This document shows, piece by piece, positions 1-64,000 of a stretch of DNA of 64,000 bases. The stretch lies in the NCBI RefSeq assembly GCF_041053055.1, contig NZ_CP163443.1:5997001-6061000 (forward strand). The letters run 5' to 3'. How positions within the stretch are numbered: position 1 is the stretch's first letter; each line of letters starts with the position of its first letter. The notes below the pieces were generated by a model. That model saw only the letters and a list, made by a program, of their open reading frames with translations, did not search any database and was not told the origin of the DNA. Source of the DNA: Streptomyces sp. R41. GTDB lineage: Bacteria > Actinomycetota > Actinomycetes > Streptomycetales > Streptomycetaceae. Both the position numbers and the translations under genes were made by a program.

Positions 1-50
1 TCGTCCGCGCGCGGGGCACGGTGGACTCCGACGCTCGGTGAGACGGTCAC
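1..50 (-). CDS. possible partial CDS, 5' end only
   Basis: A minus-strand frame opens with GTG at 50 and stays open to the left edge, about 16 codons. A purine-rich AGAGGCGA lies just upstream and could be its ribosome binding site. It would lie downstream of the DUF4253 gene on the same strand. Too short to recognise any family, and it may be spurious. Confidence 0.2.
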   Translation of the reverse strand, partial: MTVSPSVGVHRAPRAD

Positions 51-164
51 TGGTCGCCTCTTGGGCTCATGGATTTCCCCCGAAGACGCGGGCATGGTCA
101 CCTGCTGTTGGCCGATGCCCGCGATCGAGTTCCAGTTCCGCGATTTCTGCGCTTCGGTGGGGAC

Positions 165-1046
165 TCAGTCCCACCAGAAGGACCACGCCCGCTGACCGAG
201 CACCTCGTGTTGCGCGTACGCGCGCAGCGCTTCGTGGTCGCCCTGCGTGATGTTGTCAGGGCAGAAGGCGAAGTGCTCGGCGGCGACCGCCTCCGCCTCG
301 GCCGCGGTGGTGGGCGGGGCCGCCACGGAGAGGACCAGCTGGTCGAAGGTGAGGGCCACGACGCGTATGCCGAAGCGGTCCTCCCAGGAGCGGAGGGCCG
401 CGCACAGGCGCGCCACGTCGCCCTCGTAGTTCACGGGGCCGGACCAGCCGATCGCCGCCGGGATGTCCGCGCTGCGGCGCGCCGGGACGAGCGCCAGGCG
501 CGGATCCTTCAGCCAAGTCCCGCTGTCCGCGAGGGAGTCGGCGATCTCGGCGGCGCGCGCGTCCGGGTCGGCGTCCCGCTCGGGGGCGGGTGCGAGGCCC
601 GGCCACGCGGGGCCGTACGGCGCGACCGTCTCGTCGTACGTCTTGGGCTCGCCGAAGAGTTCGACGACGGCTTCCTTGCCGGAGTAGTCCGCCTCGGGGC
701 CGAGTTCGTCCTCCGCATACTCTTCCCAGAACTCCGCGAGCACCTCCTCGGCGTCGTGATCCCCGGGATACGACACCTCGCCGGGCGCCAACTCCCAGTC
801 CTCCGGCCCGCCTTGGCCGCCGCCGACGTCTATGAGGAGGGGGAGCAGACCCGAGGTGCGCCGGGCGGGCTCCAGCGCCGCCCAGCCGCCGGGGGCCGCC
901 GGCCCGTCGGCATGCCACAGCAACGGCTCGTGCCACGGGCCCTCGTCCGTCGCGTCGATCAGTCTCCCGGGCGGGAGCTCAAGCCCGAGCGCGCGGCCGC
1001 TCGGGTCGGCCGCCAGCTGCGGCAGCGGGTTGGGAAGTGTCGCCAT
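165..1046 (-). CDS. DUF4253 domain protein
   Basis: A 293-residue soluble acidic protein. The C-terminal third has the DUF4253 pattern: a paired-arginine segment (LVPARRSADIPAAIGW), a hydrophobic VVALTFDQLVLSVAAPP strand, and a closing LRAYAQHEVLGQRAWSFWWD tail. The function of this family is not established. It is common in actinobacteria and may be an immunity or housekeeping protein. I chose ATG at 1046. A TTG ten codons upstream is open but has no better ribosome binding site. No signal peptide or membrane segment is visible. Confidence 0.85.
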   Translation of the reverse strand: MATLPNPLPQLAADPSGRALGLELPPGRLIDATDEGPWHEPLLWHADGPAAPGGWAALEPARRTSGLLPLLIDVGGGQGGPEDWELAPGEVSYPGDHDAEEVLAEFWEEYAEDELGPEADYSGKEAVVELFGEPKTYDETVAPYGPAWPGLAPAPERDADPDARAAEIADSLADSGTWLKDPRLALVPARRSADIPAAIGWSGPVNYEGDVARLCAALRSWEDRFGIRVVALTFDQLVLSVAAPPTTAAEAEAVAAEHFAFCPDNITQGDHEALRAYAQHEVLGQRAWSFWWD

Positions 1047-1125
1047 GGCAGTGACTGTAGGGGCAGGCACTGACAACGCGGCAGGGACGGGTGGTCACGC
1101 AGGTCAGGCGGGTGGTCACGCACGT

Positions 1126-1159
1126 CGGCCCCCGGTTGTTTCACCACAACCGGGGGCCG
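1126..1159 (-). terminator. hairpin terminator downstream of argS
   Basis: A perfect 14-bp stem (arms 1126-1139 and 1146-1159, left arm CGGCCCCCGGTTGT) around a 6-nt loop lies 13 bases past the argS stop codon. It is a typical GC-rich Streptomyces terminator without a long U tract. Confidence 0.85.
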
Positions 1160-1171
1160 CACGCGTCGAGT

Positions 1172-2941
1172 TCAGAGGCGCTCGGGCGTCCTGATGCCCA
1201 GCAGGGCCATGCCCTGGTGCAGGGTGCGGGCCGTGAGGTCGACGAGGAACAGGCGGTTCTCGACGACCTCCGTCGGGTTGTCTTCGCTCAGCACCTGGCA
1301 CTTGTCGTAGAACGAGGTCAGGAGGGACGCCAGCTGGTACAGGTACGCCGCCAGTTTGTGCGGGGCGTATTCGGCGGCGACCTCCTCGATCGCCTCCACG
1401 AAGCGGTCCAGGTGCAGGCCCAACTCCCGCTCCGCCGGGGCGAGTTCCAGCTCGGGGTGCGCGGTCGGCCGCGCCTCGCCCGCCTTGCGCAGGATCGACT
1501 TGATACGGGCGTACGCGTACTGCAGGTACACGGACGTGTCGCCGTTCAGGGAGACCATCTGGTCCAGGTCGAACTTGTAGTCCCGGACGGCAGAGGTGGA
1601 GAGGTCCGCGTACTTCACGGCGCCGATGCCGACGTACCGGCCGTTCTCGACGATCTCCTGCTCGGTCAGGCCCACCTTCTCGGCCTTCTCGCCTACGACG
1701 GCGGTGGCACGCTGGACGGCTTCGTCGAGGAGGTCCTCAAGCTTGACCGTCTCGCCCTCACGCGTCTTGAACGGCTTGCCGTCCTTGCCGAGGACCGTGC
1801 CGAAGGCGAGCTGGTGCGCCTTGACGTCGTCGTTCAGCCAGCCCGCCCTGCGCGCGGTCTCGAAGACCATCTTGAAGTGCAGGGACTGGCGGGCGTCCAC
1901 CACGTACAGGAGCGTCGAGGCCTTCAGGTTGAAGACACGGTCCCTGATCGCGGAGAGGTCCGTCGCCGCGTAGCCGTAGCCGCCGTCCGACTTCTTCACG
2001 ATCAGCGGGACCGGGTTGCCGTCCGGGCCCTTGACGTCGTCGAAGAACACGCAGAGCGCGCCGTCGGAGCGGACCGCCACGCCCGACTCCTCCAGGAGGC
2101 GGCACGTCTCGTCCAGCATGTCGTTGTAGCCGGACTCGCCGACCACGTCCGCGTCGCGGATCTGCATGTCCAGCTTGTCGAAGACCGAATAGAAGTAGAT
2201 CTTCGACTCGTCCACGAACACCTGCCAGAGCGCGAGCGTCTCGGGGTCGCCCGCCTGGAGGTCCACCACCCGGCGCCGCGCCCGCGTCTTGAACTCCTCG
2301 TCGGAGTCGAAGACCGCCCGCGCGGCCTTGTACAGCCGGTTCAGGTTCGACATGGCCTCCTCGCCGGAGACCGCGCCGCCCTTGTGGTCCAGCTCGTGCG
2401 GGTGCTCGATCAGGTACTGGATGAGCATGCCGAACTGGGTGCCCCAGTCGCCGATGTGGTGGCGCCGGACGACGGACTCGCCGGTGAACTCCAGGATCTG
2501 GACCACCGCGTCGCCGATCACCGCAGACCGCAGGTGACCTACGTGCATCTCCTTCGCCACGTTCGGCTGCGCGTAGTCGATCACCGTCGTGCCCGGGTGC
2601 TCCGCGAACGGCACGCCGAGGCGCTCGCCGTCCGCGTACCGCGCCGCCAGGTTCTCGGTGATCGCCTTGTCGGTGATCGTGATGTTCAGGAAGCCGGGCC
2701 CGGAGACCTCGACATCCTTGATCACGTCGCCCGTGGTGATCCGCTCGACGACCTGCGTCGCCAGGTCCCGCGGGTTCGCCTTCGCCTTCTTGGCGAGGGC
2801 CAGGATCCCGTTGGCCTGGAAGTCGGCCCGGTCGCTTCGTCGCAGCAGCGGGTCCGCGGAACCGGCCTCCGGCAGGGCTGCCGAGAGGGCGTCCGCGAGG
2901 CGCTGGTGGACGGAAGCGGTGAGGGACGTGACCGAGGCCAT
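1172..2941 (-). CDS. argS: arginyl-tRNA synthetase
   Basis: Class I synthetase that charges tRNA-Arg in the cytoplasm; 589 residues, normal for the family. The N-terminal Add-1 domain is followed by the signature [16 protein letters not shown] with the HIGH-equivalent HVGH at residues 133-136. The catalytic-loop equivalent of KMSKS is the degenerate [12 protein letters not shown] typical of ArgRS, and a DALR-type anticodon-binding C-terminus ends in GIRTPERL. The frame is open 54 codons further upstream, but ATG 2941 has GAGGAG in front and starts in the conserved region. It is divergent from lysS, and both deal with basic amino acids. Confidence 0.97.
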
Positions 2942-3079
2942 GGAGTGGGTGCCGTTCTCCTCGAAGGATTCAGATAGACCCCGCCAGTATCCCATGGGGC
3001 GACAAGCGAATTTTGCGCTCCGTGTCCGGTGCTTCGGCGGTGCGCGGTGCGCGGTGCGCGGTGCGCCGACTGCCCTCGT

Positions 3080-3226
3080 GGGGTCGGGGCCGTGGCGGTA
3101 CATCCGCCCGTCGCCGGTGGATCAGACGTTGGCCTATGAGGAGCCGTTTCCAGATCCGGGCGTAAGCGACGGGCATTCGATGTACCGGCACGGCCCCTTC
3201 CGTGCGTTCGCGGCTGCGGGTGCGTG
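3080..3226. repeat. 147-bp inverted-repeat element, copy 1
   Basis: Nearly identical (three internal differences seen by eye) to 12576-12722. Terminal arms of 19 bp (GGGGCCGTGNCGGTACATC and its complement) and inner arms GCCCGTCGC/GCGACGGGC enclose a conserved 50-bp centre. It fills most of the 394-bp argS-lysS intergenic region. Just before it, 3033-3066 carries a short GCGCGGT-type tandem repeat. It could be a MITE-like element or a structured RNA; no transposase is nearby. Copy 1 has one mismatch in its outer arm. Confidence 0.8.
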
Positions 3227-3335
3227 GGGGCGCGCCTTCCGGGTGGCGCGGGGCTGTGAAAAGCCGTTTTCGCGGTTCCCGTCCGAGCTGGGAGAATGGT
3301 GCGGTCAGCCGTACTGGCGTATGAGAAAGAAGGAC

Positions 3336-5075
3336 GTGCCGATCGTGGCTCAGAGCACCGAGACCACCGACTGGGTCTCCCGTTACGCGGATGAGGTCAT
3401 CGAGGAGTCGGAGCGTCGGGCCCCGGGCAAACCCGTCGTCGTCGCGTCCGGGCTCTCCCCCTCCGGCCCGATCCACCTCGGAAATCTCCGGGAAGTCATG
3501 ACGCCGCATCTCGTGGCGGACGAGATCCGGCGGCGCGGGTACACCGTGCGCCATCTGCTCTCCTGGGACGACTACGACCGCTACCGCAAGGTCCCGGCCG
3601 GTGTCCCCGGCATCGACGAGTCCTGGGCCGAGCACATCGGCAAGCCGCTGACCTCCGTGCCGGCCCCGGCGGGCTCGGAGTACCCGAACTGGGCCGAGCA
3701 CTTCAAGGCCGCGATGATCAAGTCGCTGGCCGAGCTCGGCGTCGAGTACGACGGGATCAGCCAGACCGAGCAGTACACCTCCGGCGCCTACCGCGAGCAG
3801 GTGCTGTTCGCCATGAAGCACCGCGGTGACATCGACGCGATCCTCGACCAGTACCGGACCAAGAAGAGCCCGGTGAAGAAGCAGGGGCAGAAGCCCGTCG
3901 ACGAGGCCGAGCTGGAGGCCGCCGAAGGCTCCGGCGCCGCCGCCGAGGACGACGGAAGCTCGGCCGCCGGGTACTACCCGTACAAGCCCTACTGCGGGCA
4001 GTGCGAGAAGGACCTGACCACCGTCACGGCGTACGACGACGACACGACCGAGCTGACGTACACCTGCTCCTCCTGCGGGTTCTCCCAGACCGTCCGGCTG
4101 AGCGAGTTCAACCACGGCAAGCTGGTCTGGAAGGTCGACTGGCCCATGCGCTGGGCCTACGAAGGCGTCATCTTCGAGCCCAGCGGTGTCGACCACTCGT
4201 CTCCGGGGTCGAGTTTCCAGGTGGGTGGCCAGATCGTGGGCATCTTCGGCGGGAAGCAGCCGATCGGGCCGATGTACGCGTTCGTGGGTATCTCCGGCAT
4301 GGCCAAGATGTCCAGCAGCAAGGGCGGGGTGCCGACCCCGGCCGACGCGCTCCAGATCATGGAACCGCAGCTGCTGCGCTGGCTGTACGCCCGCCGCCGG
4401 CCCAACCAGTCGTTCAAGATCGCCTTCGACCAGGAGATCCAGCGGCTGTACGACGAGTGGGACAAGCTGGCGGGGAAGGTGGCCGACGGGGCCGTGCTTC
4501 CGGCGGACGCAGCCGCGTACGCGCGTGCGGTGGGAACGGCGGCCGGGGAACTGCCCCAGACGCCGCGCCCGATGCCGTACCGCACCCTCGCCTCCGTCGC
4601 CGACATCACAGCCGGCCACCAGGACCAGGCCCTGCGGATCCTGAGCGAACTCGACCCTGAGAACCCGCTCACCTCGCTCGACGAGGTCCGGCCCCGGCTC
4701 GACAAGGCCGAGACCTGGATCAACACGCAGGTTCCGGCCGAGGAGCGCACCGTCGTGCGCGACGAGCCCGACGTGGAGCTCCTGAAGTCCCTCGACGACC
4801 AGGGGCGCGAGTCGCTGCGGCTGCTGCTGGAGGGGCTGGAGGAGAACTGGTCCCTGGACGGCCTCACCCACCTCGTGTACGGCGTCCCCAAGGTCCAGGC
4901 CGGCTTCGCCGCCGACGCCACCGCCAAGGAACTGCCGCCGGAGATCAAGGTGGCCCAGCGCACGTTCTTCGCGCTGCTGTACCACCTCCTGGTGGGGCGT
5001 GACACCGGGCCGCGGCTGCCCACGCTGCTGCTGGCGGTCGGGCAGGACCGGGTGCGCAAGCTGCTGGGCGCGTAG
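3336..5075 (+). CDS. lysS: class I lysyl-tRNA synthetase
   Basis: Charges tRNA-Lys. This is the archaeal-type class I enzyme, not the class II LysRS usual in bacteria. Seen: LSPSGPIHLGN with the HIGH-type motif at residues 47-50, KMSSSKG at about 324-330, and a zinc-ribbon-like insertion with two CxxC pairs (CGQC and CSSC) in the middle. The length of 579 fits. The start is uncertain: GTG 3336 gives the usual MPIVAQST N-terminus, while ATG 3321 lies five codons upstream. AGAAGGA sits just before the GTG. Known of the family: many Streptomyces also carry a class II lysS elsewhere. Confidence 0.95.
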   Translation: MPIVAQSTETTDWVSRYADEVIEESERRAPGKPVVVASGLSPSGPIHLGNLREVMTPHLVADEIRRRGYTVRHLLSWDDYDRYRKVPAGVPGIDESWAEHIGKPLTSVPAPAGSEYPNWAEHFKAAMIKSLAELGVEYDGISQTEQYTSGAYREQVLFAMKHRGDIDAILDQYRTKKSPVKKQGQKPVDEAELEAAEGSGAAAEDDGSSAAGYYPYKPYCGQCEKDLTTVTAYDDDTTELTYTCSSCGFSQTVRLSEFNHGKLVWKVDWPMRWAYEGVIFEPSGVDHSSPGSSFQVGGQIVGIFGGKQPIGPMYAFVGISGMAKMSSSKGGVPTPADALQIMEPQLLRWLYARRRPNQSFKIAFDQEIQRLYDEWDKLAGKVADGAVLPADAAAYARAVGTAAGELPQTPRPMPYRTLASVADITAGHQDQALRILSELDPENPLTSLDEVRPRLDKAETWINTQVPAEERTVVRDEPDVELLKSLDDQGRESLRLLLEGLEENWSLDGLTHLVYGVPKVQAGFAADATAKELPPEIKVAQRTFFALLYHLLVGRDTGPRLPTLLLAVGQDRVRKLLGA

Positions 5076-5086
5076 CGGTTTCGGCT

Positions 5087-5136
5087 GTACGACGGAGGGG
5101 GTGCCCGGTGATCACCGGGCACCCCCTCCGTCGTAC
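5087..5136. terminator. bidirectional terminator between lysS and the DUF2637 gene
   Basis: A perfect 25-bp inverted repeat (arms meeting at 5111/5112, sequence GGGTGCCCGGTGATCACCGG at the centre) between two convergent stop codons. It should terminate transcription from both sides. Confidence 0.9.
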
Positions 5137-5143
5137 GTCGTAC

Positions 5144-6529
5144 TCAGGCGATGTGGTCCTCCTCCAGTTCCGCGTTGAAGCGGTTCTGGAAGCGGGTCAT
5201 GTAGCGCCTCAGCTCGCTGTCGGTGAGGGTGATGTTGTAGGTGGCCTCGACGTTGTTGCCGAACTCACCCTTCGTGGGCAGGCCCTGACCGTTGATCGAC
5301 TGGCGGAACACCTGGTAGAAGCTCTCCTCACGGGTCTTCTCGTCCGCCAGGGGGGACTGCTCCTCCCTCGGGGCCGGGATGGGGAGCTGCTCCGGCTCGG
5401 GAGCGGCGCCCTCGCCCAGCTGGCGGGTGCGGCCGGGGCCCGCGGGGATGGGGAAGCTGCCCGTCTCCTCCGGGCCGGGCTCGTACGCCTGGGACTGCTG
5501 CTCCTCGTACCACTGCTGGTACTGCTCCTCGGGGGCGTACGTGGGGTCGTAGCCGCCCTCGTAGACGATCTCCTGGGGGGTCTGGGCCTGGAACCAGGGG
5601 CTCGACTCCGGCTGTTCCTGTTGCAGCTCCCGCGCGTACTGCTGCTGGTCGTACTGCTGTTGGGCCTGTACGTATTGCCGGTACTCGGGGGTCTGGTCGC
5701 CGTCGGGGGCGGGGCGCTGCGCGCTTTGAGGTGCCGCTCCATTCGGGATGGGCGCCGCTCCGGCGGCACGACTGCCCGCAGCCATGTCGGCCACAGCCTC
5801 CAGCTCCGGTTGCTGCTGCACCGGCGGTAGCAGTGCCGGTTCGATTCCCGCTGCCGCCAGGCCCGACGGGGCCGTCTCCGCCAGTGGGACGCCGTACCTG
5901 GCGAGCCGCAGTGGCATCAGGCTCTCCACCGGGGCCTTGCGGCGCCACGCACGGCCGAAGCGGGAGCGGAGGCGGGCCTGGTAGACGAGGCGTTCTTGCT
6001 CCAGCTTGATGACCTGCTCGTAGGAGCGCAGTTCCCAGAGCTTCATGCGGCGCCACAGCAAGAACGTGGGCAGGGGGGAGAGCAGCCAGCGGGTGAGGCG
6101 GACGCCCTCCATGTGCTTGTCGGCGGTGATGTCCGCGATGCGGCCGATCGCGTGCCGGGCCGCCTCGACGGTCACGACGAAGAGGATCGGGATGACGGCG
6201 TGCATGCCGGTGCCCAGCGGGTCCGGCCAGGCCGCCGCGCCGTTGAACGCGATGGTCGCCGCCGTCAGCAGCCATGCCGTCTGGCGCAGGAGCGGGAAGG
6301 GGATCCTGATCCAGGTCAGAAGCAGATCCAGGGCGAGCAGGACGCAGATTCCCGCGTCGATGCCGACCGGGAAGACGTACGCGAAGTTTCCGAAGCCCTT
6401 CTGGAGGGCGAGCTCTCGCACGGCGGCGTACGAACCGGCGAAGCCGATACCGGCGATGATGACCGCACCGGTGACGACCACGCCGATGAGTATCCGGTGC
6501 AGACGTGTGAGCTGAATGGGCGCGGCCAC
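5144..6529 (-). CDS. DUF2637 (SpdB-like) membrane protein
   Basis: 461 residues. The N-terminal 190 carry about four membrane helices, starting LTRLHRILIGVVVTGAVI and including the FAYVFPVGIDAGICVLLALD segment typical of DUF2637. The C-terminal half is a Gln/Glu/Pro-rich cytoplasmic tail with tyrosine- and glutamine-rich low-complexity stretches, ending in a more conserved segment with LPTKGEFGNNVEATYNIT, which resembles a small DNA-binding or partner-binding module. Homologues are spread proteins of conjugative plasmids, but chromosomal copies are common in Streptomyces and of unknown role. GTG 6529 has GGGAG upstream. No other plasmid-transfer gene is nearby. Confidence 0.85.
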   Translation of the reverse strand: MAAPIQLTRLHRILIGVVVTGAVIIAGIGFAGSYAAVRELALQKGFGNFAYVFPVGIDAGICVLLALDLLLTWIRIPFPLLRQTAWLLTAATIAFNGAAAWPDPLGTGMHAVIPILFVVTVEAARHAIGRIADITADKHMEGVRLTRWLLSPLPTFLLWRRMKLWELRSYEQVIKLEQERLVYQARLRSRFGRAWRRKAPVESLMPLRLARYGVPLAETAPSGLAAAGIEPALLPPVQQQPELEAVADMAAGSRAAGAAPIPNGAAPQSAQRPAPDGDQTPEYRQYVQAQQQYDQQQYARELQQEQPESSPWFQAQTPQEIVYEGGYDPTYAPEEQYQQWYEEQQSQAYEPGPEETGSFPIPAGPGRTRQLGEGAAPEPEQLPIPAPREEQSPLADEKTREESFYQVFRQSINGQGLPTKGEFGNNVEATYNITLTDSELRRYMTRFQNRFNAELEEDHIA

Positions 6530-6605
6530 CCGTACTCCCCTCCCCTTGCGTGTTGTTGCGGCCAACAGGGTGGCACATGTGTGCGGCGGGCGGGTGGCCG
6601 GTACG

Positions 6606-6641
6606 GCAGGAGCCCGGTCTCCGTGGGGGCCGGGCTCCTGC
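6606..6641 (-). terminator. terminator after the first DUF3558 lipoprotein gene
   Basis: A 12-bp perfect stem (GCAGGAGCCCGG, arms 6606-6617 and 6630-6641) with a 12-nt loop, about 50 bases downstream of the stop at 6693 and upstream of the DUF2637 gene. It separates the two genes, which are on the same strand. Confidence 0.8.
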
Positions 6642-6692
6642 AAATGGCTTGGTGGAGCTACGAGTTGAGCCCCGGGCTGAGCCGGACGCCCG

Positions 6693-7538
6693 TCAGCTCT
6701 TCTTGGACGGCGACGCCGACTTGGAGGGGGAAGCGGACTTCGACGCCGACTTGGACGGGGAGGCCGACTTCGACGGGGACGAGCTTGCCGCGCCGCCGTC
6801 CTGGTTCGCGGCGGACACCGCGGCCACCGCCTCCTTCGCGGCCTTCTCGGCCGCCTTCAGCAGGTCTGCGGCGTTCGGGGTCTTCTCGCCCGCCAGACCG
6901 GCGCCGTTGTAGTCGAGCGTGATGACGACGTTCTCGACACGGGCCACGATCGTCTGCTGCTTGAAGGAGCCTTCCTTCTTCTTCAGGTCGTAGGTCACGG
7001 CCGTCGCCTCGTCGCCCGTCCCGGACACCGGCTGCGACTTGGCGTTCTTCGCCCCCGTCACCGACTGGGCGCCCGTGACCTGCTTCTCGAAGTACTTGTG
7101 CGCCTGCTGGCCGCCCTCGCCACGCGAGTCCGAGTCGAAACGCAGCAGGGCCACGTTCAGCCAGCGGAACTGCGAGCCCTTCACACCGTTGTTGTCGAGG
7201 CTGCTCCAGTAGCAGTTGCCGCGCGTCGCCACATCATCCGACTTGCCCTCCTTGCCGGATTTGGCGCCCTTCGGGACCAGTTCGCCCAAAGTCTTCTTCG
7301 ACAGCACCGCACAGGGCTCGGGCAGCGTCGCGTACGCGGCCGGCTTGACGGCGTTCGCCGAGGCGCTCGCGGACGCCTTCGCGTCGGGGCTCGAACCGGC
7401 ACTCTTCTTGGCGTCGTCACCGGAGCCGGAGTCCGAGGAACAACCGGCGGCGACAAGCATCACCGGGACGGCGGCTGCGCTGACAAGGATGCGGGTGAGT
7501 CGCGGTGCTCGGCCTACTCGCTGTACTGGTCGGTGCAT
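6693..7538 (-). CDS. DUF3558-family lipoprotein
   Basis: 281 residues. An arginine-containing signal peptide ends in the lipobox VAAGC, so it is probably lipid-anchored outside the membrane. A Ser/Ala/Lys linker is followed by the DUF3558-type domain (LPEPCAVLSKKTLGELVP, then GNCYWSS, with paired cysteines). The C-terminus is a low-complexity Ser-Pro-Ser-Lys repeat tail. The function of the family is unknown. GAAGGAA precedes ATG 7538. A paralogue lies directly upstream on the same strand, 150 bp away. Confidence 0.88.
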   Translation of the reverse strand: MHRPVQRVGRAPRLTRILVSAAAVPVMLVAAGCSSDSGSGDDAKKSAGSSPDAKASASASANAVKPAAYATLPEPCAVLSKKTLGELVPKGAKSGKEGKSDDVATRGNCYWSSLDNNGVKGSQFRWLNVALLRFDSDSRGEGGQQAHKYFEKQVTGAQSVTGAKNAKSQPVSGTGDEATAVTYDLKKKEGSFKQQTIVARVENVVITLDYNGAGLAGEKTPNAADLLKAAEKAAKEAVAAVSAANQDGGAASSSPSKSASPSKSASKSASPSKSASPSKKS

Positions 7539-7688
7539 GGTTCCTTCACTCGTGGCGCTCGTGGTGCGGCCGCACATGGAACGTGCGACCGGTCGGGTCC
7601 GAGGGGCCACGGTACGCGGTGAGGCGGCCGTGCGTTTCCGGTTCGAGCGGTTTGAGTGAGGGTGCCGACAGGCGCCGAGGGCCCCCTG

Positions 7689-8510
7689 TCAGGACAGCGT
7701 GTCCGCGACCTTCTGCGCCAGTTTCCGCGCCCTGTCCTGCATTTCCTTGCTGTCCGGAGAGTCGGTGGACGCGGTCGGCTGCTCGGCGTACTCGATCGTC
7801 ACGATCACATTCGACGTGCGGAACACCACAGTCACCGTGCGCTGCTGGGCCGCCGAGGACGCCGGGCTCAGCTTGTCGTTCAGGAACGCCTCGTCGCCGA
7901 GACCGTCGAGCGTACGGGGCTGGAGATCGGCGGGTGTTTCGCTCGGAGAGGCGGTCGCGGACGGGGAGGAGGACGTGGACGAGGAGGGGGAGGCGGAGGG
8001 GGTCGCGGTGTCGGTACTGGAAGTGGGGCTGGAGCTTGAGCCGGAGCTGGTGTCGGCCGGCTCGGGGAGGTCGGCCGCCGTCTCCTTGCCCGCGAAGATC
8101 GTCTCGGCCTTGCTGGCGTCGCTCACCGCGTTGTCGTACGACACCACGCGCTCGAAGTCGACGAAGAGATGATCGGTGGCGGACGTCGACTCCACCTTCC
8201 AGTTGCAGCCGTCGCGCCGGTCCGTGTCGTACGTGAGCGTGGCCTCGCCCTCGTACGCCTTCTCGCGCGTCTCCGCGTCCGCGATCTGCTTGATCCCGGG
8301 CAGCAGCGAGTCGAGGCTGTCGTGACCGGCCGCGCCGCAGGCCTCCGGGAGCGTGCGGTACTTGCCCGGCTGGGCCGCGGGCGCCGTCGTACCGGTGTCG
8401 CTCCCCTTCGAGTCGTCCGCCGAGCCACCGCTGCCCGAACCGCCCGTGCAGCCCGCCAGCAGTGCCGCGAGGAGCACGGCGATGCCGGGTACGTACGCCT
8501 TCCGCTGCAC
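7689..8510 (-). CDS. DUF3558-like lipoprotein, paralogue
   Basis: 273 residues. Signal peptide with lipobox LLAGC, then a Gly/Ser linker and a domain related to its downstream neighbour: LPEACGAAGHDSLDSLLPG, a second Cys in DGCNWKVE, and a matching C-terminal strand VTVVFRTSNVIVTIEY. A Ser/Thr-rich insertion (about residues 155-190) splits the domain. Start is GTG 8510 with GAGAGGAG upstream. It probably arose with the adjacent gene by tandem duplication. Divergent from rtcB. Confidence 0.85.
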   Translation of the reverse strand: MQRKAYVPGIAVLLAALLAGCTGGSGSGGSADDSKGSDTGTTAPAAQPGKYRTLPEACGAAGHDSLDSLLPGIKQIADAETREKAYEGEATLTYDTDRRDGCNWKVESTSATDHLFVDFERVVSYDNAVSDASKAETIFAGKETAADLPEPADTSSGSSSSPTSSTDTATPSASPSSSTSSSPSATASPSETPADLQPRTLDGLGDEAFLNDKLSPASSAAQQRTVTVVFRTSNVIVTIEYAEQPTASTDSPDSKEMQDRARKLAQKVADTLS

Positions 8511-8712
8511 GGTCAGGCTCCTCTCGACGGTTCCCGACGGCTCTGCGGCCGGGGTGTCCTGTGGTTATTCGGTTGCCGCGTGGGGGCGGCCCTTGGACAC
8601 AATGTGTATCGCACGCACTGCCCTGGACGCCGGTCCGTTGTCCCATACGTCGACCTTGGCGCGGGTTTTGCGATTTATGACTTCTGATGTTGTCCGGGGG
8701 AATGAGGACGAA

Positions 8713-9906
8713 ATGTCGTACGTAGAGGTTCCGGGGGCGAAGGTCCCCATCCGCATGTGGACCGACCCGGCGTCGGTCGAGGACGTCGCACTGCGCCAGC
8801 TCCAGAACGTGGCGACCCTGCCGTGGATCAAGGGCCTGGCCGTGATGCCGGATGTGCATTACGGGAAGGGAGCGACGGTCGGGTCCGTCATCGCCATGCG
8901 GGACGCGGTGTGTCCTGCGGCGGTGGGGGTCGACATCGGGTGCGGGATGTCTGCGGTCAAGACCTCGCTCACGGCCAACGATCTGCCGGGGGATCTTTCT
9001 CGGCTTCGGTCGAAGATCGAAGGGGCTATTCCGGTGGGGCGGGGGATGCATGACACCCCGATGGAGCCGGGGCGGTTTCATGGGCTCGCGACTGCGGGGT
9101 GGGATGACTTCTGGGGACGGTTCGATGGGGTTGCGGAGGCGGTGAAGTTCCGCAAGGGGCGCGCAATTGGACAAATAGGAACTCTCGGCGGGGGAAACCA
9201 CTTCTGGGAGTTTTGCCTCGATTCGGACAATTCGGTCTGGATTATGTTGCACTCAGGTTCCCGGAACATCGGTAAGGAACTGGCCGAATACCACATCGGT
9301 GTCGCTCAGAAGCTCCCGCACAATCAAGGGCTGGTCGATCGCGACCTGGCGGTCTTCGTCTCGGACACGCCGCAGATGGCTGCCTACCGGCATGACCTCT
9401 TCTGGGCGCAGGAGTACGCCAAGTACAACCGCGCCATCATGATGGCGATCTCCAAGGAGGTGATTCGCCGCGAGTTCAAGAAGGCGAAGGTCACTTTCGA
9501 GCCGGAGGTCTCCTGCCACCACAATTACGTGAGCGAGGAGCGGTACGAGGGAATGGATCTCCTCGTCACTCGCAAGGGCGCGATCCGCGCGGGTTCCGGC
9601 GAGTACGGGATCATCCCTGGCTCGATGGGAACGGGTTCGTACATCGTGAAAGGGCTCGGCAACGAGAAGGCCTTCAACTCGGCGTCGCACGGCGCGGGTC
9701 GGCGCATGAGCCGCAACGCAGCGAAGCGTCGCTTCTCGACGAAGGACCTTGAGGACCAGACGCAGGGCGTCGAGTGCCGCAAGGACTCCGGCGTCGTGGA
9801 TGAGATCCCGGGCGCGTACAAGCCGATCGAGAAGGTCATCGACCAGCAGCGCGACCTCGTGGAGGTCGTGGCGAAGCTGAAGCAGGTTGTCTGCGTCAAG
9901 GGGTGA
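8713..9906 (+). CDS. rtcB: RtcB-family RNA ligase
   Basis: GTP- and Mn-dependent RNA ligase that joins 2',3'-cyclic-phosphate or 3'-phosphate ends to 5'-OH ends, in tRNA repair or RNA healing. 397 residues, full length. Metal ligands are visible: D75 and C78 in VGVDIGCGM, H163 in GGGNHF and H180 in HSGSR. The guanylated histidine is in SASHGAGR at about H326, and CHHNYV is present at 268-273. ATG 8713 follows GAGGACGAA. No archease or rtcA gene is adjacent, so the substrate cannot be judged from context. A terminator follows. Confidence 0.95.
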   Translation: MSYVEVPGAKVPIRMWTDPASVEDVALRQLQNVATLPWIKGLAVMPDVHYGKGATVGSVIAMRDAVCPAAVGVDIGCGMSAVKTSLTANDLPGDLSRLRSKIEGAIPVGRGMHDTPMEPGRFHGLATAGWDDFWGRFDGVAEAVKFRKGRAIGQIGTLGGGNHFWEFCLDSDNSVWIMLHSGSRNIGKELAEYHIGVAQKLPHNQGLVDRDLAVFVSDTPQMAAYRHDLFWAQEYAKYNRAIMMAISKEVIRREFKKAKVTFEPEVSCHHNYVSEERYEGMDLLVTRKGAIRAGSGEYGIIPGSMGTGSYIVKGLGNEKAFNSASHGAGRRMSRNAAKRRFSTKDLEDQTQGVECRKDSGVVDEIPGAYKPIEKVIDQQRDLVEVVAKLKQVVCVKG

Positions 9907-9937
9907 CCCATGGGCGCAGATACAGCACGGAATAAGC

Positions 9938-9969
9938 GGGTGCCGGACGAAATGACTCGTCCGGCACCC
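9938..9969 (+). terminator. rtcB terminator
   Basis: A 13-bp perfect stem GGGTGCCGGACGA (9938-9950) paired with 9957-9969, 6-nt loop, 31 bases after the rtcB stop. Confidence 0.85.
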
Positions 9970-9992
9970 ACCTTCTCCATTCTTACCTGCGG

Positions 9993-10232
9993 TTATTCAC
10001 CTGAAGCCGGTGAGCCGGTCTTTCGCCGCATGGGCACGACCGTGACAGGCTCGAAGCGATGAGAGCCCTTCGTGCAGAGGAAGCGGTCCCAGTCCGGCGT
10101 TCCCGGGGGCAGTTTGCCGAGCGAGTCCGCTCGGAAGAGGCGGCCCGGGCGGACCGTTCTGCTGTCCGCGGTCCTGTACCCGCCCAGGTCGCGGAAGTTG
10201 TGCAGACGCTCGAAGGGTATGTGTCTGTTCAC
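9993..10232 (-). pseudogene. truncated tyrosine-protein phosphatase, N-terminus only
   Basis: A 79-codon frame whose first 45 residues (FERLHNFRDLGGYRT, then VRPGRLFRADSLGKLPP) match the start of the Y-phosphatase family 3 (tyrosine phosphatase/LMW-like, normally about 250 residues). After DWDRFL the family similarity stops. The rest is unrelated, and the catalytic HCxxGKDR region is absent. The stop is 23 bp from the rtcB terminator. It is a decayed gene end, probably left by a deletion. Confidence 0.7.
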
Positions 10233-10269
10233 ATCGCGGGAGCGTACGTCGGCCGTACGCCCGCAGCGA

Positions 10270-10440
10270 TCACTTCGCGTGCGTCACCGCGTAGATCATC
10301 ACGAACGCCACGATGTGGATGCCGAAGAGGAAGTAGGCCAAGAAGTACCAGACCTTGCGTTCGTTCCTCGTCTCCTCGGCCAGGCGGCGCTTCTCGAGGG
10401 AGTCCTCCGGCGTCTGCGGTGTCTCCGGCTGTTCCGTCAT
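10270..10440 (-). CDS. small membrane protein, DUF6126-like
   Basis: 56 residues: a charged N-terminus rich in Glu/Arg/Pro (TEQPETPQTPEDSLEKRR) and one hydrophobic helix (VWYFLAYFLFGIHIVAFVMI) near the C-terminus. The ATG overlaps the TGA of the SDR gene as ATGA, so it is translationally coupled to it. It looks like the small single-pass proteins found widely in Streptomyces. Function unknown. Confidence 0.75.
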   Translation of the reverse strand: MTEQPETPQTPEDSLEKRRLAEETRNERKVWYFLAYFLFGIHIVAFVMIYAVTHAK

Positions 10441-11228
10441 CACAGTTCCCGGTGGATCTTCGTGTTCGACGCCTGCGCGCGGGGGCGGACGATCAGAAGG
10501 TCGATGTTGACGTGGCTGGGGCGGGTGATCGCCCAGGTGATGGTGTCGGCCACGTCGTCGGCGGTCAGGGGTTCGGCCACGCCCGAGTACACCTTCGCCG
10601 CCTTCTCCGTGTCGCCGCCGAAGCGGGTCAGCGCGAACTCGTCCGTCTTGACCATGCCGGGCGCGATCTCGATGACGCGGACGGGCATGCCGACGATCTC
10701 CAGACGGAGGGTCTCGGCGAGGACGTGCTCGGCGTGCTTGGCGGCGACGTAGCCGCCACCGCCCTCGTAGGTGCCGTGGCCGGCGGTGGAGGAGAGCACG
10801 ACGACCGTGCCGTCGCCGCTCGCGGTGAGGACGGGGAGGAGGGCCTGGGTGACGTTCAGGGTGCCGATGACGTTCGTCTCGTACATCTGGCGCCAGTCGG
10901 CCGGGTCGCCCGTCGCGACCGGGTCGGCGCCCAGCGCGCCGCCCGCGTTGTTGACCAGGACGCCGATCGACTTGAAGGCGGTCGCGAACTCGTCGACCGC
11001 CGCGCGGTCCGTGACGTCCAGCGCGTACGCCGCCGCCTGGTGGCCCGCCGCGTTGATCTCCTCGGCGAGCGCCTCGATGCGGTCCTTGCGGCGGGCGGTC
11101 AGCACGACGCGGTAGCCGGCCGCGGCGAGCTGCCGGGCCGTCGCCGCGCCGATACCGCTGCTCGCGCCGGTGACGACGGCGATGCGGGAGGGGGCGGACG
11201 GCGCGGAGGGCGCGGACGGCGCGGTCAT
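10440..11228 (-). CDS. SDR-family NAD(P)-dependent oxidoreductase
   Basis: 262 residues, classical short-chain dehydrogenase. Cofactor-binding TGASSGIG at about residues 20-27, NNAG near 95, and the catalytic Ser in VVLSSTAG followed by YVAAK. The body resembles the YdfG/serine 3-dehydrogenase-like branch (APGMVKTDEF). The N-terminus carries an APS repeat. ATG 11228 is preceded by GAGGAG. First gene of a two-gene unit with the 56-residue membrane protein. The substrate is not predictable. Confidence 0.92.
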   Translation of the reverse strand: MTAPSAPSAPSAPSRIAVVTGASSGIGAATARQLAAAGYRVVLTARRKDRIEALAEEINAAGHQAAAYALDVTDRAAVDEFATAFKSIGVLVNNAGGALGADPVATGDPADWRQMYETNVIGTLNVTQALLPVLTASGDGTVVVLSSTAGHGTYEGGGGYVAAKHAEHVLAETLRLEIVGMPVRVIEIAPGMVKTDEFALTRFGGDTEKAAKVYSGVAEPLTADDVADTITWAITRPSHVNIDLLIVRPRAQASNTKIHREL

Positions 11229-11367
11229 TTTTGGCTCCTCGGGCGGGTGCTCGTGCGGTGCGTACGGGCGTGTGTACGGGAATCTTCGCCAGGATAGGCA
11301 GGTGGTGGGCGTCGGCGTCGAGTTGTCCGGGTTCCGCGGCCGGTCGGGCGGTGGGGTTGCGTGTTTC

Positions 11368-11416
11368 GGTGCGGGTGCGGGTGCGGGTGCGGGTGCGGGT
11401 GCGGGTGCGGGTGCGG
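11368..11416. repeat. (GGTGCG)n hexanucleotide tandem repeat
   Basis: Eight consecutive GGTGCG units in the 209-bp gap between the YnfA-like gene and the SDR gene, followed by degenerate copies to about 11432. The same hexamer occurs in frame in the Ser/Thr kinase gene at about 39509-39543. A likely slippage-prone microsatellite. Confidence 0.9.
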
Positions 11417-11437
11417 CGGGGTGCGGGTGCGGCGGGA

Positions 11438-11773
11438 TCAGCTGCCGCGTGGCGCGTACATGATTACTGCCATTCCGGCGAGGCAGATCAGCGCGCCGGT
11501 GACGTCCCAGCGGTCGGGGCGGTAGCCGTCCGCGACCATGCCCCAGGCGAGGGAGCCGGCCACGAAGACTCCGCCGTACGCGGCGAGGATGCGGCCGAAC
11601 TCGGCGTTCGGCTGGAGGGTGGCCACGAAGCCGTACACGCCGAGCGCCATGACGCCCGCGCCGATCCAGAGCCAGCCGCGGTGCTCGCGTACGCCCTGCC
11701 AGACCAGCCAGGCGCCGCCGATCTCGAAAAGCGCGGCGAGGACGAAGAGGGCGGCGGAGCGGACGATCAGCAT
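11438..11773 (-). CDS. YnfA/UPF0060 family small membrane protein
   Basis: 111 residues, four predicted helices. Family motifs: [13 protein letters not shown] near the N-terminus, [19 protein letters not shown] in the middle and [16 protein letters not shown] at the end. YnfA proteins resemble small multidrug resistance transporters, and a drug-efflux role is suggested for some; substrate unknown here. Start ATG 11773. Monocistronic by position. Confidence 0.9.
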
Positions 11774-11864
11774 GCGGTCACTTTCGCATGCGGTCGTGTG
11801 GGGGATTCCGTCACCTGATGGACGGCGCCTGTCGGCGGTCAGGGGTGGGATACATCCCGTGACG

Positions 11865-11940
11865 GTGACTGGATCACCTGACGGTGGCCCGGTCGCCCGA
11901 CGGTGGCCCGATCACCTGACCGTGACCCGATCGCCTGACG
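11865..11940. repeat. four tandem 19-bp repeats
   Basis: Units at 11865, 11884, 11903 and 11922 follow GTGRCYSGRTCRCCYGACS, for example GTGACCCGATCGCCTGACG. They end 30 bp before the start codon of the secreted protein and could be an iterated operator or simply a minisatellite. Confidence 0.85.
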
Positions 11941-11970
11941 ACCTGTCGGTCTAGCGAAGGAAATGACGTC

Positions 11971-12441
11971 ATGCGGATGGGGATGCGGGTGCTGTGTGCG
12001 ATGGGTGCGAGTGTGTGCGTGGCAGTGGGTGCGGCGTCGCCCGGCTTCGCCCTGGCTCCCGAGGCCGATCTTGCCTATCACGGGTACGTGTCCATGGCCG
12101 CCGGGAGCGTCGACGTCCGATTCACCCCGCAGAATCACGGGCCGACCGCCGTTCCCGACGCGACGGTGCGGCTGCGCTGGTCGGCTCCGCTCGCGGATGT
12201 CCAGCGGCTGCCGGGGCAGTGCGCGCGGGCGGGGGAGCGGGCGGTGGTGTGCCGGACGGGGGCGTTGGCCGCGGACGGGCTGGGGGAGGAGATCGGGGTG
12301 ACAGTGCGGCTGGTGGGGGTGCCGTCGGAGGTGACTCTGGAGATCGACACGGTGTGGAGTGGCGGGGCGGTGGATCGCAACCATGCGAATGACCGGCAGC
12401 GGGTGCTGGCGCTGGATACGGGGGATTCGTATGTGTTCTAG
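11971..12441 (+). CDS. secreted DUF11-like hypothetical protein
   Basis: 156 residues. An N-terminal signal peptide (VLCAMGASVCVAVGAAS, cleavage probably after GFALA) is followed by a beta-rich domain with DLAYHGYVSMAAGSVDVRF and NHGPTAVPDATVRLRWS, the pattern of DUF11-like repeats on Gram-positive surface proteins. Two cysteines (PGQC and VVCRTG) may form a disulfide. GAAGGAA is upstream of ATG 11971. Unknown function, probably exported. Confidence 0.75.
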   Translation: MRMGMRVLCAMGASVCVAVGAASPGFALAPEADLAYHGYVSMAAGSVDVRFTPQNHGPTAVPDATVRLRWSAPLADVQRLPGQCARAGERAVVCRTGALAADGLGEEIGVTVRLVGVPSEVTLEIDTVWSGGAVDRNHANDRQRVLALDTGDSYVF

Positions 12442-12479
12442 CGGGGGTGCCTGCGGGTGTCTGCGCCCCGCGCCGCGGG

Positions 12480-12548
12480 TGCCTGCGTCCCGTGCCTGGG
12501 GGTGCCTGCGTCCCGTGCCTGGGGGTGCCTGCGTCCCGTGCCTGGGGG
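12480..12548. repeat. three exact 23-bp tandem repeats
   Basis: Unit starts at 12480, 12503 and 12526, each TGCCTGCGTCCCGTGCC followed by TGGGGG, with degenerate flanks from about 12447 to 12570. Lies right after the secreted-protein stop codon. Confidence 0.9.
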
Positions 12549-12575
12549 TGCCTGCGGGTGCCTGCCGGTCGGTGG

Positions 12576-12722
12576 GGGGTCGGGGCCGTGCCGGTACATC
12601 CGCCCGTCGCCGGTGGATCAGACGTTGCCCTATGAGGAGCCGTTTCCAGATCCGGGCGTAAGCGACGGGCATTTGATGTACCGGCACGGCCCCTTCCGTG
12701 CGTTCGCGGCTGCGGGTGCGTG
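12576..12722. repeat. 147-bp inverted-repeat element, copy 2
   Basis: Partner of 3080-3226. Outer arms 12582-12600 and 12675-12693 are perfect 19-bp complements, inner arms are 12602-12610 and 12662-12670, and a conserved asymmetric centre contains TATGAGGAGCCGTTTCC. No flanking target duplication is obvious by eye because both sides are repetitive. Confidence 0.85.
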
Positions 12723-12885
12723 AGGGTCGACGCACGGCCCCTTCCGTGTGTTCGCGGGTGGGGGTCGACGCACGGCCCCTTCCGTGTGTTCGCGGGTGCG
12801 GTGGGGCACGGCCCCTTTCGTGCGTTCGCGGCTGCGGGTGCGTCGGGCTTGGCCTCTTTCGTGTGTTCGCGGCTGCGGGTGCGTT
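12685..12885. repeat. degenerate 36-45 bp tandem array
   Basis: Five imperfect units built on CACGGCCCCTTCCGTG, then YGTTCGCGGSTGCGGGTGCG, begin inside the right arm of copy 2 and run to about 12885, just before the MarR gene. Copy 1 has only one such unit, so the array expanded at this site. Confidence 0.8.
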
Positions 12886-12955
12886 TCCCGGGCGGATGCC
12901 GTGGATGTGTCTGCGTCGTACGATTTCTGTTTGGCGCAGAGGAAGGGTGTGCGTG

Positions 12956-13453
12956 ATGACGGGGAACGTGCGGGGGCGGCTGCTCGATGAGTTGTCCGTC
13001 GTGTCGCGTCGCTATATGGCGTCGTACGCGCTCTTCAATCAGGCCGTTGCTGATCATTTGAAGCTGCATCCGACGGATCTGCAGTGCCTGAATCTGCTCA
13101 GCCTGGAGGACGGGGCGGTGACCACGGGGCGGATCGCCGAGCTGACGGGGCTCACGACCGGCTCGGCGACGCGGCTGGTGGACCGGCTGGAGAAGGCCGG
13201 GTATGTCGTGCGCGAGCGGGACGCGGTGGACCGGCGGCGGGTGCTTGTGGCGACCGTGCCGGAGAAGGTCGCCGAGTTCGGGCGGATGTGGGACCGGCTG
13301 GGGGGTGGGTGGTACGCCTTGTTCGATGGGCTTGAGGATGAGGAACTCGCCCTGATCATCGGGCACATGCGTCGTACGGTCGACTTCAGTGCCGAGCAGA
13401 TCGCGCGGCTGCGGGGCGGGGAACTTCAGGAGGCTTCGGAGGACGCGTCGTAG
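12956..13453 (+). CDS. MarR-family transcriptional regulator
   Basis: 165 residues, winged-helix: LQCLNLLSLEDGAVTTGRIAELTGLTTGSATRLVDRLEKAGYVVRERDAVDRRRV is the recognition helix and wing. AGAGGAAGG lies 10-15 bp upstream of ATG 12956; a GTG at 12953 is also possible. It is convergent with the HxlR gene and their 3' ends overlap by 28 bp. Ligand unknown. It may control its own promoter or nearby redox and transport genes. Confidence 0.9.
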   Translation: MTGNVRGRLLDELSVVSRRYMASYALFNQAVADHLKLHPTDLQCLNLLSLEDGAVTTGRIAELTGLTTGSATRLVDRLEKAGYVVRERDAVDRRRVLVATVPEKVAEFGRMWDRLGGGWYALFDGLEDEELALIIGHMRRTVDFSAEQIARLRGGELQEASEDAS

Positions 13454-13833
13454 CGGTCGCGTGCCTCGTTGACCTCCTCGATGTGCCGTTCCGCCCAGTC
13501 CTTCACGGCGGTGAGCAGGCAGCTCAAGTTCATGCCCAGGGGCGTGAGTTCGTAGTCGACCCGGACCGGTACGGATGGGGTGACGGTGCGGGCGACGATG
13601 CCGTCGCGCTGCAGTGAACGCAGTGTCTGCGTCAGCATTTTGGGGCTGACGCCCGCGATCTTGCGGCCGAGGTCGCTGTAGCGCATCGACCCTTCGGCGA
13701 GTGCGCTGACGACCAGGCTGACCCACTTGTCGCTGATGCGGTCGAGGAGCTGGTTGGTGGGGCAGCCCTTGAGGAACGCGTCGTACTCGACGCGTGCCTT
13801 CTCGCGTCGCTGGGCCGCCGTCGTGGTCGCCAT
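13426..13833 (-). CDS. HxlR-family transcriptional regulator
   Basis: 135 residues with the HxlR pattern: a Cys in LKGCPTNQLLDRISDKW, SMRYSDLGRKIAGVSPKMLTQTLRSLQRDGIV as the DNA-binding winged helix, and YELTPLG before the C-terminal helix. The single conserved Cys is typical of redox- or aldehyde-sensing members (HypR/YodB-like). A strong GGAGGTGA precedes ATG 13833. Divergent from a quinone-oxidoreductase-like gene, its probable target. Confidence 0.93.
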   Translation of the reverse strand: MATTTAAQRREKARVEYDAFLKGCPTNQLLDRISDKWVSLVVSALAEGSMRYSDLGRKIAGVSPKMLTQTLRSLQRDGIVARTVTPSVPVRVDYELTPLGMNLSCLLTAVKDWAERHIEEVNEARDRYDASSEAS

Positions 13834-13870
13834 GGCTCACCTCCGGGTGACGTACGCACCTTCAGGTGCC

Positions 13871-13889
13871 TACTTACCGAAAGATAGTA
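13871..13889. promoter_or_regulatory. candidate HxlR operator
   Basis: TACTTACCGAAAGATAGTA, an imperfect palindrome (TACT/AGTA ends) and the only AT-rich stretch in the HxlR-oxidoreductase intergenic region. Position and composition fit autoregulation and control of the divergent gene. Inference only. Confidence 0.45.
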
Positions 13890-13958
13890 ACTCTTCATAG
13901 GGTTGTCGCAACGGGCGAGAAACCCGGGCAAATCCGTCGTTGAGTGGGGAGAGTAGTC

Positions 13959-14849
13959 ATGCGTGCAGCGGTTGTGAACGCTTTTGGTGGTCCGGAAGCC
14001 GTGGAGATCGTCGAGGTCGAGGTGCCGGAGCCGGGTGCTGGGCAGGTGCGGATCAAGGTCGCGGCCGCCGCGCTCAATCCGGTCGACGCCGGCGTGCGCG
14101 CAGGCGGCTTCGGGGGTGCGGGCAAGCGGTTGGGGCTGGGGTGGGACGTGGCCGGGACCGTCGATGCCACGGGTGTGGCGACGGGGTGGGCGGTGGGTGA
14201 TGAGGTGGTGGCGCTGGTCTATGGCCCCGTCAAGTCCCTTGGTACGCACGCCGATTACGTCGTCGTGGATGCCGATGCCGTGGCCAAGGCGCCCGCTTCG
14301 GTCGATGCGGTGCGCGCGGCGACTCTGCCGCTGAACGCTCTGGCTGCCGCGCAGGCCCTCGATCTGCTGGGCCTTGAGCCGGGGCAGAGTCTGCTGGTCA
14401 CGGGCGCGGCGGGGGCGGTCGGTGGTTACGCCGTCCAGCTCGCCGTGCACCGCGGGCTGTCCGTGACCGCGCTTGCCCGGGAGGCCGACGAGGAGCTCGT
14501 ACGGTCGCTGGCGGCGGCCCGGTTCGTGTCGGGTGACGTGGCGCCGGGGAGCGTGGACGGGGTGCTGGACGCGGCGATCCTCGGTGAGGCGGCGCTGGAG
14601 TGGGTGCGGGACGGCGGCGCGTTCGTGGGGGTCATCCCGGGAGCCCACCCGGCGTCCGTACGGGGCGTGCGGACCGGCTCGATCGAGGTCGCCGCAGACG
14701 GGGCGCGGCTCGCGGAGCTGGCGGCGCTTGTCGACGAGGGGGTGCTGACGCTCCGGGTCGCCGAGACGTACGCGCTGGACGAGGCGGCCAAGGCGCACGC
14801 CCGGCTGGCGGAGGGCGGTCTGCGGGGGCGGCTGGTCCTCCAGCCCTAG
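13959..14849 (+). CDS. NADP-dependent zinc-type alcohol dehydrogenase-like oxidoreductase (quinone reductase type)
   Basis: 296 residues of the MDR superfamily: GroES-like N-terminus (MRAAVVNAFGGPEAVEI, ALNPVDAGVR) and a Rossmann domain with VTGAAGAVGGYAVQLA. Structural-zinc cysteines are absent, so it belongs to the zinc-free quinone oxidoreductase/enoyl reductase branch. GGGGAGAG precedes ATG 13959. Divergent from hxlR, the usual arrangement for electrophile-responsive reductases. Its end overlaps the convergent MFS gene by 4 bp. Confidence 0.92.
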   Translation: MRAAVVNAFGGPEAVEIVEVEVPEPGAGQVRIKVAAAALNPVDAGVRAGGFGGAGKRLGLGWDVAGTVDATGVATGWAVGDEVVALVYGPVKSLGTHADYVVVDADAVAKAPASVDAVRAATLPLNALAAAQALDLLGLEPGQSLLVTGAAGAVGGYAVQLAVHRGLSVTALAREADEELVRSLAAARFVSGDVAPGSVDGVLDAAILGEAALEWVRDGGAFVGVIPGAHPASVRGVRTGSIEVAADGARLAELAALVDEGVLTLRVAETYALDEAAKAHARLAEGGLRGRLVLQP

Positions 14850-16267
14850 TGATGCTGTTCCTCCGGTGCCTTGCGCGGCAGCAGGCCTACGAGGGGGCAG
14901 CACAGGAGGGTGACGGCGGCGACGGCGGTGAGGCTCACGGTGGTGGCGTGGGCTTCGCCGCCGTTCGCCTTGAAGTAGACGGTGGTGACGGCGGCGGCGC
15001 CGATCGCGTTGGCGAGCTGCTGGACCGCGCCGAGTGAGCCGCCCGCGCTGCCGGCCTCGCCGGCGTCGATGTCGCCGACCGTTACGTCGTACACCGAGCC
15101 GAAGCAGGTGCCCATGCCGAGGCCGACGACGAGCAGCGGTGGGACCAGGGCCCAACTGCCGGTGTTCGTGCCTGAGGTGGAGACGAGGGCGAGCAGGTAG
15201 CCGGTCCCGGCGAGGGTGATGAGCAGGCCGATGAGGACGAGGCGGCGGCCCAGTGCGCCGATCAGGCGGTAGCAGGCGATCGAGGCGATGACGATGCCGG
15301 CGGACAGGGGCATCAGGCCGAGTGCGGCGCCCGCGGGGGAGCGGCCGAGGCCTTGCTGCAGGAAGAGCGAGACGACGTACAGGAGTCCGGCGACGGCGGC
15401 GAAGAAGACGATGCCGAGGACGAGTCCCGAGGTGAAGCCCCGGTTGTGGAGGAGGGAGGGCTGGATCAGGGGGTTGGCCGCGGTGCGCTGGCGGTGGCAG
15501 AAGGCGGCGAAGAGGGCGACTCCGGCGGCGACGAGTGCGGTGCTCGTGGGGGTCCAGCCGTGCGCCGAGCCCTCGATGAGGCCGGTGAGCAGGCCGAGCA
15601 TGGTGGCGCCCAGGAGGGCGGAGCCGGGGCCGTCGACGGTGACCGTGCGGTCGCCGGTGTCGCGGGGGAGCAGGCGGGTGGCGGCGAGGAGGGCGGCGCC
15701 GCCGAGGACGAGATTGATGAGGAACATCGAGCGCCAGCCGAGGCCGGCGATGTCGGTGTCGATGAGGAGTCCGGCGAGGATCGGGCCGCCGACGGCCGAA
15801 AGGCCCATCACGGGGCCGAAGAGGCTGTACGCCTTGCCGATCTGGTCCCGGGGCCAGGTGGCGCCGAGGATGCCGAAGCCCTGCGGGATGACGAGCGCGC
15901 CGAAGGCGCCCTGTGCGAGGCGGGCGGCGACGAGTGTGCCGGGGGTCGGCGCGAGGCCGCACGCGACCGAGGCCGCGGTGAAGCCGCCGAGTCCGGCGAG
16001 GAAGAGGCAGCGGCGGCCGTACTTGTCGCCGAGCCGTCCGCCGAGGACGAGGAGTACGCCGAGCGCGAGGGCGTAGGAGGCGCCGAGCCACTGGATGAGG
16101 CCGGTGCCGCCGCCGAGGTCTTCGGCGATGGTCGGGGCGGCGATGTTGGTGATGGTGCCGTCGAGGAGGTCCAGGACGTCGGCGGCGAGGACCACTCCGA
16201 GGATGGCCCAGCGGGTTCGGGCGGGCGGGTGCGAGGTTTCTTTTGTGTCATGCAGTGTCTGCGTCAC
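14846..16267 (-). CDS. MFS transporter, DHA2 (EmrB/QacA-like, 14-helix) family
   Basis: 473 residues with DHA2 motifs: motif A GGRLGDKYGRRCLFL, motif D1-like LDLLDGTITNIAAPTIAEDL near the first helix, and about 13-14 hydrophobic segments. Probable drug/proton antiporter in the membrane. The start is GTG 16267; no clear ribosome binding site is visible, so the transcript may be leaderless or the start lies slightly downstream. Divergent from the LLM oxidoreductase gene. Confidence 0.92.
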   Translation of the reverse strand: MTQTLHDTKETSHPPARTRWAILGVVLAADVLDLLDGTITNIAAPTIAEDLGGGTGLIQWLGASYALALGVLLVLGGRLGDKYGRRCLFLAGLGGFTAASVACGLAPTPGTLVAARLAQGAFGALVIPQGFGILGATWPRDQIGKAYSLFGPVMGLSAVGGPILAGLLIDTDIAGLGWRSMFLINLVLGGAALLAATRLLPRDTGDRTVTVDGPGSALLGATMLGLLTGLIEGSAHGWTPTSTALVAAGVALFAAFCHRQRTAANPLIQPSLLHNRGFTSGLVLGIVFFAAVAGLLYVVSLFLQQGLGRSPAGAALGLMPLSAGIVIASIACYRLIGALGRRLVLIGLLITLAGTGYLLALVSTSGTNTGSWALVPPLLVVGLGMGTCFGSVYDVTVGDIDAGEAGSAGGSLGAVQQLANAIGAAAVTTVYFKANGGEAHATTVSLTAVAAVTLLCCPLVGLLPRKAPEEQHH

Positions 16268-16371
16268 GCAGATAAATGTGGCGTATGGCGAGTGGGCGGG
16301 TCAAGTGATTAGCCGGAGGAGGTGCTCGGGGTGTGCGGAATATCAGCCGGGGTGTGGCCGTTGGGGGTTAT

Positions 16372-16390
16372 AGTTGAATCGTAAACAACT
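16372..16390. promoter_or_regulatory. MarR-type operator palindrome
   Basis: AGTTG and CAACT separated by 9 bp (AGTTGAATCGTAAACAACT), the AT-richest part of the MFS-LLM intergenic region and 16 bp upstream of the LLM start codon. The pattern matches TTGAA-type MarR operators. The MarR gene at 12956 is a candidate binder. Inference. Confidence 0.5.
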
Positions 16391-16406
16391 TGGAGGGTGA
16401 GCGACC

Positions 16407-17546
16407 ATGCAGTTCGGGATCTTCAGCGTCGGTGATGTGACCCCCGACCCGACCACGGGCAGGACGCCGACCGAGCACGAGCGCATCAAGGCCATGGTCG
16501 CCATCGCGCAGAAGGCCGAGGAGGTCGGGCTCGACGTCTTCGCGACCGGCGAGCACCACAATCCGCCGTTCGTGCCGTCGTCGCCGACCACCATGCTCGG
16601 CTACATAGCCGCACGCACCGAGAAGCTGGTCCTGTCCACGTCCACGACCCTGATCACCACCAACGACCCGGTGAAGATCGCCGAGGACTTCGCGATGCTC
16701 CAGCACCTGGCCGACGGCCGGGTCGACCTGATGATGGGGCGCGGCAACACCGGGCCCGTCTATCCCTGGTTCGGGCAGGACATCCGCCAGGGCATCAACC
16801 TCGCCATCGAGAACTACGCGCTGCTGCACCGGCTGTGGCGCGAGGACGTGGTGACCTGGGAGGGCAAGTTCCGTACGCCGCTGCAGTCGTTCACCGCGAC
16901 GCCGCGGCCACTGGACGGCGTACCGCCGTTCGTCTGGCACGGCTCGATCCGCTCGCCGGAGATCGCCGAGCAGGCCGCGTACTACGGCGACGGCTTCTTC
17001 CACAACAACATCTTCTGGCCGGCCGACCACACCAAGCGGATGGTCGAGCTCTACCGCGAGCGGTACGCGCACTACGGGCACGGCACGGCCGAGCAGGCGA
17101 TCGTCGGGCTCGGCGGTCAGGTGTTCATGCGGCACAACTCGCAGGACGCGGTACGGGAGTTCCGGCCCTACTTCGACAACGCGCCGGTGTACGGGCACGG
17201 GCCGTCCCTGGAGGACTTCACCGAGCAGACTCCGCTCACCGTCGGTTCGCCGCAGCAGGTGATCGAGAAGACGCTGTCCTTCCGCGAGTACGCCGGTGAC
17301 TACCAGCGCCAGCTCTTCCTGATGGACCACGCGGGGCTGCCGCTGAAGACCGTCCTTGAGCAGCTCGACATGCTGGGCGAGGAGGTCGTGCCGGTGTTGC
17401 GCGAGGAGTTCGCGAAGGGGCGCGCGGCCGGTGTGCCGGAGGCGCCGACGCATGCGGCTCGGGTGGCCGCCGCCGCTTCGGAGGCTTCGCAGGTCTCGGA
17501 GGGTTCGCAGGTTTCGGAGGGTTCGAAGGGAGTGACCGTCGTATGA
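16407..17546 (+). CDS. LLM-class flavin-dependent oxidoreductase
   Basis: 379 residues, luciferase-like TIM barrel: MQFGIFSVGDVTPDPTTGR, FATGEHHNPPFVPSSPTT, and DLMMGRGNTGPVYPWFGQD. It resembles the CE1758 family of FMNH2-dependent monooxygenases that pair with a CE1759-type reductase, which is exactly the next gene. GGAGGGTGAG lies before ATG 16407. The last 30 codons are a short Ser/Val/Glu-rich repeat (SEASQVSEGSQVSEG), an unusual tail with no family counterpart that I know of. Substrate unknown. Confidence 0.93.
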   Translation: MQFGIFSVGDVTPDPTTGRTPTEHERIKAMVAIAQKAEEVGLDVFATGEHHNPPFVPSSPTTMLGYIAARTEKLVLSTSTTLITTNDPVKIAEDFAMLQHLADGRVDLMMGRGNTGPVYPWFGQDIRQGINLAIENYALLHRLWREDVVTWEGKFRTPLQSFTATPRPLDGVPPFVWHGSIRSPEIAEQAAYYGDGFFHNNIFWPADHTKRMVELYRERYAHYGHGTAEQAIVGLGGQVFMRHNSQDAVREFRPYFDNAPVYGHGPSLEDFTEQTPLTVGSPQQVIEKTLSFREYAGDYQRQLFLMDHAGLPLKTVLEQLDMLGEEVVPVLREEFAKGRAAGVPEAPTHAARVAAAASEASQVSEGSQVSEGSKGVTVV

Positions 17547-18151
17547 AGCTCGTCGTCGTCTCGGCGGGGCTGAGTGTTCCGTCGTCCACGCGGCTGCTGG
17601 GCGACCGGCTGGCGGCCGCCGCGGTCCGGGATACGGCCGCCGACGTCCAGGTCGTCGAGTTGCGCGACCTCGCCGTGGAGATCGCTCACAACTTCACGAA
17701 CGGGTTTCCCGGGCGGGGGTTGTCCGACGCGATCGACGCCGTGACGTCCGCGGACGGTCTCATCGTCGTCACGCCGGTCTTCTCCGCCTCCTACAGCGGG
17801 CTGTTCAAGTCCTTCTTCGATGTGCTGACCGTCGCGGACAAGGACGCGCTTGCCGGGAAGCCGGTGCTGATCGCGGCGACCGGTGGTAGCGGGCGGCACT
17901 CGCTCGTCCTTGAACACGCGTTGCGTCCCCTTTTCTCGTATCTGCGGGCTGTGGTCGTGCCGACCGGGGTGTACGCGGCTTCGGAGGACTGGGGAGCGGA
18001 GGGGCTGGACGAGCGGATCGAGAGGGCGGCGGGGGAGTTGGCGGGGCTGATGGGGGCGGGTTCGCCCGGGCGGGGCGTGGTGCGTGGCGGGGGTGCGGGT
18101 GGCTTCGAGGTGATCCCGTTCGAGCAGCAGCTGGGGGCGTTGCGGCCGTAA
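17543..18151 (+). CDS. CE1759-type NAD(P)H-dependent FMN reductase
   Basis: 202 residues, flavodoxin-like: SAGLSVPSSTRLLGDRLA at the phosphate-binding loop, TPVFSASYSGLFKSFFD, and GTGGSGRH-like ATGGSGRHSLVLEHALRPLF. It supplies reduced FMN to the upstream LLM enzyme. The start codon overlaps the LLM stop (ATGA), so the pair is co-translated. The C-terminus ends in a Gly-rich stretch and EVIPFEQQL. Confidence 0.92.
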   Translation: MKLVVVSAGLSVPSSTRLLGDRLAAAAVRDTAADVQVVELRDLAVEIAHNFTNGFPGRGLSDAIDAVTSADGLIVVTPVFSASYSGLFKSFFDVLTVADKDALAGKPVLIAATGGSGRHSLVLEHALRPLFSYLRAVVVPTGVYAASEDWGAEGLDERIERAAGELAGLMGAGSPGRGVVRGGGAGGFEVIPFEQQLGALRP

Positions 18152-18153
18152 GC

Positions 18154-18276
18154 GTTTTTCGCCCCCTCCGCCCCTGCCCGTCCCGTACCTGGGGGCTGCG
18201 CCCCCAGACCCCCGCTTAAAAGATTGCGCAGTTCCCCGCGCCCCTGACGGGGCGCGGGAAACTGCGCGAAGTGGGG
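18154..18276. repeat. dispersed GC-hairpin repeat, copy A
   Basis: Begins TTTTTCGCCCCCTCCGCCCC, then CTGGGGGCTGCGCCCCCAG and a core hairpin 18226-18267 built on GCGCAGTTCCCCGCGCCCC and its complement. Sits directly after the FMN reductase stop and can serve as its terminator. Same family as 20828, 29688 and 34035. To its right, 18280-18360 is another GC-rich palindromic stretch, and GTCCTGACATATTGGAC at about 18368 is the only AT-rich spot before the regulator gene. Confidence 0.85.
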
Positions 18277-18499
18277 CGGCGGGCGAAGGAAGCCGCCCCG
18301 GCCGCCCCCGCCGGCCCCGAGCCGGGGGAGTCCTCGGGGCGGCCGGGGCGTGTCAGGGCTCGCCCGTCCTGACATATTGGACACAGTGACCGGGGGAGGT
18401 AAGGCGACGCGCCGGGACGTGGTGAGAGGCGGGTAAGAAGGGTGGTCGCGGGGGCGCTCATCAGGTGGTACCCGGCCGAGGGCTTGGCAGACTGGTGGG

Positions 18500-19219
18500 G
18501 TGCCCCAGAATGTGCTGCTCGCCGAGGACGACCGTGCCATCCGTCACGCCCTGGAAAGGGCGCTGGCGCTGGAGGGCTATGAGGTGACGGCCGTCGCCGA
18601 CGGGGTGGAAGCGCTGGCCCAGGCCCACCGCACTCCACCGGACGTGTTGGTCCTCGACGTCATGATGCCCGGCATCGACGGGCTCCAGGTGTGCCGCGTG
18701 CTGCGCGCGGAGGGCAACCGCACGCCGATCCTGATGCTCACCGCGCTCGTCGAGACCGCGGACCGCATCGCGGGCCTGGACGCCGGCGCAGACGACTACG
18801 TGGTCAAGCCGTTCGACGTCGAGGAGGTCTTCGCCCGGCTGCGCGCCCTGCTGCGCCGCACGGGGACGGGCGCGGCGAACGGCACCCCCATCGACGTACC
18901 GGTGCCGAAGGAGCCCGACGGGCAGATCGTCGCGGCCGGGCTGCGCATGGACATCCAGGCGCGACGGGCCTGGCGCGGGCAGCGGGAGCTGGAGCTGACC
19001 CGGACCGAGTTCGAGCTCCTCGAACTGCTCGTCCGCAACGCGGGCATCGTCCTCGACCACGCCACCATCTACGACCGGATCTGGGGCTACGACTTCGGTC
19101 CCGGTTCCAAGAACCTCGCCGTATACGTGGGGTATCTGCGGCGCAAGCTCGACGAGCCGGCAGCACCGGCGCTGATCCACACGGTGCGGGGCGTGGGGTA
19201 CGTACTGAGGGAGGACTGA
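18500..19219 (+). CDS. OmpR/MprA-type response regulator
   Basis: 239 residues: receiver domain with acidic D10/D11, phospho-acceptor D53 in VLVLDVMMPG and K in VVKPFD; C-terminal winged helix (LTRTEFELLELLVRNAG, IWGYDFGPGSKNLAVYVGYLRRKL). Starts at GTG 18500, with no strong Shine-Dalgarno. Directly followed by its kinase gene with no gap. Closest by pattern to MprA/PrrA-like envelope-stress regulators of actinobacteria. Confidence 0.95.
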   Translation: MPQNVLLAEDDRAIRHALERALALEGYEVTAVADGVEALAQAHRTPPDVLVLDVMMPGIDGLQVCRVLRAEGNRTPILMLTALVETADRIAGLDAGADDYVVKPFDVEEVFARLRALLRRTGTGAANGTPIDVPVPKEPDGQIVAAGLRMDIQARRAWRGQRELELTRTEFELLELLVRNAGIVLDHATIYDRIWGYDFGPGSKNLAVYVGYLRRKLDEPAAPALIHTVRGVGYVLRED

Positions 19220-20818
19220 GTGCCGCCCGGCTCCGACAGATCCCCCGGCTCCCCCGGCTCCCCCGGCTCCCCCGGCTCCCCCGGCTCCCCCGGCTCCGCC
19301 TGGGTTCGCAGGTCGCTGCGGCTTCCCCGGCCCCGCTTTCGGCGGGTGTCCTCCCTGCGGGCCACCTTCACCGTGTCCTTCGCGGCCGTCGCCGCCGCTG
19401 TCACGGTGCTCGTCGGATTCCTGAGTTACGACGCCGCCGCCCGGCTCGTGCGTGTGGACCAGCAGACCGTGTTCGCCGAGGTCGTGCAGGACCTGCGCGA
19501 CCAGGTGCGCGAGCACCCGCTGCAGCCGGGCGACTTCGCGTCGTCCGACCCCGACCACGACGGGCCGCTCGACGACATCATCCGGCCGAGCCGTACGGAC
19601 GTACAGGTGCTCGGGCCCGGCGGCGCGATCGTCGACCGCGGCAACCCTCCGCTGCCCGTGAACAGTCACGACCGGGCGATCGCCGACGACGGGACGGCGG
19701 GCAGGCTGGAAGAGCACAAGGAGGTCGACGTCGCCGGCGACCGCTACCGGGTGGCGACCGTCGCGCTCGGCGGCGGGCGGGGCGCGGTGCAGGTGGCCCA
19801 GCAGTTCAGCGACACGGAGGATCTGCTGCGGGAGCTGCAGCAGCGGACCGTGCTGCTCGTCGGGGCGGTCGTGATCGCCGCGGGGCTGTTCGGCTGGTGG
19901 CTGGCCCGGCGGATAACGCGGCGGCTGGTGCGGCTCGCCGGGGCCGCCGAGGATGTCGCGCGCACCGGGCGGCTCGGCATTCAGGTGCCGGTCACCGGGT
20001 ACGACGAGGTGGCCCGGCTCGGCCGCTCCTTCGACCGGATGCTCGGCCGGCTCGCCCAGTCCGAGGAGGACCAGCGGCGACTGGTCCAGGACGCTGGTCA
20101 TGAACTGCGTACGCCGCTGACCTCGCTGCGTACGAACATCTCCATGCTCCGCCGTATCGATGAGCTGCCCCCCGACGCCCGCGAGGAACTCGTCGCCGAC
20201 CTGGCCCTGGAGTCCCGCGAACTGACCGACCTCGTCAACGAGTTGGTCGCCCTCGCGGCCGGACAGTCCGACACCGAACCCGTCCGGCGGCTCGACCTCG
20301 CCGACCTCGCCGAGGACGTCGCGATCGTCGCGCGGCGGCGTACCGGGCGGGACATCACCGTGCGGGTGAGCGGTGACACGACGGTCGACGGGCGGCCCAC
20401 AGCCCTTCAGCGGGCGATCTCCAACCTGGTCGAGAACGCGGCCAAGTTCGATCGGGAGGGGAATGCGCCGATCGAGATCGTCGTCGAGGAGATGGGTGCC
20501 GGCCGTCGTGTCGCCGTCGATGCCGACGGTGGCCGTGCGGGCGTCGACGCGGGCACCGCGGCCGGTCGTCCCGGGCCGGTCCGCGTCGAGGTCCTCGACC
20601 GCGGTCCCGGTATCGCCGACGGCGACCTCGTGCGGATATTCGACCGCTTCTACCGTGCCGCCGACGCCCGCAGCCTGCCCGGCTCGGGGCTCGGCCTGTC
20701 CATCGTCCGCGAGGTGGCCACCGCTCACGGTGGCACTCCGTTCGCCTTCCGGCGGGATGGGGGTGGCACGGTGATCGGGTTCACGGTGGGCGGGGACGGG
20801 GCGGCGGACGAGGGCTGA
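19220..20818 (+). CDS. MprB-type sensor histidine kinase
   Basis: 532 residues. A cytoplasmic N-terminus holds a PGS repeat encoded by six 9-bp GGCTCCCCC units at 19241-19294. Then come TM1 (about 45-68), an extracytoplasmic sensor, TM2 (about 210-230), HAMP, a DHp helix with H294 in DAGHELRTPL, and an ATPase domain (N box LVENAAKFD, G1 DRGPGIAD, G2 GSGLGLSIV). GTG start immediately after the regulator's stop. The PGS repeat is not part of the family fold and is probably a variable-length spacer. Input signal unknown. Confidence 0.95.
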   Translation: MPPGSDRSPGSPGSPGSPGSPGSPGSAWVRRSLRLPRPRFRRVSSLRATFTVSFAAVAAAVTVLVGFLSYDAAARLVRVDQQTVFAEVVQDLRDQVREHPLQPGDFASSDPDHDGPLDDIIRPSRTDVQVLGPGGAIVDRGNPPLPVNSHDRAIADDGTAGRLEEHKEVDVAGDRYRVATVALGGGRGAVQVAQQFSDTEDLLRELQQRTVLLVGAVVIAAGLFGWWLARRITRRLVRLAGAAEDVARTGRLGIQVPVTGYDEVARLGRSFDRMLGRLAQSEEDQRRLVQDAGHELRTPLTSLRTNISMLRRIDELPPDAREELVADLALESRELTDLVNELVALAAGQSDTEPVRRLDLADLAEDVAIVARRRTGRDITVRVSGDTTVDGRPTALQRAISNLVENAAKFDREGNAPIEIVVEEMGAGRRVAVDADGGRAGVDAGTAAGRPGPVRVEVLDRGPGIADGDLVRIFDRFYRAADARSLPGSGLGLSIVREVATAHGGTPFAFRRDGGGTVIGFTVGGDGAADEG

Positions 20819-20827
20819 GGTGGGTGG

Positions 20828-20980
20828 GTTTTTCGCCCCCTCCGCCCCTGCCCGACCCGACCTGGGGCTCCGCCCCAGACCCCGTTCGCGCAGTTCCCCG
20901 CGCCCCTTTTCAGGGGCGCGGGGAACTGCGCGGTCTTTTGGCGGGCGGCACCCCCAGGTACGGGACGGGCAGGGGCGCGA
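20828..20980. repeat. dispersed GC-hairpin repeat, copy B, at the kdpD breakpoint
   Basis: TTTTTCGCCCCCTCCGCCCC at the left, core hairpin 20888-20931 (22-bp-class stem on GCGCAGTTCCCCGCGCCCC with a TTTT loop), and mirrored CCCCCAGGTACGGGACGGGC at the right. It lies between the histidine kinase stop and the kdpD remnant, exactly where kdpD similarity ends. Confidence 0.85.
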
Positions 20981-21068
20981 CGCGGCGGTGTGCCTCGGAG
21001 AGCATCGCGTACGTCTTGCCGACGCCCGGTGCCGCGCCGAGGCAGATCCGAAGCTTGCCGCGCCCCAT
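20910..21068 (-). pseudogene. kdpD: kdpD remnant, first 29 codons only
   Basis: Minus-strand ATG 21068 opens MGRGKLRICLGAAPGVGKTY, the unmistakable start of the KdpD potassium sensor with its Walker A loop, up to AMLSEAHRR. Similarity then stops and the frame runs 23 codons into the dispersed repeat before a TGA. Full KdpD is about 850 residues, so the USP, four-helix membrane and kinase parts are all gone. It follows kdpE by 26 bp with GAGAGGAC as ribosome binding site, the normal operon order. The deletion junction coincides with the edge of repeat copy B. Confidence 0.85.
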
Positions 21069-21094
21069 GATGTCCTCTCACGCCCCCGTGCCCC

Positions 21095-21778
21095 TCAGGC
21101 CTCGAAGCGGTAGCCCATGCCGGGCTCGGTGATCAGATAGCGGGGGTGGGAGGGATCCGCTTCCAATTTGCGCCTGAGCTGGGCCATGTAGACGCGCAGA
21201 TAGTTGGTCTTGCTGCTGTACGAGACACCCCACACCTCCTGGAGGAGCCGGCGCTGCGTGATGAGGCGGCCCGGGTTGCAGACCAGGATCTCCAGCAGGT
21301 GCCACTCGGTCGGGGTGAGGCGTATGTCGTGGCCGGCGCGGGTGGCCTTCTTGGCGGCCAGGTCGACGGTGAAGTCCTCCGTGGTGACCAGGACGGTCTC
21401 CGGGGCGAGCGCCACGGTCTCCGTACGGCGGACGGCGGCGCGCAGCCGGGCCAGGAGTTCGTCCATGCTGAACGGTTTGGTGATGTAGTCGTCGGCGCCC
21501 GCGTCGAGCGCGGCGACCTTCTCGTCGGAGGCCTGGCGCGCGGACAGCACCAGGATCGGTACGCGGGTCCAGCCGCGCAGCGCCTTGATGACGTCCACTC
21601 CGTCCATGTCGGGCAACCCCAGGTCCAGTACGACCACGTCGGGCCGGCGCGCGGCGGCGAGCCGGAGCGCGGTGGCGCCATCGGGGGCCGCGTCGACTCC
21701 GTACCCGCGGGCCTGCATGTTGATCACGAGCGCACGTACGAGCTGTGGATCGTCCTCCACCACCAGCATCCGGGTCAT
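21095..21778 (-). CDS. kdpE: KdpE response regulator (orphan)
   Basis: 227 residues, OmpR family: receiver with phospho-acceptor D52 in VVVLDLGLPDMDG, K in YITKPFSMDEL, and the KdpE-specific winged helix (LTPTEWHLLEILVCNPGRLITQRRLLQEVWG, then SSKTNYLRVYMAQLRRKLE). It activates kdpFABC on K+ limitation in known systems. ATG 21778 has GGAAAGG upstream. A hairpin (21850-21896) separates it from kdpC. Because kdpD is destroyed, its phosphate donor must be another kinase, or it acts unphosphorylated. Confidence 0.95.
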   Translation of the reverse strand: MTRMLVVEDDPQLVRALVINMQARGYGVDAAPDGATALRLAAARRPDVVVLDLGLPDMDGVDVIKALRGWTRVPILVLSARQASDEKVAALDAGADDYITKPFSMDELLARLRAAVRRTETVALAPETVLVTTEDFTVDLAAKKATRAGHDIRLTPTEWHLLEILVCNPGRLITQRRLLQEVWGVSYSSKTNYLRVYMAQLRRKLEADPSHPRYLITEPGMGYRFEA

Positions 21779-21849
21779 CGGCGTGCGCCTTTCCTTTTGT
21801 ACGGAGCGTTGTCCGGCGGACCGGTGAGCGGGCAACCGGGGTCATGACG

Positions 21850-21896
21850 GCGGGAGTTGACGAACACGAGGGATGCCCTCGGCCGCCAACTCCCGC
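21850..21896 (-). terminator. hairpin between kdpC and kdpE
   Basis: Outer 10-bp arms GCGGGAGTTG (21850-21859) and CAACTCCCGC (21887-21896), with a nested CGAGGGATGCCCTCG hairpin in the loop. It may partly terminate the kdpFABC transcript before kdpE. Confidence 0.6.
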
Positions 21897-21914
21897 GTGG
21901 TGCGCGTAAGACCA

Positions 21915-22583
21915 TCAGCTCTTCGCCGCAAGTCCCTTGAGTGCGATGTTGAGTTCGAGGACGTTGACGGTGGGCTCGCCGATGAAGCCGAGGGTGCGGC
22001 CCTCGGTGTGCTCGTCGACCAGCTTCTGGACCTGGGCGACGGACAGGTGGTTCTTCTCCGCGATGCGGTGGACCTGGATGTCCGCGTACTCGGGGGAGAT
22101 GTCCGGGTCCAGCCCTGAGCCGGAGGATGTCACCGCGTCGGCGGGGACGTCGGAGGGCTTGACCGTGTAGCCGTTCACCGAGTTGTCCTTGATGACGGCC
22201 TTCTTGGCTGCGGTCACCCAGTCGATCAGGTCCTTGTTGTCACCGGAACGGTTGGTGGCGCCGGACAGGATCAGCTTGTACTGGGTGTTGACGCTGTTGG
22301 TGCCGAGACCGTTCTGCGGGCGGCCCTGGAACCACTTCAGGTCGGGCTCCGGGGTCTCCTGGCCCTTCTTCAGCGGCAGGTTGTAGGACTGGCCGATCAG
22401 CGAGGAGCCCACGACCTTGCCGTTGGACTTGATCTCCGAGCCGTTCGCCTTGTCCGAGAGCAGGCCCTGGGCGACACCGGTGACGGCGAGCGGGTACAGG
22501 ACGCCTGTCACCACCGTGAGCACCAGGAGGGCTCGCAGGCCGGCCCAGAGCAACCGGGCAGTGTTCGTAACCGAGTTGTTCAT
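21915..22583 (-). CDS. kdpC: potassium-transporting ATPase subunit C
   Basis: 222 residues. One N-terminal membrane helix (LLWAGLRALLVLTVVTGVLYPLAVTG) then a periplasm-side domain with SLIGQSYNLP, WFQGRPQ, SGSGLDPDISP and the closing VNVLELNIAL, all KdpC signatures. It stabilises the KdpFABC complex. ATG 22583 is 24 bp after kdpB. GC content and codon use match neighbours. Confidence 0.97.
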   Translation of the reverse strand: MNNSVTNTARLLWAGLRALLVLTVVTGVLYPLAVTGVAQGLLSDKANGSEIKSNGKVVGSSLIGQSYNLPLKKGQETPEPDLKWFQGRPQNGLGTNSVNTQYKLILSGATNRSGDNKDLIDWVTAAKKAVIKDNSVNGYTVKPSDVPADAVTSSGSGLDPDISPEYADIQVHRIAEKNHLSVAQVQKLVDEHTEGRTLGFIGEPTVNVLELNIALKGLAAKS

Positions 22584-22607
22584 GGTGATCAGCACGCTTT
22601 CAAAAAA

Positions 22608-24749
22608 TTACAGCCCGGGGATGAGGGAGATGATCAGGTCGATGATCTTGATGCCGATGAAGGGTGCGATCAGTCCGCCGAGGCCGTAGATCCCGAGGTT
22701 GCGGCGGAGCAACTTGTCCGCGCTGACCGGCCGGTACTGCACACCGCGCAGGGCGAGCGGCACCAGCGCGATGATGATCAGCGCGTTGAAGATGACCGCG
22801 GACAGGATCGCGGAGTCCGGCGAGGACAGGTGCATGATGTTGAGCTTGTCCAGGCCCGGGTAGACCGCCGCGAACAGCGCCGGGATGATCGCGAAGTACT
22901 TCGCGACGTCGTTGGCGATCGAGAAGGTCGTCAGCGCACCTCGGGTGATCAGCAGCTGCTTGCCGATCTCCACGATCTCGATGAGCTTGGTGGGGTTGGA
23001 GTCCAGGTCCACCATGTTCCCGGCCTCCTTGGCGGCCGAGGTACCGGTGTTCATGGCCACACCCACGTCGGCCTGGGCCAGCGCCGGCGCGTCGTTCGTG
23101 CCGTCACCGGTCATCGCGACGAGCTTGCCGCCCGCCTGCTCTCGCTTGATCAGCGCCATCTTGTCCTCGGGAGTCGCCTCCGCGAGGAAGTCGTCGACGC
23201 CCGCCTCGTCGGCGATCGCCTTGGCTGTCAGCGGGTTGTCACCCGTGATCATGACGGTCTTGATGCCCATGCGGCGCAGCTCGTCGAACCGCTCGCGCAT
23301 GCCTTCCTTGACGACGTCCTTGAGGTGGATGACGCCCAACACCCGGGCGCCGTCGATGTCTTCGACGGCCACGAGCAGCGGCGTACCGCCTGCCTCGGAG
23401 ATCCGGTTGGCCAGGGTGTCGGCGTCCTCGGACACCTCGCCGCCCTGCCCCTTCACCCAGGCGATGACCGAACCGGCCGCGCCCTTGCGGATCTTGCGCC
23501 CGTCGACGTCCACGCCCGACATCCGCGTCTGGGCGGTGAAGGCGATCCACTCGGCGCCCGCGAGCTCGCCCTGGTGGCGCTCACGCAGCCCGTACTTCTC
23601 CTTCGCCAGTACGACGATGGAGCGGCCCTCGGGCGTCTCGTCGGCCAGCGAGGAGAGCTGGGCGGCGTCGGCGACCTCGGCCTCGGTGGTACCGGTCACC
23701 GGCACGAACTCGGAGGCCTGGCGGTTGCCGAGGGTGATGGTGCCGGTCTTGTCGAGGAGGAGCGTCGAGACGTCGCCCGCGGCCTCGACTGCCCGCCCGG
23801 ACATGGCCAGTACGTTCCTCTGCACCAGCCGGTCCATGCCCGCGATGCCGATCGCGGAGAGCAGCGCGCCGATGGTGGTGGGGATCAGGCAGACCAGGAG
23901 GGCCACCAGGACGACCATCGTGAGATGCGTGCCCGCATAGTCCGCGAACGGCGGCAGGGTGGCCACCGCGAGCAGGAAGACGATCGTGAGGGACGCCAGC
24001 AGGATGTTCAGCGCGATCTCGTTGGGCGTCTTCTGCCGTGCCGCGCCCTCGACCAAGGCGATCATGCGGTCGATGAAGGTCTCGCCCGGCTTCGTCGTGA
24101 TCTTGATGACGATCCGGTCGGAGAGGACCTTCGTACCCCCGGTGACGGCCGAGCGGTCGCCGCCGGACTCGCGGATGACGGGCGCCGACTCACCGGTGAT
24201 CGCCGACTCGTCCACGGACGCCACGCCCTCGACGACGTCACCGTCGCCGGGGATGATGTCGCCCGCCTCGCAGACGACGAGGTCGCCGACGCGCAGTTCG
24301 GTGCCGGGGACCTGTTCCTCGGTCCTGCCATCCTTGGACAGCCGACGCGCGACCGTGTCGGTCTTGGCCTTGCGCAGGGTGTCCGCCTGCGCCTTGCCGC
24401 GGCCCTCGGCCACCGCCTCCGCCAGGTTGGCGAAGATCACGGTCAGCCACAGCCAGGCGCTGATCGCCCAGCCGAACCAGTCGCTCGGGTCCTTGAAGGA
24501 GAAGACCGTCGTCAGGACCGAGCCGACCAACACCACGAACATGACAGGTGACTTGACCATCACCCGCGGGTCGAGCTTGCGGAAGGCGTCCGGCAGCGAC
24601 GTGAGCAGTTGCTTCGGGTCGAACAGACCCGCGCCGACGCGTCCTTCGTCCTTGTGACCGGTCGGCACATCACTGTGCGGCGCCCGGGTCGGGGTGGCTG
24701 TGGACATCGAGTCCTCTTGCTTCTCTATACGAGTCGTACGAGTGGTCAT
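22608..24749 (-). CDS. kdpB: potassium-transporting P-type ATPase subunit B
   Basis: 713 residues. Catalytic ATP-hydrolysing subunit of the high-affinity K+ pump: phosphorylation site in [15 protein letters not shown] in the actuator loop ([16 protein letters not shown]), [23 protein letters not shown] hinge, and KdpB-type transmembrane [15 protein letters not shown] 24749 overlaps the kdpA stop (ATGA). A second start, ATG 24707, has a better AAGAGGA site and gives 699 residues, so either is possible. Confidence 0.97.
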
Positions 24750-26410
24750 GACGCCAGCCCCTCGGCCAGCGGACCCAGCGCCAGGGCCGGGAAGTAGGTC
24801 AGACCGGTGATGATCAGGATCGCGCCCACGAGGAGACCCGTGAACAGCGGCTTTTCGGTGCGCAGGGTGCCCGCGGTCGCCGGGACCGGCTTCTGCTCGG
24901 CGAGCGAACCGGCCAGCGCGAGCACGAACACCATCGGCAGGAAGCGGCCGAGCAGCATGGCGAGGCCGATCGTGGTGTTGAACCACTGCGTATCGGCGTT
25001 CAGACCCGCGAAGGCCGAGCCGTTGTTGTTGGCGCCGGAGGTGTAGGCGTACAGGATCTCGGAGAATCCGTGCGCCCCGCTGTTGGTCATCGAGTTGCCC
25101 GGCGTCGGCAGGGCCATCGCCGCGGCGGTGAAGATGAGCACCAGCGCCGGGGTGATGAGGATGTAGCAGGCCGCGAACTTGATCTCACGGGTGCCGATCT
25201 TCTTGCCCAGGTACTCGGGGGTGCGGCCGACCATGAGACCGGCGATGAACACCGCGATGATCGCCATGATCAGCATGCCGTAGAGGCCGGAGCCGGTACC
25301 ACCGGGTGCGATCTCGCCCAGCTGCATGCCCAGCAGGGTGATACCGCCGCCGAGGCCGGTGAACGAGGAGTGGAAGGAGTCCACCGCACCGGTCGAGGTC
25401 AGCGTCGTGGACACCGCGAAGATCGACGAGGCGCCGACCCCGAAGCGGTCCTCCTTGCCCTCCAGCGCACCGCCGGCGATCTGGAACGCCGGGCCATGGT
25501 GGGCGAACTCGGTCCACATCATCAGGGCGATGAAGCCGACCCAGATGGTGACCATCGTGGCGAGGATCGCGTAGCCCTGGCGCAGCGAGCCGACCATGCG
25601 GCCGAAGGTGCGGGTCAGGGAGAACGGGATGACCAGGAGCAGGAAGATCTCGAAGAGGTTCGAGAACGGGGTGGGGTTCTCGAAGGGGTGGGCGCTGTTG
25701 GCGTTGAAGTAACCGCCGCCGTTGGTGCCGATCTCCTTGATGGCCTCCTGGGAGGCGACCGCGCCGCCGTTCCACTGCTGCGAGCCGCCCATGAACTGGC
25801 CGACCTCGTGGATGCCGGAGAAGTTCTGGATCGCCCCGCAGGCGACCAGGATGATCGCGGCGACGACGGAGAGCGGCAGCAGGATCCGGACGACACCGCG
25901 CACCAGGTCGGCCCAGAAGTTGCCGAGTTCACCGGTGCGGGAGCGGGAGAAGCCGCGCACGAGCGCGACGGCCACCGCGATGCCGACGGCCGCGGAGACG
26001 AAGTTCTGGACGGCCAGACCGGCGGTCTGCACGACGTGGCCCATGGCCTGCTCGCCGTAGTACGACTGCCAGTTGGTGTTCGTCACGAAGGACGCGGCGG
26101 TGTTGAACGCCTGGTCCGGATCGATGGACTTGAAACCGAGCGAGCCGGGGAGGTGGCCCTGGATGCGCTGCAGCAGGTAGAGGAAGAAGACGCTGACCGC
26201 CGAGAAGGCGAGGACGCCGCGCAGGTACGCGGGCCAGCGCATCTCGGTGTCGGGGTTGGCGCCGATGCCCTTGTAGATCCACTTCTCGACGCGCAGGTGC
26301 TTGTCGGAGGAGTAGACCTTGGCCATGTAGTCGCCGAGGGGACGGTAGGCGAGTGCCAGTGCCGCTATGAGCGCGAGCAGCTGGAGCACGCCGGCGAGGA
26401 CGGGGCTCAT
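24746..26410 (-). CDS. kdpA: potassium-transporting ATPase subunit A
   Basis: 554 residues, about ten helices, K+-selective channel-like subunit related to the Trk/Ktr superfamily. Selectivity-filter loops are visible: [48 protein letters not shown] and [15 protein letters not shown]. Eight bases separate it from kdpF, and it overlaps kdpB by 4 bp. Confidence 0.97.
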
Positions 26411-26418
26411 GTTGGTGC

Positions 26419-26508
26419 TCAGAACCTCTCCGGGAAGACGAGGGCGAGGACGAGATAGCCCAGCAGGGCGACGGCCACGATCAGGCCGACGATGTTTTCG
26501 ACGGTCAC
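26419..26508 (-). CDS. kdpF: KdpF small subunit
   Basis: 29 residues, one hydrophobic helix ([20 protein letters not shown]) ending FPERF, the KdpF pattern. GTG 26508 follows GGAGGTGACGCC. KdpF is a lipid-like stabiliser of the Kdp complex. Its start overlaps the stop of the upstream micro-ORF (GTGA). Confidence 0.85.
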
Positions 26509-26609
26509 GGCGTCACCTCCACATGTCCGGAGGCGGGGACGGGATGGCCCAGCAGGGCGACGGACACCGCGAAGCCGACGCCGCCGATGAATACAGCCTC
26601 GGCGGTCAC
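26505..26609 (-). CDS. kdpF-like micro-ORF
   Basis: 34 residues, GTG start, one hydrophobic segment [20 protein letters not shown]. The [14 protein letters not shown] helix resembles KdpF, so it may be a diverged duplicate. It overlaps both neighbours by GTGA start-stop junctions, which points to translational coupling in one leader of tiny proteins. The C-terminus [10 protein letters not shown] also encodes the ribosome binding site of kdpF, so a coupling-only role is possible. Confidence 0.55.
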
Positions 26610-26689
26610 AGCTTCGTCACCCCCTTGGCGACGAGGGCCACCAGCGCGAACACCGCGATCGTGGTGACGACGAAGGCCACGTCGGCCAT
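26606..26689 (-). CDS. small single-helix membrane protein at the head of the kdp operon
   Basis: 27 residues: DVAFVVTTIAVFALVALVAK followed by GVTKL, one membrane helix. ATG 26689 has a good AGGAG 8 bases upstream. First open frame of the kdp transcript, overlapping the next micro-ORF by GTGA. Similar short peptides upstream of kdpF occur in Streptomyces as far as I recall. Function unknown, probably an accessory Kdp subunit. Confidence 0.7.
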   Translation of the reverse strand: MADVAFVVTTIAVFALVALVAKGVTKL

Positions 26690-26763
26690 CGTGAGCTCCT
26701 AGATGAGGTTCGGGTTGAACGGACTGTTAGAGAAAAGCGCCTCGCCGGCCGGATTCGTCCGTC

Positions 26764-26816
26764 GTTGACGGCTCCCTTACGGCGGCCCGTACGCCCTTGT
26801 CGCATCCTTGACGCGC
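26764..26816. promoter_or_regulatory. candidate KdpE operator: two pairs of 11-bp direct repeats
   Basis: Pair one: GTTGACGGCTC (26764-26774) directly followed by CCTTACGGCGG (26775-26785). Pair two: CCTTGTCGCAT (26795-26805) and CCTTGACGCGC (26806-26816). An inverted half-site (CCTTGACGGG on the minus strand) lies near 26833-26842. The region is the promoter gap between the kdp leader ORFs (minus) and the membrane-protein gene at 26881 (plus). An 11-bp period is what OmpR/PhoB-type dimers bind. The same motif is at 27561, 31534 and 31945. Confidence 0.6.
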
Positions 26817-26880
26817 CGCCCCATCAGAGACCCGTCAAGGCATGCTGCCTCCGGCCTCCCAGGCCCCTACGGTCGGTCAT

Positions 26881-27435
26881 ATGGAAAGCCGCAACGACGT
26901 GCGCAACGCGGTCGGCGCACCCCCACCACCGCCCGCGGAAGCGGCACACGACCGCCTCTGGGCCCGGGACGTACGCAGCTCGATCCGCTGCGCGGCCGCG
27001 CTCCTCGGCCTCCTGCTGCTGATCGACCGGGCCGCCGGCACCCTCACGGACCTGCGCGCCCTGCTGTGGGTCTCCCTCGCGGTGCTGTTGTTCCTGGTCC
27101 TCTGCCCCGCCCGGGTCGCCGCCGGTGAGGGCTGGCTGGCCTCGCGCGGGCTGCTGCGCGCCCGGCGGGTACGGACCGACCACCTGGTGTCGGTGCGTGT
27201 TCTGGACGGCGTCGGCCAACGGCTCGTCCTGCGGGACACCTTCGGCGCGAGCCTGGAGATCGACCCCCGGGTCCTCGTCGCCAATCCCGCACTGTGGCAC
27301 CGCCTGGACGAGGACACCCGCGTCTCCGCCCTCCGCGGCTCGCTCATGTGCGGGGCGACCGCGCTGCACCGCGTCTCGCAGCGCATCGACGGCGAGACTG
27401 CGCTGACGGTGTTCAAGGTGTCGGGGCTGGACTGA
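26881..27435 (+). CDS. hypothetical membrane protein, divergent from kdp
   Basis: 184 residues. Proline-rich N-terminus (APPPPPAEAAHDRLW), two closely spaced helices (ALLGLLLLIDRAAG and LLWVSLAVLLFLVLCPA), then a soluble beta-rich part (GEGWLASRGLLRARRVRTDHL, LVLRDTFGASLEIDPRVLV, LWHRLDEDTR) resembling bacterial PH-like membrane proteins. The ATG at 26881 has no clear ribosome binding site. Its position against the kdp promoter suggests co-regulation with potassium genes. Confidence 0.7.
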   Translation: MESRNDVRNAVGAPPPPPAEAAHDRLWARDVRSSIRCAAALLGLLLLIDRAAGTLTDLRALLWVSLAVLLFLVLCPARVAAGEGWLASRGLLRARRVRTDHLVSVRVLDGVGQRLVLRDTFGASLEIDPRVLVANPALWHRLDEDTRVSALRGSLMCGATALHRVSQRIDGETALTVFKVSGLD

Positions 27436-27560
27436 TCCGCGTCTGCCGGGCCGGGGCGACCAATGGCTCCACGTACGGACGCTCAGTTGTTCCCCTTGCG
27501 GACGCCCGCCCGCTCCTCGTACGGGCGCCCTTTTGCTCCATATGTACGTGTCCGACGAAA

Positions 27561-27582
27561 CCCTAACGGTCCCTTAACGCCC
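27561..27582 (+). promoter_or_regulatory. candidate KdpE box upstream of the KimA-like gene
   Basis: CCCTAACGGTC (27561-27571) followed at once by CCTTAACGCCC (27572-27582), 55 bp before the start codon. Same 11-bp-period direct repeat as upstream of kdp. Confidence 0.6.
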
Positions 27583-27636
27583 TGCGGGCCGCTCACCCTC
27601 CCCCTCCGTGCCCCTCCCCCGGCTTACCCTCCGCCC

Positions 27637-29670
27637 GTGCTCAACGTGACGGGGATCCTCAAGCGGCTGGTGATCGGCCGGGCGATGCGCAGCGAAGAGC
27701 TGCACGAGACGCTGCTGCCCAAACGGCTCGCGCTGCCGATCTTCGCCTCGGACCCGCTGTCGTCGGTGGCGTACGCGACGCAGGAGATCCTGCTGGTCCT
27801 CACGCTCGGCGGACTGGCGTATCTGCATTTCACGCCCTGGATCGCGGCCGCGGTCGTGGCACTGATGACGGTCGTGGTGCTCTCGTACCGCCAAGTGGTG
27901 CACGCGTATCCCAGCGGCGGCGGCTCGTACGAGGTGGTGTCCACGAACCTCGGCCCGTCCGCCGGACTGGTCGTCGCCGCCTCGCTCCTCGTCGACTACG
28001 TCATGACGGTGGCCGTCTCGGTGGCCTCCGGCGTCGACAACATCATCTCGGCCCTCCCCCAACTCGCCGACCACCGCGTCCTGTTGGCGCTCTGCTTCGT
28101 CGCGATCCTGACGGCGATGAACCTGCGAGGCGTACGCGAGTCGGGGCGGGCCTTCGCCGCACCCACTTACCTCTTCATCGGCGGCGTCCTGATCATGGTG
28201 ATCACCGGTCTGATCCGGTACTTCCTCGGGGACGCGCCGGTCGCCGAGAGCGCAAAGTACGGTGTCACGCCGGCCCCTTCGGACGCGCATCTCACGGGCC
28301 TGGCCCTCGTCATGCTGGTGCTGCGCGCTTTCTCGTCCGGCTGTACGGCACTGACCGGCGTGGAGGCGATCTCCAACGGCGTACCGGCGTTCCGCAAGCC
28401 CAAGTCGAAGAACGCGGCCTCGACGATGGCGGCGATGGGCATCATCGCGATCGTCATGTTCGTCGGCGTCACCGCGCTGGCGCTGATCACCAAGGTGCAC
28501 ATCACCGGTGACTCCTGCCGTCTGACCGGCCTGAACGGCGACTGCTCCTCGTACACGCAGCGCACCGTCATCGCGCAGATCGCGGCGGCGGTCTTCGGCG
28601 GCGAGCACAGCGTCGGCTTCTACTTCATCCAGGCGGCGACCGCGCTGGTCCTGATCCTGGCCGCGAACACGGCCTTCAACGGCTTCCCGCTGCTGTCGTC
28701 GATCCTTGCCCAACACCGTTACCTGCCCCGCCAGCTGCACAACCGGGGCGACCGGCTCGCCTTCTCCAACGGCATCGTGGCCCTGGCGGTCGTCGCGGGC
28801 CTGCTGCTGTGGGGCTTCCGGGCGAACGTCACCAGCCTCATCCACCTCTACATCCTGGGCGTGTTCACCTCCTTCACGCTCTCCCAGCTCGGCATGGTCC
28901 GGCACTGGAACCGCGAGCTGCGCGCGACACCCGACCCGGTCACGCGCCGTCGCCATCACACGGCCCGCGTGGTCAACGCGTTCGGCGCGGTCGTCACGGG
29001 GCTGGTCCTGGTGATCGTCCTTGCCACCAAGTTCACCCAGGGCGCGTGGCTGGCGGTGCTCGCGGCGATCGTGCTGTGGGTGATGATGCGCGGGATCCGA
29101 CGGCACTACGACGCCACGGCGGCGGAGCTGGCAGTGACCGACCCGCGCGGTGAACTCGTCCCGCCCAGCCGGGTGTTCGGGATCGTGCTCGTGTCCACGA
29201 TCCACAAGCCGACCCTGCGCGCCCTCGCCTACGCGCGCGCCTTCCGCCCCGACCAGCTGGAGGCCCTCACGGTCTCGGTCGACCGCGACGAGGCGGCCGC
29301 GCTCCGCACGCGCTGGGAGGAGTACGGCATCGAGGTTCCGTTGAAGATCATCGACTCTCCGTATCGCGAGGTGACCCGGCCGGTCGTGGAGTACGTCCGC
29401 TCCATCCGCCGCGAGAGCCCGCGGGACATCGTCGCCGTCTTCATCCCCGAGTACGTCGTCGGCCACTGGTGGGAGAACCTGCTCCACAACCAGTCCGCCC
29501 TGTGGCTCAAGAGCCGTCTCCTCTTCACTCCCGGCGTCATGGTCACCAGCGTCCCGTGGCAGCTGACCTCCTCGGCCCGCGCCGACCGCCCGGCGGCCCG
29601 GGCCCCGGGCTCATTCCGCCGAGGCGAGCCCCAGCACCCGCAGCCCCGGGCCGGCTCCCGCCACGAGTAG
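27637..29670 (+). CDS. KimA-like APC-superfamily potassium permease
   Basis: 677 residues, about 12 helices then a cytoplasmic C-terminal domain of roughly 170 residues. The N-terminus (LKRLVIGRAMRSEELHETLL, FASDPLSSVAYATQEILL) matches the KimA/YdaO pattern of high-affinity K+ importers of the APC/KUP fold. The C-terminal part has a USP-like look (VLVSTIHKPTLRALAYARAF). KimA proteins are often controlled by c-di-AMP; nothing here shows a riboswitch. GTG 27637 chosen because similarity begins there. A lower-complexity tail (RRGEPQHPQPRAGSRHE) ends the protein. Confidence 0.85.
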   Translation: MLNVTGILKRLVIGRAMRSEELHETLLPKRLALPIFASDPLSSVAYATQEILLVLTLGGLAYLHFTPWIAAAVVALMTVVVLSYRQVVHAYPSGGGSYEVVSTNLGPSAGLVVAASLLVDYVMTVAVSVASGVDNIISALPQLADHRVLLALCFVAILTAMNLRGVRESGRAFAAPTYLFIGGVLIMVITGLIRYFLGDAPVAESAKYGVTPAPSDAHLTGLALVMLVLRAFSSGCTALTGVEAISNGVPAFRKPKSKNAASTMAAMGIIAIVMFVGVTALALITKVHITGDSCRLTGLNGDCSSYTQRTVIAQIAAAVFGGEHSVGFYFIQAATALVLILAANTAFNGFPLLSSILAQHRYLPRQLHNRGDRLAFSNGIVALAVVAGLLLWGFRANVTSLIHLYILGVFTSFTLSQLGMVRHWNRELRATPDPVTRRRHHTARVVNAFGAVVTGLVLVIVLATKFTQGAWLAVLAAIVLWVMMRGIRRHYDATAAELAVTDPRGELVPPSRVFGIVLVSTIHKPTLRALAYARAFRPDQLEALTVSVDRDEAAALRTRWEEYGIEVPLKIIDSPYREVTRPVVEYVRSIRRESPRDIVAVFIPEYVVGHWWENLLHNQSALWLKSRLLFTPGVMVTSVPWQLTSSARADRPAARAPGSFRRGEPQHPQPRAGSRHE

Positions 29671-29687
29671 CCGCAGGTGATGGTTGC

Positions 29688-29826
29688 TCGCCCCCGCCGC
29701 CCCGTAAGGGGCACGGGGAACTGCACGGCAAGCCCTCCCCGGCAGGCGCCCGAAAGACAACCCAGGGGGGTCTGGGGGGGAAGCCCCCCGGGTACGGGAA
29801 TCGGTAGGGGCGGCGGGGGCGAAAAA
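29688..29826. repeat. dispersed GC-hairpin repeat, copy C (degenerate)
   Basis: Contains GGGGCACGGGGAACTGCACG, the paired GGGGGG blocks around AAGCC, and the terminal TAGGGGCGGCGGGGGCGAAA. Sits between the convergent KimA-like and 532-residue membrane-protein genes and can terminate both. More diverged than copies A, B and D. Confidence 0.75.
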
Positions 29827-29834
29827 GCGGTGGG

Positions 29835-31433
29835 TCAGCGAAACTCCGCGAGTCGTGGGCGCAAGCCGAGCAGTGTCAGCGCAGCCCCGGTGAGGAGCAA
29901 GGCGCATGTCCAGGGAAGCAGCCCGGTCGCCTCGGAGCGGCCCGCCCGCACCGCCGCCACGAAGTGGTCACGGTTGATGTCGGTCAGCTCGCCCAGCGCG
30001 GTCATCCACTCCGCGAAATGCGCGTTGGACGTGGCCGGTTGCCAGTCCATGCAGAACTCGACGGCCTCGCGCTCCTGGCCCTGCGCGACCAGTGTGCGTA
30101 TCTTGCGGTCGTCGCGCTGGTAGACGGCGTACGTCTCGACCGTCTTCTCGGCGGCGGCCCGCTCCCCGGGGAAGGTGATGTTGGCGAGCTCGCGCTCGAA
30201 CTCCCCGGTGAAATCGAGGTCGTCGTGGTCGGCTTCGTACATCTGCCAGGTCCGGTCCAGCTCGGCGTCGTAGTTCGACAGGGTTGCCCCTGAAATGCCG
30301 TACAGCTTCTGCGACTTGGCGAGGAAGGACGGACCGTACTGGTAGCGCCGCTCGGGATCGAGGAGCCACCGGCTCTCGTCGGCGTTCGCGTCGTACGCGA
30401 TCGCGCGGGCGCGGGAGAGCGCGACGACGGAGTCGAAGGCGTCGCGGCGGGCGCCGCGCAGATGCTCGGCGGAGGCGGAGAGCGCCTCGGTGCCGAGGAT
30501 CACGGCGAGCAGGGCGCAGACCGTGGCGGCCAGTACGCCGGGGTTGAGGATCCGGTGGAAGCGCCGTGTCAGGTAGCACTGGAGGACGCCGAGCGCGGCG
30601 AGCAGCAGCGCGCCGAGTGCTACGACGGCGGCGAGCTGGGCGGCGAGGGTCGAACGGGCCTCGGCGTACTCCCTGTTGAACGCGCTGTTGTTGGAGTCCA
30701 CCAACGTGCGGGCCTCCGGAAGGAGTTGGCCCTGCAGCAGATCGGTCGCCGTACGGTAGTCCTCGAGCGCGGCCGCCTTGCCGCCGGAGCGGCCGTCGTT
30801 CTCCAGGGCGCGCCCTATCCGTTCCTGGTACTCGGCGAAGTTGTCGGTGAGGGACTCCACCGTCCGCTCGTCCGCCCGGTCGCCCTGGGCGGCGACGGCG
30901 AGGGCGCGCAGGTCGTGGCCGATCTCGCGACGGGCTTCGCCGTAGAAGCCGTACGCCTTGTCGTACGGCGTTCCCAGGCGCCCTTTGCCCGCGTTGCCGC
31001 TGGACAGCAGGAGGTTGGCGGCCTGGGCGTCCATGTCGTTGAGGGCGAGGTTGAGGTCGGCGGCAGTGGTGGTGCGGGGCGCGTCGCGTTCGGCGACGGC
31101 GTTCCAGGTGCCGGTGGCGGCGAGTGCGGCGAGCAGGAGCAGCAGGGCGAGGGTGGTGGCGAGCGAGACCGTGCCCGCGCGCAGCAGACGCAGCCGCGCG
31201 GGCACGGTGGCCCAGTAGCGGCGGCGCAGAGCGGCCCGCGCGGCCACGGCCTCACGACGGAGGCGCCGGCCCGGACGGCCCGGCCGTAACCTCCGGCGCG
31301 GCCGCGGACCGGGCGGCCTGCGCCCGGGCGGAGCGCCGACCGGTCCGCGCCGAGGCTGTGAGACAGTCCTGACCCCCGCAACCCCACTGCGTGAAGAACC
31401 GGCCGTGATCGTCACGAGCCCCTCCAGCGGCAT
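29835..31433 (-). CDS. membrane protein with duplicated TM-helical-bundle-TM modules
   Basis: 532 residues. A basic Pro/Arg-rich N-terminus (about 80 residues) precedes TM1 (about 88-110), an extracytoplasmic all-helical domain to about 245, TM2 and TM3 back to back (about 247-305), a second helical domain (LRGARRDAFDSVVALSRARA to about 495) and TM4 near the C-terminus. Each module looks like a chemoreceptor-type four-helix sensor, but no HAMP, kinase or other output domain follows. Flanked by two large K+-type permeases and preceded by a candidate KdpE box. Start ATG 31433 uncertain; a GTG just inside is possible. Function unknown. Confidence 0.8.
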   Translation of the reverse strand: MPLEGLVTITAGSSRSGVAGVRTVSQPRRGPVGAPPGRRPPGPRPRRRLRPGRPGRRLRREAVAARAALRRRYWATVPARLRLLRAGTVSLATTLALLLLLAALAATGTWNAVAERDAPRTTTAADLNLALNDMDAQAANLLLSSGNAGKGRLGTPYDKAYGFYGEARREIGHDLRALAVAAQGDRADERTVESLTDNFAEYQERIGRALENDGRSGGKAAALEDYRTATDLLQGQLLPEARTLVDSNNSAFNREYAEARSTLAAQLAAVVALGALLLAALGVLQCYLTRRFHRILNPGVLAATVCALLAVILGTEALSASAEHLRGARRDAFDSVVALSRARAIAYDANADESRWLLDPERRYQYGPSFLAKSQKLYGISGATLSNYDAELDRTWQMYEADHDDLDFTGEFERELANITFPGERAAAEKTVETYAVYQRDDRKIRTLVAQGQEREAVEFCMDWQPATSNAHFAEWMTALGELTDINRDHFVAAVRAGRSEATGLLPWTCALLLTGAALTLLGLRPRLAEFR

Positions 31434-31525
31434 GCCACGGACGCTCGCCCGTGTCCCCCGTGCCGCTCAGTCTGCGACCGGTTTCGGCCACGACTGTCGT
31501 CCCTTGACGCCCTCCTGATGCCTCC

Positions 31526-31870
31526 TCAGGCGACTTTGACGGCGCCTTGACGCGTCCGGCTCGCGCCGTTCAGCCGAAGAACCGGACCGGCAGGCCGACG
31601 GGATACGTCCCCCTCGCCAGCGAACCCGACGCGCTCGACGGCGTCCCGGTCGACGGCGAGGGTGAGACCCTCGCCGCGCAGCGGCAGCAGCTGTTCGAGG
31701 ATCACCTCGGTCTGCAGGTTGGCGAGCGCGGCGCCGATGAAGGGGTGCGCGCCGTGCCCGTATGCGATGTGCCCGGCGCCACGTGCCACCTCCCGGGTGA
31801 GGTCGAGCCGCCCGGGGTCTTGGAAGGTGCCGGGGGCACGCTTGGCGGCATGCTGTGCGCTGCGCCGCAT
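31526..31870 (-). pseudogene. cytochrome P450 C-terminal fragment
   Basis: The frame reads FQDPGRLDLTREVARGAGHI, then AYGHGAHPFIGAALANLQTE, clearly the heme-loop region of a P450 (usual FGxGxHxCxGxxLA), but the heme-ligand Cys is replaced and the P450 body is missing. Just upstream in another frame GGETVLIP is the matching preceding strand, so a frameshift also occurred. True similarity covers about 31640-31930; the last residues are unrelated and overlap a candidate KdpE box. Confidence 0.7.
31534..31555. promoter_or_regulatory. candidate KdpE box upstream of the 532-residue protein
   Basis: CTTTGACGGCG (31534-31544) followed by CCTTGACGCGT (31545-31555), about 100 bp upstream of the minus-strand start at 31433; a single half-site CCTTGACGCCC lies at 31502-31512. 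Confidence 0.55.
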
Positions 31871-31944
31871 GGTGCGGGGATGCGGGGGATCAGGACGGTT
31901 TCACCGCCCGGGAAGCGTGACCGGGGAAGGGCGCGACCGGCCGG

Positions 31945-31966
31945 TCTTAACGCAGTCTTGACGCGT
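31945..31966 (+). promoter_or_regulatory. candidate KdpE box upstream of the second permease
   Basis: TCTTAACGCAG (31945-31955) followed by TCTTGACGCGT (31956-31966), 107 bp before the start codon at 32074. Confidence 0.6.
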
Positions 31967-32073
31967 TTGGCCCAGTTATCCGTGGGCCCGGGGATCACTC
32001 CCTGCATACGCTGGTCCTGCCGTGTCCTCGATGGCCGGAAACTTTCGAAGAGCCGTACGTCAGGAGCACGCCG

Positions 32074-34029
32074 ATGGCCGCCACCGACCACGACGCCCGC
32101 ACGAGCCGCTTGCGCGGGTGGATGCTGGAAGGCCTGTCCGACATGGCCAGGCACCAGCAGGGGCAGCGCGCCGTCGAGCCGGAGCCCGCGCACAAGGGAC
32201 AGCGCTGGTGGCGGGTGATGTGCCTGACCGGCGTCGACTACTTCTCCACCCTCGGCTATCAGCCGGGCATCGCAGCCCTGGCGGCCGGTCTGCTGTCCCC
32301 CGTGGCCACCATCGTGCTCGTCATAGTCACCCTGGCGGGCGCACTGCCCGTCTACCGGAGGGTGGCCGAGGAGAGCCCGCACGGCGAGGGTTCCATCGCG
32401 ATGCTGGAGCGGCTGCTGTCCTTCTGGCAGGGCAAGCTGTTCGTCCTCACCCTGCTCGGCTTCGCCGCCACCGACTTCCTGATCACCATCACCCTCTCGG
32501 CGGCGGACGCCTCCACCCACCTCGTCGAGAACCCCCATCTGACCGCCACACTCCACGACAAGCAGATGCTGATCACGCTGATCCTGGTCGCGCTGCTGGG
32601 CGCGGTCTTCCTCAAGGGCTTCCTGGAGGCGATCGGGGTGGCCGTGGTCCTGGTGGCGATCTATCTGGGGCTCAACACCGTGGTCGTGATCAACGGACTG
32701 TGGCATGTGATGTCCGCAGGGCATGTGGTCACCGACTGGTCCAGCGCCCTGACCGCCGAACACGGAAACATCTTCGCGATGATCGGGGTGTCCCTGCTGG
32801 TCTTCCCGAAGCTGGCCCTCGGTCTGTCCGGCTTCGAGACCGGTGTGGCGGTCATGCCGCACGTCGAGGGCGACCCCGGGGACACCGAGGAGAACCCCAA
32901 GGGCCGTATCCGGGGCACGAAGAAACTGCTGACCACGGCCGCCCTGATCATGAGCGTGTTCCTGATCGCCACCAGCTTCATCACCACCGTGCTCATCCCG
33001 GAGAAGGAGTTCGAGTCCGGCGGCCAGGCCAACGGCCGTGCGCTGGCGTATCTGGCGCACGAGTACCTCGGCAACGCCTTCGGCACGGTCTACGACGTCT
33101 CGACGATCGCCATCCTGTGGTTCGCGGGAGCCTCCGCCATGGCCGGGCTGCTCAACCTGATGCCCCGCTATCTGCCCCGCTACGGCATGGCCCCGCACTG
33201 GGCGCGCGCCGTCCGCCCCATGGTGATCGTCTTCACCCTGGTCGCCTTCCTGGTCACCTGGATCTTCGACGCCGACGTCGACGCGCAGGGCGGCGCCTAC
33301 GCCACGGGTGTCCTGGTCCTGATGTCCTCCGCGGCGATCGCGGTGACCATCGCCGCACGCAAGGCCCAGCAGCGCAACTGGACGATCGCCTTCGCCATCG
33401 TCTCGGCGGTCCTCCTCTACGTCACCGTCGTGAACGTCATCGAACGCCCCGACGGCGTGAAGATCGGCGCCTGCTTCATCGCCGGCATCATCCTCGTCTC
33501 GCTCCTGTCCCGGCTGGCCCGTGCCTTCGAGTTGCGCGTCACCAGCGTGAAGCTGGACGACCTGGCGGAACGTTTCGTACGGGACATCGCCAGCCGGCGG
33601 ATCCGGTTCATCGCCAATGAGCCCGACAACCGCGACATCACCGAGTACCGGGAGAAGGTCGAGCAGATCCGGGCGGACAACGACCTCCCGGCCCAGGAGG
33701 ACTTCGTCTTCCTCGAGGTCACCGTGCTCGATCCCTCGGAGTTCGAGGCGGGCCTGAACGTACGGGGCGAGGTCCTCCACGGCCGCTACCGCGTCCTGAC
33801 CCTGGAGTCCTCCTCCATCCCCAACGCCCTGGCCGCCCTCCTCCTCCACGTCCGCGACTCCACCGGCTGCACCCCCCACATCTACTTCGAGTGGACCGAG
33901 GGCAACCCCTTCACCAACTTCTTCCGCTTCTTCCTCTTCGGCCAGGGCGAGGTCGCCCCCGTCACCCGAGAGGTCCTCCGCGAGGCCGAACCCAACCGCT
34001 CCCGCCGCCCACGGGTCCACGTCGGCTAG
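32074..34029 (+). CDS. APC-superfamily permease
   Basis: 651 residues, 11-12 helices: [20 protein letters not shown] is the first APC helix pair, [20 protein letters not shown] the family-typical mid segment. The cytoplasmic C-terminus of about 160 residues ([22 protein letters not shown], then [31 protein letters not shown]) is conserved-looking and not found in simple amino-acid permeases. Annotated generically as an amino acid transporter in many genomes; the neighbours and shared operator suggest K+ transport or K+-linked solute uptake. The start follows GTCAGGAGCACGCCG. Confidence 0.85.
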
Positions 34030-34034
34030 GTCGG

Positions 34035-34187
34035 CGGTTTTCGCCCCCCTCCGCCCCTGCCCGGGCTGGTCGCGCAGTTCCCCGCGCCCCTTTTCAGGGG
34101 CGCGGGGAACTGCGCGATCTTTTAGCGGGGGTCTGGGGGCGCAGCCCCCAGGTACGGGAATGGGTAGGGGCGGAGGGGGCGAAAAAC
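34035..34187. repeat. dispersed GC-hairpin repeat, copy D
   Basis: Large near-palindrome: TTTTCGCCCCCCTCCGCCCC at the left mirrored by GGGGCGGAGGGGGCGAAAAA at the right, with a core hairpin 34072-34115 identical in its arms to copy B. Lies between two convergent stop codons and can terminate both transcripts. Confidence 0.85.
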
Positions 34188-34193
34188 CTTTCC

Positions 34194-34961
34194 TCAGCCC
34201 CTGCCGACGCGAGCCCCCGCGCTCCACCGCCCCAGCACCGGCTCCGCGAGTGTCCGTGCCGCCAGGCACAGGGTCTGGCCGTGCCGGGCGAAGAGTTCGT
34301 CGCGGGAGGTGAAGTGGCCGAGGTCCAGGCGGACTTGGGCTGAGAGGTCGCAGACGGTGCCCGGGGCGCCGGCGCAGCTCGCGGCCGTCCCGCCGTCCGA
34401 GTCCACCGCCGTACGGGCCACCGCGTCGAAGAGGGTCTCACCGCCCTTGTTGGTGAAGCCGCCGGACGCCGCGCTCAGCTCGGTCAGGGTTCCGAAGAGC
34501 TCGGCGATCGGGACCCATTCCTCTTCCAGGAGGAACTCGGGCCATGCCAGCAGGACCTGCTCCGGTACGAGCGGCTTGAGGCGAGGGAAGCGCGGATACC
34601 AGAAGGAGCCGTCCACCAGCAGTCCCCGCACCCGGGTGGGAACGTCCAGCGCCCGCGCGACCGCTTCGAGCACCGCCATCCGCTGGCTGCACGACCCGCG
34701 CCCGAGCTCCAGTGTCCTTGAGGCGCGGCGCAGGTCGTCCACGGAATACACGGGCCGCACCTCGCGCGCGATGGTCCCGTGGGCCTGGCGCAGCGACTCG
34801 CGGACGTCGCCGTTCGCCGGGATCCGCTCCACCAACTCCCGGACGACCGGGTGTTCCCAGTCCAGGATCGCGGTGGGCCGGGTCGAGCCGGGTACGGGCT
34901 CGGGCGTCCTGACCCGTACGGCATCCGAGCGTCGGCACGGCATCAACAAGCGGCTGGTCAT
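34194..34961 (-). CDS. transglutaminase-like domain protein
   Basis: 255 residues. A Cys in the conserved position (LELGRGSCSQRMAVLEAVARALDVPTR) is followed by a hydrophobic FWYPRF and a later LFDAV; the Cys-His-Asp arrangement of the transglutaminase-like fold fits. No signal peptide. Start ATG 34961 (MTSRLL); the frame opens five codons upstream. Known members are hydrolases or chaperone-like; role here unknown. Confidence 0.8.
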   Translation of the reverse strand: MTSRLLMPCRRSDAVRVRTPEPVPGSTRPTAILDWEHPVVRELVERIPANGDVRESLRQAHGTIAREVRPVYSVDDLRRASRTLELGRGSCSQRMAVLEAVARALDVPTRVRGLLVDGSFWYPRFPRLKPLVPEQVLLAWPEFLLEEEWVPIAELFGTLTELSAASGGFTNKGGETLFDAVARTAVDSDGGTAASCAGAPGTVCDLSAQVRLDLGHFTSRDELFARHGQTLCLAARTLAEPVLGRWSAGARVGRG

Positions 34962-35026
34962 GTCCGCGCCCCCCATATCCCCGTGGCTGATCCCCAGCCA
35001 TCATCACACGGGCCCGGCCCACGAGT

Positions 35027-36595
35027 TCAGGACCGCGGGAGGACCAGCCGGAACGTACAGCCCTTCCCCGGCGCGGTGTCCAGTTCCAGCCGGCCGCCGT
35101 GCCCCTGCGCGATCGCGGCGGCGATGGCGAGCCCGAGCCCGCTGCCGCCCTGGCTGTGCGACCGGGACCGGGACCGGTCCACCCGGTAGAAGCGCTCGAA
35201 GACGCGCTGGGCGTCCTCGGGGTCGAGCCCCGGCCCCTCGTCGGCGATCTCCATTACGCCGACGGCAGTTCCGTACGGCAGAGGCGGTGACGCGCCGACG
35301 CGGCCGGGCCGGTCCGCCCCACCGGTGTCCGGGCCGGCCCGAACCGCTCCGACGCGTACGTGGACCGGGGTGCCCGCGGGAGTGTGCGTCCGCGCGTTGG
35401 ACAGCAGGTTCTCGACGACCTGCCGCAGCCGGTGCGGATCGCCGACGGTCTCCACCAGCTCCAACTCGTCCCCCCTGCGCAGCGGATCGAGGCCGATCGG
35501 GCGGCCGCCGCTGCCCAGGGCGGCGGCGCTCACGGCGTCGGCGGCCAGCGAGAGGAGGTCGACGGGATCCCGGCGGTAAGAGGGTTCCTGGTCGAGTTGG
35601 GCGAGCAGTTGCAGGTCGTCGACGAGCAGGCTCATGCGTTCCGCGTTCTGGGCGATCAGCCGGTTCGCCTCGCGTCTGCCCTCGGCGGACTGCTGCTCGT
35701 GGCGCAGTGCCAGTTCGGCGAAGCCCTGGATCGTGGTCAGCGGCGTACGCAGTTCGTGTCCGGCGTCGGCGACGAAGCGGCGCAGCCTGGCCTCGGAGGT
35801 CTCGCGTTCGCGCAGGGCACCCTGGAGCCGTTCGAGCATGGTGTTCAGGACCCGGCCGAGCCGCCCGGTCTCGGTGCGCTCGTCGGTGTCGTGCAGCCGC
35901 AGGTCGAGGTTGCCGTCGGTGATGTCCGCGGCGGTGTGTTCCATCCGGGTCAGCGGCAGCAGCCCGAGCCGTACGACCCAGCGACCGAGCAGCACGACGC
36001 AGGCGATGGTGAGGGCGAGCAGTACGCCGTCCACCAGGAGGATCTTGGAGGTGGCACCGTCCACTGTGTCCATGGGCAGCGCGACGACGGCCTTCATGCC
36101 GTCGGGGCCGTTCCGCAGGACGACCCGCCAGTGGCCGCCACCCGACGTGGCGGGCACGGTGGTGGGCCGCCCCGCGGTCAGGCCGAGGTCGTCGGCGTCG
36201 GACGACAGGTCGGGTGCCGACGGCTGTGGGTCGCCGAGCGAGGCGCTCAGGAGGCGGCCGTCGGAGTCGTAGAAGGAGACCCGGAAGTCGGAGGGCAGGG
36301 AGCCGGGGGTGGTGAACCTGCTCGGGAACCCGTGTCCGCTCACCGCGTCGGCGTACGCCTTGACGGGCGTGCGGAAGCCGGTGAGCTGGTCGTCGAGGCC
36401 GTCCATCAGCCAGGACCGCAGGACGACGAAGCCGATGACCTCGGCGGCCAGCACCGCTGCGGTGGCGACGACGGTGATGCCGAGGACGAGACGGCGCCGC
36501 AGGGAGCGCGGCTTCATCCGTACGCGGAGCGGCTCCACCTGTACGCGGAGCGGCTCCACCCGTATCAGGCGCCGTACGGTCGACAGCCGCTTCAC
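35027..36595 (-). CDS. OmpR-linked sensor histidine kinase (TcrY/PrrB-like)
   Basis: 522 residues. N-terminus carries a 24-bp tandem duplication encoding RVEPLRV twice (36519-36566). TM1 about 36-60, extracytoplasmic sensor of about 120 residues, TM2 about 184-205, HAMP, H280 in DAGHELRTPLTTIQ, ATPase with N box VENLLSNARTH, G1 DEGPGLD and G2 GGSGLGLAIA. Starts on the ATGA overlap with the regulator stop, so co-translated; a start at the second Met (27) is possible. Confidence 0.94.
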   Translation of the reverse strand: MKRLSTVRRLIRVEPLRVQVEPLRVRMKPRSLRRRLVLGITVVATAAVLAAEVIGFVVLRSWLMDGLDDQLTGFRTPVKAYADAVSGHGFPSRFTTPGSLPSDFRVSFYDSDGRLLSASLGDPQPSAPDLSSDADDLGLTAGRPTTVPATSGGGHWRVVLRNGPDGMKAVVALPMDTVDGATSKILLVDGVLLALTIACVVLLGRWVVRLGLLPLTRMEHTAADITDGNLDLRLHDTDERTETGRLGRVLNTMLERLQGALRERETSEARLRRFVADAGHELRTPLTTIQGFAELALRHEQQSAEGRREANRLIAQNAERMSLLVDDLQLLAQLDQEPSYRRDPVDLLSLAADAVSAAALGSGGRPIGLDPLRRGDELELVETVGDPHRLRQVVENLLSNARTHTPAGTPVHVRVGAVRAGPDTGGADRPGRVGASPPLPYGTAVGVMEIADEGPGLDPEDAQRVFERFYRVDRSRSRSHSQGGSGLGLAIAAAIAQGHGGRLELDTAPGKGCTFRLVLPRS

Positions 36596-37380
36596 CGGCC
36601 GGCGGTCCGGTCCGCGGTCCGGTCGTGGCCGACAGTCCGTTCCGTGGTCCGGTCGTGTTCGTGCTCGCGGGGCAGCCGCAGGCAGTACCCGATTCCGCGG
36701 ACCGTGTGGATGAGCGGCGGATCGAAGCGGTCGATCTTCTTGCGCAGGTACTTGACGTACGTCTCGACGATGCGCGAGTCACCGGCGAAGTCGTAGCCCC
36801 ACACATGCTGGACGATCTGTGTCCGGCTCAGCACCCGGTTGGCGTTGGCCATGAGGTAGGCGAGCAGTTGGAACTCGGTGGGGGAGAGCGGCACGTACTG
36901 GTCCGCGCGGTGCACCTCGTGCGCGGCCTCGTCGAGCCGCAGGTCGGCGAAGAGCAGGAGGTTCTCGCCCGCGTCGCCGGACGGCGGCTCCTCCGTGCCG
37001 ATGCGGCGCAGGATCGCCCGGATCCGCAGCAGCACCTCCTCGATGCTGAAGGGCTTGGTGACGTAGTCGTCCCCGCCGGACCTCAGCCCGGCGATGCGGT
37101 CGGACACGTCGATGCGCGCGGTCAGGAACAGTACGGGTGTGTTGTTGCCGCCCGCCCGCATCGCCCGGGTCACCTCGAAACCGTCCAGGTCGGGCAGCAT
37201 CACGTCGAGCAGGATCAGATCCGGGCCGAACCGCTCGACCTCCCGCAGGGCGGACGCGCCGGAGTCCGCGCTGCTCACCTCGAACCCGGTGAGCCGCAGC
37301 GTGGACTCCAACAGGGCGCGAATGCTCGCCTCGTCCTCCACGACGAGGAGTCTGTGCTTGGGCGTGGAGTGCTCGGCCAT
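36592..37380 (-). CDS. OmpR-family response regulator (TcrX/TrcR-like)
   Basis: 262 residues. Receiver with D59 in LILLDVMLPDLDG and K in YVTKPFSIEEVLLRI; winged helix with SPTEFQLLAYLMANANRVLSR and IVETYVKYLRKKID. After the expected end (IGYCLRLPREHE) there is an odd 20-residue Thr/Arg/Asp repeat tail (RTTERTVGHDRTADRTAGR). Cognate kinase gene overlaps downstream. Confidence 0.94.
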   Translation of the reverse strand: MAEHSTPKHRLLVVEDEASIRALLESTLRLTGFEVSSADSGASALREVERFGPDLILLDVMLPDLDGFEVTRAMRAGGNNTPVLFLTARIDVSDRIAGLRSGGDDYVTKPFSIEEVLLRIRAILRRIGTEEPPSGDAGENLLLFADLRLDEAAHEVHRADQYVPLSPTEFQLLAYLMANANRVLSRTQIVQHVWGYDFAGDSRIVETYVKYLRKKIDRFDPPLIHTVRGIGYCLRLPREHEHDRTTERTVGHDRTADRTAGR

Positions 37381-37458
37381 GGCGCCGACTCTCCCCCCTC
37401 TTCATGAGGAGCCGCTTGCAGAAACCTGGGGGTTTCCTGAGAGCCGGCCATGCCGAAA

Positions 37459-37493
37459 GGCCCCGGGCTCCTCCACTGTGGGAGCCCGGGGCC
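37459..37493 (-). terminator. strong hairpin in the divergent regulator/GNAT gap
   Basis: Perfect 13-bp stem GGCCCCGGGCTCC (37459-37471 with 37481-37493), 9-nt loop, with CTTTCGG beyond it in the minus direction. It sits 80 bp upstream of the regulator start inside a divergent region, where no upstream gene needs terminating; it may be a leader attenuator or end a short transcript. Confidence 0.55.
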
Positions 37494-37636
37494 TGCCCGC
37501 GCTGGACTGAGACGGGATGCACGGACCCTGGCCACGCTAGGGACGCGGTGTGGGAGACGCCGGGACGAATGCCAGGAGATCCCTGTGGAATGAAAATGGG
37601 AGGAATCGCGGCGGAGTTGGATGAAGACTGAACGGC

Positions 37637-38161
37637 ATGACCCCTTTGAAGGAACAGCCCGGTCTCGTCTGGCCGACAGCGACGGTGCGGGACTCGTACC
37701 TGGCAGGTGAGCGTGCCGACTGCGAGGCGGAAGGACGCAGCACGGAGTGGCTCGGACCGGCGGGCGACGACTTCGAGGCGTTCGTCGCACAGCGGCGCGG
37801 CGTGCGGGAACGTTGGGGTGTCCCGTCCACCGTCTTCTGGTACGTCTCGGGTGAGCACTACCTCGGCACGCTCGTCGTCCGGCACAGCCTGACACCGGAA
37901 CTGGCCGAGGTCGGCGGCCATGTCGGCTACCACGTCGTCACACCGTGGCGCCGACAGGGCCACGCCACGAGGATGCTCGCGGCGGGGCTCGCCGAATGCC
38001 GCCGTCTGGGCCTCGACCGCGTCCTGCTGACCTGCGACGCCGACAACGAACCGTCACGTCGGGTCATCCGGGCCAACGGCGGTGTGCCAGACGGTCGGGC
38101 ACAGGGTGAGGACCGCTTCTGGATCACCCTTGGAGCCGCTGGAGCCGCCGGAGCGGCTTGA
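37637..38161 (+). CDS. GNAT-family acetyltransferase
   Basis: 174 residues. Motif A is visible as VGYHVVTPWRRQGHATRMLAAGLAECRRLGL (acetyl-CoA binding loop RRQGHAT), then VLLTCDADNEPSRRVIRANGG, as in the YafP/RimI-like group with a DxN-S-R motif. The substrate is not predictable. The C-terminus ends in a short LGAAGAAGAA repeat. Convergent with the kinase gene 9 bp away. Confidence 0.9.
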   Translation: MTPLKEQPGLVWPTATVRDSYLAGERADCEAEGRSTEWLGPAGDDFEAFVAQRRGVRERWGVPSTVFWYVSGEHYLGTLVVRHSLTPELAEVGGHVGYHVVTPWRRQGHATRMLAAGLAECRRLGLDRVLLTCDADNEPSRRVIRANGGVPDGRAQGEDRFWITLGAAGAAGAA

Positions 38162-38170
38162 TCATCTTGA

Positions 38171-40429
38171 TCACCCGGTGAGCCGCTCGACCGTCCCCAG
38201 CTGCTTCCACCTGCCGCCCACGAGGCGGTCGACCCACACCGGACGGCCCTGCGCCTGATGCCCCTTGAAGGCGTAGTGCCCGAGGAGCCCGTCGGTCTCG
38301 ACCGTCTCCAGGGTGGCCCGCAGCTGAGTACGAGCGCTGTCGGCGCCCGGCCGCTCACCGTCTCCGTCGCCGAGCACCTGGTCGATCCCGGCGGCGACGG
38401 CGAGCGTGGCGTCGTACAGCTCGGCCGTGCCGCGGTACTTCAGCAGTTTCTTCAGCTCGGCGTCGTCCGTGCACAGCTTGGGGAAATCCGTGCAGTCTGG
38501 CTTCTGCGCCTCGACGTTGAAGGTACGGAAACGGAGACTGCCGTCGGGCAGTTGCCTGTCCTCCCTGGCGAACATCTCGAAGTCGTCCGAGATGTCGCAG
38601 GCTGACGCGTAACTGGCGTGGACGGCGATCAGCGTGCCACGGCTCCGCACGGCCGGGACGATGTTCTCCTCCCCGCCGCCGGCCCGCAGATCCGCCACGG
38701 TCACGGCGTCCGGCCGCGAGGTGTTCAGGTCCGCCGCGATCCCGCTCGCGGTCATGTCGTCGGACTCCTTCTGCGCGGGCAACGGCAGCGCGGTCAGCCC
38801 GGCCGCGCGCAACCCGTGCCCGAAGGTGTCCTTGTCGGTGTCCGTGTCCCAGTAACTGTCCGAGGTCTCCACGACCTTGCCGACGCCGTACGCCCCCTTG
38901 AGATAGCGGCCCGCCTGCTGCCCCACCTCGAACTCCGTTGCGGGCAGGGCGTATTCGTAGTCCGGGCGTCCACCGTCTCGACAGGTGTCGACCATCGCCA
39001 TCTGCGGCGACCAGTCGACCTTGGCGCTGGCGAAGTCCCCGATGTCGCCGACCATGGCGATCATCCCTGGGTGCTGCTCCAGCAGCTTCTCGGCCGGTGT
39101 CTGCCCGTAGTCCTCCACGGCGCTGACGTTCACGGGAATCTTCCGCTTCGCCCGCCGCTCGGCCTCCTTGAGCGCGGCCCTGACGACCTGGGTGCGGATC
39201 TTGGGCACCTGTCCGTCCTCGTCCTCTCCCCAGGCGTAACCCACGCCGAGCGTGTACGTCGTCGGGGCGGCCGAGGTCTTCCCGACGGCGGGGGCCTGGC
39301 CCTGGCCGTCGCTGTCGTCGCCGTCCGAGGACGACATGCCCAGGCCGATCCCGGCGGGAATGCCGACGGCGAGGAGCGCGGCGGCGGTCGCGAGCACGGG
39401 GGTGCGGCGAGGGCGGCGCGGGAGTTCCTTCGCGACCTCCCTGGACACCCGCTGCGGGGTGGGCGCGGGCGGTTTGGCGTCTTCGGGGCCTGATTCCCGT
39501 ATGACTGCGGGTGCGGGTGCGGGTGCGGGTGCGGGTGCGGGTGCCGGTGCCGGTTCCGGTTCCGGAGCCGGTGTGGGAGCAGGAGGGGCCGGCGGCTGCA
39601 CCACCGCTTCGATGCGCGCGAGCGCCGCCTCCGCGTCCGCGGGCCGGTCGTCCGGGTCCTTGGCCATGAGGTCGAGGACCAACCGGTCGACGGCGGGGGT
39701 GAGTTCGGTACGAGCCCGGCTCGGCCGCAGGGGCTCGTCGTGCAGATGGTTGTACATGATGCCCGCCGCGTCACCGACGAACGGGGGTCTGCCGACGAGG
39801 AGTTCGTAGAGCACGCACCCCACGGCATACAGGTCGGTACGGCCGTCCCCCCGCCGCTGGTGGAAGCGCTCGGGTGCCATGTACTGAACGCTGCCGAAGG
39901 GAAGCTGACCGGTGTGCGTCAACCGCGGGTCGGTGGCCCGGAATTCGGTGAACTTGGCGATCCCGAAGTCGACGATCTTGGCGGTGCCGTCTGTGGTGAC
40001 CATGACGTTGGCGGGCTTGATGTCCCGGTGCACGACGCCGGCGGAGTGAGCGGCGCTCAGCCCCCGGCACACATCCGCGATCCACCGCAGCGCGTCCTCG
40101 ACCGGGACGCGCCCGCTCTCCCGGACGATCTCCTCCAGCGTGCGCCCCTCGACGAGCGCCATCACGAGGTACGGGCTGTCGCCGTCCGTCCCGTGATCGT
40201 GCACGGCGACGATGTGGGGACTGTCCAGGGATGCGGCGACCCGGGCCTCGCGCCGGAACCGCGCGAGCGCCTCGTCGCGGTCGGCGTTGTCGTCCCTCGC
40301 CGCGAGAAGGATCTTGACCGCCACCTCACGGTCCAGCTCCTCGTCCCGGACCCGCCAGACCTCGCCCATGCCGCCGGAGCCGAGGAGTTCGATCAGTTCG
40401 TATCGGTTGTCGAGTCGTCGTCCGCGCAC
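38171..40429 (-). CDS. receptor Ser/Thr protein kinase with periplasmic-binding-protein-like sensor
   Basis: 752 residues. Hanks-type kinase 1-275: G-loop LGSGGMGEV, K39, HRDIKPANV (D136), DFG at 154-156, FGSVQYMAPE. Linker with a Pro-Ala repeat at about 293-308, from the GGTGCG hexamer. One TM helix at about 344-364, then about 370 extracytoplasmic residues resembling a type 1 periplasmic binding protein (MIAMVGDIGDFASAKVDW, DSYWDTDTDKDTFGHGLRAAG, AELYDATLAVAAG). GTG start 3 bp after the DUF397 stop, so it is the third gene of an XRE-DUF397-kinase operon. It probably senses an extracellular ligand and phosphorylates cytoplasmic targets. Confidence 0.92.
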   Translation of the reverse strand: MRGRRLDNRYELIELLGSGGMGEVWRVRDEELDREVAVKILLAARDDNADRDEALARFRREARVAASLDSPHIVAVHDHGTDGDSPYLVMALVEGRTLEEIVRESGRVPVEDALRWIADVCRGLSAAHSAGVVHRDIKPANVMVTTDGTAKIVDFGIAKFTEFRATDPRLTHTGQLPFGSVQYMAPERFHQRRGDGRTDLYAVGCVLYELLVGRPPFVGDAAGIMYNHLHDEPLRPSRARTELTPAVDRLVLDLMAKDPDDRPADAEAALARIEAVVQPPAPPAPTPAPEPEPAPAPAPAPAPAPAPAVIRESGPEDAKPPAPTPQRVSREVAKELPRRPRRTPVLATAAALLAVGIPAGIGLGMSSSDGDDSDGQGQAPAVGKTSAAPTTYTLGVGYAWGEDEDGQVPKIRTQVVRAALKEAERRAKRKIPVNVSAVEDYGQTPAEKLLEQHPGMIAMVGDIGDFASAKVDWSPQMAMVDTCRDGGRPDYEYALPATEFEVGQQAGRYLKGAYGVGKVVETSDSYWDTDTDKDTFGHGLRAAGLTALPLPAQKESDDMTASGIAADLNTSRPDAVTVADLRAGGGEENIVPAVRSRGTLIAVHASYASACDISDDFEMFAREDRQLPDGSLRFRTFNVEAQKPDCTDFPKLCTDDAELKKLLKYRGTAELYDATLAVAAGIDQVLGDGDGERPGADSARTQLRATLETVETDGLLGHYAFKGHQAQGRPVWVDRLVGGRWKQLGTVERLTG

Positions 40430-40432
40430 GGG

Positions 40433-40612
40433 TCAGGCTTTCACCGCGTTGAGCAGGGCGCGGAGGGCGCCGGGGGTTGGGCTGAGGATCGTGGTGGGGT
40501 GGTCGCTTTCTCGGAGGTGGAGGCTGGTGGGGGAGGAGGCTATTTCCAGGCAGTCTTCATCTTCGTCGCCTCCAGAGAACGACGACTTCTGCCAGTGGAG
40601 AGTGGGGGACAT
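40433..40612 (-). CDS. DUF397 domain protein
   Basis: 59 residues: LHWQKSSFSGGDEDEDCLEIAS then LRESDHPTTILSPTPGALRALLNAVK, the full DUF397 pattern. In Streptomyces these small proteins accompany DUF5753-type XRE regulators (WhiJ/BldB-like systems) and may be anti-regulator partners. ATG 40612 has GAAAGG upstream; a GTG overlapping the upstream stop is also possible. Middle gene of the operon. Confidence 0.92.
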   Translation of the reverse strand: MSPTLHWQKSSFSGGDEDEDCLEIASSPTSLHLRESDHPTTILSPTPGALRALLNAVKA

Positions 40613-40623
40613 GTGGTGGCCTT

Positions 40624-41469
40624 TCACAGTTCCTGGGCGATACGGCGGATGAGGTCGAGTGAGGCGTCTTGCGTGAGCGCCGCGCTGTCGATGCGTTCGA
40701 GACGTGCGCGGTAGCGCTGCAGTTGGGCAGTGGCGTCGATGAACTCGGCGCCGTGTGCGGTGTCGATCTGCACAGTGTCCAGTTGAGGGACGACTCCGCC
40801 GATGTATTGCATGGAGTGCGCCGCGCCCGCGAAACCATCGGCGGTGAACGGGATCACGCGAAGGGTGATGGACTCCCGCTCGGACGTCTTGAGGAGATGC
40901 TCGAGCTGGCTACGGGCAATCTTGGGACCACCGACGCGCATGCGTAGTGCAGCTTCGTGGATGATCGCGTCGTACGGCGTCCCGGAGTCGAGTACTGCCT
41001 GGCGCCGCATTCGGAACGAGACGCGGATCTCCCTGTCACTCTCCGCAAGCTCCGGTTTCACGAAGGCCGAGGCCGCTCGCACGTGATCCTCGGTCTGCAG
41101 GAGGCCTGGGATGTGCACGGCCTGGAAGGTGCGGATGTACGAACCGTGGTGTTCCAGTTCGGCAAGGTCAAGGGCCTTGGGAGTCAGTACGCCTCGGTAC
41201 TCCTCCCACCAGCCCTTGTCCCGCTCGTTTGCCATGTCGGCCAGCGCGTCGACGAGTTGGGCGTCATCGCAGGCGTAGATCATGGCGAGCCTGCGCAACC
41301 GCTCCTCGCTGACCCCGTTCTTCCCGGCCTCGATATTGCTGATCTGCGCCTGGCTCGTGCCGAGGAACTCGGCGGCGTCCCGGGACACCACACCGGCGGC
41401 TTCGCGCAGCTTGCGCAACTCCGCACCAAGACGCCCCTGACGTGCGGTGGGGATGGTCCTCGGTGGCAT
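40624..41469 (-). CDS. XRE-family regulator with DUF5753 domain (WhiJ-like)
   Basis: 281 residues. N-terminal helix-turn-helix (LGAELRKLREAAGVVSRDAAEFLGTSQAQISNIEAGKNGVSEERL), then the DUF5753 effector domain (YIRTFQAVHIPGLLQTEDHVRA, RQAVLDSGTPYDAIIHEAALR, VRVIPF-like ITLRVIPF). ATG 41469 preceded by AAGGAGGAC. Divergent from the ATPase gene at 41757, a typical arrangement. Likely a developmental or secondary-metabolism switch. Confidence 0.94.
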   Translation of the reverse strand: MPPRTIPTARQGRLGAELRKLREAAGVVSRDAAEFLGTSQAQISNIEAGKNGVSEERLRRLAMIYACDDAQLVDALADMANERDKGWWEEYRGVLTPKALDLAELEHHGSYIRTFQAVHIPGLLQTEDHVRAASAFVKPELAESDREIRVSFRMRRQAVLDSGTPYDAIIHEAALRMRVGGPKIARSQLEHLLKTSERESITLRVIPFTADGFAGAAHSMQYIGGVVPQLDTVQIDTAHGAEFIDATAQLQRYRARLERIDSAALTQDASLDLIRRIAQEL

Positions 41470-41596
41470 GGCGTCCTCCTTGTGATCGCCCCTGAGTCTG
41501 CCGCGTCGTCAACTCAACCACCACGGAGTTCAGGGCGATTCGGCCGACGCGGTTGCGGAATTGAAATTATCACCGCTACTGTCGTCCCGTATTCAC

Positions 41597-41634
41597 GGAG
41601 AGTGTCGGACTGGTCACTCGGTCCGCAACTCTCC
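41597..41634. promoter_or_regulatory. imperfect palindrome in the XRE/ATPase intergenic region
   Basis: Arms GGAGAGTGTCGGAC (41597-41610) and GTCCGCAACTCTCC (41621-41634), 12 of 14 positions complementary. The XRE protein may bind here. AATTGAAATTATCACC at about 41560 is an AT-rich patch that could be a promoter. A C-tract lies at 41711-41733. Confidence 0.4.
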
Positions 41635-41756
41635 CCTGCGTACTGCCAGTTGGAAGTGCCACCACGGATCGTCGACACCCGGGGCGAGGCCACTAGCCCG
41701 GCAGAGAACCAACCACCCCCCCCAACCCCCCACCCACTCCCCGGAGTTGATGCCCC

Positions 41757-42146
41757 ATGCCCGAATACGCCCTCCTCTGCCCACCCCTCGCCACATCCCC
41801 GTGCATCGCCCGCGACTTCGTCGCCTCCGTCCTCCGCGCTCAAAGGCTCGACGCCCTCGTCGACACGGCAACGCTCTGCACCTCCGAACTCGTCACGAAC
41901 GCCTGTGTGCACGCGAAGGGCGACGGCTCGGCCCTGTGGCTGTCCGTGGAGCCCTCGCGGGTGCGCGTCATCGTGTACGACGGTGACGAGAATCCGCCGG
42001 TGACAAGGGAGCTCACCCCCGAGGGGTGGGAACAGGGCGGCCGCGGATTACACCTGGTGGACGCCCTCACGGACGGCCGCTGGGGCGCCGTCCCGTCTCA
42101 CCCGGAGGGCAAGGCGGTGTGGTTCGACCTGTCCATGCCGAGGTGA
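41757..42146 (+). CDS. ATP-binding protein, anti-sigma factor kinase-like (HATPase)
   Basis: 129 residues of the RsbW/SpoIIAB-like GHKL fold: N box TLCTSELVTNACVHAKG, G1 VYDGDENPP, G2-like GGRGLHLVDALTDG. Paired in Streptomyces with DUF397 and DUF5753 XRE genes, as here. ATG 41757 follows GGAG at 12 bp. Convergent with the sortase gene, 4 bp away. Confidence 0.92.
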   Translation: MPEYALLCPPLATSPCIARDFVASVLRAQRLDALVDTATLCTSELVTNACVHAKGDGSALWLSVEPSRVRVIVYDGDENPPVTRELTPEGWEQGGRGLHLVDALTDGRWGAVPSHPEGKAVWFDLSMPR

Positions 42147-42150
42147 CGGG

Positions 42151-42816
42151 TCACTTGAGGTGGGCGAAGACCACCAGGTTCTCGGTGTAGTCCTTCGCGT
42201 CGTGGTCGTAGTCACCGGCGCAGGTGATCAGCCGGACCTGGGCGTCGGGGGTGTCGGCGTACACGCGCTTGTCGGGGAATTCGTCCTTCTCGAAGGTCTC
42301 GACGCTGTCGACCACGAACGAGGCCGTGCGGCCGTCGGCCCTTTTGACCTTGAACTTGTCCCCCTTCTCCAGCTCGCTGAGGCCCGCGAACACGGCGGCG
42401 GACGTGGCCGTGTCGACGTGCCCGGCGATGATCGCGGTACCCGCCTCCCCCGGGGACGCGCCGTCCGCGTACCAGCCGACCAGGTTCGTGTCGTCGGCGG
42501 GCGGGGGGTTGAGCTTGCCCGAGGAGCCGATGGAGAGGGTGGTGAAGGGGGCATCCACGGAGATCTTCGGAATGAGCAGCCGCGTCGGCTTGGACCGCGG
42601 CAGATGCCTTCCGCTCGACCCCATGGCCGACTGAGGGTGCGCCGTCGCGCTACCGGGCGCAGGGGAATCGTCGGACGCTTTGCCGGGGCCGCCCAACAGG
42701 TTCACCGCGAGGGCCAGGAGTACGACGGACCACACGGTCCAGGTCACGGCGCGGCGGAAGGTGTGCTTGGGCGGCACGGGTTCGGACTCGACGAGGGAGG
42801 ACAACCGGGCTGCCAT
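42151..42816 (-). CDS. class F-type sortase
   Basis: 221 residues. One N-terminal helix (AVTWTVWSVVLLALAVNLLGG), a Pro/Ser/Ala linker, then a sortase beta-barrel: TRLLIPKISVDAPFTTL, catalytic His in IIAGHVDTA, and Cys in RLITCAGDYDHD. In the position where I expect the class F catalytic Arg (near YTENLVVFA) I see Thr-Glu, so the Arg may come from a neighbouring residue or be missing. Start ATG 42816, GAGGTGG upstream. The downstream repeat-rich surface protein is a plausible substrate. Confidence 0.85.
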   Translation of the reverse strand: MAARLSSLVESEPVPPKHTFRRAVTWTVWSVVLLALAVNLLGGPGKASDDSPAPGSATAHPQSAMGSSGRHLPRSKPTRLLIPKISVDAPFTTLSIGSSGKLNPPPADDTNLVGWYADGASPGEAGTAIIAGHVDTATSAAVFAGLSELEKGDKFKVKRADGRTASFVVDSVETFEKDEFPDKRVYADTPDAQVRLITCAGDYDHDAKDYTENLVVFAHLK

Positions 42817-42874
42817 CGGGCACCACCTCACTGGGATCACGGCAGCGGATCGGATACGGCACGAAGAGAGCCAG

Positions 42875-42909
42875 CTGGGCCGCCGGAAAGTGCACGGGCG
42901 GCGGCCCAG
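42875..42909 (-). terminator. terminator downstream of the secreted repeat protein
   Basis: 10-bp arms CTGGGCCGCC (42875-42884) and GGCGGCCCAG (42900-42909), 15-nt loop. Three 9-bp units TATGTCATC, TATGTCACC and TATGTCGTC (42915-42941) lie between it and the gene end. Confidence 0.7.
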
Positions 42910-42950
42910 GCTGTTATGTCATCTATGTCACCTATGTCGTCAGACATCGG

Positions 42951-43532
42951 TCAGGACACACCGCCCTCCGGACTCCTACGGCGCAGCATGTACGCACCCG
43001 CGCCGGCGACCCCAAGGACCGCCAGCCCGCCGGCCGTGACACCCGGCGATGCAAGCGCGCCGCCACCGGTGTGCATGCCGCCCTTGGGCTTGTCGCGGTC
43101 GGAGTCCGAGTCGTCCCCGTACGAGTCGTCCTTGCCGTAGCCAGAGCCGGAGTCGGAGTCCTTGTCCTTGTAGGTCTCCGGGTCGAACCTCTTGTCCCCG
43201 TCCTCCTTGCCCCCGTCATCGCTCTTGAGGGCGGTCAGCGCGCCGCCGCCGGTGTGCACGCCGCCCCTGGGCTTGTCGCGGTCGGAGTCCTCGGAGTCCT
43301 CGTCGTAGCCGGAGGAGCCCTTGTCGTGGTCGGAGTAGGAGTCGTCCTTGCCGCCGTTCGACTTGTCGTGGCCGGAGTCCTCGTCGTGGCTGCTGTCCTT
43401 GTCGTGCTCCTTGCTGTAGGAAGAGTCATCGCTGCTGTCCCGGTCACCCGCGGCGGCGTAGGCGCCTGGGGCGCCGATCGCCAGAGCGGCCGTGGCCGTG
43501 GCGGTGGCTAGGAGCATGCGGGCAGATCGCAT
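42951..43532 (-). CDS. secreted repeat protein, possible sortase substrate
   Basis: 193 residues. Signal peptide (LLATATATAALAIGAPGAYA, cleavage after AYA), then a very acidic Asp/Ser/Lys/His low-complexity region, and a 14-residue motif DRDKPRGGVHTGGGAL that recurs as DRDKPKGGMHTGGGAL before the end. A hydrophobic helix (GVTAGGLAVLGVAGAGAYML) and RRR close the protein, the plan of a cell-wall sorting signal. No LPxTG or LAxTG is seen; HTGGG may replace it. Upstream neighbour of the sortase gene. Confidence 0.8.
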   Translation of the reverse strand: MRSARMLLATATATAALAIGAPGAYAAAGDRDSSDDSSYSKEHDKDSSHDEDSGHDKSNGGKDDSYSDHDKGSSGYDEDSEDSDRDKPRGGVHTGGGALTALKSDDGGKEDGDKRFDPETYKDKDSDSGSGYGKDDSYGDDSDSDRDKPKGGMHTGGGALASPGVTAGGLAVLGVAGAGAYMLRRRSPEGGVS

Positions 43533-43944
43533 CGTCGGTGTCCTTCCGTCGCGGCCGGGCTGCTGACACCGCGTCAGCGTGAGAGAACCAGGCCCCGACG
43601 TGATCCACCGTCAGGCCCTCCCGCCCCGCCCACCACTCGAACCGCTCACCTGGCGCACCCCCGAGGTCACACGCACGGGTGTTCCGCCGCCTGCCCCGCG
43701 GCCGTACGGATCACTTCTGACCTGGCGTTTCGCCTTAGCTCAGCGGCGGCGTTTCGGCGCGCGGCGCGCCGTAGGTATAACCCGATCGGTCGCAACACGA
43801 CTGCGCACACGAGGCGGCGTCAGGACGAGGTGGAGCAGAGGGAGTCGCGGGGGAGAGCCGCCCATCGAACAGGGGTTGTGCAGTGATTTTCCGGGCCGCC
43901 CTTGGCATGCGCCGAACGGCGAGCGCCCGTGGCGCGCGCCGAGC
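43533..43944. other. intergenic, no gene recognised
   Basis: Several open frames cross this stretch but none has coding-like third-position bias or a recognisable product. It holds the promoter of the secreted repeat protein, a GGCGCGC/GCGCGCC palindrome at 43756-43770 and an AT-rich GTAGGTATAACCCGATCGG just right of it that might be a promoter. Confidence 0.5.
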
Positions 43945-43977
43945 GGCCTCCGCCGAGAGGGAGCTTCGACGGAGGCC
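43945..43977 (-). terminator. lysA-family gene terminator
   Basis: GGCCTCCG (43945-43952) pairs with CGGAGGCC (43970-43977) around a 17-nt loop that itself holds a small stem, 18 bases past the stop at 43995. Confidence 0.6.
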
Positions 43978-43994
43978 CGGGGGCGGGCTCGGCG

Positions 43995-45395
43995 CTACAG
44001 GCCGATGTCCCGACGGCTCATGTCGTCCAGCGATTCACGGCGTACGAGAACGCGTGCCATGCCGTCGGACACCGCGACGACCGGAGGACGGCCGACCAGG
44101 TTGTAACCGGAGGCCATGGACAGGTGGTACGCCCCGGCCGCCGGGACGGCGAGGAGATCGCCGGGGCGTACGTCGCCGGGGAGCGCCACCTCGCCCGCGA
44201 GGACGTCGCCCGCCTCGCAGTGCCGGCCCACGACGGTGACGAGGCGGGGAGAGGCGGAGGAGCGGCGGCCGATGAGCCGGGGCGCGTACCGCACCCCGTA
44301 CAGCGCGGGCCTGGGGTTGTCGCTCATGCCGCCGTCGACGGCGACGAAGGTGTGCTCCGCGGTGCGCTTGACGGCGAGGACCCGGTAGACGGCGACTCCG
44401 GCGGGTCCGACGACCGCCCGGCCCGGCTCCAGGGTGAGCCGCGGCACGGGCAGCTGGGCCTGTGCGCAGCCGTCCTCCAGTTCGGCGCGGACCCGGCCGG
44501 CCAGGACGGAGACGTTCATGATCTCCTCGCCGGGCCGGTAGGCGATGGCGTGGCCGCCGCCGATGTTCAGCTGAGGGAGGGCGACGCCGTGCTGGTCGCG
44601 GATGCGGGCCAGCAGCCCGACCAGCCGGCGCACCGCGGCGACGTACGGCTTGACGGCGGCGATCTGCGAGCCGATGTGGCAGTGCAGACCGACGAGTTCG
44701 AGGTGCGGCTGGTCGAGTATCCGGGTGACGGCGTGCTGCGCGGACCCGTCCGTGATCGACAGGCCGAACTTCTGGTCGCCGGTGCCGGTGCGCACCTTGG
44801 CGTGCCCGCCGGCCGCGATGCCGGGCACCACCCGCACCATGACCTTCTGGCGGGTGTCCGCAGGGGTGAGCGCGGCAAGGCGTGCGATCTCCGAGGTGCT
44901 GTCCACGACGATGCGTCCGACACCGAGGCGCAGCGCGGTGCGCACGTCCTCGGGGCTCTTGGCGTTCCCGTGCATCACGATCCGCTCCGGGGGGAAGCCG
45001 GTGGTGACGGCGAGCGCCAACTCGCCCGCAGAGCACACGTCCAGGCCGAGGCCCTCCTCCTGCACCCAGTGCGCGACCGCACGGCACAGGAAGGCCTTGG
45101 CCGCGTAGACGACATCGGCTTCGGGGAACGCCGTTCGGTACGTGCGGCAGCGCTCCCGGACTTCCTGCTCGTCCAGCACGTAGACGGGGGTGCCGAAGCG
45201 GTCGGCCGCCTCGGCGAGGGATACGCCGCCGACGGAGACGTCGCCGTCGGCTTCGGGGCGGGCGGAGCGGGGCCAGACGGAGAGACCGTCGGTGTCGCGG
45301 TCACTGCCACTGCTGCTGTCGCTGTCCTTGGTGCCGAGGAGGCGGGACAGCGCCTCGGGATCCGAGGGCAGGGACGAGGGAAGGGAAACGGTCAT
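43995..45395 (-). CDS. lysA: diaminopimelate decarboxylase family protein (LysA-like)
   Basis: 466 residues, PLP-dependent fold III alanine-racemase-like barrel: the PLP lysine in DVVYAAKAFLC, HGNAKSPEDVR, HCHIGSQI, NIGGGHAI, and C-terminal dimer contact region with CEAGDVLAG and SGYNLVGRPPVV. Fits DAP decarboxylase (meso-DAP to lysine). The N-terminal 60 residues are Ser/Asp-rich low-complexity and outside the fold. Streptomyces usually have another lysA, so this may be a paralogue with a different substrate. Coupled to the SAV_915-like gene upstream (13 bp). Confidence 0.9.
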   Translation of the reverse strand: MTVSLPSSLPSDPEALSRLLGTKDSDSSSGSDRDTDGLSVWPRSARPEADGDVSVGGVSLAEAADRFGTPVYVLDEQEVRERCRTYRTAFPEADVVYAAKAFLCRAVAHWVQEEGLGLDVCSAGELALAVTTGFPPERIVMHGNAKSPEDVRTALRLGVGRIVVDSTSEIARLAALTPADTRQKVMVRVVPGIAAGGHAKVRTGTGDQKFGLSITDGSAQHAVTRILDQPHLELVGLHCHIGSQIAAVKPYVAAVRRLVGLLARIRDQHGVALPQLNIGGGHAIAYRPGEEIMNVSVLAGRVRAELEDGCAQAQLPVPRLTLEPGRAVVGPAGVAVYRVLAVKRTAEHTFVAVDGGMSDNPRPALYGVRYAPRLIGRRSSASPRLVTVVGRHCEAGDVLAGEVALPGDVRPGDLLAVPAAGAYHLSMASGYNLVGRPPVVAVSDGMARVLVRRESLDDMSRRDIGL

Positions 45396-45408
45396 TGCGG
45401 GCGCCTCC

Positions 45409-45825
45409 TCAGCCGACCAGCAGGTTCAGACACGCGACGACAGCGGCGGCGCCTGTCGCCCGCAGGGCGCCGACGTGCTGGGGATGCCAGCGGCGCCAGG
45501 AGTTCTCGCGCTCACGGACCGCCGCAGCGGTGCGGTCCGCCGCGGGCGGGGAGAGCGGCGGGTCGACGGTGAGGGCCGTGACGCCCAGAGGCGCGGCGAG
45601 CGCGCGCAGCGCGGGTTCGGAGAGCCTGATGCAGGCCTGGTCCGTGCCCAGAGTGGCGGTGAGCTTCGCCGCCGAGGTGAATCCGACGGCCGTACGGCCG
45701 CCCAGGGGAGTGCGGAAGAACCGGGCCGTGCAGCCCGTGGGCCCCGACCGGACAGGGACGTAGAGAAGTCCGGCCGGGACGCGTTCAGAAGGCTCGGGGT
45801 CCTCGGAATGGTCGACTGGAGACAT
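45409..45825 (-). CDS. SAV_915-like protein
   Basis: 138 residues. Core LLYVPVRSGPTGCTARFFRTPLGGRTAVGFTSAAKLTATLG matches the SAV_915/SseB-like family, followed by a predicted C-terminal membrane-associated helix (AAAVVACLNLLVG). No enzymatic motif. ATG 45825 has GAGGAG upstream. First gene of a two-gene unit with the decarboxylase gene. Confidence 0.75.
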   Translation of the reverse strand: MSPVDHSEDPEPSERVPAGLLYVPVRSGPTGCTARFFRTPLGGRTAVGFTSAAKLTATLGTDQACIRLSEPALRALAAPLGVTALTVDPPLSPPAADRTAAAVRERENSWRRWHPQHVGALRATGAAAVVACLNLLVG

Positions 45826-46002
45826 CGTGCTGCTCCTCGAAGAAGGCTTCGTGCGCCGCCGATCGATTCGGCCGGGCGCTTGGGTGAAAGCTTTGCCCGC
45901 CTGTCCGGAAATGGACCGCCCCGCTGACGGATGCTTGACGGGAAGCCCCGGACCCGTAACGCGATGCTGACGGAGCACGCAGATACCGAGGTCGGCGACC
46001 GG

Positions 46003-46821
46003 TCAGTCGTTCTTGCGGGCCACTCCGCCGTAGATGCCGATCGGCGGGGCGCCGTGCTTCGGGGGCTCGTCGGGCCGCCAGTCCGGGACCTGGACCAGGC
46101 CCGGGTCGACCAGGGTGAAGTCGCCGAAGAAGTCCAGGACCCGGGCGTGAGGGCGGAGATTCATGGTGGCGGTGGCCTTGTTGTAGACGGACGCCGCGTC
46201 CTCGCGCCGGTCCTCGTGGATGTCGCCCGTGGCGTGCGACAGGACGAGGTAGGAGCCGGTGGGCAGCGCGTCGCGGAGGGTGGCGACGATGCCGTACGGG
46301 TCTTCCGCGTCGGGGAGGAAGTGCACGACCGCCACCAGCAGCAGCGCCACCGGCCGGTCGAAGTCGATGACCTTGCGCACGTCGGGGTGGTCGAGGACGG
46401 CCCGGGGATCACGCAGGTCGGCGAGGACGACGGAGGTGTCGGTGCCGTCCATGAGGGCCCTCGAGTGCGTGCTGACGATCGGGTCGTTGTCGACGTAGGC
46501 GATGCGGGTCCGTGGGGCGATGGCGTGCGCGATCTGGTGCACATTGGGCTCGGTGGGCAGGCCCGTGCCGATGTCGAGAATCTGCCGGACGCCGCCCTCC
46601 GCGACGACGTGCCGGACGGCGCGGTGCATGAAGCGCCGGTTGGCGCGGACGCCCGCCCGCACCTCCGGGGCCACCTTGATGAACTGCTCGGCGGCCTCAC
46701 GGTCGACCTCGTAGTTGTCCTTCCCGCCGAGGAAGTAGTCGTACATCCGGGCCGGGTGGGGCTTGCTCGTGTCGATCTTCGTCGACTGGGCGCCGCTGCC
46801 GCCGCTGAGGGGAGAGGTCAT
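46003..46821 (-). CDS. SAM-dependent methyltransferase, DUF574 family
   Basis: 272 residues. DUF574 pattern: PHPARMYDYFLGGKDNYEVDREAA, then SAM-binding LDIGTGLPTEPNVHQIA, DNDPIVSTHSRAL and VLSHATGDIHED. A large Streptomyces family of unassigned methyltransferases. ATG 46821. Monocistronic. The 163-bp gap to the next gene on the left holds nothing clear. Confidence 0.88.
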   Translation of the reverse strand: MTSPLSGGSGAQSTKIDTSKPHPARMYDYFLGGKDNYEVDREAAEQFIKVAPEVRAGVRANRRFMHRAVRHVVAEGGVRQILDIGTGLPTEPNVHQIAHAIAPRTRIAYVDNDPIVSTHSRALMDGTDTSVVLADLRDPRAVLDHPDVRKVIDFDRPVALLLVAVVHFLPDAEDPYGIVATLRDALPTGSYLVLSHATGDIHEDRREDAASVYNKATATMNLRPHARVLDFFGDFTLVDPGLVQVPDWRPDEPPKHGAPPIGIYGGVARKND

Positions 46822-46984
46822 GATGCCGGGCTCCGTCCTGGACTCGTGTCCCGCCACCGAATGGCCCGCAGTGACTGACTGTCAGATCATCTTCCTGGCA
46901 TGTCCGGGGTGCCGGTCGTCCTTCCCCGTGCTCGCCCGCCGCTCAGGGCACGTCAGTGCCCCCGCTCGAACCCTTGCGCCCGGC

Positions 46985-47620
46985 TCACGGCCACACAAGG
47001 CAGTACGGCTGGTGCCCCGCCTCATGCAGACGATGGCTGAAATCCTGCCACTCGTGCAGCAGCTGGTAGACGTTGAACGCGTCCCGGGGCCCGCCCCGGT
47101 CCGGCACGGTGGACCAGATGAAGGCGGCCGCGCCGACCGCTTCCTCGCCGATGCCGCGGAGGGGGTCCACGACGGTCATGGGGAGCTTGACCACCGCGTA
47201 GTCGGGGTGGAGGACGACCAGCTCCAGCGGGGGCACCTTGTGCAGGGGGACGCCCTCGATGCCGGTGAGGACCATCGCGGCCATCGTCTCCGGCTTGATC
47301 TTGGTGAACATGCCGTTCATGCCGAGCTCGTCGCCGCCGAGTTCCTCGGGGCGCATCGAGATCGGGACGCGGGCCGCCGTCGCTCCGTCCGGCGCGCCGA
47401 AGTATTTGTACGTCACCCCCACCCGGCCACCATTCCCGCTCCCCGCCCGCAGCCGGTCGACCGTGCGGTCGAGCCGCTCGGCGTCGCCACCCTGCGATCC
47501 TTGTGTCTGTCCGGCCCGGGTCTCGGCCGCTTCCTCCGCCTCGCGCCGGTGCCTTCCCCGCCGGGCACGCCGAGGACCGAGGTCATCGGTCCCCTCGCCC
47601 AGTCCGCCACCGCGATGCAT
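46985..47620 (-). CDS. conserved hypothetical protein
   Basis: 211 residues. The N-terminus is charged (RRARRGRHRREAEEAAET). The C-terminal 140 residues look folded: VGVTYKYFGAPDGATAARVP, FTKIKPETMAAMVLTGI, VVLHPDYAVVKLPMTVVDPL and a closing QLLHEWQDFSHRLHEAGHQPYCLVWP. ATG 47620 has GGTGGAG directly upstream. I do not recognise a family with a known function. It is transcribed away from hemL. Confidence 0.65.
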   Translation of the reverse strand: MHRGGGLGEGTDDLGPRRARRGRHRREAEEAAETRAGQTQGSQGGDAERLDRTVDRLRAGSGNGGRVGVTYKYFGAPDGATAARVPISMRPEELGGDELGMNGMFTKIKPETMAAMVLTGIEGVPLHKVPPLELVVLHPDYAVVKLPMTVVDPLRGIGEEAVGAAAFIWSTVPDRGGPRDAFNVYQLLHEWQDFSHRLHEAGHQPYCLVWP

Positions 47621-48028
47621 ATCTCCACCCGACTGCTTTTCTAAGGCGCGCGACCCCCGCCACGCAACCCGATCATCGTGACAGTGACCTCCCCCACGGC
47701 CGCACGCCGAAACGTGCGCTGAAACACCTGTCCGCAGGATCTTCGCGGGCTCTGAACACCATGAATCATGTGAGCTGTCCGTACGAAGTCCCAGTTTCGC
47801 AGATGGCCGGGGGACCGTGCCCGGTTGTCGTAGCGGGCATCGGCCCACGGCGCTCTGCGATGGCCGGGATCTTCCGTATGTAGGAGCCGTACGTCGAGCG
47901 GCGATCCTACGTTCACCGCTCCCGCACTCTTGCACGCACGTCGCCCCGCTTCCGCTCACGGCCGCCCGGAGCCGCTGGCCTACCCTGAGGAGGTCACTAG
48001 CCCCACGGAGTCGGAGACGTCGCAGGTC
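47621..48028. other. divergent intergenic region before hemL
   Basis: About 400 bp without a convincing gene. A 91-codon minus frame (47641-47916) is open and could be a small protein, but I see no family match. GTAGGA (47880-47885) and TCCTAC (47905-47910) form a spaced inverted repeat that might be an operator. CTGAGGAGGTC at about 47985 precedes the hemL frame. Confidence 0.4.
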
Positions 48029-49345
48029 ATGACAGAACTGCCTTATCCCTACGAAGCCCCAGCCTCGCAGTCGCTGTTCGACCGTGCGGCGGCCGTCACA
48101 CCCGGCGGCGTGAACTCTCCCGTGCGCGCCTTCCGCGCCGTGGGCGGTACGCCTCGGTTCATGGTGTCCGGTACCGGTCCGTACCTGACCGACGCCGATG
48201 GCCGTGAGTACGTGGACCTCGTCTGTTCCTGGGGGCCGATGATCCTCGGGCACTCCCACCCCGAGGTCATCGCCGCCGTCCAGGAGGCCGTCTCCCGCGG
48301 TACGTCCTTCGGTACTCCCGGTGAGGGCGAGGTCGCGCTCGCCGAGGAGATCGCCGCACGCGTCGAGCCCGTCGAGCAGGTCCGGCTCGTCTCCAGCGGC
48401 ACCGAGGCGACCATGTCCGCCATCCGTCTCGCCCGCGGGTTCACCCGGCGGGCCAAGGTGATCAAGTTCGCCGGCTGCTACCACGGGCATGTGGACTCGC
48501 TGCTCGCCGCGGCGGGCAGTGGCGTGGCGACCTTCGCGCTGCCCGACACCCCCGGCGTCACCGGAGCCCAGGCCGGCGACACCATCGTCCTTCCCTACAA
48601 CGATCTCGAAGCCGTGAACGCCGCCTTCCACGCGCACCCCGGTGAGATCGCCTGTGTGATCACCGAGGCTTCGCCCGGCAACATGGGTGTGGTGCCTCCC
48701 GCGCCCGGTTTCAATCAGGGCCTCAAGGACGCCTGCGCCAAGAACGGCGCCCTGTTCATCTCCGACGAGGTCATGACGGGCTTCCGCACCAGCAAGGCCG
48801 GTTGGTACGGGATTGATGGGGTACGTCCGGATCTCATGACCTTCGGCAAGGTCATGGGCGGTGGCTTCCCCGCCGCCGCCTTCGGTGGCCGCGAGGACGT
48901 CATGGCGCACCTCGCTCCCGCGGGGCCGGTGTACCAGGCGGGCACGCTGTCGGGTAACCCCGTCGCGACCGCCGCCGGGCTCGCCCAGCTGCGGCTGCTC
49001 GACGACGCCGCGTACGAGAAGATCGACGCGGTGTCGGAGCGGATCCGGACGCTGGTGACCGAGGCGCTCACGAAGGAAGGCGTGGCGCACCGGCTGCAGA
49101 ACGCCTCCAACATGTTCTCCGTCTTCTTCACCGGGCGTCAGGTGCGCGACTACGAGGACGCCAAGGGGCAGGAGTCCTTCCGGTACACCGCGTTCTTCCA
49201 CTCGATGCTGGCGCAGGGCGTGTATCTGCCGCCGTCCTCCTTCGAGTCGTGGTTCGTGTCGACGGCCCATGACGAGCGGGCGGTTCAGCGGATCGCCGAC
49301 GCCCTTCCGGCGGCGGCGCGGGCAGCGGCGGAGGCCACGGCATGA
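48029..49345 (+). CDS. hemL: glutamate-1-semialdehyde 2,1-aminomutase
   Basis: 438 residues. PLP enzyme of the C5 heme pathway converting glutamate-1-semialdehyde to 5-aminolevulinate. Signature blocks: [58 protein letters not shown], and PLP lysine in [22 protein letters not shown] 48029 is used; the frame is open 33 codons earlier. ATGA overlap with the phosphatase gene. Heads a heme/cytochrome c cluster. Confidence 0.96.
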
Positions 49346-50034
49346 GTGATCACATCAACAACAGCGACATCACCGTCGTACACCTGATGCGGCACGGCGA
49401 GGTCGCCAACCCGGACGGGGTGCTGTACGGGCGGCTGCCCGGCTACCACCTGTCCGAGCTCGGGCGGCAGATGGCCGACCGGGTCGCCGAGCACCTCGCC
49501 TCGCGTGATGTCACGCATGTCGTCGCCTCGCCGCTGGAGCGGGCACAAGAGACGGCCACGCCGATCGCCAAGGCGCACGGTCTGGACCTGGCGACCGACG
49601 AGCGGCTCATCGAGGCCGACAACGTCTTCCAGGGCAAGACGTTCGGGGTGGGGGACGGCGCACTGCGGCGGCCGGAGAACTGGAAGCACCTCGTCAACCC
49701 GTTCAAGCCCTCGTGGGGTGAGCCGTACGTCGATCAGGTCGTACGGATGATGGGGGCGCTGGATGCCGCCAAGGACGCCGCCCGCGGGCATGAAGCGGTG
49801 CTGGTCAGCCATCAGTTGCCGATCTGGATCGTGCGGTCCTTCGTGGAGAAGCGGCGGCTGTGGCACGACCCGCGCAAGCGGCAGTGCACGCTGGCGTCCC
49901 TGACGACCTTCACCTACCGGGGCGACAAGATCGTGTCCGTGGGCTACACCGAGCCCGCCCGCGATCTCGTGCCGGCCCATCTCCTCGCGGGCGCCAAGCC
50001 GGTGAAGGGGAAGGACAAGGCGTTCGGCGCGTAA
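49342..50034 (+). CDS. histidine phosphatase family protein
   Basis: 230 residues. RHGE motif in [14 protein letters not shown], second catalytic His region [10 protein letters not shown], and Arg in [10 protein letters not shown]. Phosphoglycerate-mutase-like phosphatase of unknown substrate. Overlaps hemL stop by 4 bp, so co-translated. Common next to hemL in Streptomyces. Confidence 0.92.
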
Positions 50035-50176
50035 CGGCCGTGGAGTGGAACTGACGCGGGAGTGCGTACGTCTCTGCTAAGGCGTACGCCCCGTCACAAA
50101 GCGTATGGGTTCGTGCTATATGAGCGTAACTTCGTAAAAACAGATAAATATGCGGGAGTTTGACGGAACCTCCGTC

Positions 50177-50233
50177 TTCATCGCGCCCTCTCAATAGGTG
50201 CCAGCTGGGAGCCAGCTGAGAGGGCGCGATGAA
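50177..50233 (+). terminator. long hairpin upstream of the deacetylase-like gene
   Basis: 17-bp perfect arms TTCATCGCGCCCTCTCA (50177-50193) and TGAGAGGGCGCGATGAA (50217-50233), with a nested AGCTGGGAGCCAGCT. It lies 12 bp before the start codon at 50245, overlapping or touching the ribosome binding site (GGGGA), so it could be a terminator for the phosphatase gene or a translation-controlling leader. The AT-rich AACTTCGTAAAAACAGATAA at about 50128 may be the promoter. Confidence 0.65.
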
Positions 50234-50244
50234 ATGGGGACCGC

Positions 50245-51492
50245 ATGCGGGACATCAGCCGGAGGGGAATGATCGGCCTCGGGGCAGGTGCCGCGGCCGC
50301 GCTGGGACTTGCCGCGTGCGGTACCGCACAGCTAGACGGTCCGAGCCGGGGCGGAGGTTCCAGGAGTGGGCAACCCGGCGCCCCCAAGCACCCCGCGCGT
50401 CTCATCGGTGACGGCTCCACCGCCTACACCGGCAAGCAGCCGAACCAGCCGAGGAGGCCCGGGCCGCTGGAGCCCGGCGAGACCCCTCCGCAGTTCGTGA
50501 TCTTTTCCTGGGACGGCGCCGGAGAGGTCGGGACCGGTCTCTTCGACCGCTTTCTCGAACTCGCCAAAGACCACGAAGCGCACATGACGTTCTTTCTCTC
50601 CGGGCTGTATCTGCTGCCCGAGTCGAAAAAGCGCATGTACTTGCCGCCCAATAACCCCCGGGGCGCCTCGGACATCGGTTATCTCACCGACGACCACGTC
50701 AAGGCGACGCTGAAGCTCGTCCGCCGGGCCTGGCTCGACGGTCATGAGATCGGCACCCACTTCAACGGCCACTTCTGCGCGGGATCCGGCACGGTCGCCA
50801 ACTGGACGTCCGCGCAGTGGCGCAGCGAAATAGACCAGGCGAAGTCCTTCGTCAAGGAGTGGCGGACCAACACGGGCTGGACCGATCTGCCCGCGCTGCC
50901 CTTCGACTACGAGAAGGAGCTCATCGGCGGCCGCACCCCGTGTCTGCTCGGCCAGAACAACCTGCTGCCCACCGCCAAGGAACTCGGCTGGCGTTACGAC
51001 GCCTCCTCGCCCGGCGGCCGTCAGCGCTGGCCGCAGAAGAACCAGGGCCTGTGGGACCTGCCGCTGCAGGCGATGCCCTTCCCGGGGCACACCTTCGAGG
51101 TGCTCTCGATGGACTACAACATCCTCGCCAACCAGTCGATCAACTCGACCAAGGCGCCCTCCTACAACTACCCGGCCTGGCGCACCCAGGCGACGAACTC
51201 CTACATCGCCGGTTTCAAGCGGGCATATGAGACAAATCGTGCACCCTTCTTCATCGGCAACCACTTCGAGGAGTGGAACGGCGGCATCTACATGGATGCA
51301 GTTGAAGAAGCGTTCAAGCACATCGCGCGTGAGAAGGAGAAGGGCGCGGACGTACGCCTCGTCTCCTTCCGGCAGTTCGTGGACTGGCTGGACGTGCAGA
51401 AGCCCGAGGTGCTGACCAGGCTCCAGTCGCTGGACGTGGGGCAGCAGCCGGCCGGCGGCTGGAAGTCCTACCTGGGTGGACAGGCCGCCTGA
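50245..51492 (+). CDS. secreted lipoprotein, polysaccharide-deacetylase-like
   Basis: 415 residues. Twin-arginine motif SRRGMIGLG, hydrophobic stretch and lipobox LAAC with C25, so likely a Tat-exported lipoprotein. The mature part has FVIFSWDGAGEVG, HMTFFLSGLYLLP, GHEIGTHFNGHFC and NHFEEWNGGIY, a pattern of the NodB/polysaccharide deacetylase fold, where D/H/H metal ligands would be in SWDG and GTHFNGH. Enzyme activity not certain. Upstream of the ccd/res genes. Confidence 0.82.
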   Translation: MRDISRRGMIGLGAGAAAALGLAACGTAQLDGPSRGGGSRSGQPGAPKHPARLIGDGSTAYTGKQPNQPRRPGPLEPGETPPQFVIFSWDGAGEVGTGLFDRFLELAKDHEAHMTFFLSGLYLLPESKKRMYLPPNNPRGASDIGYLTDDHVKATLKLVRRAWLDGHEIGTHFNGHFCAGSGTVANWTSAQWRSEIDQAKSFVKEWRTNTGWTDLPALPFDYEKELIGGRTPCLLGQNNLLPTAKELGWRYDASSPGGRQRWPQKNQGLWDLPLQAMPFPGHTFEVLSMDYNILANQSINSTKAPSYNYPAWRTQATNSYIAGFKRAYETNRAPFFIGNHFEEWNGGIYMDAVEEAFKHIAREKEKGADVRLVSFRQFVDWLDVQKPEVLTRLQSLDVGQQPAGGWKSYLGGQAA

Positions 51493-51558
51493 TATGCGGG
51501 TTTCCGCCCGCAAGGGGGGTGCGGAAGATCCTCGAAACGGGCATGCGAAACTTTTCAC

Positions 51559-52182
51559 ATGAGTGCCGCCTGCCGTGCCGACCAGCGCCCGAACCGCACC
51601 CGTAGCCGCGCCGCCCTGCTCGCCGCCGGGGCCGCCGTCGCCGCGCTCGTCCTGTCCGCCTGTGGCTCCGGGGGCACCTCCGGGGGAGCGGGCAACACCA
51701 ACTTCGTGGCCGGCAAGAACGGTGTCGACACCGCCGCCAAGGGGGAGCGGGCGGCCATCCCCGACCTCTCCGGCAAGACCATCGACGGCAAGCAGCTCGA
51801 CGTCCGCGAATACAAGGGCAAGGTCGTCGTCCTCAACGTCTGGGGATCCTGGTGCGGGCCCTGCCGCGCCGAGGCCAAGAACCTGGAGACGGTGTATCAG
51901 GACACCAAGGGCAAGGGCGTGCAGTTCGTCGGCATCAACACCCGCGACACCAGCACCGGCCCGGCCGTGGCGTTCGAAAAGGAGTTCGGGGTCACCTACC
52001 CGAGCTTGTACGACCCGACGGGCAAGCTGATGCTCCGCTTCAAGAAGGGCACGCTGAACCCGCAGTTGATCCCCTCCACGCTCATCATCGACCGGGACGG
52101 GAAGGTCGCGGCCCGGACACTGCAGGCTCTCAGCGAAGACAATCTGCGCAAGATGCTCGAACCCGTCCTCGCGGAGAAGTGA
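51559..52182 (+). CDS. TlpA/ResA-like thioredoxin lipoprotein
   Basis: 207 residues. Signal peptide with lipobox LSAC (C35), then a thioredoxin fold with catalytic WCGPC (C99 and C102) in VVVLNVWGSWCGPCRAEAKN, and cis-Pro region LIPSTLIIDRDGK. Reduces apocytochrome c haem-binding cysteines or delivers electrons from CcdA outside the membrane. First of four co-oriented cytochrome c genes. Confidence 0.94.
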   Translation: MSAACRADQRPNRTRSRAALLAAGAAVAALVLSACGSGGTSGGAGNTNFVAGKNGVDTAAKGERAAIPDLSGKTIDGKQLDVREYKGKVVVLNVWGSWCGPCRAEAKNLETVYQDTKGKGVQFVGINTRDTSTGPAVAFEKEFGVTYPSLYDPTGKLMLRFKKGTLNPQLIPSTLIIDRDGKVAARTLQALSEDNLRKMLEPVLAEK

Positions 52183-52188
52183 CCTGAC

Positions 52189-52965
52189 GTGTCCCTCCTC
52201 GCCATGACCCTGGCCGAGTCCACCGGCAGGAACGAGACGGTCTACAGCGGCGCCCTGCTGGTCGCCCTGCCGATCGCCGTACTCGGTGGACTCGTCTCCT
52301 TCTTCTCGCCGTGCGTGCTGCCGCTGGTACCCGGCTATCTGTCGTACGTCACCGGGGTCAGCGGCACCGATCTGGCGGAGGCCAGACGGGGGCGGATGGC
52401 CGCGGGCGCGGGACTGTTCGTGCTCGGCTTCACCGTCGTGTTCGTCTCGGGCGGGGCACTCTTCGGGTACTTCGGCGCGACCCTGCACGAGCACCAGGAC
52501 ACCCTGTCCAAGGTGCTCGGCGGCCTCATGATCCTCATGGGTGTCTTCTTCATGGGGATGATGCCGTGGCTCACCCAGCGCGAATTCCGCTTCCACAAGC
52601 GGCCGGTGGCCGGTCTGGTGGGCGCGCCACTGCTCGGCGCGCTCTTCGGGATCGGCTGGACCCCCTGCATCGGCCCGACCCTCGCCTCCGTGCAGGGCCT
52701 CGCGATGAATCAGGCGAGCGCCGGACGAGGGGCCATACTGACCGTCGCGTACTGCCTCGGTCTCGGTATCCCCTTCGTCCTCGCCGCGGTCGCCTTCCGC
52801 AAGGCGCTCGGCGCCTTCGGCTGGGTCAAGCGCCACTACACGTGGGTGATGCGGATCGGCGGCGGCATGATGATCGCGACCGGTCTGCTCCTGCTCACCG
52901 GTGCGTGGGACAGCATCGTGCAGCAGATGCAAACCTGGTCCGACGGCTTCACGGTAGGGATCTGA
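52189..52965 (+). CDS. ccdA: cytochrome c biogenesis protein CcdA
   Basis: 258 residues, six helices. Two redox motifs: LVSFFSPCVLPLVPGYLSYVTG and GIGWTPCIGPTLASV carry the paired cysteines that shuttle electrons from cytoplasmic thioredoxin across the membrane. GTG 52189 used; ATG 52204 possible. Six bases after the TlpA-like gene. Confidence 0.95.
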   Translation: MSLLAMTLAESTGRNETVYSGALLVALPIAVLGGLVSFFSPCVLPLVPGYLSYVTGVSGTDLAEARRGRMAAGAGLFVLGFTVVFVSGGALFGYFGATLHEHQDTLSKVLGGLMILMGVFFMGMMPWLTQREFRFHKRPVAGLVGAPLLGALFGIGWTPCIGPTLASVQGLAMNQASAGRGAILTVAYCLGLGIPFVLAAVAFRKALGAFGWVKRHYTWVMRIGGGMMIATGLLLLTGAWDSIVQQMQTWSDGFTVGI

Positions 52966-52968
52966 CCC

Positions 52969-54801
52969 ATGAGCACCACTGACACCGGCAAGACGCCCGA
53001 CACGGCGGACACGCCGGATCCCGTGGCCGCCAAGCGGCACGTCGGTGTGGCCGCCGACGGCGAACTCGGCGAGGCGGGATCCCAGCTGTCCACCGCGCCG
53101 GTGGATACGGCGATGCCCGGCTCCTTCGGCGGGGCACGGGCGCCCGGCGCCAAGGGATGGATCGCCTGGACGGGGCGTGAGGTCATCGGCTGGGCCCGCT
53201 GGTTCTGGCGGCAGCTGACGTCCATGCGGGTCGCGCTGATCCTGCTCTTCCTGCTGTCGCTCGGCGCGATCCCCGGCTCGCTGATCCCGCAGTCCGGGAC
53301 CGACGCCCAGAAGGTGGCGGACTTCAAGGACGCGCACAGCCTGCTGGGGCCGGTCTACGACAAGCTCGGGCTGTTCCACGTCTACAGCTCGGTGTGGTTC
53401 TCGGCGATCTACATCCTTCTCTTCGTCTCGCTCATCGGCTGCATCGTGCCCCGCACCTGGCAGTTCGTGGGGCAGCTGCGCGGCCGTCCGCCGGGCGCCC
53501 CGAAGCGGCTGACCCGGCTGCCCGCGTACGCGACCTGGCGCACCGACGCCGAGCCCGAGCAGGTCCGTGAGGCCGCCCTCAAGGTGCTCAAGCAGCGCCG
53601 CTTCCGGGCGCATGTCGCCGGGGACGCCGTCGCCGCCGAGAAGGGCTACCTGCGCGAGACCGGCAACCTGCTCTTCCACATCGCGCTGATCGTGATGCTC
53701 GTCGCCTTCGCCTGGGGCCAGCTCTTCAAGTCCGAGGGCAACAAGCTGATCGTCGAGGGCGACGGCTTCTCCAACACGCTGTCGCAGTACGACGACTTCA
53801 AGTCGGGCAACCTCTTCAGCAACGACGACCTCACGCCGTTCAGCTTCAACCTCAAGAACTTCATCGGCACCTACGAGCGGACCGGGCCCAACAGGGGCAC
53901 TCCGAGCACCTTCCAGGCGGACATCACGTACAGCGTGGGCGCCTACGGCAAGGAGAAGAAGACCACCGTCAAGGTCAACGAGCCGCTGAAGATCGGCGAC
54001 TCGAAGGTCTACCTCGTCAGCCATGGCTACGCGCCCGTCGTCACCGTCCGCGACGGCAAGGGCAACGTCGTCTTCCACCAGCCGGTGCCGATGCTGCCGC
54101 AGGACGGGAACGTCACCTCGGTGGGCGCGATCAAGGTCATGGACGGCTACAAGAACGGGCAGGGTCGCAGCGACCAGCTCGGCTTCCCCGCCGTCTTCGT
54201 GCCGACCTTCGCGGGTGCGGGCAAGGGCACCATGTTCTCCCAGTTCCCCGCGCTCGACTTCCCCGTGCTCGCGCTGTCCGGCTTCCACGGCAGCCTGGGA
54301 GTCAACTCGGGCATCCCGCAGAACGTGTACCAACTCGACACCTCCCAGATGAAGCAGTTCAAGGACGCGAAGGGCAACATCCTCAAGAAGAGGCTGCTGC
54401 CCGGCGAGACCATGAAGCTGCCGAACGGCGCCGGCTCGATCACCTTCGAGAAGGACATCAAGGAGTGGGCCGGCTTCCAGGTCACCCAGCAGCCCGGCAG
54501 CGACTGGGCGCTGGCCGGGGCCTTCACCGCGATCTTCGGTCTCGCCGGCTCGCTGTTCATCCAGCGCCGCCGCGTCTGGGTGCGGGCCACCACCGGCGCC
54601 GACGGTGTGACCGTCGTCGAGATGGCGGGCCTGGGCCGCAGCGAGTCCGCGAAGCTCCCCGAGGAACTCGGCGACCTGGCCGCGCTCGTGCACGAACAGG
54701 CGCCCAGCGCACCCGACCCCGATCCGGACACCCCCGAGCCCGATTCGGACACCCCCGACCGTCACGCCGTACCTTCCGCCGAAGGGGCTGAGAAGCAGTG
54801 A
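52969..54801 (+). CDS. resB: cytochrome c biogenesis protein ResB
   Basis: 610 residues, system II holocytochrome c synthase subunit: four helices (about 75-97, 130-150, 230-250 and 525-545) and a large extracytoplasmic domain with SLGAIPGSLIPQSGTD at the first loop and LLFHIALIVMLVAFAWGQLF at the middle helix. ATG 52969 three bases after ccdA. The C-terminus has Pro/Asp-rich repeat (PDPDPDTPEPDSDTPD). Confidence 0.95.
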   Translation: MSTTDTGKTPDTADTPDPVAAKRHVGVAADGELGEAGSQLSTAPVDTAMPGSFGGARAPGAKGWIAWTGREVIGWARWFWRQLTSMRVALILLFLLSLGAIPGSLIPQSGTDAQKVADFKDAHSLLGPVYDKLGLFHVYSSVWFSAIYILLFVSLIGCIVPRTWQFVGQLRGRPPGAPKRLTRLPAYATWRTDAEPEQVREAALKVLKQRRFRAHVAGDAVAAEKGYLRETGNLLFHIALIVMLVAFAWGQLFKSEGNKLIVEGDGFSNTLSQYDDFKSGNLFSNDDLTPFSFNLKNFIGTYERTGPNRGTPSTFQADITYSVGAYGKEKKTTVKVNEPLKIGDSKVYLVSHGYAPVVTVRDGKGNVVFHQPVPMLPQDGNVTSVGAIKVMDGYKNGQGRSDQLGFPAVFVPTFAGAGKGTMFSQFPALDFPVLALSGFHGSLGVNSGIPQNVYQLDTSQMKQFKDAKGNILKKRLLPGETMKLPNGAGSITFEKDIKEWAGFQVTQQPGSDWALAGAFTAIFGLAGSLFIQRRRVWVRATTGADGVTVVEMAGLGRSESAKLPEELGDLAALVHEQAPSAPDPDPDTPEPDSDTPDRHAVPSAEGAEKQ

Positions 54802-55883
54802 CTCTCGCCACCGCAACCAACGAACACCTCGCCAACATCAGCAACACGCTGATCTACTCCGCGATGGCCGTCTACACGCTGGCCTTCTTCGCGTACATCG
54901 CCGAGTGGCTCTTCGGCAGCCGCAGCAAGGTGGCCCGCACGGCCGCCGCGCTCACCGAGAAGACCGAGAAGGCCAAGGCCGCGGCCCCCGCGGTCACCGT
55001 GAAGAAGGCGGGCGGCACCACGGTCCTGGAGCGGCCGCAGGTCGTCACCCGGTCCGCGATCGGCGCCCGGGACGTGCCCGACGGGCCCGGTGCACACGGC
55101 GGGGACGAGCAGGGCGACCTCTACGGCCGTATCGCCGTGTCCCTCACCGTGCTCGCCTGGGGTGTCGAGGCGGCCGGTGTGGTCGCCCGCGCTCTGTCGG
55201 TGCGGCGGGCGCCGTGGGGCAACATGTACGAGTTCAACATCACCTTCTCCACCGTGGCCGTCGGTGTGTTCCTCGTGCTCCTCGTGCTGAAGAAGAACGT
55301 CCGCTGGCTCGGCCTCCCCCTGGTCACCACGGTCCTCCTCGATCTCGGTCTCGCCGTCACTGTCTTGTACACCGCGAGTGACCAATTGGTTCCCGCGCTG
55401 CACTCGTACTGGCTGTACATCCACGTCTCGACCGCGATCATCTGCGGCGCCGTCTTCTACGTGGGCGCCGTCGGCACGCTGCTCTACCTCTTCAAGGACT
55501 CGTACGAGAACAAGCTCGCGAGTGGCGGTCAGCCCGGCCGTTTCGCGACCTCCGTCATGGAGCGGCTGCCCGCCTCGGCCTCGCTCGACAAGTTCTCCTA
55601 CCGCGTGAACGCCGCCGTCTTCCCGCTGTGGACCTTCACGATCATCGCGGGCGCGATCTGGGCCGGCGACGCGTGGGGCCGCTACTGGGGCTGGGACCCC
55701 AAGGAGACCTGGGCGTTCATCACCTGGGTCGCGTACGCCTGCTATCTGCACGCCCGCGCGACGGCCGGCTGGAAGGGCCGCAAGGCGGCCTACATCGCGC
55801 TGATCGCCTTCGGCTGCTGGCTCTTCAACTACTACGGGGTCAACATCTTCGTGGGCGGCAAGCACTCCTACGCGGGCGTCTAG
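54798..55883 (+). CDS. ccsB: cytochrome c biogenesis protein CcsB (ResC/CcsA type)
   Basis: 361 residues, eight helices or so. Haem-handling WWD-type motif in GDAWGRYWGWDPKETWAFITW, with conserved histidines in LHSYWLYIHVSTAI and the C-terminal GGKHSYAGV. Works with ResB to export and attach haem. GTG start overlaps the resB stop by 4 bp. An insertion of about 90 residues follows the first helix (Ala/Lys-rich, then VLERPQVVTRSAI), cytoplasmic. Confidence 0.95.
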   Translation: MTLATATNEHLANISNTLIYSAMAVYTLAFFAYIAEWLFGSRSKVARTAAALTEKTEKAKAAAPAVTVKKAGGTTVLERPQVVTRSAIGARDVPDGPGAHGGDEQGDLYGRIAVSLTVLAWGVEAAGVVARALSVRRAPWGNMYEFNITFSTVAVGVFLVLLVLKKNVRWLGLPLVTTVLLDLGLAVTVLYTASDQLVPALHSYWLYIHVSTAIICGAVFYVGAVGTLLYLFKDSYENKLASGGQPGRFATSVMERLPASASLDKFSYRVNAAVFPLWTFTIIAGAIWAGDAWGRYWGWDPKETWAFITWVAYACYLHARATAGWKGRKAAYIALIAFGCWLFNYYGVNIFVGGKHSYAGV

Positions 55884-55915
55884 CCGCTGTAACCCGCGTG
55901 TCCCGCTTCTGACCG

Positions 55916-55954
55916 AGGCCGGTTCCTTGTGACGTGAGTCACCGGAACCGGCCT
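55916..55954 (+). terminator. ccsB terminator
   Basis: 11-bp perfect arms AGGCCGGTTCC (55916-55926) and GGAACCGGCCT (55944-55954), followed by TCGTCG, 32 bases past the ccsB stop. Confidence 0.8.
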
Positions 55955-55978
55955 TCGTCGTACGGACAGGTGGAAGGT

Positions 55979-56611
55979 GTGGATACGACTCTGAGGACGA
56001 TGAGGACGCTGAGGAAACGCATCCGCGCGGGGGACCACGACGCCTTCGGCGAGCTTTTCGACGCGTACGCGCGCTCCGTCTACAACCACGCCTACCGGCT
56101 CACCGGGGACTGGGCGCTGGCCGAGGACGTGGTGTCGCTGACCTTCCTGGACGCCTGGCGGCTGCGCGAGAAGCTCGACGAGGAGGGGGGTTCGCCGCGG
56201 CCCTGGCTGCTCGGCATCGCCACCAACGTCACGCGCAACACACGCCGGGCGGCGCGAAGACACGCCGCCGCGGTCGCCCGGCTGCCCCGCGACGAGGTCG
56301 CGCGCGACTTCGCCGACGAGATCGCCGGGCGCCTCGACGCCGCCGCCCAGCTGGAACTCGTACGGACCGCGCTCGCCAAGCTGCGGCGGCCCGAGCGCGA
56401 GGTGCTGGCCCTGTGCGTGTGGTCGGGGCTCGACTACGCGGCGGCGGCCGAGGCGCTCGGGGTGCCCGTCGGCACCCTACGGTCGCGGCTCTCGCGCGCC
56501 AGAACAAAACTCGCGAAGCATATGAAAAATGCGGAACTCCCCGCAGAACGCGGACAGATGAGAGGTGACCGCACCACCGCGGTGAGGCCCTTCAGGGAGG
56601 GAAACCGATGA
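55979..56611 (+). CDS. ECF-type RNA polymerase sigma factor
   Basis: 210 residues. Region 2 (FGELFDAYARSVYNHAYRLTGDWALAEDVVSLTFLDAWR) and region 4 (LRRPEREVLALCVWSGLDYAAAAEALGVPVGTLRSRLSRARTKL) are clear. GTG 55979 with GGAAGG upstream gives an N-terminus right before region 2; upstream in-frame starts overlap the ccsB terminator. The next gene overlaps by 4 bp, so sigma and the membrane partner are made together. Confidence 0.94.
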   Translation: MDTTLRTMRTLRKRIRAGDHDAFGELFDAYARSVYNHAYRLTGDWALAEDVVSLTFLDAWRLREKLDEEGGSPRPWLLGIATNVTRNTRRAARRHAAAVARLPRDEVARDFADEIAGRLDAAAQLELVRTALAKLRRPEREVLALCVWSGLDYAAAAEALGVPVGTLRSRLSRARTKLAKHMKNAELPAERGQMRGDRTTAVRPFREGNR

Positions 56612-57582
56612 ACACACTTCCCGAGAAAGACCTTCCGCCGGGCCGGCACCGACTCCTCAAGGAGCATCTGATGACCGAGATCCGGCAGGCATCCCAGGTA
56701 CCCCGGCGAGACGAGACTCCCGCTCGCGTGCGCAGCAAGTGGCTGCGCCCCGCGATCGCCGCGGTGGCCGTCGCCGCCGTGGCCGCGACGGTCGTCGTCG
56801 CGATGCCGGCGTCGGACGGGAAGAGCGGTCCGGGTGCCGCCCCGGGTGCCTCCAAGCAAGTCTCCAAGGACGTCTCCAAGGACGTCCCCAAGGACGCCGC
56901 GACGCTCCTGGGCGACATCGCGCTGGCGGCGGAGCACCAGAAGGTGCCCGGCAACATCCGCGACGACCAGTTCGTCTACATCGAGAGCAGGGTCGGCTAC
57001 TCCGTGTATGAGAACAACAAGCCCGCCCGCGTCGAGCCGATCCACGAGCGGGAGATCTGGCTGTCGGTGGACGGCGACCACTGGGGCCTGCTGAAGGAGG
57101 ACAACCACATCGGCACGACCAAGCTGGAGCCGGATCCATTGCACACCCCGAGCGACACCGACTACCGCAACCTCCAGACCCTGCCGACCGACCCCGACAA
57201 GATGTTGGACTGGCTGCACAAGAACGGCAACGGCGGCACGAGCGAGAACCAGCAGGCCTTCGCGCTGGTGGGCGACCTGGTGAGCGAGTCGCTGCTGCCG
57301 CCGGACGTCGGCGCGGCGCTGTTCCGGGCCGCCGCGAAGATCCCCGGGGTCGTCGTGGTCCCGGACGCCGTGGACGCGGCGGGGCGGCACGGGGTGGCCG
57401 TCGCGCGCGTGGATGGTGGGGAGCGCGAGGAGCTGATCTTCGACAGGGAGACGAAGAAGTACCTCGGTGAGCGGGTCGTCGCCGTCGAGGACCTGCCCAG
57501 CGGTTTCAAGAAGGGGCAGACAACCGGGTCCAGCGCCATCCTGAAGCGGGAGGTCGTCGACAAGGCAGGCCAGCGGCCCTAA
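56608..57582 (+). CDS. CU044_5270-like membrane protein, sigma partner
   Basis: 324 residues. Short cytoplasmic part (about 45), one helix (LRPAIAAVAVAAVAATVVVAM), then an extracytoplasmic domain with KVPGNIRDDQFVYIESR, EPIHEREIWLSVDGDHWG and PTDPDKMLDWLHKN, the pattern of the CU044_5270 family that regularly follows ECF sigma genes in actinobacteria. Probably the cognate anti-sigma factor. A Ser-Lys-Asp-Val repeat (SKQVSKDVSKDVPKD) links helix and domain. Confidence 0.88.
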   Translation: MNTLPEKDLPPGRHRLLKEHLMTEIRQASQVPRRDETPARVRSKWLRPAIAAVAVAAVAATVVVAMPASDGKSGPGAAPGASKQVSKDVSKDVPKDAATLLGDIALAAEHQKVPGNIRDDQFVYIESRVGYSVYENNKPARVEPIHEREIWLSVDGDHWGLLKEDNHIGTTKLEPDPLHTPSDTDYRNLQTLPTDPDKMLDWLHKNGNGGTSENQQAFALVGDLVSESLLPPDVGAALFRAAAKIPGVVVVPDAVDAAGRHGVAVARVDGGEREELIFDRETKKYLGERVVAVEDLPSGFKKGQTTGSSAILKREVVDKAGQRP

Positions 57583-57605
57583 AAAGGCAGGTCAGAGGCC
57601 CTAAG
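57562..57605. repeat. 22-bp tandem duplication across the stop codon
   Basis: Units AAGGCAGGCCAGCGGCCC plus TAAA (57562) and AAGGCAGGTCAGAGGCCC plus TAAG (57584) differ by three bases; the first contains the TAA stop of the sigma partner gene. Confidence 0.8.
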
Positions 57606-57642
57606 GGGTGCGGAACCCGCGCTCACGGGCCACGCTGGTGTC

Positions 57643-58074
57643 ATGACCCAACCCACCCGGTCCATCGAAGAGGGCGCCACGGAGATCCGGGGTGACGCGC
57701 AGGTCGTGCACTACCTGTTGCGGTTTCCCCAGCCTGTGGAGAAGGTCTGGACGGCACTGGCCACCCCCGAAGGCCTGCGGGAGTGGCTGGACGTCGCAGA
57801 GGTGTTCGAACCGCGGCTCGGCGGTGCGGTCACCCTGCGCGGGCTGGGCAGCGGCCGGATCACCGCCTGGGATGTGGAGCGGGTCGCCGAGTACACGGTG
57901 GAGGGGCGGGGGCGGGTCCGGTTCCATCTGGAGCCCGGGGCGCCGGACGGCACCGGCACCACGGTCCGCTTCACCCACGAGTTCGAGGGGGAGCGGGAGC
58001 AGCCGGAGTGGCGCGCCCGTTTCGAGCGCTTGCTCACGGCCCTCGACGCCCAGGGTGGCGGCCGGCACTCCTGA
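57643..58074 (+). CDS. SRPBCC/AHSA1 domain protein
   Basis: 143 residues. VHYLLRFPQPVEKVWTALATPEGLREWL and FEPRLGGAVTLRGLGSG form the hydrophobic-ligand-binding START-like fold; C-terminus GTTVRFTHEFEGEREQPEW is typical AHSA1. Small-molecule binding or polyketide-cyclase-like role unknown. Its stop codon lies inside a 28-bp tandem repeat. Confidence 0.88.
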   Translation: MTQPTRSIEEGATEIRGDAQVVHYLLRFPQPVEKVWTALATPEGLREWLDVAEVFEPRLGGAVTLRGLGSGRITAWDVERVAEYTVEGRGRVRFHLEPGAPDGTGTTVRFTHEFEGEREQPEWRARFERLLTALDAQGGGRHS

Positions 58075-58185
58075 TGCCCGGGACGGCGATAGGCACTCCT
58101 GATGCCCGGGACGGCGACAGGCGCTGCTGATGCCCGGGACGGCGACAGGCGCTGCTGACGCCTAGGACGGCGGCAGGCACTCCTG
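58064..58185. repeat. 28-bp tandem repeats spanning two convergent stop codons
   Basis: Unit starts 58064, 58092, 58120 and 58148 (for example GGCACTCCTGATGCCCGGG followed by ACGGCGACA), with a partial fifth to 58185. The SRPBCC stop lies in the first unit and the binding-protein stop in the fourth, so both C-termini are affected by copy number. Confidence 0.9.
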
Positions 58186-59706
58186 TGCCGGAGGCTTCCC
58201 CTCCGGCCAGGCGATCTTCACGAAGCGCGAGCGGCTGTCGGGGGTCAGTTCCACGATCGGTACGGCTTTGTCGTACGGATTGCCGTGGGCGTCCAGGCAG
58301 ATCCATCCGCTCGCCCCGTTGACCCGCAGCTGCTTGCCCTTCACCTGCGGCCACTGGAGTCCCACGTCCGCGAGGGCCGGGATCTTCCCGGTCGGCGACG
58401 CCCCGCGGATGCCGTGCACGGCGAGCCGCATCGCGTCGTACGCGATGATCAGTTGGCCGTCGTCCAGGGCGACCTTGCCGACCGGGCCGACCGGCTCCCG
58501 CCCCGCGCTGTCCAGCAGCGCCTGGAGCACGTGCGCGTCGGCCGCGCTGCCGCCGGTCTTGGCGGTGTCGCTCACCCAGGCGTCCGGGTGGGCGAGGGCC
58601 GTGTAACGCACGGACAGCAGGGGGTCCTTGAGGGCGCGCGGATCCAGGTCCTTGTCGCCGGCCAGATACGAACCCTCGTCGCCCGTGAGCACCGTGAAGC
58701 GCCGGTCCACACAGCCGCGGGCGCCCAACGCGTTGATGAACTGGCGCAGTTGGGTGTGCCGGCCCGCGAAGAGGATGGTGTCGGTGCTCTTCGGCGTGGT
58801 GCACAGAATGGTGGTGATCTGCGCGAAGACGTTGGCGGTGCTGCCCTCCTTGCTGCGGTCGGCGGGCGGGGTGAACGGCTGGGCCTCGTAGCGCGAGCCC
58901 TTGAGCATCTTCTCGAAGGACTTCTGCAGGGTGCGCGTGTACGGGTCGCCCGTGCGGTCGTAGACCAGGAACGCGTTGGCGGCCGACACCTTGGCGAACG
59001 AGGCGAGGGCGCGGGCCTCGTCGGTGTTGGTGGGGGAGACGCGGGCGAGCCCGGGGAAGGGGTCCTTGCCGCCCTGCCCGTTGGCGAGGTCGTCGGCGGT
59101 GATCGAGCTCCCTATCACCGGGATGCCGCGCCGGGTCAGCTCCTTGACGGCCTTCTTGTTGTTGTCGGTGCTCAGGCCGACCCCGGTCACCGCGCGCAGC
59201 CGGTCACGGCCCTTCGTCATCCGCTCCAGCTGGTCGACGGTCTGCTGCCAATGCGCGCCGGTGGCACCGGGGTTGGCCAGCACGAGGCGGATCTTCGGCT
59301 TCAGGCCGTTGGTGTCGTGGTTCGCCTGGTACTGGGCCAGATAGGCGCCCTGGAGCTCGTGCAGCACATCGCCCAGGTTGTCCGCGTCGGTCGCGGTGAA
59401 GGGTTCGAGGAGCGCGACGGTGACATAACTGCCGGGCTTCAGGCGGTGGTTCTCGCGGTTGATCGCCTGGACCGTCTCGGCGAACCGGGGACGCCCGAAG
59501 GCGTACGTCGTCCACGAGACGCCCACGCACTCGTCGCTGTCCTTCGGCTGGACGACTCCCGGGGCGCAGGAGCGGTCCTCCTTCGTGGCCGTCATGCCGC
59601 CCCACACACCGAGGGCCGCGAGGACGGCCGCGAGGCTCAGCGCGACATACCGGCGGAAACGTATCTCCCAGACGTCCTCGCGCAGCCACGTCCACACACG
59701 CGCCAT
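58162..59706 (-). CDS. membrane-anchored ABC-type substrate-binding-like protein
   Basis: 514 residues. A cytoplasmic N-terminus of about 20, one helix (YVALSLAAVLAALGVWGG) acting as uncleaved anchor, then a type 1 periplasmic-binding-protein fold (LLEPFTATDADNLGDVLHEL, VTGVGLSTDNNKKAVKELTRRGIPVIGSSITADDL, ANAFLVYDRTGDPYTRTLQKSFEK, and a C-terminal LRVNGASGWICLDAHGNPYDK). No lipobox and no permease genes nearby. 31 bp downstream of the STAND-type ATPase gene, so the pair is one unit, possibly a receptor with an intracellular ATPase. Confidence 0.85.
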   Translation of the reverse strand: MARVWTWLREDVWEIRFRRYVALSLAAVLAALGVWGGMTATKEDRSCAPGVVQPKDSDECVGVSWTTYAFGRPRFAETVQAINRENHRLKPGSYVTVALLEPFTATDADNLGDVLHELQGAYLAQYQANHDTNGLKPKIRLVLANPGATGAHWQQTVDQLERMTKGRDRLRAVTGVGLSTDNNKKAVKELTRRGIPVIGSSITADDLANGQGGKDPFPGLARVSPTNTDEARALASFAKVSAANAFLVYDRTGDPYTRTLQKSFEKMLKGSRYEAQPFTPPADRSKEGSTANVFAQITTILCTTPKSTDTILFAGRHTQLRQFINALGARGCVDRRFTVLTGDEGSYLAGDKDLDPRALKDPLLSVRYTALAHPDAWVSDTAKTGGSAADAHVLQALLDSAGREPVGPVGKVALDDGQLIIAYDAMRLAVHGIRGASPTGKIPALADVGLQWPQVKGKQLRVNGASGWICLDAHGNPYDKAVPIVELTPDSRSRFVKIAWPEGKPPAQECLPPS

Positions 59707-59737
59707 CAATGGCCCCCGTCCTCGCACAGCCGCGCCA

Positions 59738-61873
59738 TCACCGGCCCCCGTTCCCGCTCGCGTTCTCGTCGTCGTCGCCCGGGACGCGGAAGGGGCGGCC
59801 GGCCAGGGCGTCCGACGGCCAGTCCCGCGAGGCCCGCCACAGCAGGGCGTTGCCCGCGGGCCGCAGATTCGACAGCTGCTCCAGTTCGAAGCGCAGCCGC
59901 TCGGTCACCTTCGTGTCGGGCAGCACCAGCGGGTCGGTCAGCTGCCACACGGCGTGCAGCAGCCGGCGTACCCGTAAGTGCAGTACGGCGTCCACGCTGT
60001 CCGGCGGCTGCTGGGCCGCGTCCGTGTGCCCGAGCGCGACGGAGGCCCGGTGGTCGTGGCCGTCGAAGTCCCGGCCGTCCGGGTCGTGCGCGTGGTAGTA
60101 GGGCGCGGACGCGATGAAGACCAGGGACGACAGCCAGCCGCGGGTGTCGGCGCGCGGGAAGGTGTCGCGCAGGTGCGCCACCGCGAAGTCGGCCTTTCCC
60201 AGGGCGAGTTCGTGGTGCAGCCGGTAGCGGGCGCTGTCCGGCGGGGCCATTTCGCCCGAGACCCGGTAGTGGTCGATGAGGGTGCCGTGCACGGCCCGCC
60301 ACCGCTCGTGGTCCGGGTCGCCGTGGTGCAGCCGCAGCAGGAGCAGGGCGCGCAGGAACGGGTCGCCGACGAACTGCCCGTCGGCGGTCGCCCAGCCCTC
60401 CTCCGCCAGCCGCTCCTCCAGGTCGAGAACGCCCGACGCGCCGAAGTCGTCCGGGAGTCGGGCCTCCGCCAGCGCGCACGCCGAGTCGCGGTCGTGGGCC
60501 GCCGCGAGCACGGTCAGCTCGTCCAGGCGGCCGCCGGGCACGAGCCGGTCGAGGAGCTCCTGGTAGGCGGGACGGCCGTCGTGGTCCTCGTGGACGGCGA
60601 CGTCCGAGGTGAGTAACTCGCCGAGGGACGCGGCCCCTTGGGGCAGATTCTGCTTGGCCGATTCGGCGAGCAGGGTGATGCCGAGCGGGCTGCCGCCTGT
60701 CAACCGATGGGTGGCGTGCGGAAGTTGAGACGGTACGGCGGGACCACTGGAGCTCAGGGCCATGCCGTCGGAGGCGGTGTCCACGATGTGCAGCGTGTCG
60801 TCGGGCGTCAGCGGCGGCAGCGAGACGAGCAGCGCGCGCGAGGACGGCGAGGTGCCCGGTTCCCAGCCGGCCTCCCGGGCGACCTCGGGGAGGGTGCGGC
60901 GCCCCGCGTTGCGCAGTGCCGCGTGGCCGTAGCCGCGCAGAGCCGCTAAGAACACGACCTGGTCGGCGATGCCGTCGGCGCGGTCGCGCAGCACCGGCTC
61001 CAGGAGCCCGAGGCCGGCCGGCTCCTGCACGTTGTCGACCAGCACGACCGGGCGCCCCCGCCGGTGCGAGCGCTGCACGACCCCCGCGTACGCGTCGTCG
61101 AGGTCGGCCAGCAGGGCCCGTACGAGATAGCGCTCGGCGTGCCTGCGCGAGTCGCCGCCGGCCCTGAAGTGCCGGGACAGGAGGATCAGCGCGAGCTTGG
61201 GACTGCCGCCCGCGTTCGGATAGTCCCGGTACCAGGCGGCGGCCCTGCGCAGCCGGCGGGGAGCTGGGCCGATGCCCTCGGCGAACGCCTCCAGGGTGGC
61301 TTCGATGATCGGCGCGATCACGGGACCCGTGCCGCTCAACGAGGCGACGAGCTTGGAGATGATCTTGCTCACCCAGCGGCCCGCGAACCCCGAGATCCAT
61401 GAGCCGGTCTCGTTCAGCAGCAGGATCCGCTCCGCCTCCTGCCGGATGCGCGGCACGTCACGGTCGCTCCAGCCGCCCGCCGCGACCGCGAGCAGTCCGG
61501 CCGCCAGCCGTGGAAAACCGATCCGCCCGGCGCCCGTCACCGGCTCGGCGAGCTGCTCGGCGACGGTGGTGAGCGCCTGCCCCACCGGCGACCAGGCCTC
61601 CTGCGGCCGCTCGGCCGGCGGAGCGGCGAACTGCCGGTCCTCCCCGTCGATCAGCGCGACAGGCGTGTGCCCGCGGTAGGCGTCGCGCAGCTCACGCAGC
61701 ACGGCACTCTTCCCGAGCCCCCGTCCGCCCGCGAACACGACGAACGGCACCTCGCTCGCATGCTCGTACGGCGTTGCGCGAAGCTGATTCGGACGCAGAC
61801 CGACAAGCCGTGACGCGAGCCCGGGCGGATCGGTGTCGAACAGCGCTCCCCGGCCGTGCAGCCCTCTGTGCAC
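59738..61873 (-). CDS. STAND-like P-loop ATPase
   Basis: 711 residues. Walker A GGRGLGKSA at about 49-57; a Walker B-like hydrophobic strand in RGRPVVLVDNVQEPAGLGL near 275; sensor-like LLVSLPPLTPDDT and GGSPLGITLLAE further on, then an alpha-helical C-terminal half. A hydrophobic segment (WVSKIISKLVASLSGTG, then PVIAPIIEATLEAF) near 170-200 may touch membrane. GTG 61873 with GGGGAG upstream. Paired with the downstream anchored binding protein; signalling or defence use possible, neither shown. Confidence 0.82.
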   Translation of the reverse strand: MHRGLHGRGALFDTDPPGLASRLVGLRPNQLRATPYEHASEVPFVVFAGGRGLGKSAVLRELRDAYRGHTPVALIDGEDRQFAAPPAERPQEAWSPVGQALTTVAEQLAEPVTGAGRIGFPRLAAGLLAVAAGGWSDRDVPRIRQEAERILLLNETGSWISGFAGRWVSKIISKLVASLSGTGPVIAPIIEATLEAFAEGIGPAPRRLRRAAAWYRDYPNAGGSPKLALILLSRHFRAGGDSRRHAERYLVRALLADLDDAYAGVVQRSHRRGRPVVLVDNVQEPAGLGLLEPVLRDRADGIADQVVFLAALRGYGHAALRNAGRRTLPEVAREAGWEPGTSPSSRALLVSLPPLTPDDTLHIVDTASDGMALSSSGPAVPSQLPHATHRLTGGSPLGITLLAESAKQNLPQGAASLGELLTSDVAVHEDHDGRPAYQELLDRLVPGGRLDELTVLAAAHDRDSACALAEARLPDDFGASGVLDLEERLAEEGWATADGQFVGDPFLRALLLLRLHHGDPDHERWRAVHGTLIDHYRVSGEMAPPDSARYRLHHELALGKADFAVAHLRDTFPRADTRGWLSSLVFIASAPYYHAHDPDGRDFDGHDHRASVALGHTDAAQQPPDSVDAVLHLRVRRLLHAVWQLTDPLVLPDTKVTERLRFELEQLSNLRPAGNALLWRASRDWPSDALAGRPFRVPGDDDENASGNGGR

Positions 61874-62001
61874 CGCATCTCCCCCTGGCGCGGTCCGGTC
61901 CGATGTGCTGCTGTGAGGTGTATCAACACCAGTGTAAAAAGGGGGACTTGGTTCGGGATAGGGCGCCTGGTGTCCGTTGGGTTACGAAAGCTTTCCGCCA
62001 C

Positions 62002-62985
62002 TCACCCGACGGTGATCGAGTCCAGCTTCTCGCGTAGATAAACATGAGAGTCGACGGGTTCGTACGCGACGCGGCCCACGGGAGCGGGCACGGACTCCAC
62101 GACCGTCCCCGGTGTGCACTCGCCGAAGTAGACGAGGGAGATCAGCTCCTCGGCGGGGGCGTCGGCGGGCGGCGGCAGTACGCGGTGCCGTCCTGAGCGC
62201 CAGCGGTCGCCGGTCCAGCGGGCCATCAGATCGCCGATGTTGATGGTGAACGCCTCCGGGTCGAAGGGCGCGTCCTCCCAGCCGCCCTCGTCCGTGTAGA
62301 CCTGCAGGCCGCCCTTGCCGGCCTGGCGGTCGAGGATCGTGACGGTGCCGAAGTCGGTGTGGGGGCCGATGCGGAACTGGCCCGGCTGGGGGTCCCCGAC
62401 GACCTCCGTGCCCGGATACCAGTTGATGTTGAAGCCGTACGTCGGATGGTCCATGTGCTTGGTGAAGAAGTCCGGCTCCAGGCCGAGGGCCTCGCCCAGG
62501 AGGGCCAGGAGGTGGTTCTCCAGCTCGCCCATCCTCGTCAGGTACTCCTCGCAGAGCTTCTGGAGTTCCGGGGCCTCGGCGGGCCAGACGTTCGGTGCGT
62601 ACCATTCCGCGTTGATCTCCGGGTCCTCGAAGGGCTCGTGGGTCGCGAAGGTGAGCGACTCCTTGAGGTCCGGTGGGGTCTCCGTACCCTCCGAGTAGCC
62701 GTTGGCCTCGGCGCCCGGGCCCAGCCAGCCGCGGCCGCCGACCTGGGCCGCGTACGGCTGCTTCGTCTCGGCGGGGAGGGTGAAGAAGGCGCGGGCCGCC
62801 TCGCGGATGCGGGTGCGCAGGGTCGGGTCCACGCCGTGGCCGGTCACCAGAAGGAAGCCCGCCGTCCGGAGGGCCCGGTCGACGGTGCGGGCGATGTCCG
62901 CCCGGGCCTGAGGGTCTCCCGAGAGCCAGGGGCGCAAGTCGATGGTCGGGATGCGGGGGCCGGTCGGGGTCTTGGGCTCACTCAC
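62002..62985 (-). CDS. isopenicillin-N-synthase-like 2OG-Fe(II) oxygenase
   Basis: 327 residues. N-terminal DIOX_N (IPTIDLRPWLSG, GFLLVTGHGVDP), iron ligands H209 and D211 in IGPHTDFGTVTIL and H267 in SGRHRVL. The 2OG-anchoring R-x-S seems changed: EELISLVYFGE has Leu where Arg is usual, as in some Streptomyces members. Overlaps the deaminase gene by 8 bp at its start. It probably acts with the deaminase on a nucleobase or amine. Confidence 0.9.
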   Translation of the reverse strand: MSEPKTPTGPRIPTIDLRPWLSGDPQARADIARTVDRALRTAGFLLVTGHGVDPTLRTRIREAARAFFTLPAETKQPYAAQVGGRGWLGPGAEANGYSEGTETPPDLKESLTFATHEPFEDPEINAEWYAPNVWPAEAPELQKLCEEYLTRMGELENHLLALLGEALGLEPDFFTKHMDHPTYGFNINWYPGTEVVGDPQPGQFRIGPHTDFGTVTILDRQAGKGGLQVYTDEGGWEDAPFDPEAFTINIGDLMARWTGDRWRSGRHRVLPPPADAPAEELISLVYFGECTPGTVVESVPAPVGRVAYEPVDSHVYLREKLDSITVG

Positions 62986-63448
62986 CGATGTCCTCGTTCC
63001 ACAGTGCCGGGTTGTTCTTGATGAAGTCGCGCATCAGGGACGTGCACTCGGGGTCGTCCAGCAGCACGATCTCCACGCCGTGCTCGGCCAGCCAGTCGTG
63101 GCCGCCCCGGAAGGTCTCGGCCTCGCCGATCACGACCCGGGAGATGCCGAACTGGCGGACCAGACCGCTGCAGTACCAGCACGGCGAGAGGGTCGTCACC
63201 ATGGTCGTACCCCGGTAGGTGCGCTGCCGTCCGGCGGCGCGGAAGGCGGCCGTCTCGGCGTGCGTCGAGGGGTCGTCGTCCTGGACGCGGCGGTTGTGGC
63301 CGCGGCCGAGGAGGGTGCCGTCCGCGCCGTACAGCGCGGCCCCGATCGGGATGCCGCCCTCGGCGAGTCCGGCGCGGGCCTCCTCGACGGCGGTGGCGAG
63401 CCATGCGCGTGCCTGTGCCGGGTCGACCGGTTGATCGATGCGCTCCAT
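62978..63448 (-). CDS. nucleoside/cytosine deaminase (CDD/dCMP fold)
   Basis: 156 residues. Zinc-binding HAE in STHAETAAFRAAG and PCWYC in VTTLSPCWYCSGLV, with RGTTMVTTL before it, fit cytosine deaminase/guanine deaminase-type enzymes; the ending FIKNNPALWNEDIGE resembles yeast-type cytosine deaminase. ATG 63448 preceded by GGAGAGTGGAG. Overlaps the oxygenase start by 8 bp. A PucR-type regulator is divergent, suggesting nucleobase catabolism. Confidence 0.9.
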   Translation of the reverse strand: MERIDQPVDPAQARAWLATAVEEARAGLAEGGIPIGAALYGADGTLLGRGHNRRVQDDDPSTHAETAAFRAAGRQRTYRGTTMVTTLSPCWYCSGLVRQFGISRVVIGEAETFRGGHDWLAEHGVEIVLLDDPECTSLMRDFIKNNPALWNEDIGE

Positions 63449-63549
63449 GACTCCACTCTCCTGTGGCCGAAACACGAGGGCAACGTGCGGAAAGTACTCT
63501 CCGGGCAACCCGCACCCGGACGGACTGTCAGCGCCTGAAGGAGGCTCCC

Positions 63550-64000
63550 GTGCCCGCACTCACCCTCCGCGACATCCTGGCCCTCGATCCCGTCCGCTGC
63601 ACGGAGCCCGAAGTCCTCGCGGGCGAGGGCGCCTTGGACCGGCCCGTGCGGTGGGTGCACTCCAGCGAGGTGTACGAGGGCGCGAACTTCCTCGACGGCG
63701 GCGAGCTGCTCCTCACCAACGGCTTCGGGCTCACCGACGCCGACGAGGGGACCCGGCGGCGGTACGTCCGTGAGCTGGCCGCGCGCGGCGCCGCCGGGCT
63801 CGCGGTGGAGGTCGGGCGCTCACTGGTGCTGATGCCCGAGGAGGTCGCCGACGAGGCCCGCCGGCTGGGGCTCCCGCTGCTGGCCCTGCACCGCGTGGTG
63901 CCGTTCGTGCGCATCACCGAGGCCGCGAACCGGGCGATCGTGGCGCGCGGCCTGTCGGGGCGCGGTTCCGCCGTACGTCCCTGGGGCGACGACCATGCCG
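63550..64000 (+). CDS. PucR-family transcriptional regulator, N-terminal part
   Basis: 150 codons to the window edge, 3' end missing. VPALTLRDILALDPVRCTEPEVLAGEGALDRPVRWVHSSEVYEG is the PucR N-terminal ligand-sensing domain (purine catabolism regulator family); a GGAGG sits 6 bases before GTG 63550. The C-terminal helix-turn-helix (PucR_2) lies beyond the window. Divergent from the deaminase gene, so it probably controls it. Confidence 0.9.
   Translation, partial: MPALTLRDILALDPVRCTEPEVLAGEGALDRPVRWVHSSEVYEGANFLDGGELLLTNGFGLTDADEGTRRRYVRELAARGAAGLAVEVGRSLVLMPEEVADEARRLGLPLLALHRVVPFVRITEAANRAIVARGLSGRGSAVRPWGDDHA

Follow-up and report, generated by a model that had tools for sequence, protein, structure and literature searches.

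Arrays of 11-bp direct repeats upstream of kdp and neighboring membrane-protein genes in Streptomyces sp. R41: predicted KdpE operators

We analyzed a window of 64,000 nucleotides (the whole stretch of DNA considered here) from contig NZ_CP163443.1 of Streptomyces sp. R41, which carries a kdp cluster, several membrane-protein genes, and three response regulators:

18500-19219 and 36592-37380: the other response regulators of the window
21095..21778, minus strand: putative kdpE, response regulator and proposed binder of the sites (NCBIfam KdpE model, PDB relatives)
21915..22595, minus strand: kdpC (PF02669, 2.9e-63)
22608..24749, minus strand: kdpB (TIGR01497, 1063.6 bits, cutoff 527.9)
24746..26410, minus strand: kdpA (PF03814, 1.5e-229; TIGR00680, 677.5 bits, cutoff 387.7)
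26419..26508, minus strand: kdpF, 29 amino acids, read by eye from the sequence
26606..26689, minus strand: small membrane open reading frame starting MADVAF, by eye
26881..27435, plus strand: PH196, small protein with a hydrophobic stretch, divergent from kdp (start codon by eye)
27637..29670, plus strand: KimA-like K+ transporter (start codon by eye; phmmer to the KimA structure 6s3k)
29835..31433, minus strand: 532-residue GlnX-like signal-transduction membrane protein (NF058618, E = 2.4e-71)
32074..34029, plus strand: second permease, 651 amino acids
43995..45395, minus strand: LysA-type decarboxylase (TIGR01048, 423.7 bits, cutoff 297.9)
45409..45825, minus strand: SAV_915 family protein, start at 45825 (NF042914, 74.8 bits, cutoff 40)

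We call the product of 21095..21778 a putative KdpE by relation and kdp context, outside the cutoff of the NCBIfam model: the KdpE model is its top match among 103 NCBIfam families (E = 3.4e-73), at 245.8 bits against an equivalog cutoff of 325. Its closest characterized relative is E. coli KdpE, whose structures 4kny and 4kfc rank second and third among its PDB matches; 4kny is matched over the full length (residues 1-225, E = 1.1e-64), and by our own count on the alignment the E. coli KdpE residues R193, R200, and T215 are conserved. The first PDB match, 6lgq, is labeled just DNA-binding response regulator. KdpD is encoded only at a separate core kdpDE locus, because the local kdpD is a remnant.

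The intergenic regions hold the following sites:

26765..26813, plus strand: predicted kdp operator array (half-sites TTGACG at 26765, CTTACG at 26776, TTGTCG at 26797, TTGACG at 26808)
26822..26838, minus strand: additional pair TTGACG-N5-CTGATG, adjoining the PH196 start
27563..27579, plus strand: strict pair CTAACG-N5-TTAACG, 77 bp before the KimA-like gene
31504..31552, plus strand: array before the 532-residue gene (TTGACG at 31504, CTGATG at 31515, TTGACG at 31536, TTGACG at 31547)
31947..31963, plus strand: strict pair TTAACG-N5-TTGACG, 127 bp before the second permease, same strand
32007..32012, plus strand: -10-like TACGCT of the second permease, from the upstream alignment
45924..45972, plus strand: array CTGACG/TTGACG/GTAACG/CTGACG, 98 bp before the SAV_915 gene

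A preliminary description of this DNA had reported paired direct repeats with a TTNACG core before kdp and three neighboring genes. All the repeats that it listed were found in place in the window and the 11-bp spacing stands, but the core is better written YTNACG than TTNACG, which does not fit CTTACG at 26776, CTAACG at 27563, or TTGTCG at 26797 (one mismatch), and the first kdp pair had been given in a frame shifted by one base relative to the other pairs. Computation established where the sites lie, how they are spaced, that they recur at related genes, and that they match KdpE sites already published. Five strict YTNACG pairs with a spacing of 11 occur on the plus strand of the window, where each other spacing between 6 and 60 has 0.28 on average; the minus strand has no such pair at 11. 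In the genus loci, the spacing of 11 accounts for 194 pairs and the related spacings 21, 32, and 43 for 69, 125, and 52; of the others, 47, 58, and 42 gave 33, 34, and 21, and the rest of the range 6 to 60 gave 1 to 17. The repeats thus have the form expected of a KdpE operator, with 6-bp direct-repeat half-sites and a 5-bp spacer.

A short degenerate motif picked after the fact might owe its matches to chance or base composition. The pattern YTNACGNNNNYYTNACGC, composed after the sites had been seen, has nine matches in the 10.46-Mb genome and four for its backwards control; three of the nine belong to the present locus (27563, 31536, and 31947), and the six outside the window, which speak for chance, are without an array except for one of score 16, at locus L007. 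Twenty resamplings of the window gave arrays of score 16 ten times, of score 17 once, and none higher. A position weight matrix (PWM) trained on kdp operators of other species and then applied to the window placed the previously listed pairs and two unlisted ones in its top eight, and resampled windows gave scores of 8.3 to 16.4. Spacing controls, resampling, and the recurrence at related genes given below make chance or composition a very improbable source of the repeats; they refute it for kdp, the second permease, and the GlnX-like gene, whereas a chance origin is unlikely for the SAV_915 array and possible for the KimA-like pair at 27563.

At kdp, the two pairs that had been listed separately form one unit with half-site offsets of 0/11/32/43, which scores 19 of 20 and reads against the direction of kdp transcription. 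Its first pair has the best PWM score of the window (30.2) and its second scores 11.4. KdpA is present in 130 of 150 genus genomes, and 79 loci were taken, one per genome and mostly from long contigs. In 76 of these 79 relatives the kdp upstream region carries an array of two pairs set 32 bp apart that scores 16 of 20 or more, a threshold reached by the reverse complement in 1 of 79 and by the reversed sequence in none of the 79; the three loci below 16, L046 (11), L062 (12), and L064 (15), count against KdpE as the binder. The information content is 1.79 bits in the half-site columns of the kdp arrays and 0.29 in the other columns. A site in the kdpFABC promoter that is conserved there, as a KdpE operator should be, is therefore what we find. 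In a collection-wide array scan, the matches listed (at least 120) include, at distances of up to 450 bp upstream, 91 before kdpA, 9 before kdpD, 5 before kdpE, and 1 each before PH196 and the second permease, with 6 too close to the end of a stretch and 7 without an assigned gene; 4 of the 120 listed contexts are also among the 79 kdp loci. That arrays precede kdpD and kdpE themselves strengthens the case for KdpE, as do the pairs before core kdpD in kdpA-less genomes, where 11 of 13 promoters scanned have a pair of at least 9 of 10 (10 of these at -65 to -122) and all five of the kdpA-less genomes used for the second permease have a strict pair.

Neither Pfam (at 1e-3) nor the PDB (at E = 1) gave a match for the second permease, whose relatives carry the names amino acid transporter or APC family permease. 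Its own pair has a PWM score of 15.8, and a spacing-11 pair is found in 50 of 55 orthologue upstreams (at least 75% identity, with weaker homologues of 54 to 70% left out), including unlinked loci and kdpA-less genomes; the 5 of 55 without a strict pair count against KdpE. Five kdpA-less genomes were sampled for this gene, and each has both the pair and a full KdpD. TTGACG resembles a sigma-70-type -35 box, so the repeats might be promoter elements repeated by coincidence. We reject this explanation as extremely unlikely: at kdp, the 532-residue gene, and SAV_915 the repeats point against the direction of the gene; half-sites come back at intervals of 11 and 32 bp; and TACGCT follows the pair at 43 bp, too distant for a -35 box, in 42 of 50 aligned second-permease upstreams, the window included. 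As a side observation on 20 kdpA-less genomes, the second permease is absent from all six that have no full KdpD and present in 6 of the 14 with KdpD, a co-occurrence that agrees with KdpE in a sample too small to weigh.

The 532-residue protein is best described as GlnX-like only, outside the family cutoff, covering nearly the whole NF058618 model at 241.1 bits against 250. In other actinobacteria, GlnX controls the kinase PknG and hence 2-oxoglutarate/glutamate flux. The pair previously listed before this gene has a partner pair 32 bp away, at 31504, and the resulting array scores 19 of 20 (PWM 19.6 and 19.7) in an orientation opposed to the gene. Two pairs 32 bp apart occur in all five intact orthologues sampled, a sample that leaves out two further copies in genome G065 and three fragments (L360-L362); a copy with stops (L359) has no pair directly upstream.

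PH196 matches no Pfam or NCBIfam family and belongs to no known one. The pair adjoining its start, absent from the preliminary description, has the second-best PWM score in the window (22.5), and a strict pair on either strand occurs in 20 of 29 PH196-family upstreams. The KimA-like gene is the weakest of the proposed set. The protein itself matches KimA over its full length (6s3k, E = 4.6e-116, residues 8-642), but the PWM score of its pair, 8.9, is inside the range of resampled windows and counts against it. Of nine orthologues, five have a pair of at least 9 of 10 no more than 350 bp away, in varying places (that of the window is repeated in just one), and the other four have none of that score in this range; a strict pair is present in three of the nine. 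The orthologue in G103, a genome without a full KdpD, keeps a degenerate pair of pairs 32 bp apart, which also counts against KdpE.

A pair at 45922-45943 had been offered as a caution, being away from K+ genes. It proves to be no counterexample but the first half of an array scoring 19 of 20 that recurs at related genes, before a SAV_915-lysA unit. Its PWM score, just 8.7, is inside the resampled-window range and counts against it. A pair of at least 9 of 10 lies upstream of SAV_915 in 19 of 20 distinct relatives (20 of 21 with the window), and an array of at least 16 in the orientation of the window in 15 of 21 distinct loci, window included (23 table rows, two repeating a genome); the sample is biased, because these loci were originally chosen for kdp, permeases, or the array. 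In 2000 random 260-bp pieces of the loci sampled in this work, there were 72 strict pairs and 56 arrays.

Direct repeats of 11 bp are often used by OmpR/PhoB-family regulators, and two such regulators lie less than 11 kb from kdp, so the sites might bind one of these (18500-19219 or 36592-37380) or another member of the family, with KdpE as a bystander. We consider this unlikely: within the sampled stretches of the 79 kdp loci, a close orthologue of the 18500 regulator is seen at one locus (L064, 90% identity) and the 36592 regulator has no match above 44%, arrays precede kdpD and kdpE, and the sites match the KdpE site of Mycobacterium smegmatis. There, KdpE has a footprinted minimal 22-bp site, described as A-rich (PMC5401905), and its reverse complement contains TTGATG-N5-TTTACG, with the spacing found in Streptomyces, a fellow actinobacterium. 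On the usual convention that such a 22-mer is given along the kdp strand, the orientation to kdp would be shared as well. This likeness in sequence and spacing further strengthens the assignment to KdpE. The account of the M. smegmatis site does not use the term direct repeat or describe a wider gene set, and two of its statements count against KdpE: the site is said to lack similarity to other KdpE sites, and M. smegmatis KdpE is reported not to bind the kdpD promoter of its own species, although Staphylococcus aureus KdpE is reported to bind its own (PMC5401905). In E. coli, the KdpE operator of kdpFABC is TTTATA-N5-TTTACA (PMC3264566), which, like the Streptomyces sites, has two 6-bp direct-repeat half-sites 5 bp apart with a leading TT. 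It is AT-rich and, as described there, a single pair, whereas the Streptomyces half-sites contain C and G and kdp usually has two pairs 32 bp apart. By eye, the half-site resembles both proven sites. The kdp operon of another actinobacterium, Propionibacterium acnes, induced about 100-fold on K+ downshift, likewise has a direct repeat predicted as a KdpE site, compared here by description; unlike ours, it overlaps the -35 region (PMC3848588).

Together, the conservation of the kdp array, the positions of the listed arrays, and the likeness to the M. smegmatis and E. coli sites make it very probable (roughly 0.87) that the repeats serve the response regulator KdpE as operators. This had already been proposed in the preliminary description, and the proposal gains from enrichment at orthologues of kdp (76/79), the second permease (50/55), and the 532-residue protein (5/5), with the KimA-like gene a weak case. 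As to the further proposal that the locus is one potassium regulon, the gene set is wider than potassium transport. Recurrence at matching genes in related Streptomyces points to a potassium-response gene set.

We infer KdpE binding, activation rather than repression, and a low-K+ signal. One KdpE winged-helix domain would sit on each YTNACG half-site; a head-to-tail dimer would cover a pair with 11-bp spacing, and two dimers, offset by 32 bp or roughly three turns of the helix, would cover an array. Under K+ scarcity, KdpD from the core kdpDE locus would phosphorylate KdpE, which would then activate kdpFABC-kdpE, kdpDE itself, the second permease, and the GlnX-like gene, as well as PH196, the SAV_915-lysA unit, and perhaps the KimA-like gene. 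A more speculative and rather doubtful extension is that Streptomyces KdpE runs a K+-starvation regulon beyond ion pumps, in which K+ uptake, the GlnX-like sensor, the second permease, and the LysA-type basic-amino-acid decarboxylase unit adjust K+, its counter-ion glutamate, and substitute organic cations together. A review citing unpublished data states that Streptomyces venezuelae KdpDE is dispensable for development on standard medium and for growth with 0.5 M NaCl or KCl, which counts against the KdpE reading of the sites; low K+ goes unmentioned in that statement (PMC10117811). In the open-license literature, with subscription journals mostly outside its scope, we found no account of a Streptomyces KdpE regulon. 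The sites supply a concrete predicted operator and a candidate gene list for KdpE in this genus, suggest one architecture common to mycobacterial and E. coli KdpE sites, and tie the uncharacterized permease, the GlnX-like protein, SAV_915-lysA, and PH196 to potassium control.

The small open reading frame at 26606..26689 is the first frame after the predicted kdp operator, and its MADVAF start recurs in those array-locus leaders that are long enough, every second array-bearing locus having been viewed.

A re-reading of the sequence bore out the repeat positions of the preliminary description. On the + strand of the window there are five strict pairs, that is, two YTNACG half-sites at 11-bp spacing, at 26765, 27563, 31536, 31947, and 45924, compared to an average of 0.28 pairs per spacing over the rest of the 6-60 range; the − strand holds no strict pair at spacing 11. 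The window spans positions 5997001-6061000 of a 10.46-Mb genome on a single contig. In this genome as a whole, YTNACGNNNNYYTNACGC has 9 matches, of which three are sites of this locus, versus 4 for the backwards control. The gene groups discussed first and last are as follows:

21915-26410, minus strand: kdpC, kdpB, kdpA
21095-21778: kdpE, following the kdpCBA genes
43995-45825, minus strand: SAV_915 gene and LysA-type decarboxylase, carrying their own KdpE-like array

The local kdpD is a remnant directly after kdpE (20979-21068, minus strand), with 30 residues that match the KdpD start. The single full KdpD of the genome lies ∼1.8 Mb off, at C1:7826683, where a second KdpE (78%) lies beside it, as does a KimA paralogue (60%), and the pair upstream of the genome's core kdpD scores 9 of 10 at −98. 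A small membrane ORF (MADVAF..., 26606-26689, minus strand) is found upstream of kdpF, and its start recurs in the leaders sampled, those of every second array-bearing locus, if they extend far enough.

KdpA is present in 130 of 150 sampled genus genomes, and 79 kdp loci were retrieved from congeneric species. Nearly all of these carry four half-sites upstream of kdp, at offsets 0, 11, 32, and 43, with the consensus TTGACG-N5-CWTACG-N15-TTGACG-N5-CWTACG running opposite to kdp. This array of two pairs scores at least 16 of 20 in 76/79 loci, compared to 1/79 for the reverse complement and 0/79 for the plain reversal of the same regions, and information content is 1.79 bits in the half-site columns versus 0.29 in the remaining columns. 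The three loci under 16 are L046 (11), L062 (12), and L064 (15); the kdpA copies of the first two are divergent (65 and 62% identity to the window's kdpA).

A scan for TTGACG-N5-CNNACG twice, 32 bp apart, in one genome per GTDB species matched at least 120 stretches, to which we assigned genes within 450 bp with the array oriented as at kdp. Among the 120 matches listed, 4 of whose contexts recur among the 79 kdp loci, 91 face kdpA, 9 kdpD, 5 kdpE, 1 PH196 (a small membrane-protein gene divergent from kdp, 26881-27435, + strand), and 1, in forward sense, the second permease (651 residues, 32074-34029, + strand); 6 are too near the stretch end and 7 have no assigned gene, including two Kitasatospora records and one Marmoricola MAG. 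The matches listed are mostly Streptomyces records, with Nocardioides, Actinomadura, Nonomuraea, Planobispora, Planotetraspora, Streptacidiphilus, and Hamadaea among the other genera. They also include an Acidobacteria MAG (L223), in which the array precedes a kdpA that shares 57% identity with that of the window, perhaps through transfer or mis-binning. The shorter pattern TTGACGNNNNYCWTACG has matches in 109 of the 150 genus genomes, with a total of 222 versus 24 for the pattern read backwards (table summed by hand).

Which protein binds these repeats is suggested by characterized systems, and KdpE sites are of a known kind. The E. coli KdpE site is given as TTTATA-N5-TTTACA (PMC3264566). 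The E. coli KdpE residues R193, R200, and T215 are all conserved in the KdpE of the window, as counted by hand on our alignment. For M. smegmatis KdpE, passages of PMC5401905 describe an 18-bp protected stretch and 22 bp required for binding. Reverse-complemented, this 22-mer is GGCCTTGATGGTTTCTTTACGG and includes TTGATG-N5-TTTACG, near the Streptomyces consensus with identical spacing; if it was written on the kdp strand, as usual (the passages leave the strand unstated), the orientation likewise agrees. The authors found no resemblance between their site and other KdpE sites, and the words "direct repeat" are absent from the text. Taken together, the likeness to both sites, the conserved residues, and the arrays at kdpD and kdpE make KdpE the predicted binder on the most economical reading. 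A head-to-tail KdpE dimer would occupy each pair, and strong operators would hold two dimers separated by three turns. The circuit would be self-reinforcing, since kdpE is the last gene of the kdp operon and a site stands at core kdpD. By analogy with the positive action of M. smegmatis KdpE, KdpE may be an activator in Streptomyces; a caution is that M. smegmatis KdpE was reported not to bind its kdpD promoter, although such binding is reported for S. aureus KdpE (PMC5401905). Our searches of an open-licence library turned up no earlier account of two phased pairs as a Streptomyces operator, nor of a predicted regulon including the GlnX-like protein, the second permease, and SAV_915-lysA.

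In a hold-out test, a matrix derived from 152 kdp dimers of other species, none of them from the window, ranked the window's sites as 26765, 26838 (minus), 31536, 31504, 31947, 26797, 27563, and 45924. Since the maxima of ten resampled windows range from 8.3 to 16.4, the top four stand clear; 31947 (15.8) exceeds nine of the ten maxima and 26797 (11.4) seven, and 27563 (8.9) and 45924 (8.7) are within the noise of these ten windows by matrix score alone.

The pair before the second permease is retained in 50 of 55 distinct orthologue upstreams at spacing 11, any other spacing giving at most 4; 48 of these pairs read in the gene's direction, most of them around −125. Among 43 loci fetched for the permease, it occurs in 7/7 within 60 kb of kdpA, 9/11 farther away on the same contig, 18/20 on another contig, and 5/5 in genomes without kdpA, all five of which have a full KdpD preceded by a strict pair. 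In 50 aligned upstreams, the −10-like element TACGCT stands 43 bp after the pair in 42 cases and 44 bp after it in two, and five further upstreams have a similar element at 32 bp. This shift by exactly one 11-bp unit suggests a role for the helical face.

The remaining neighbors differ in conservation. Judged by sequence, the 532-residue protein (29835-31433, minus strand) is GlnX-like; two pairs 32 bp apart are kept in 5/5 fetched intact orthologues, which all lie near kdp by coordinates, so that unlinked copies fall outside this sample. A glutamate link via GlnX and PknG is speculation. Upstreams of the PH196 family have a strict pair in 20 of 29 cases and none in 9, and core kdpD in kdpA-less genomes has an upstream pair with a score of 9 or 10 out of 10 in 11 of the 13 loci scanned out of 14, the other two being without. 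The KimA-like gene (KimA match, E 4.6e-116) is the weakest case of the tested genes: some pair scoring at least 9 is found in 5/9 orthologue upstreams, at the window's position only in L193, and none in the other four. By eye, two GC-rich stretches that resemble each other and bear 'gcgcggggaactgc'-like arms follow the KimA-like gene (29680-29830) and the second permease (34045-34190), and the minus strand at 31600-31870, in the gap separating the GlnX-like gene from the second permease, resembles a cytochrome P450 fragment.

The preliminary description had flagged, as a caution, a pair at 45922-45943 away from potassium genes. This pair belongs to a full array (45924-45972, scoring 19 of 20) that stands 98 bp before the SAV_915 gene, with the LysA-type decarboxylase next. 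Relatives of both genes occur in 10 of the 79 kdp loci. The SAV_915 loci come from retrievals aimed at kdp, the permeases, or the array and are thus a non-random sample; with two repeats removed from 23 rows, a pair with a score of 9 or 10 out of 10 is present in 20 of the 21 distinct upstreams, window included, and a strict pair in 14. Arrays scoring at least 16 are present in 16/21, in 15 cases oriented as in the window; as background, 2000 random 260-bp pieces of fetched loci gave 72 strict pairs and 56 arrays.
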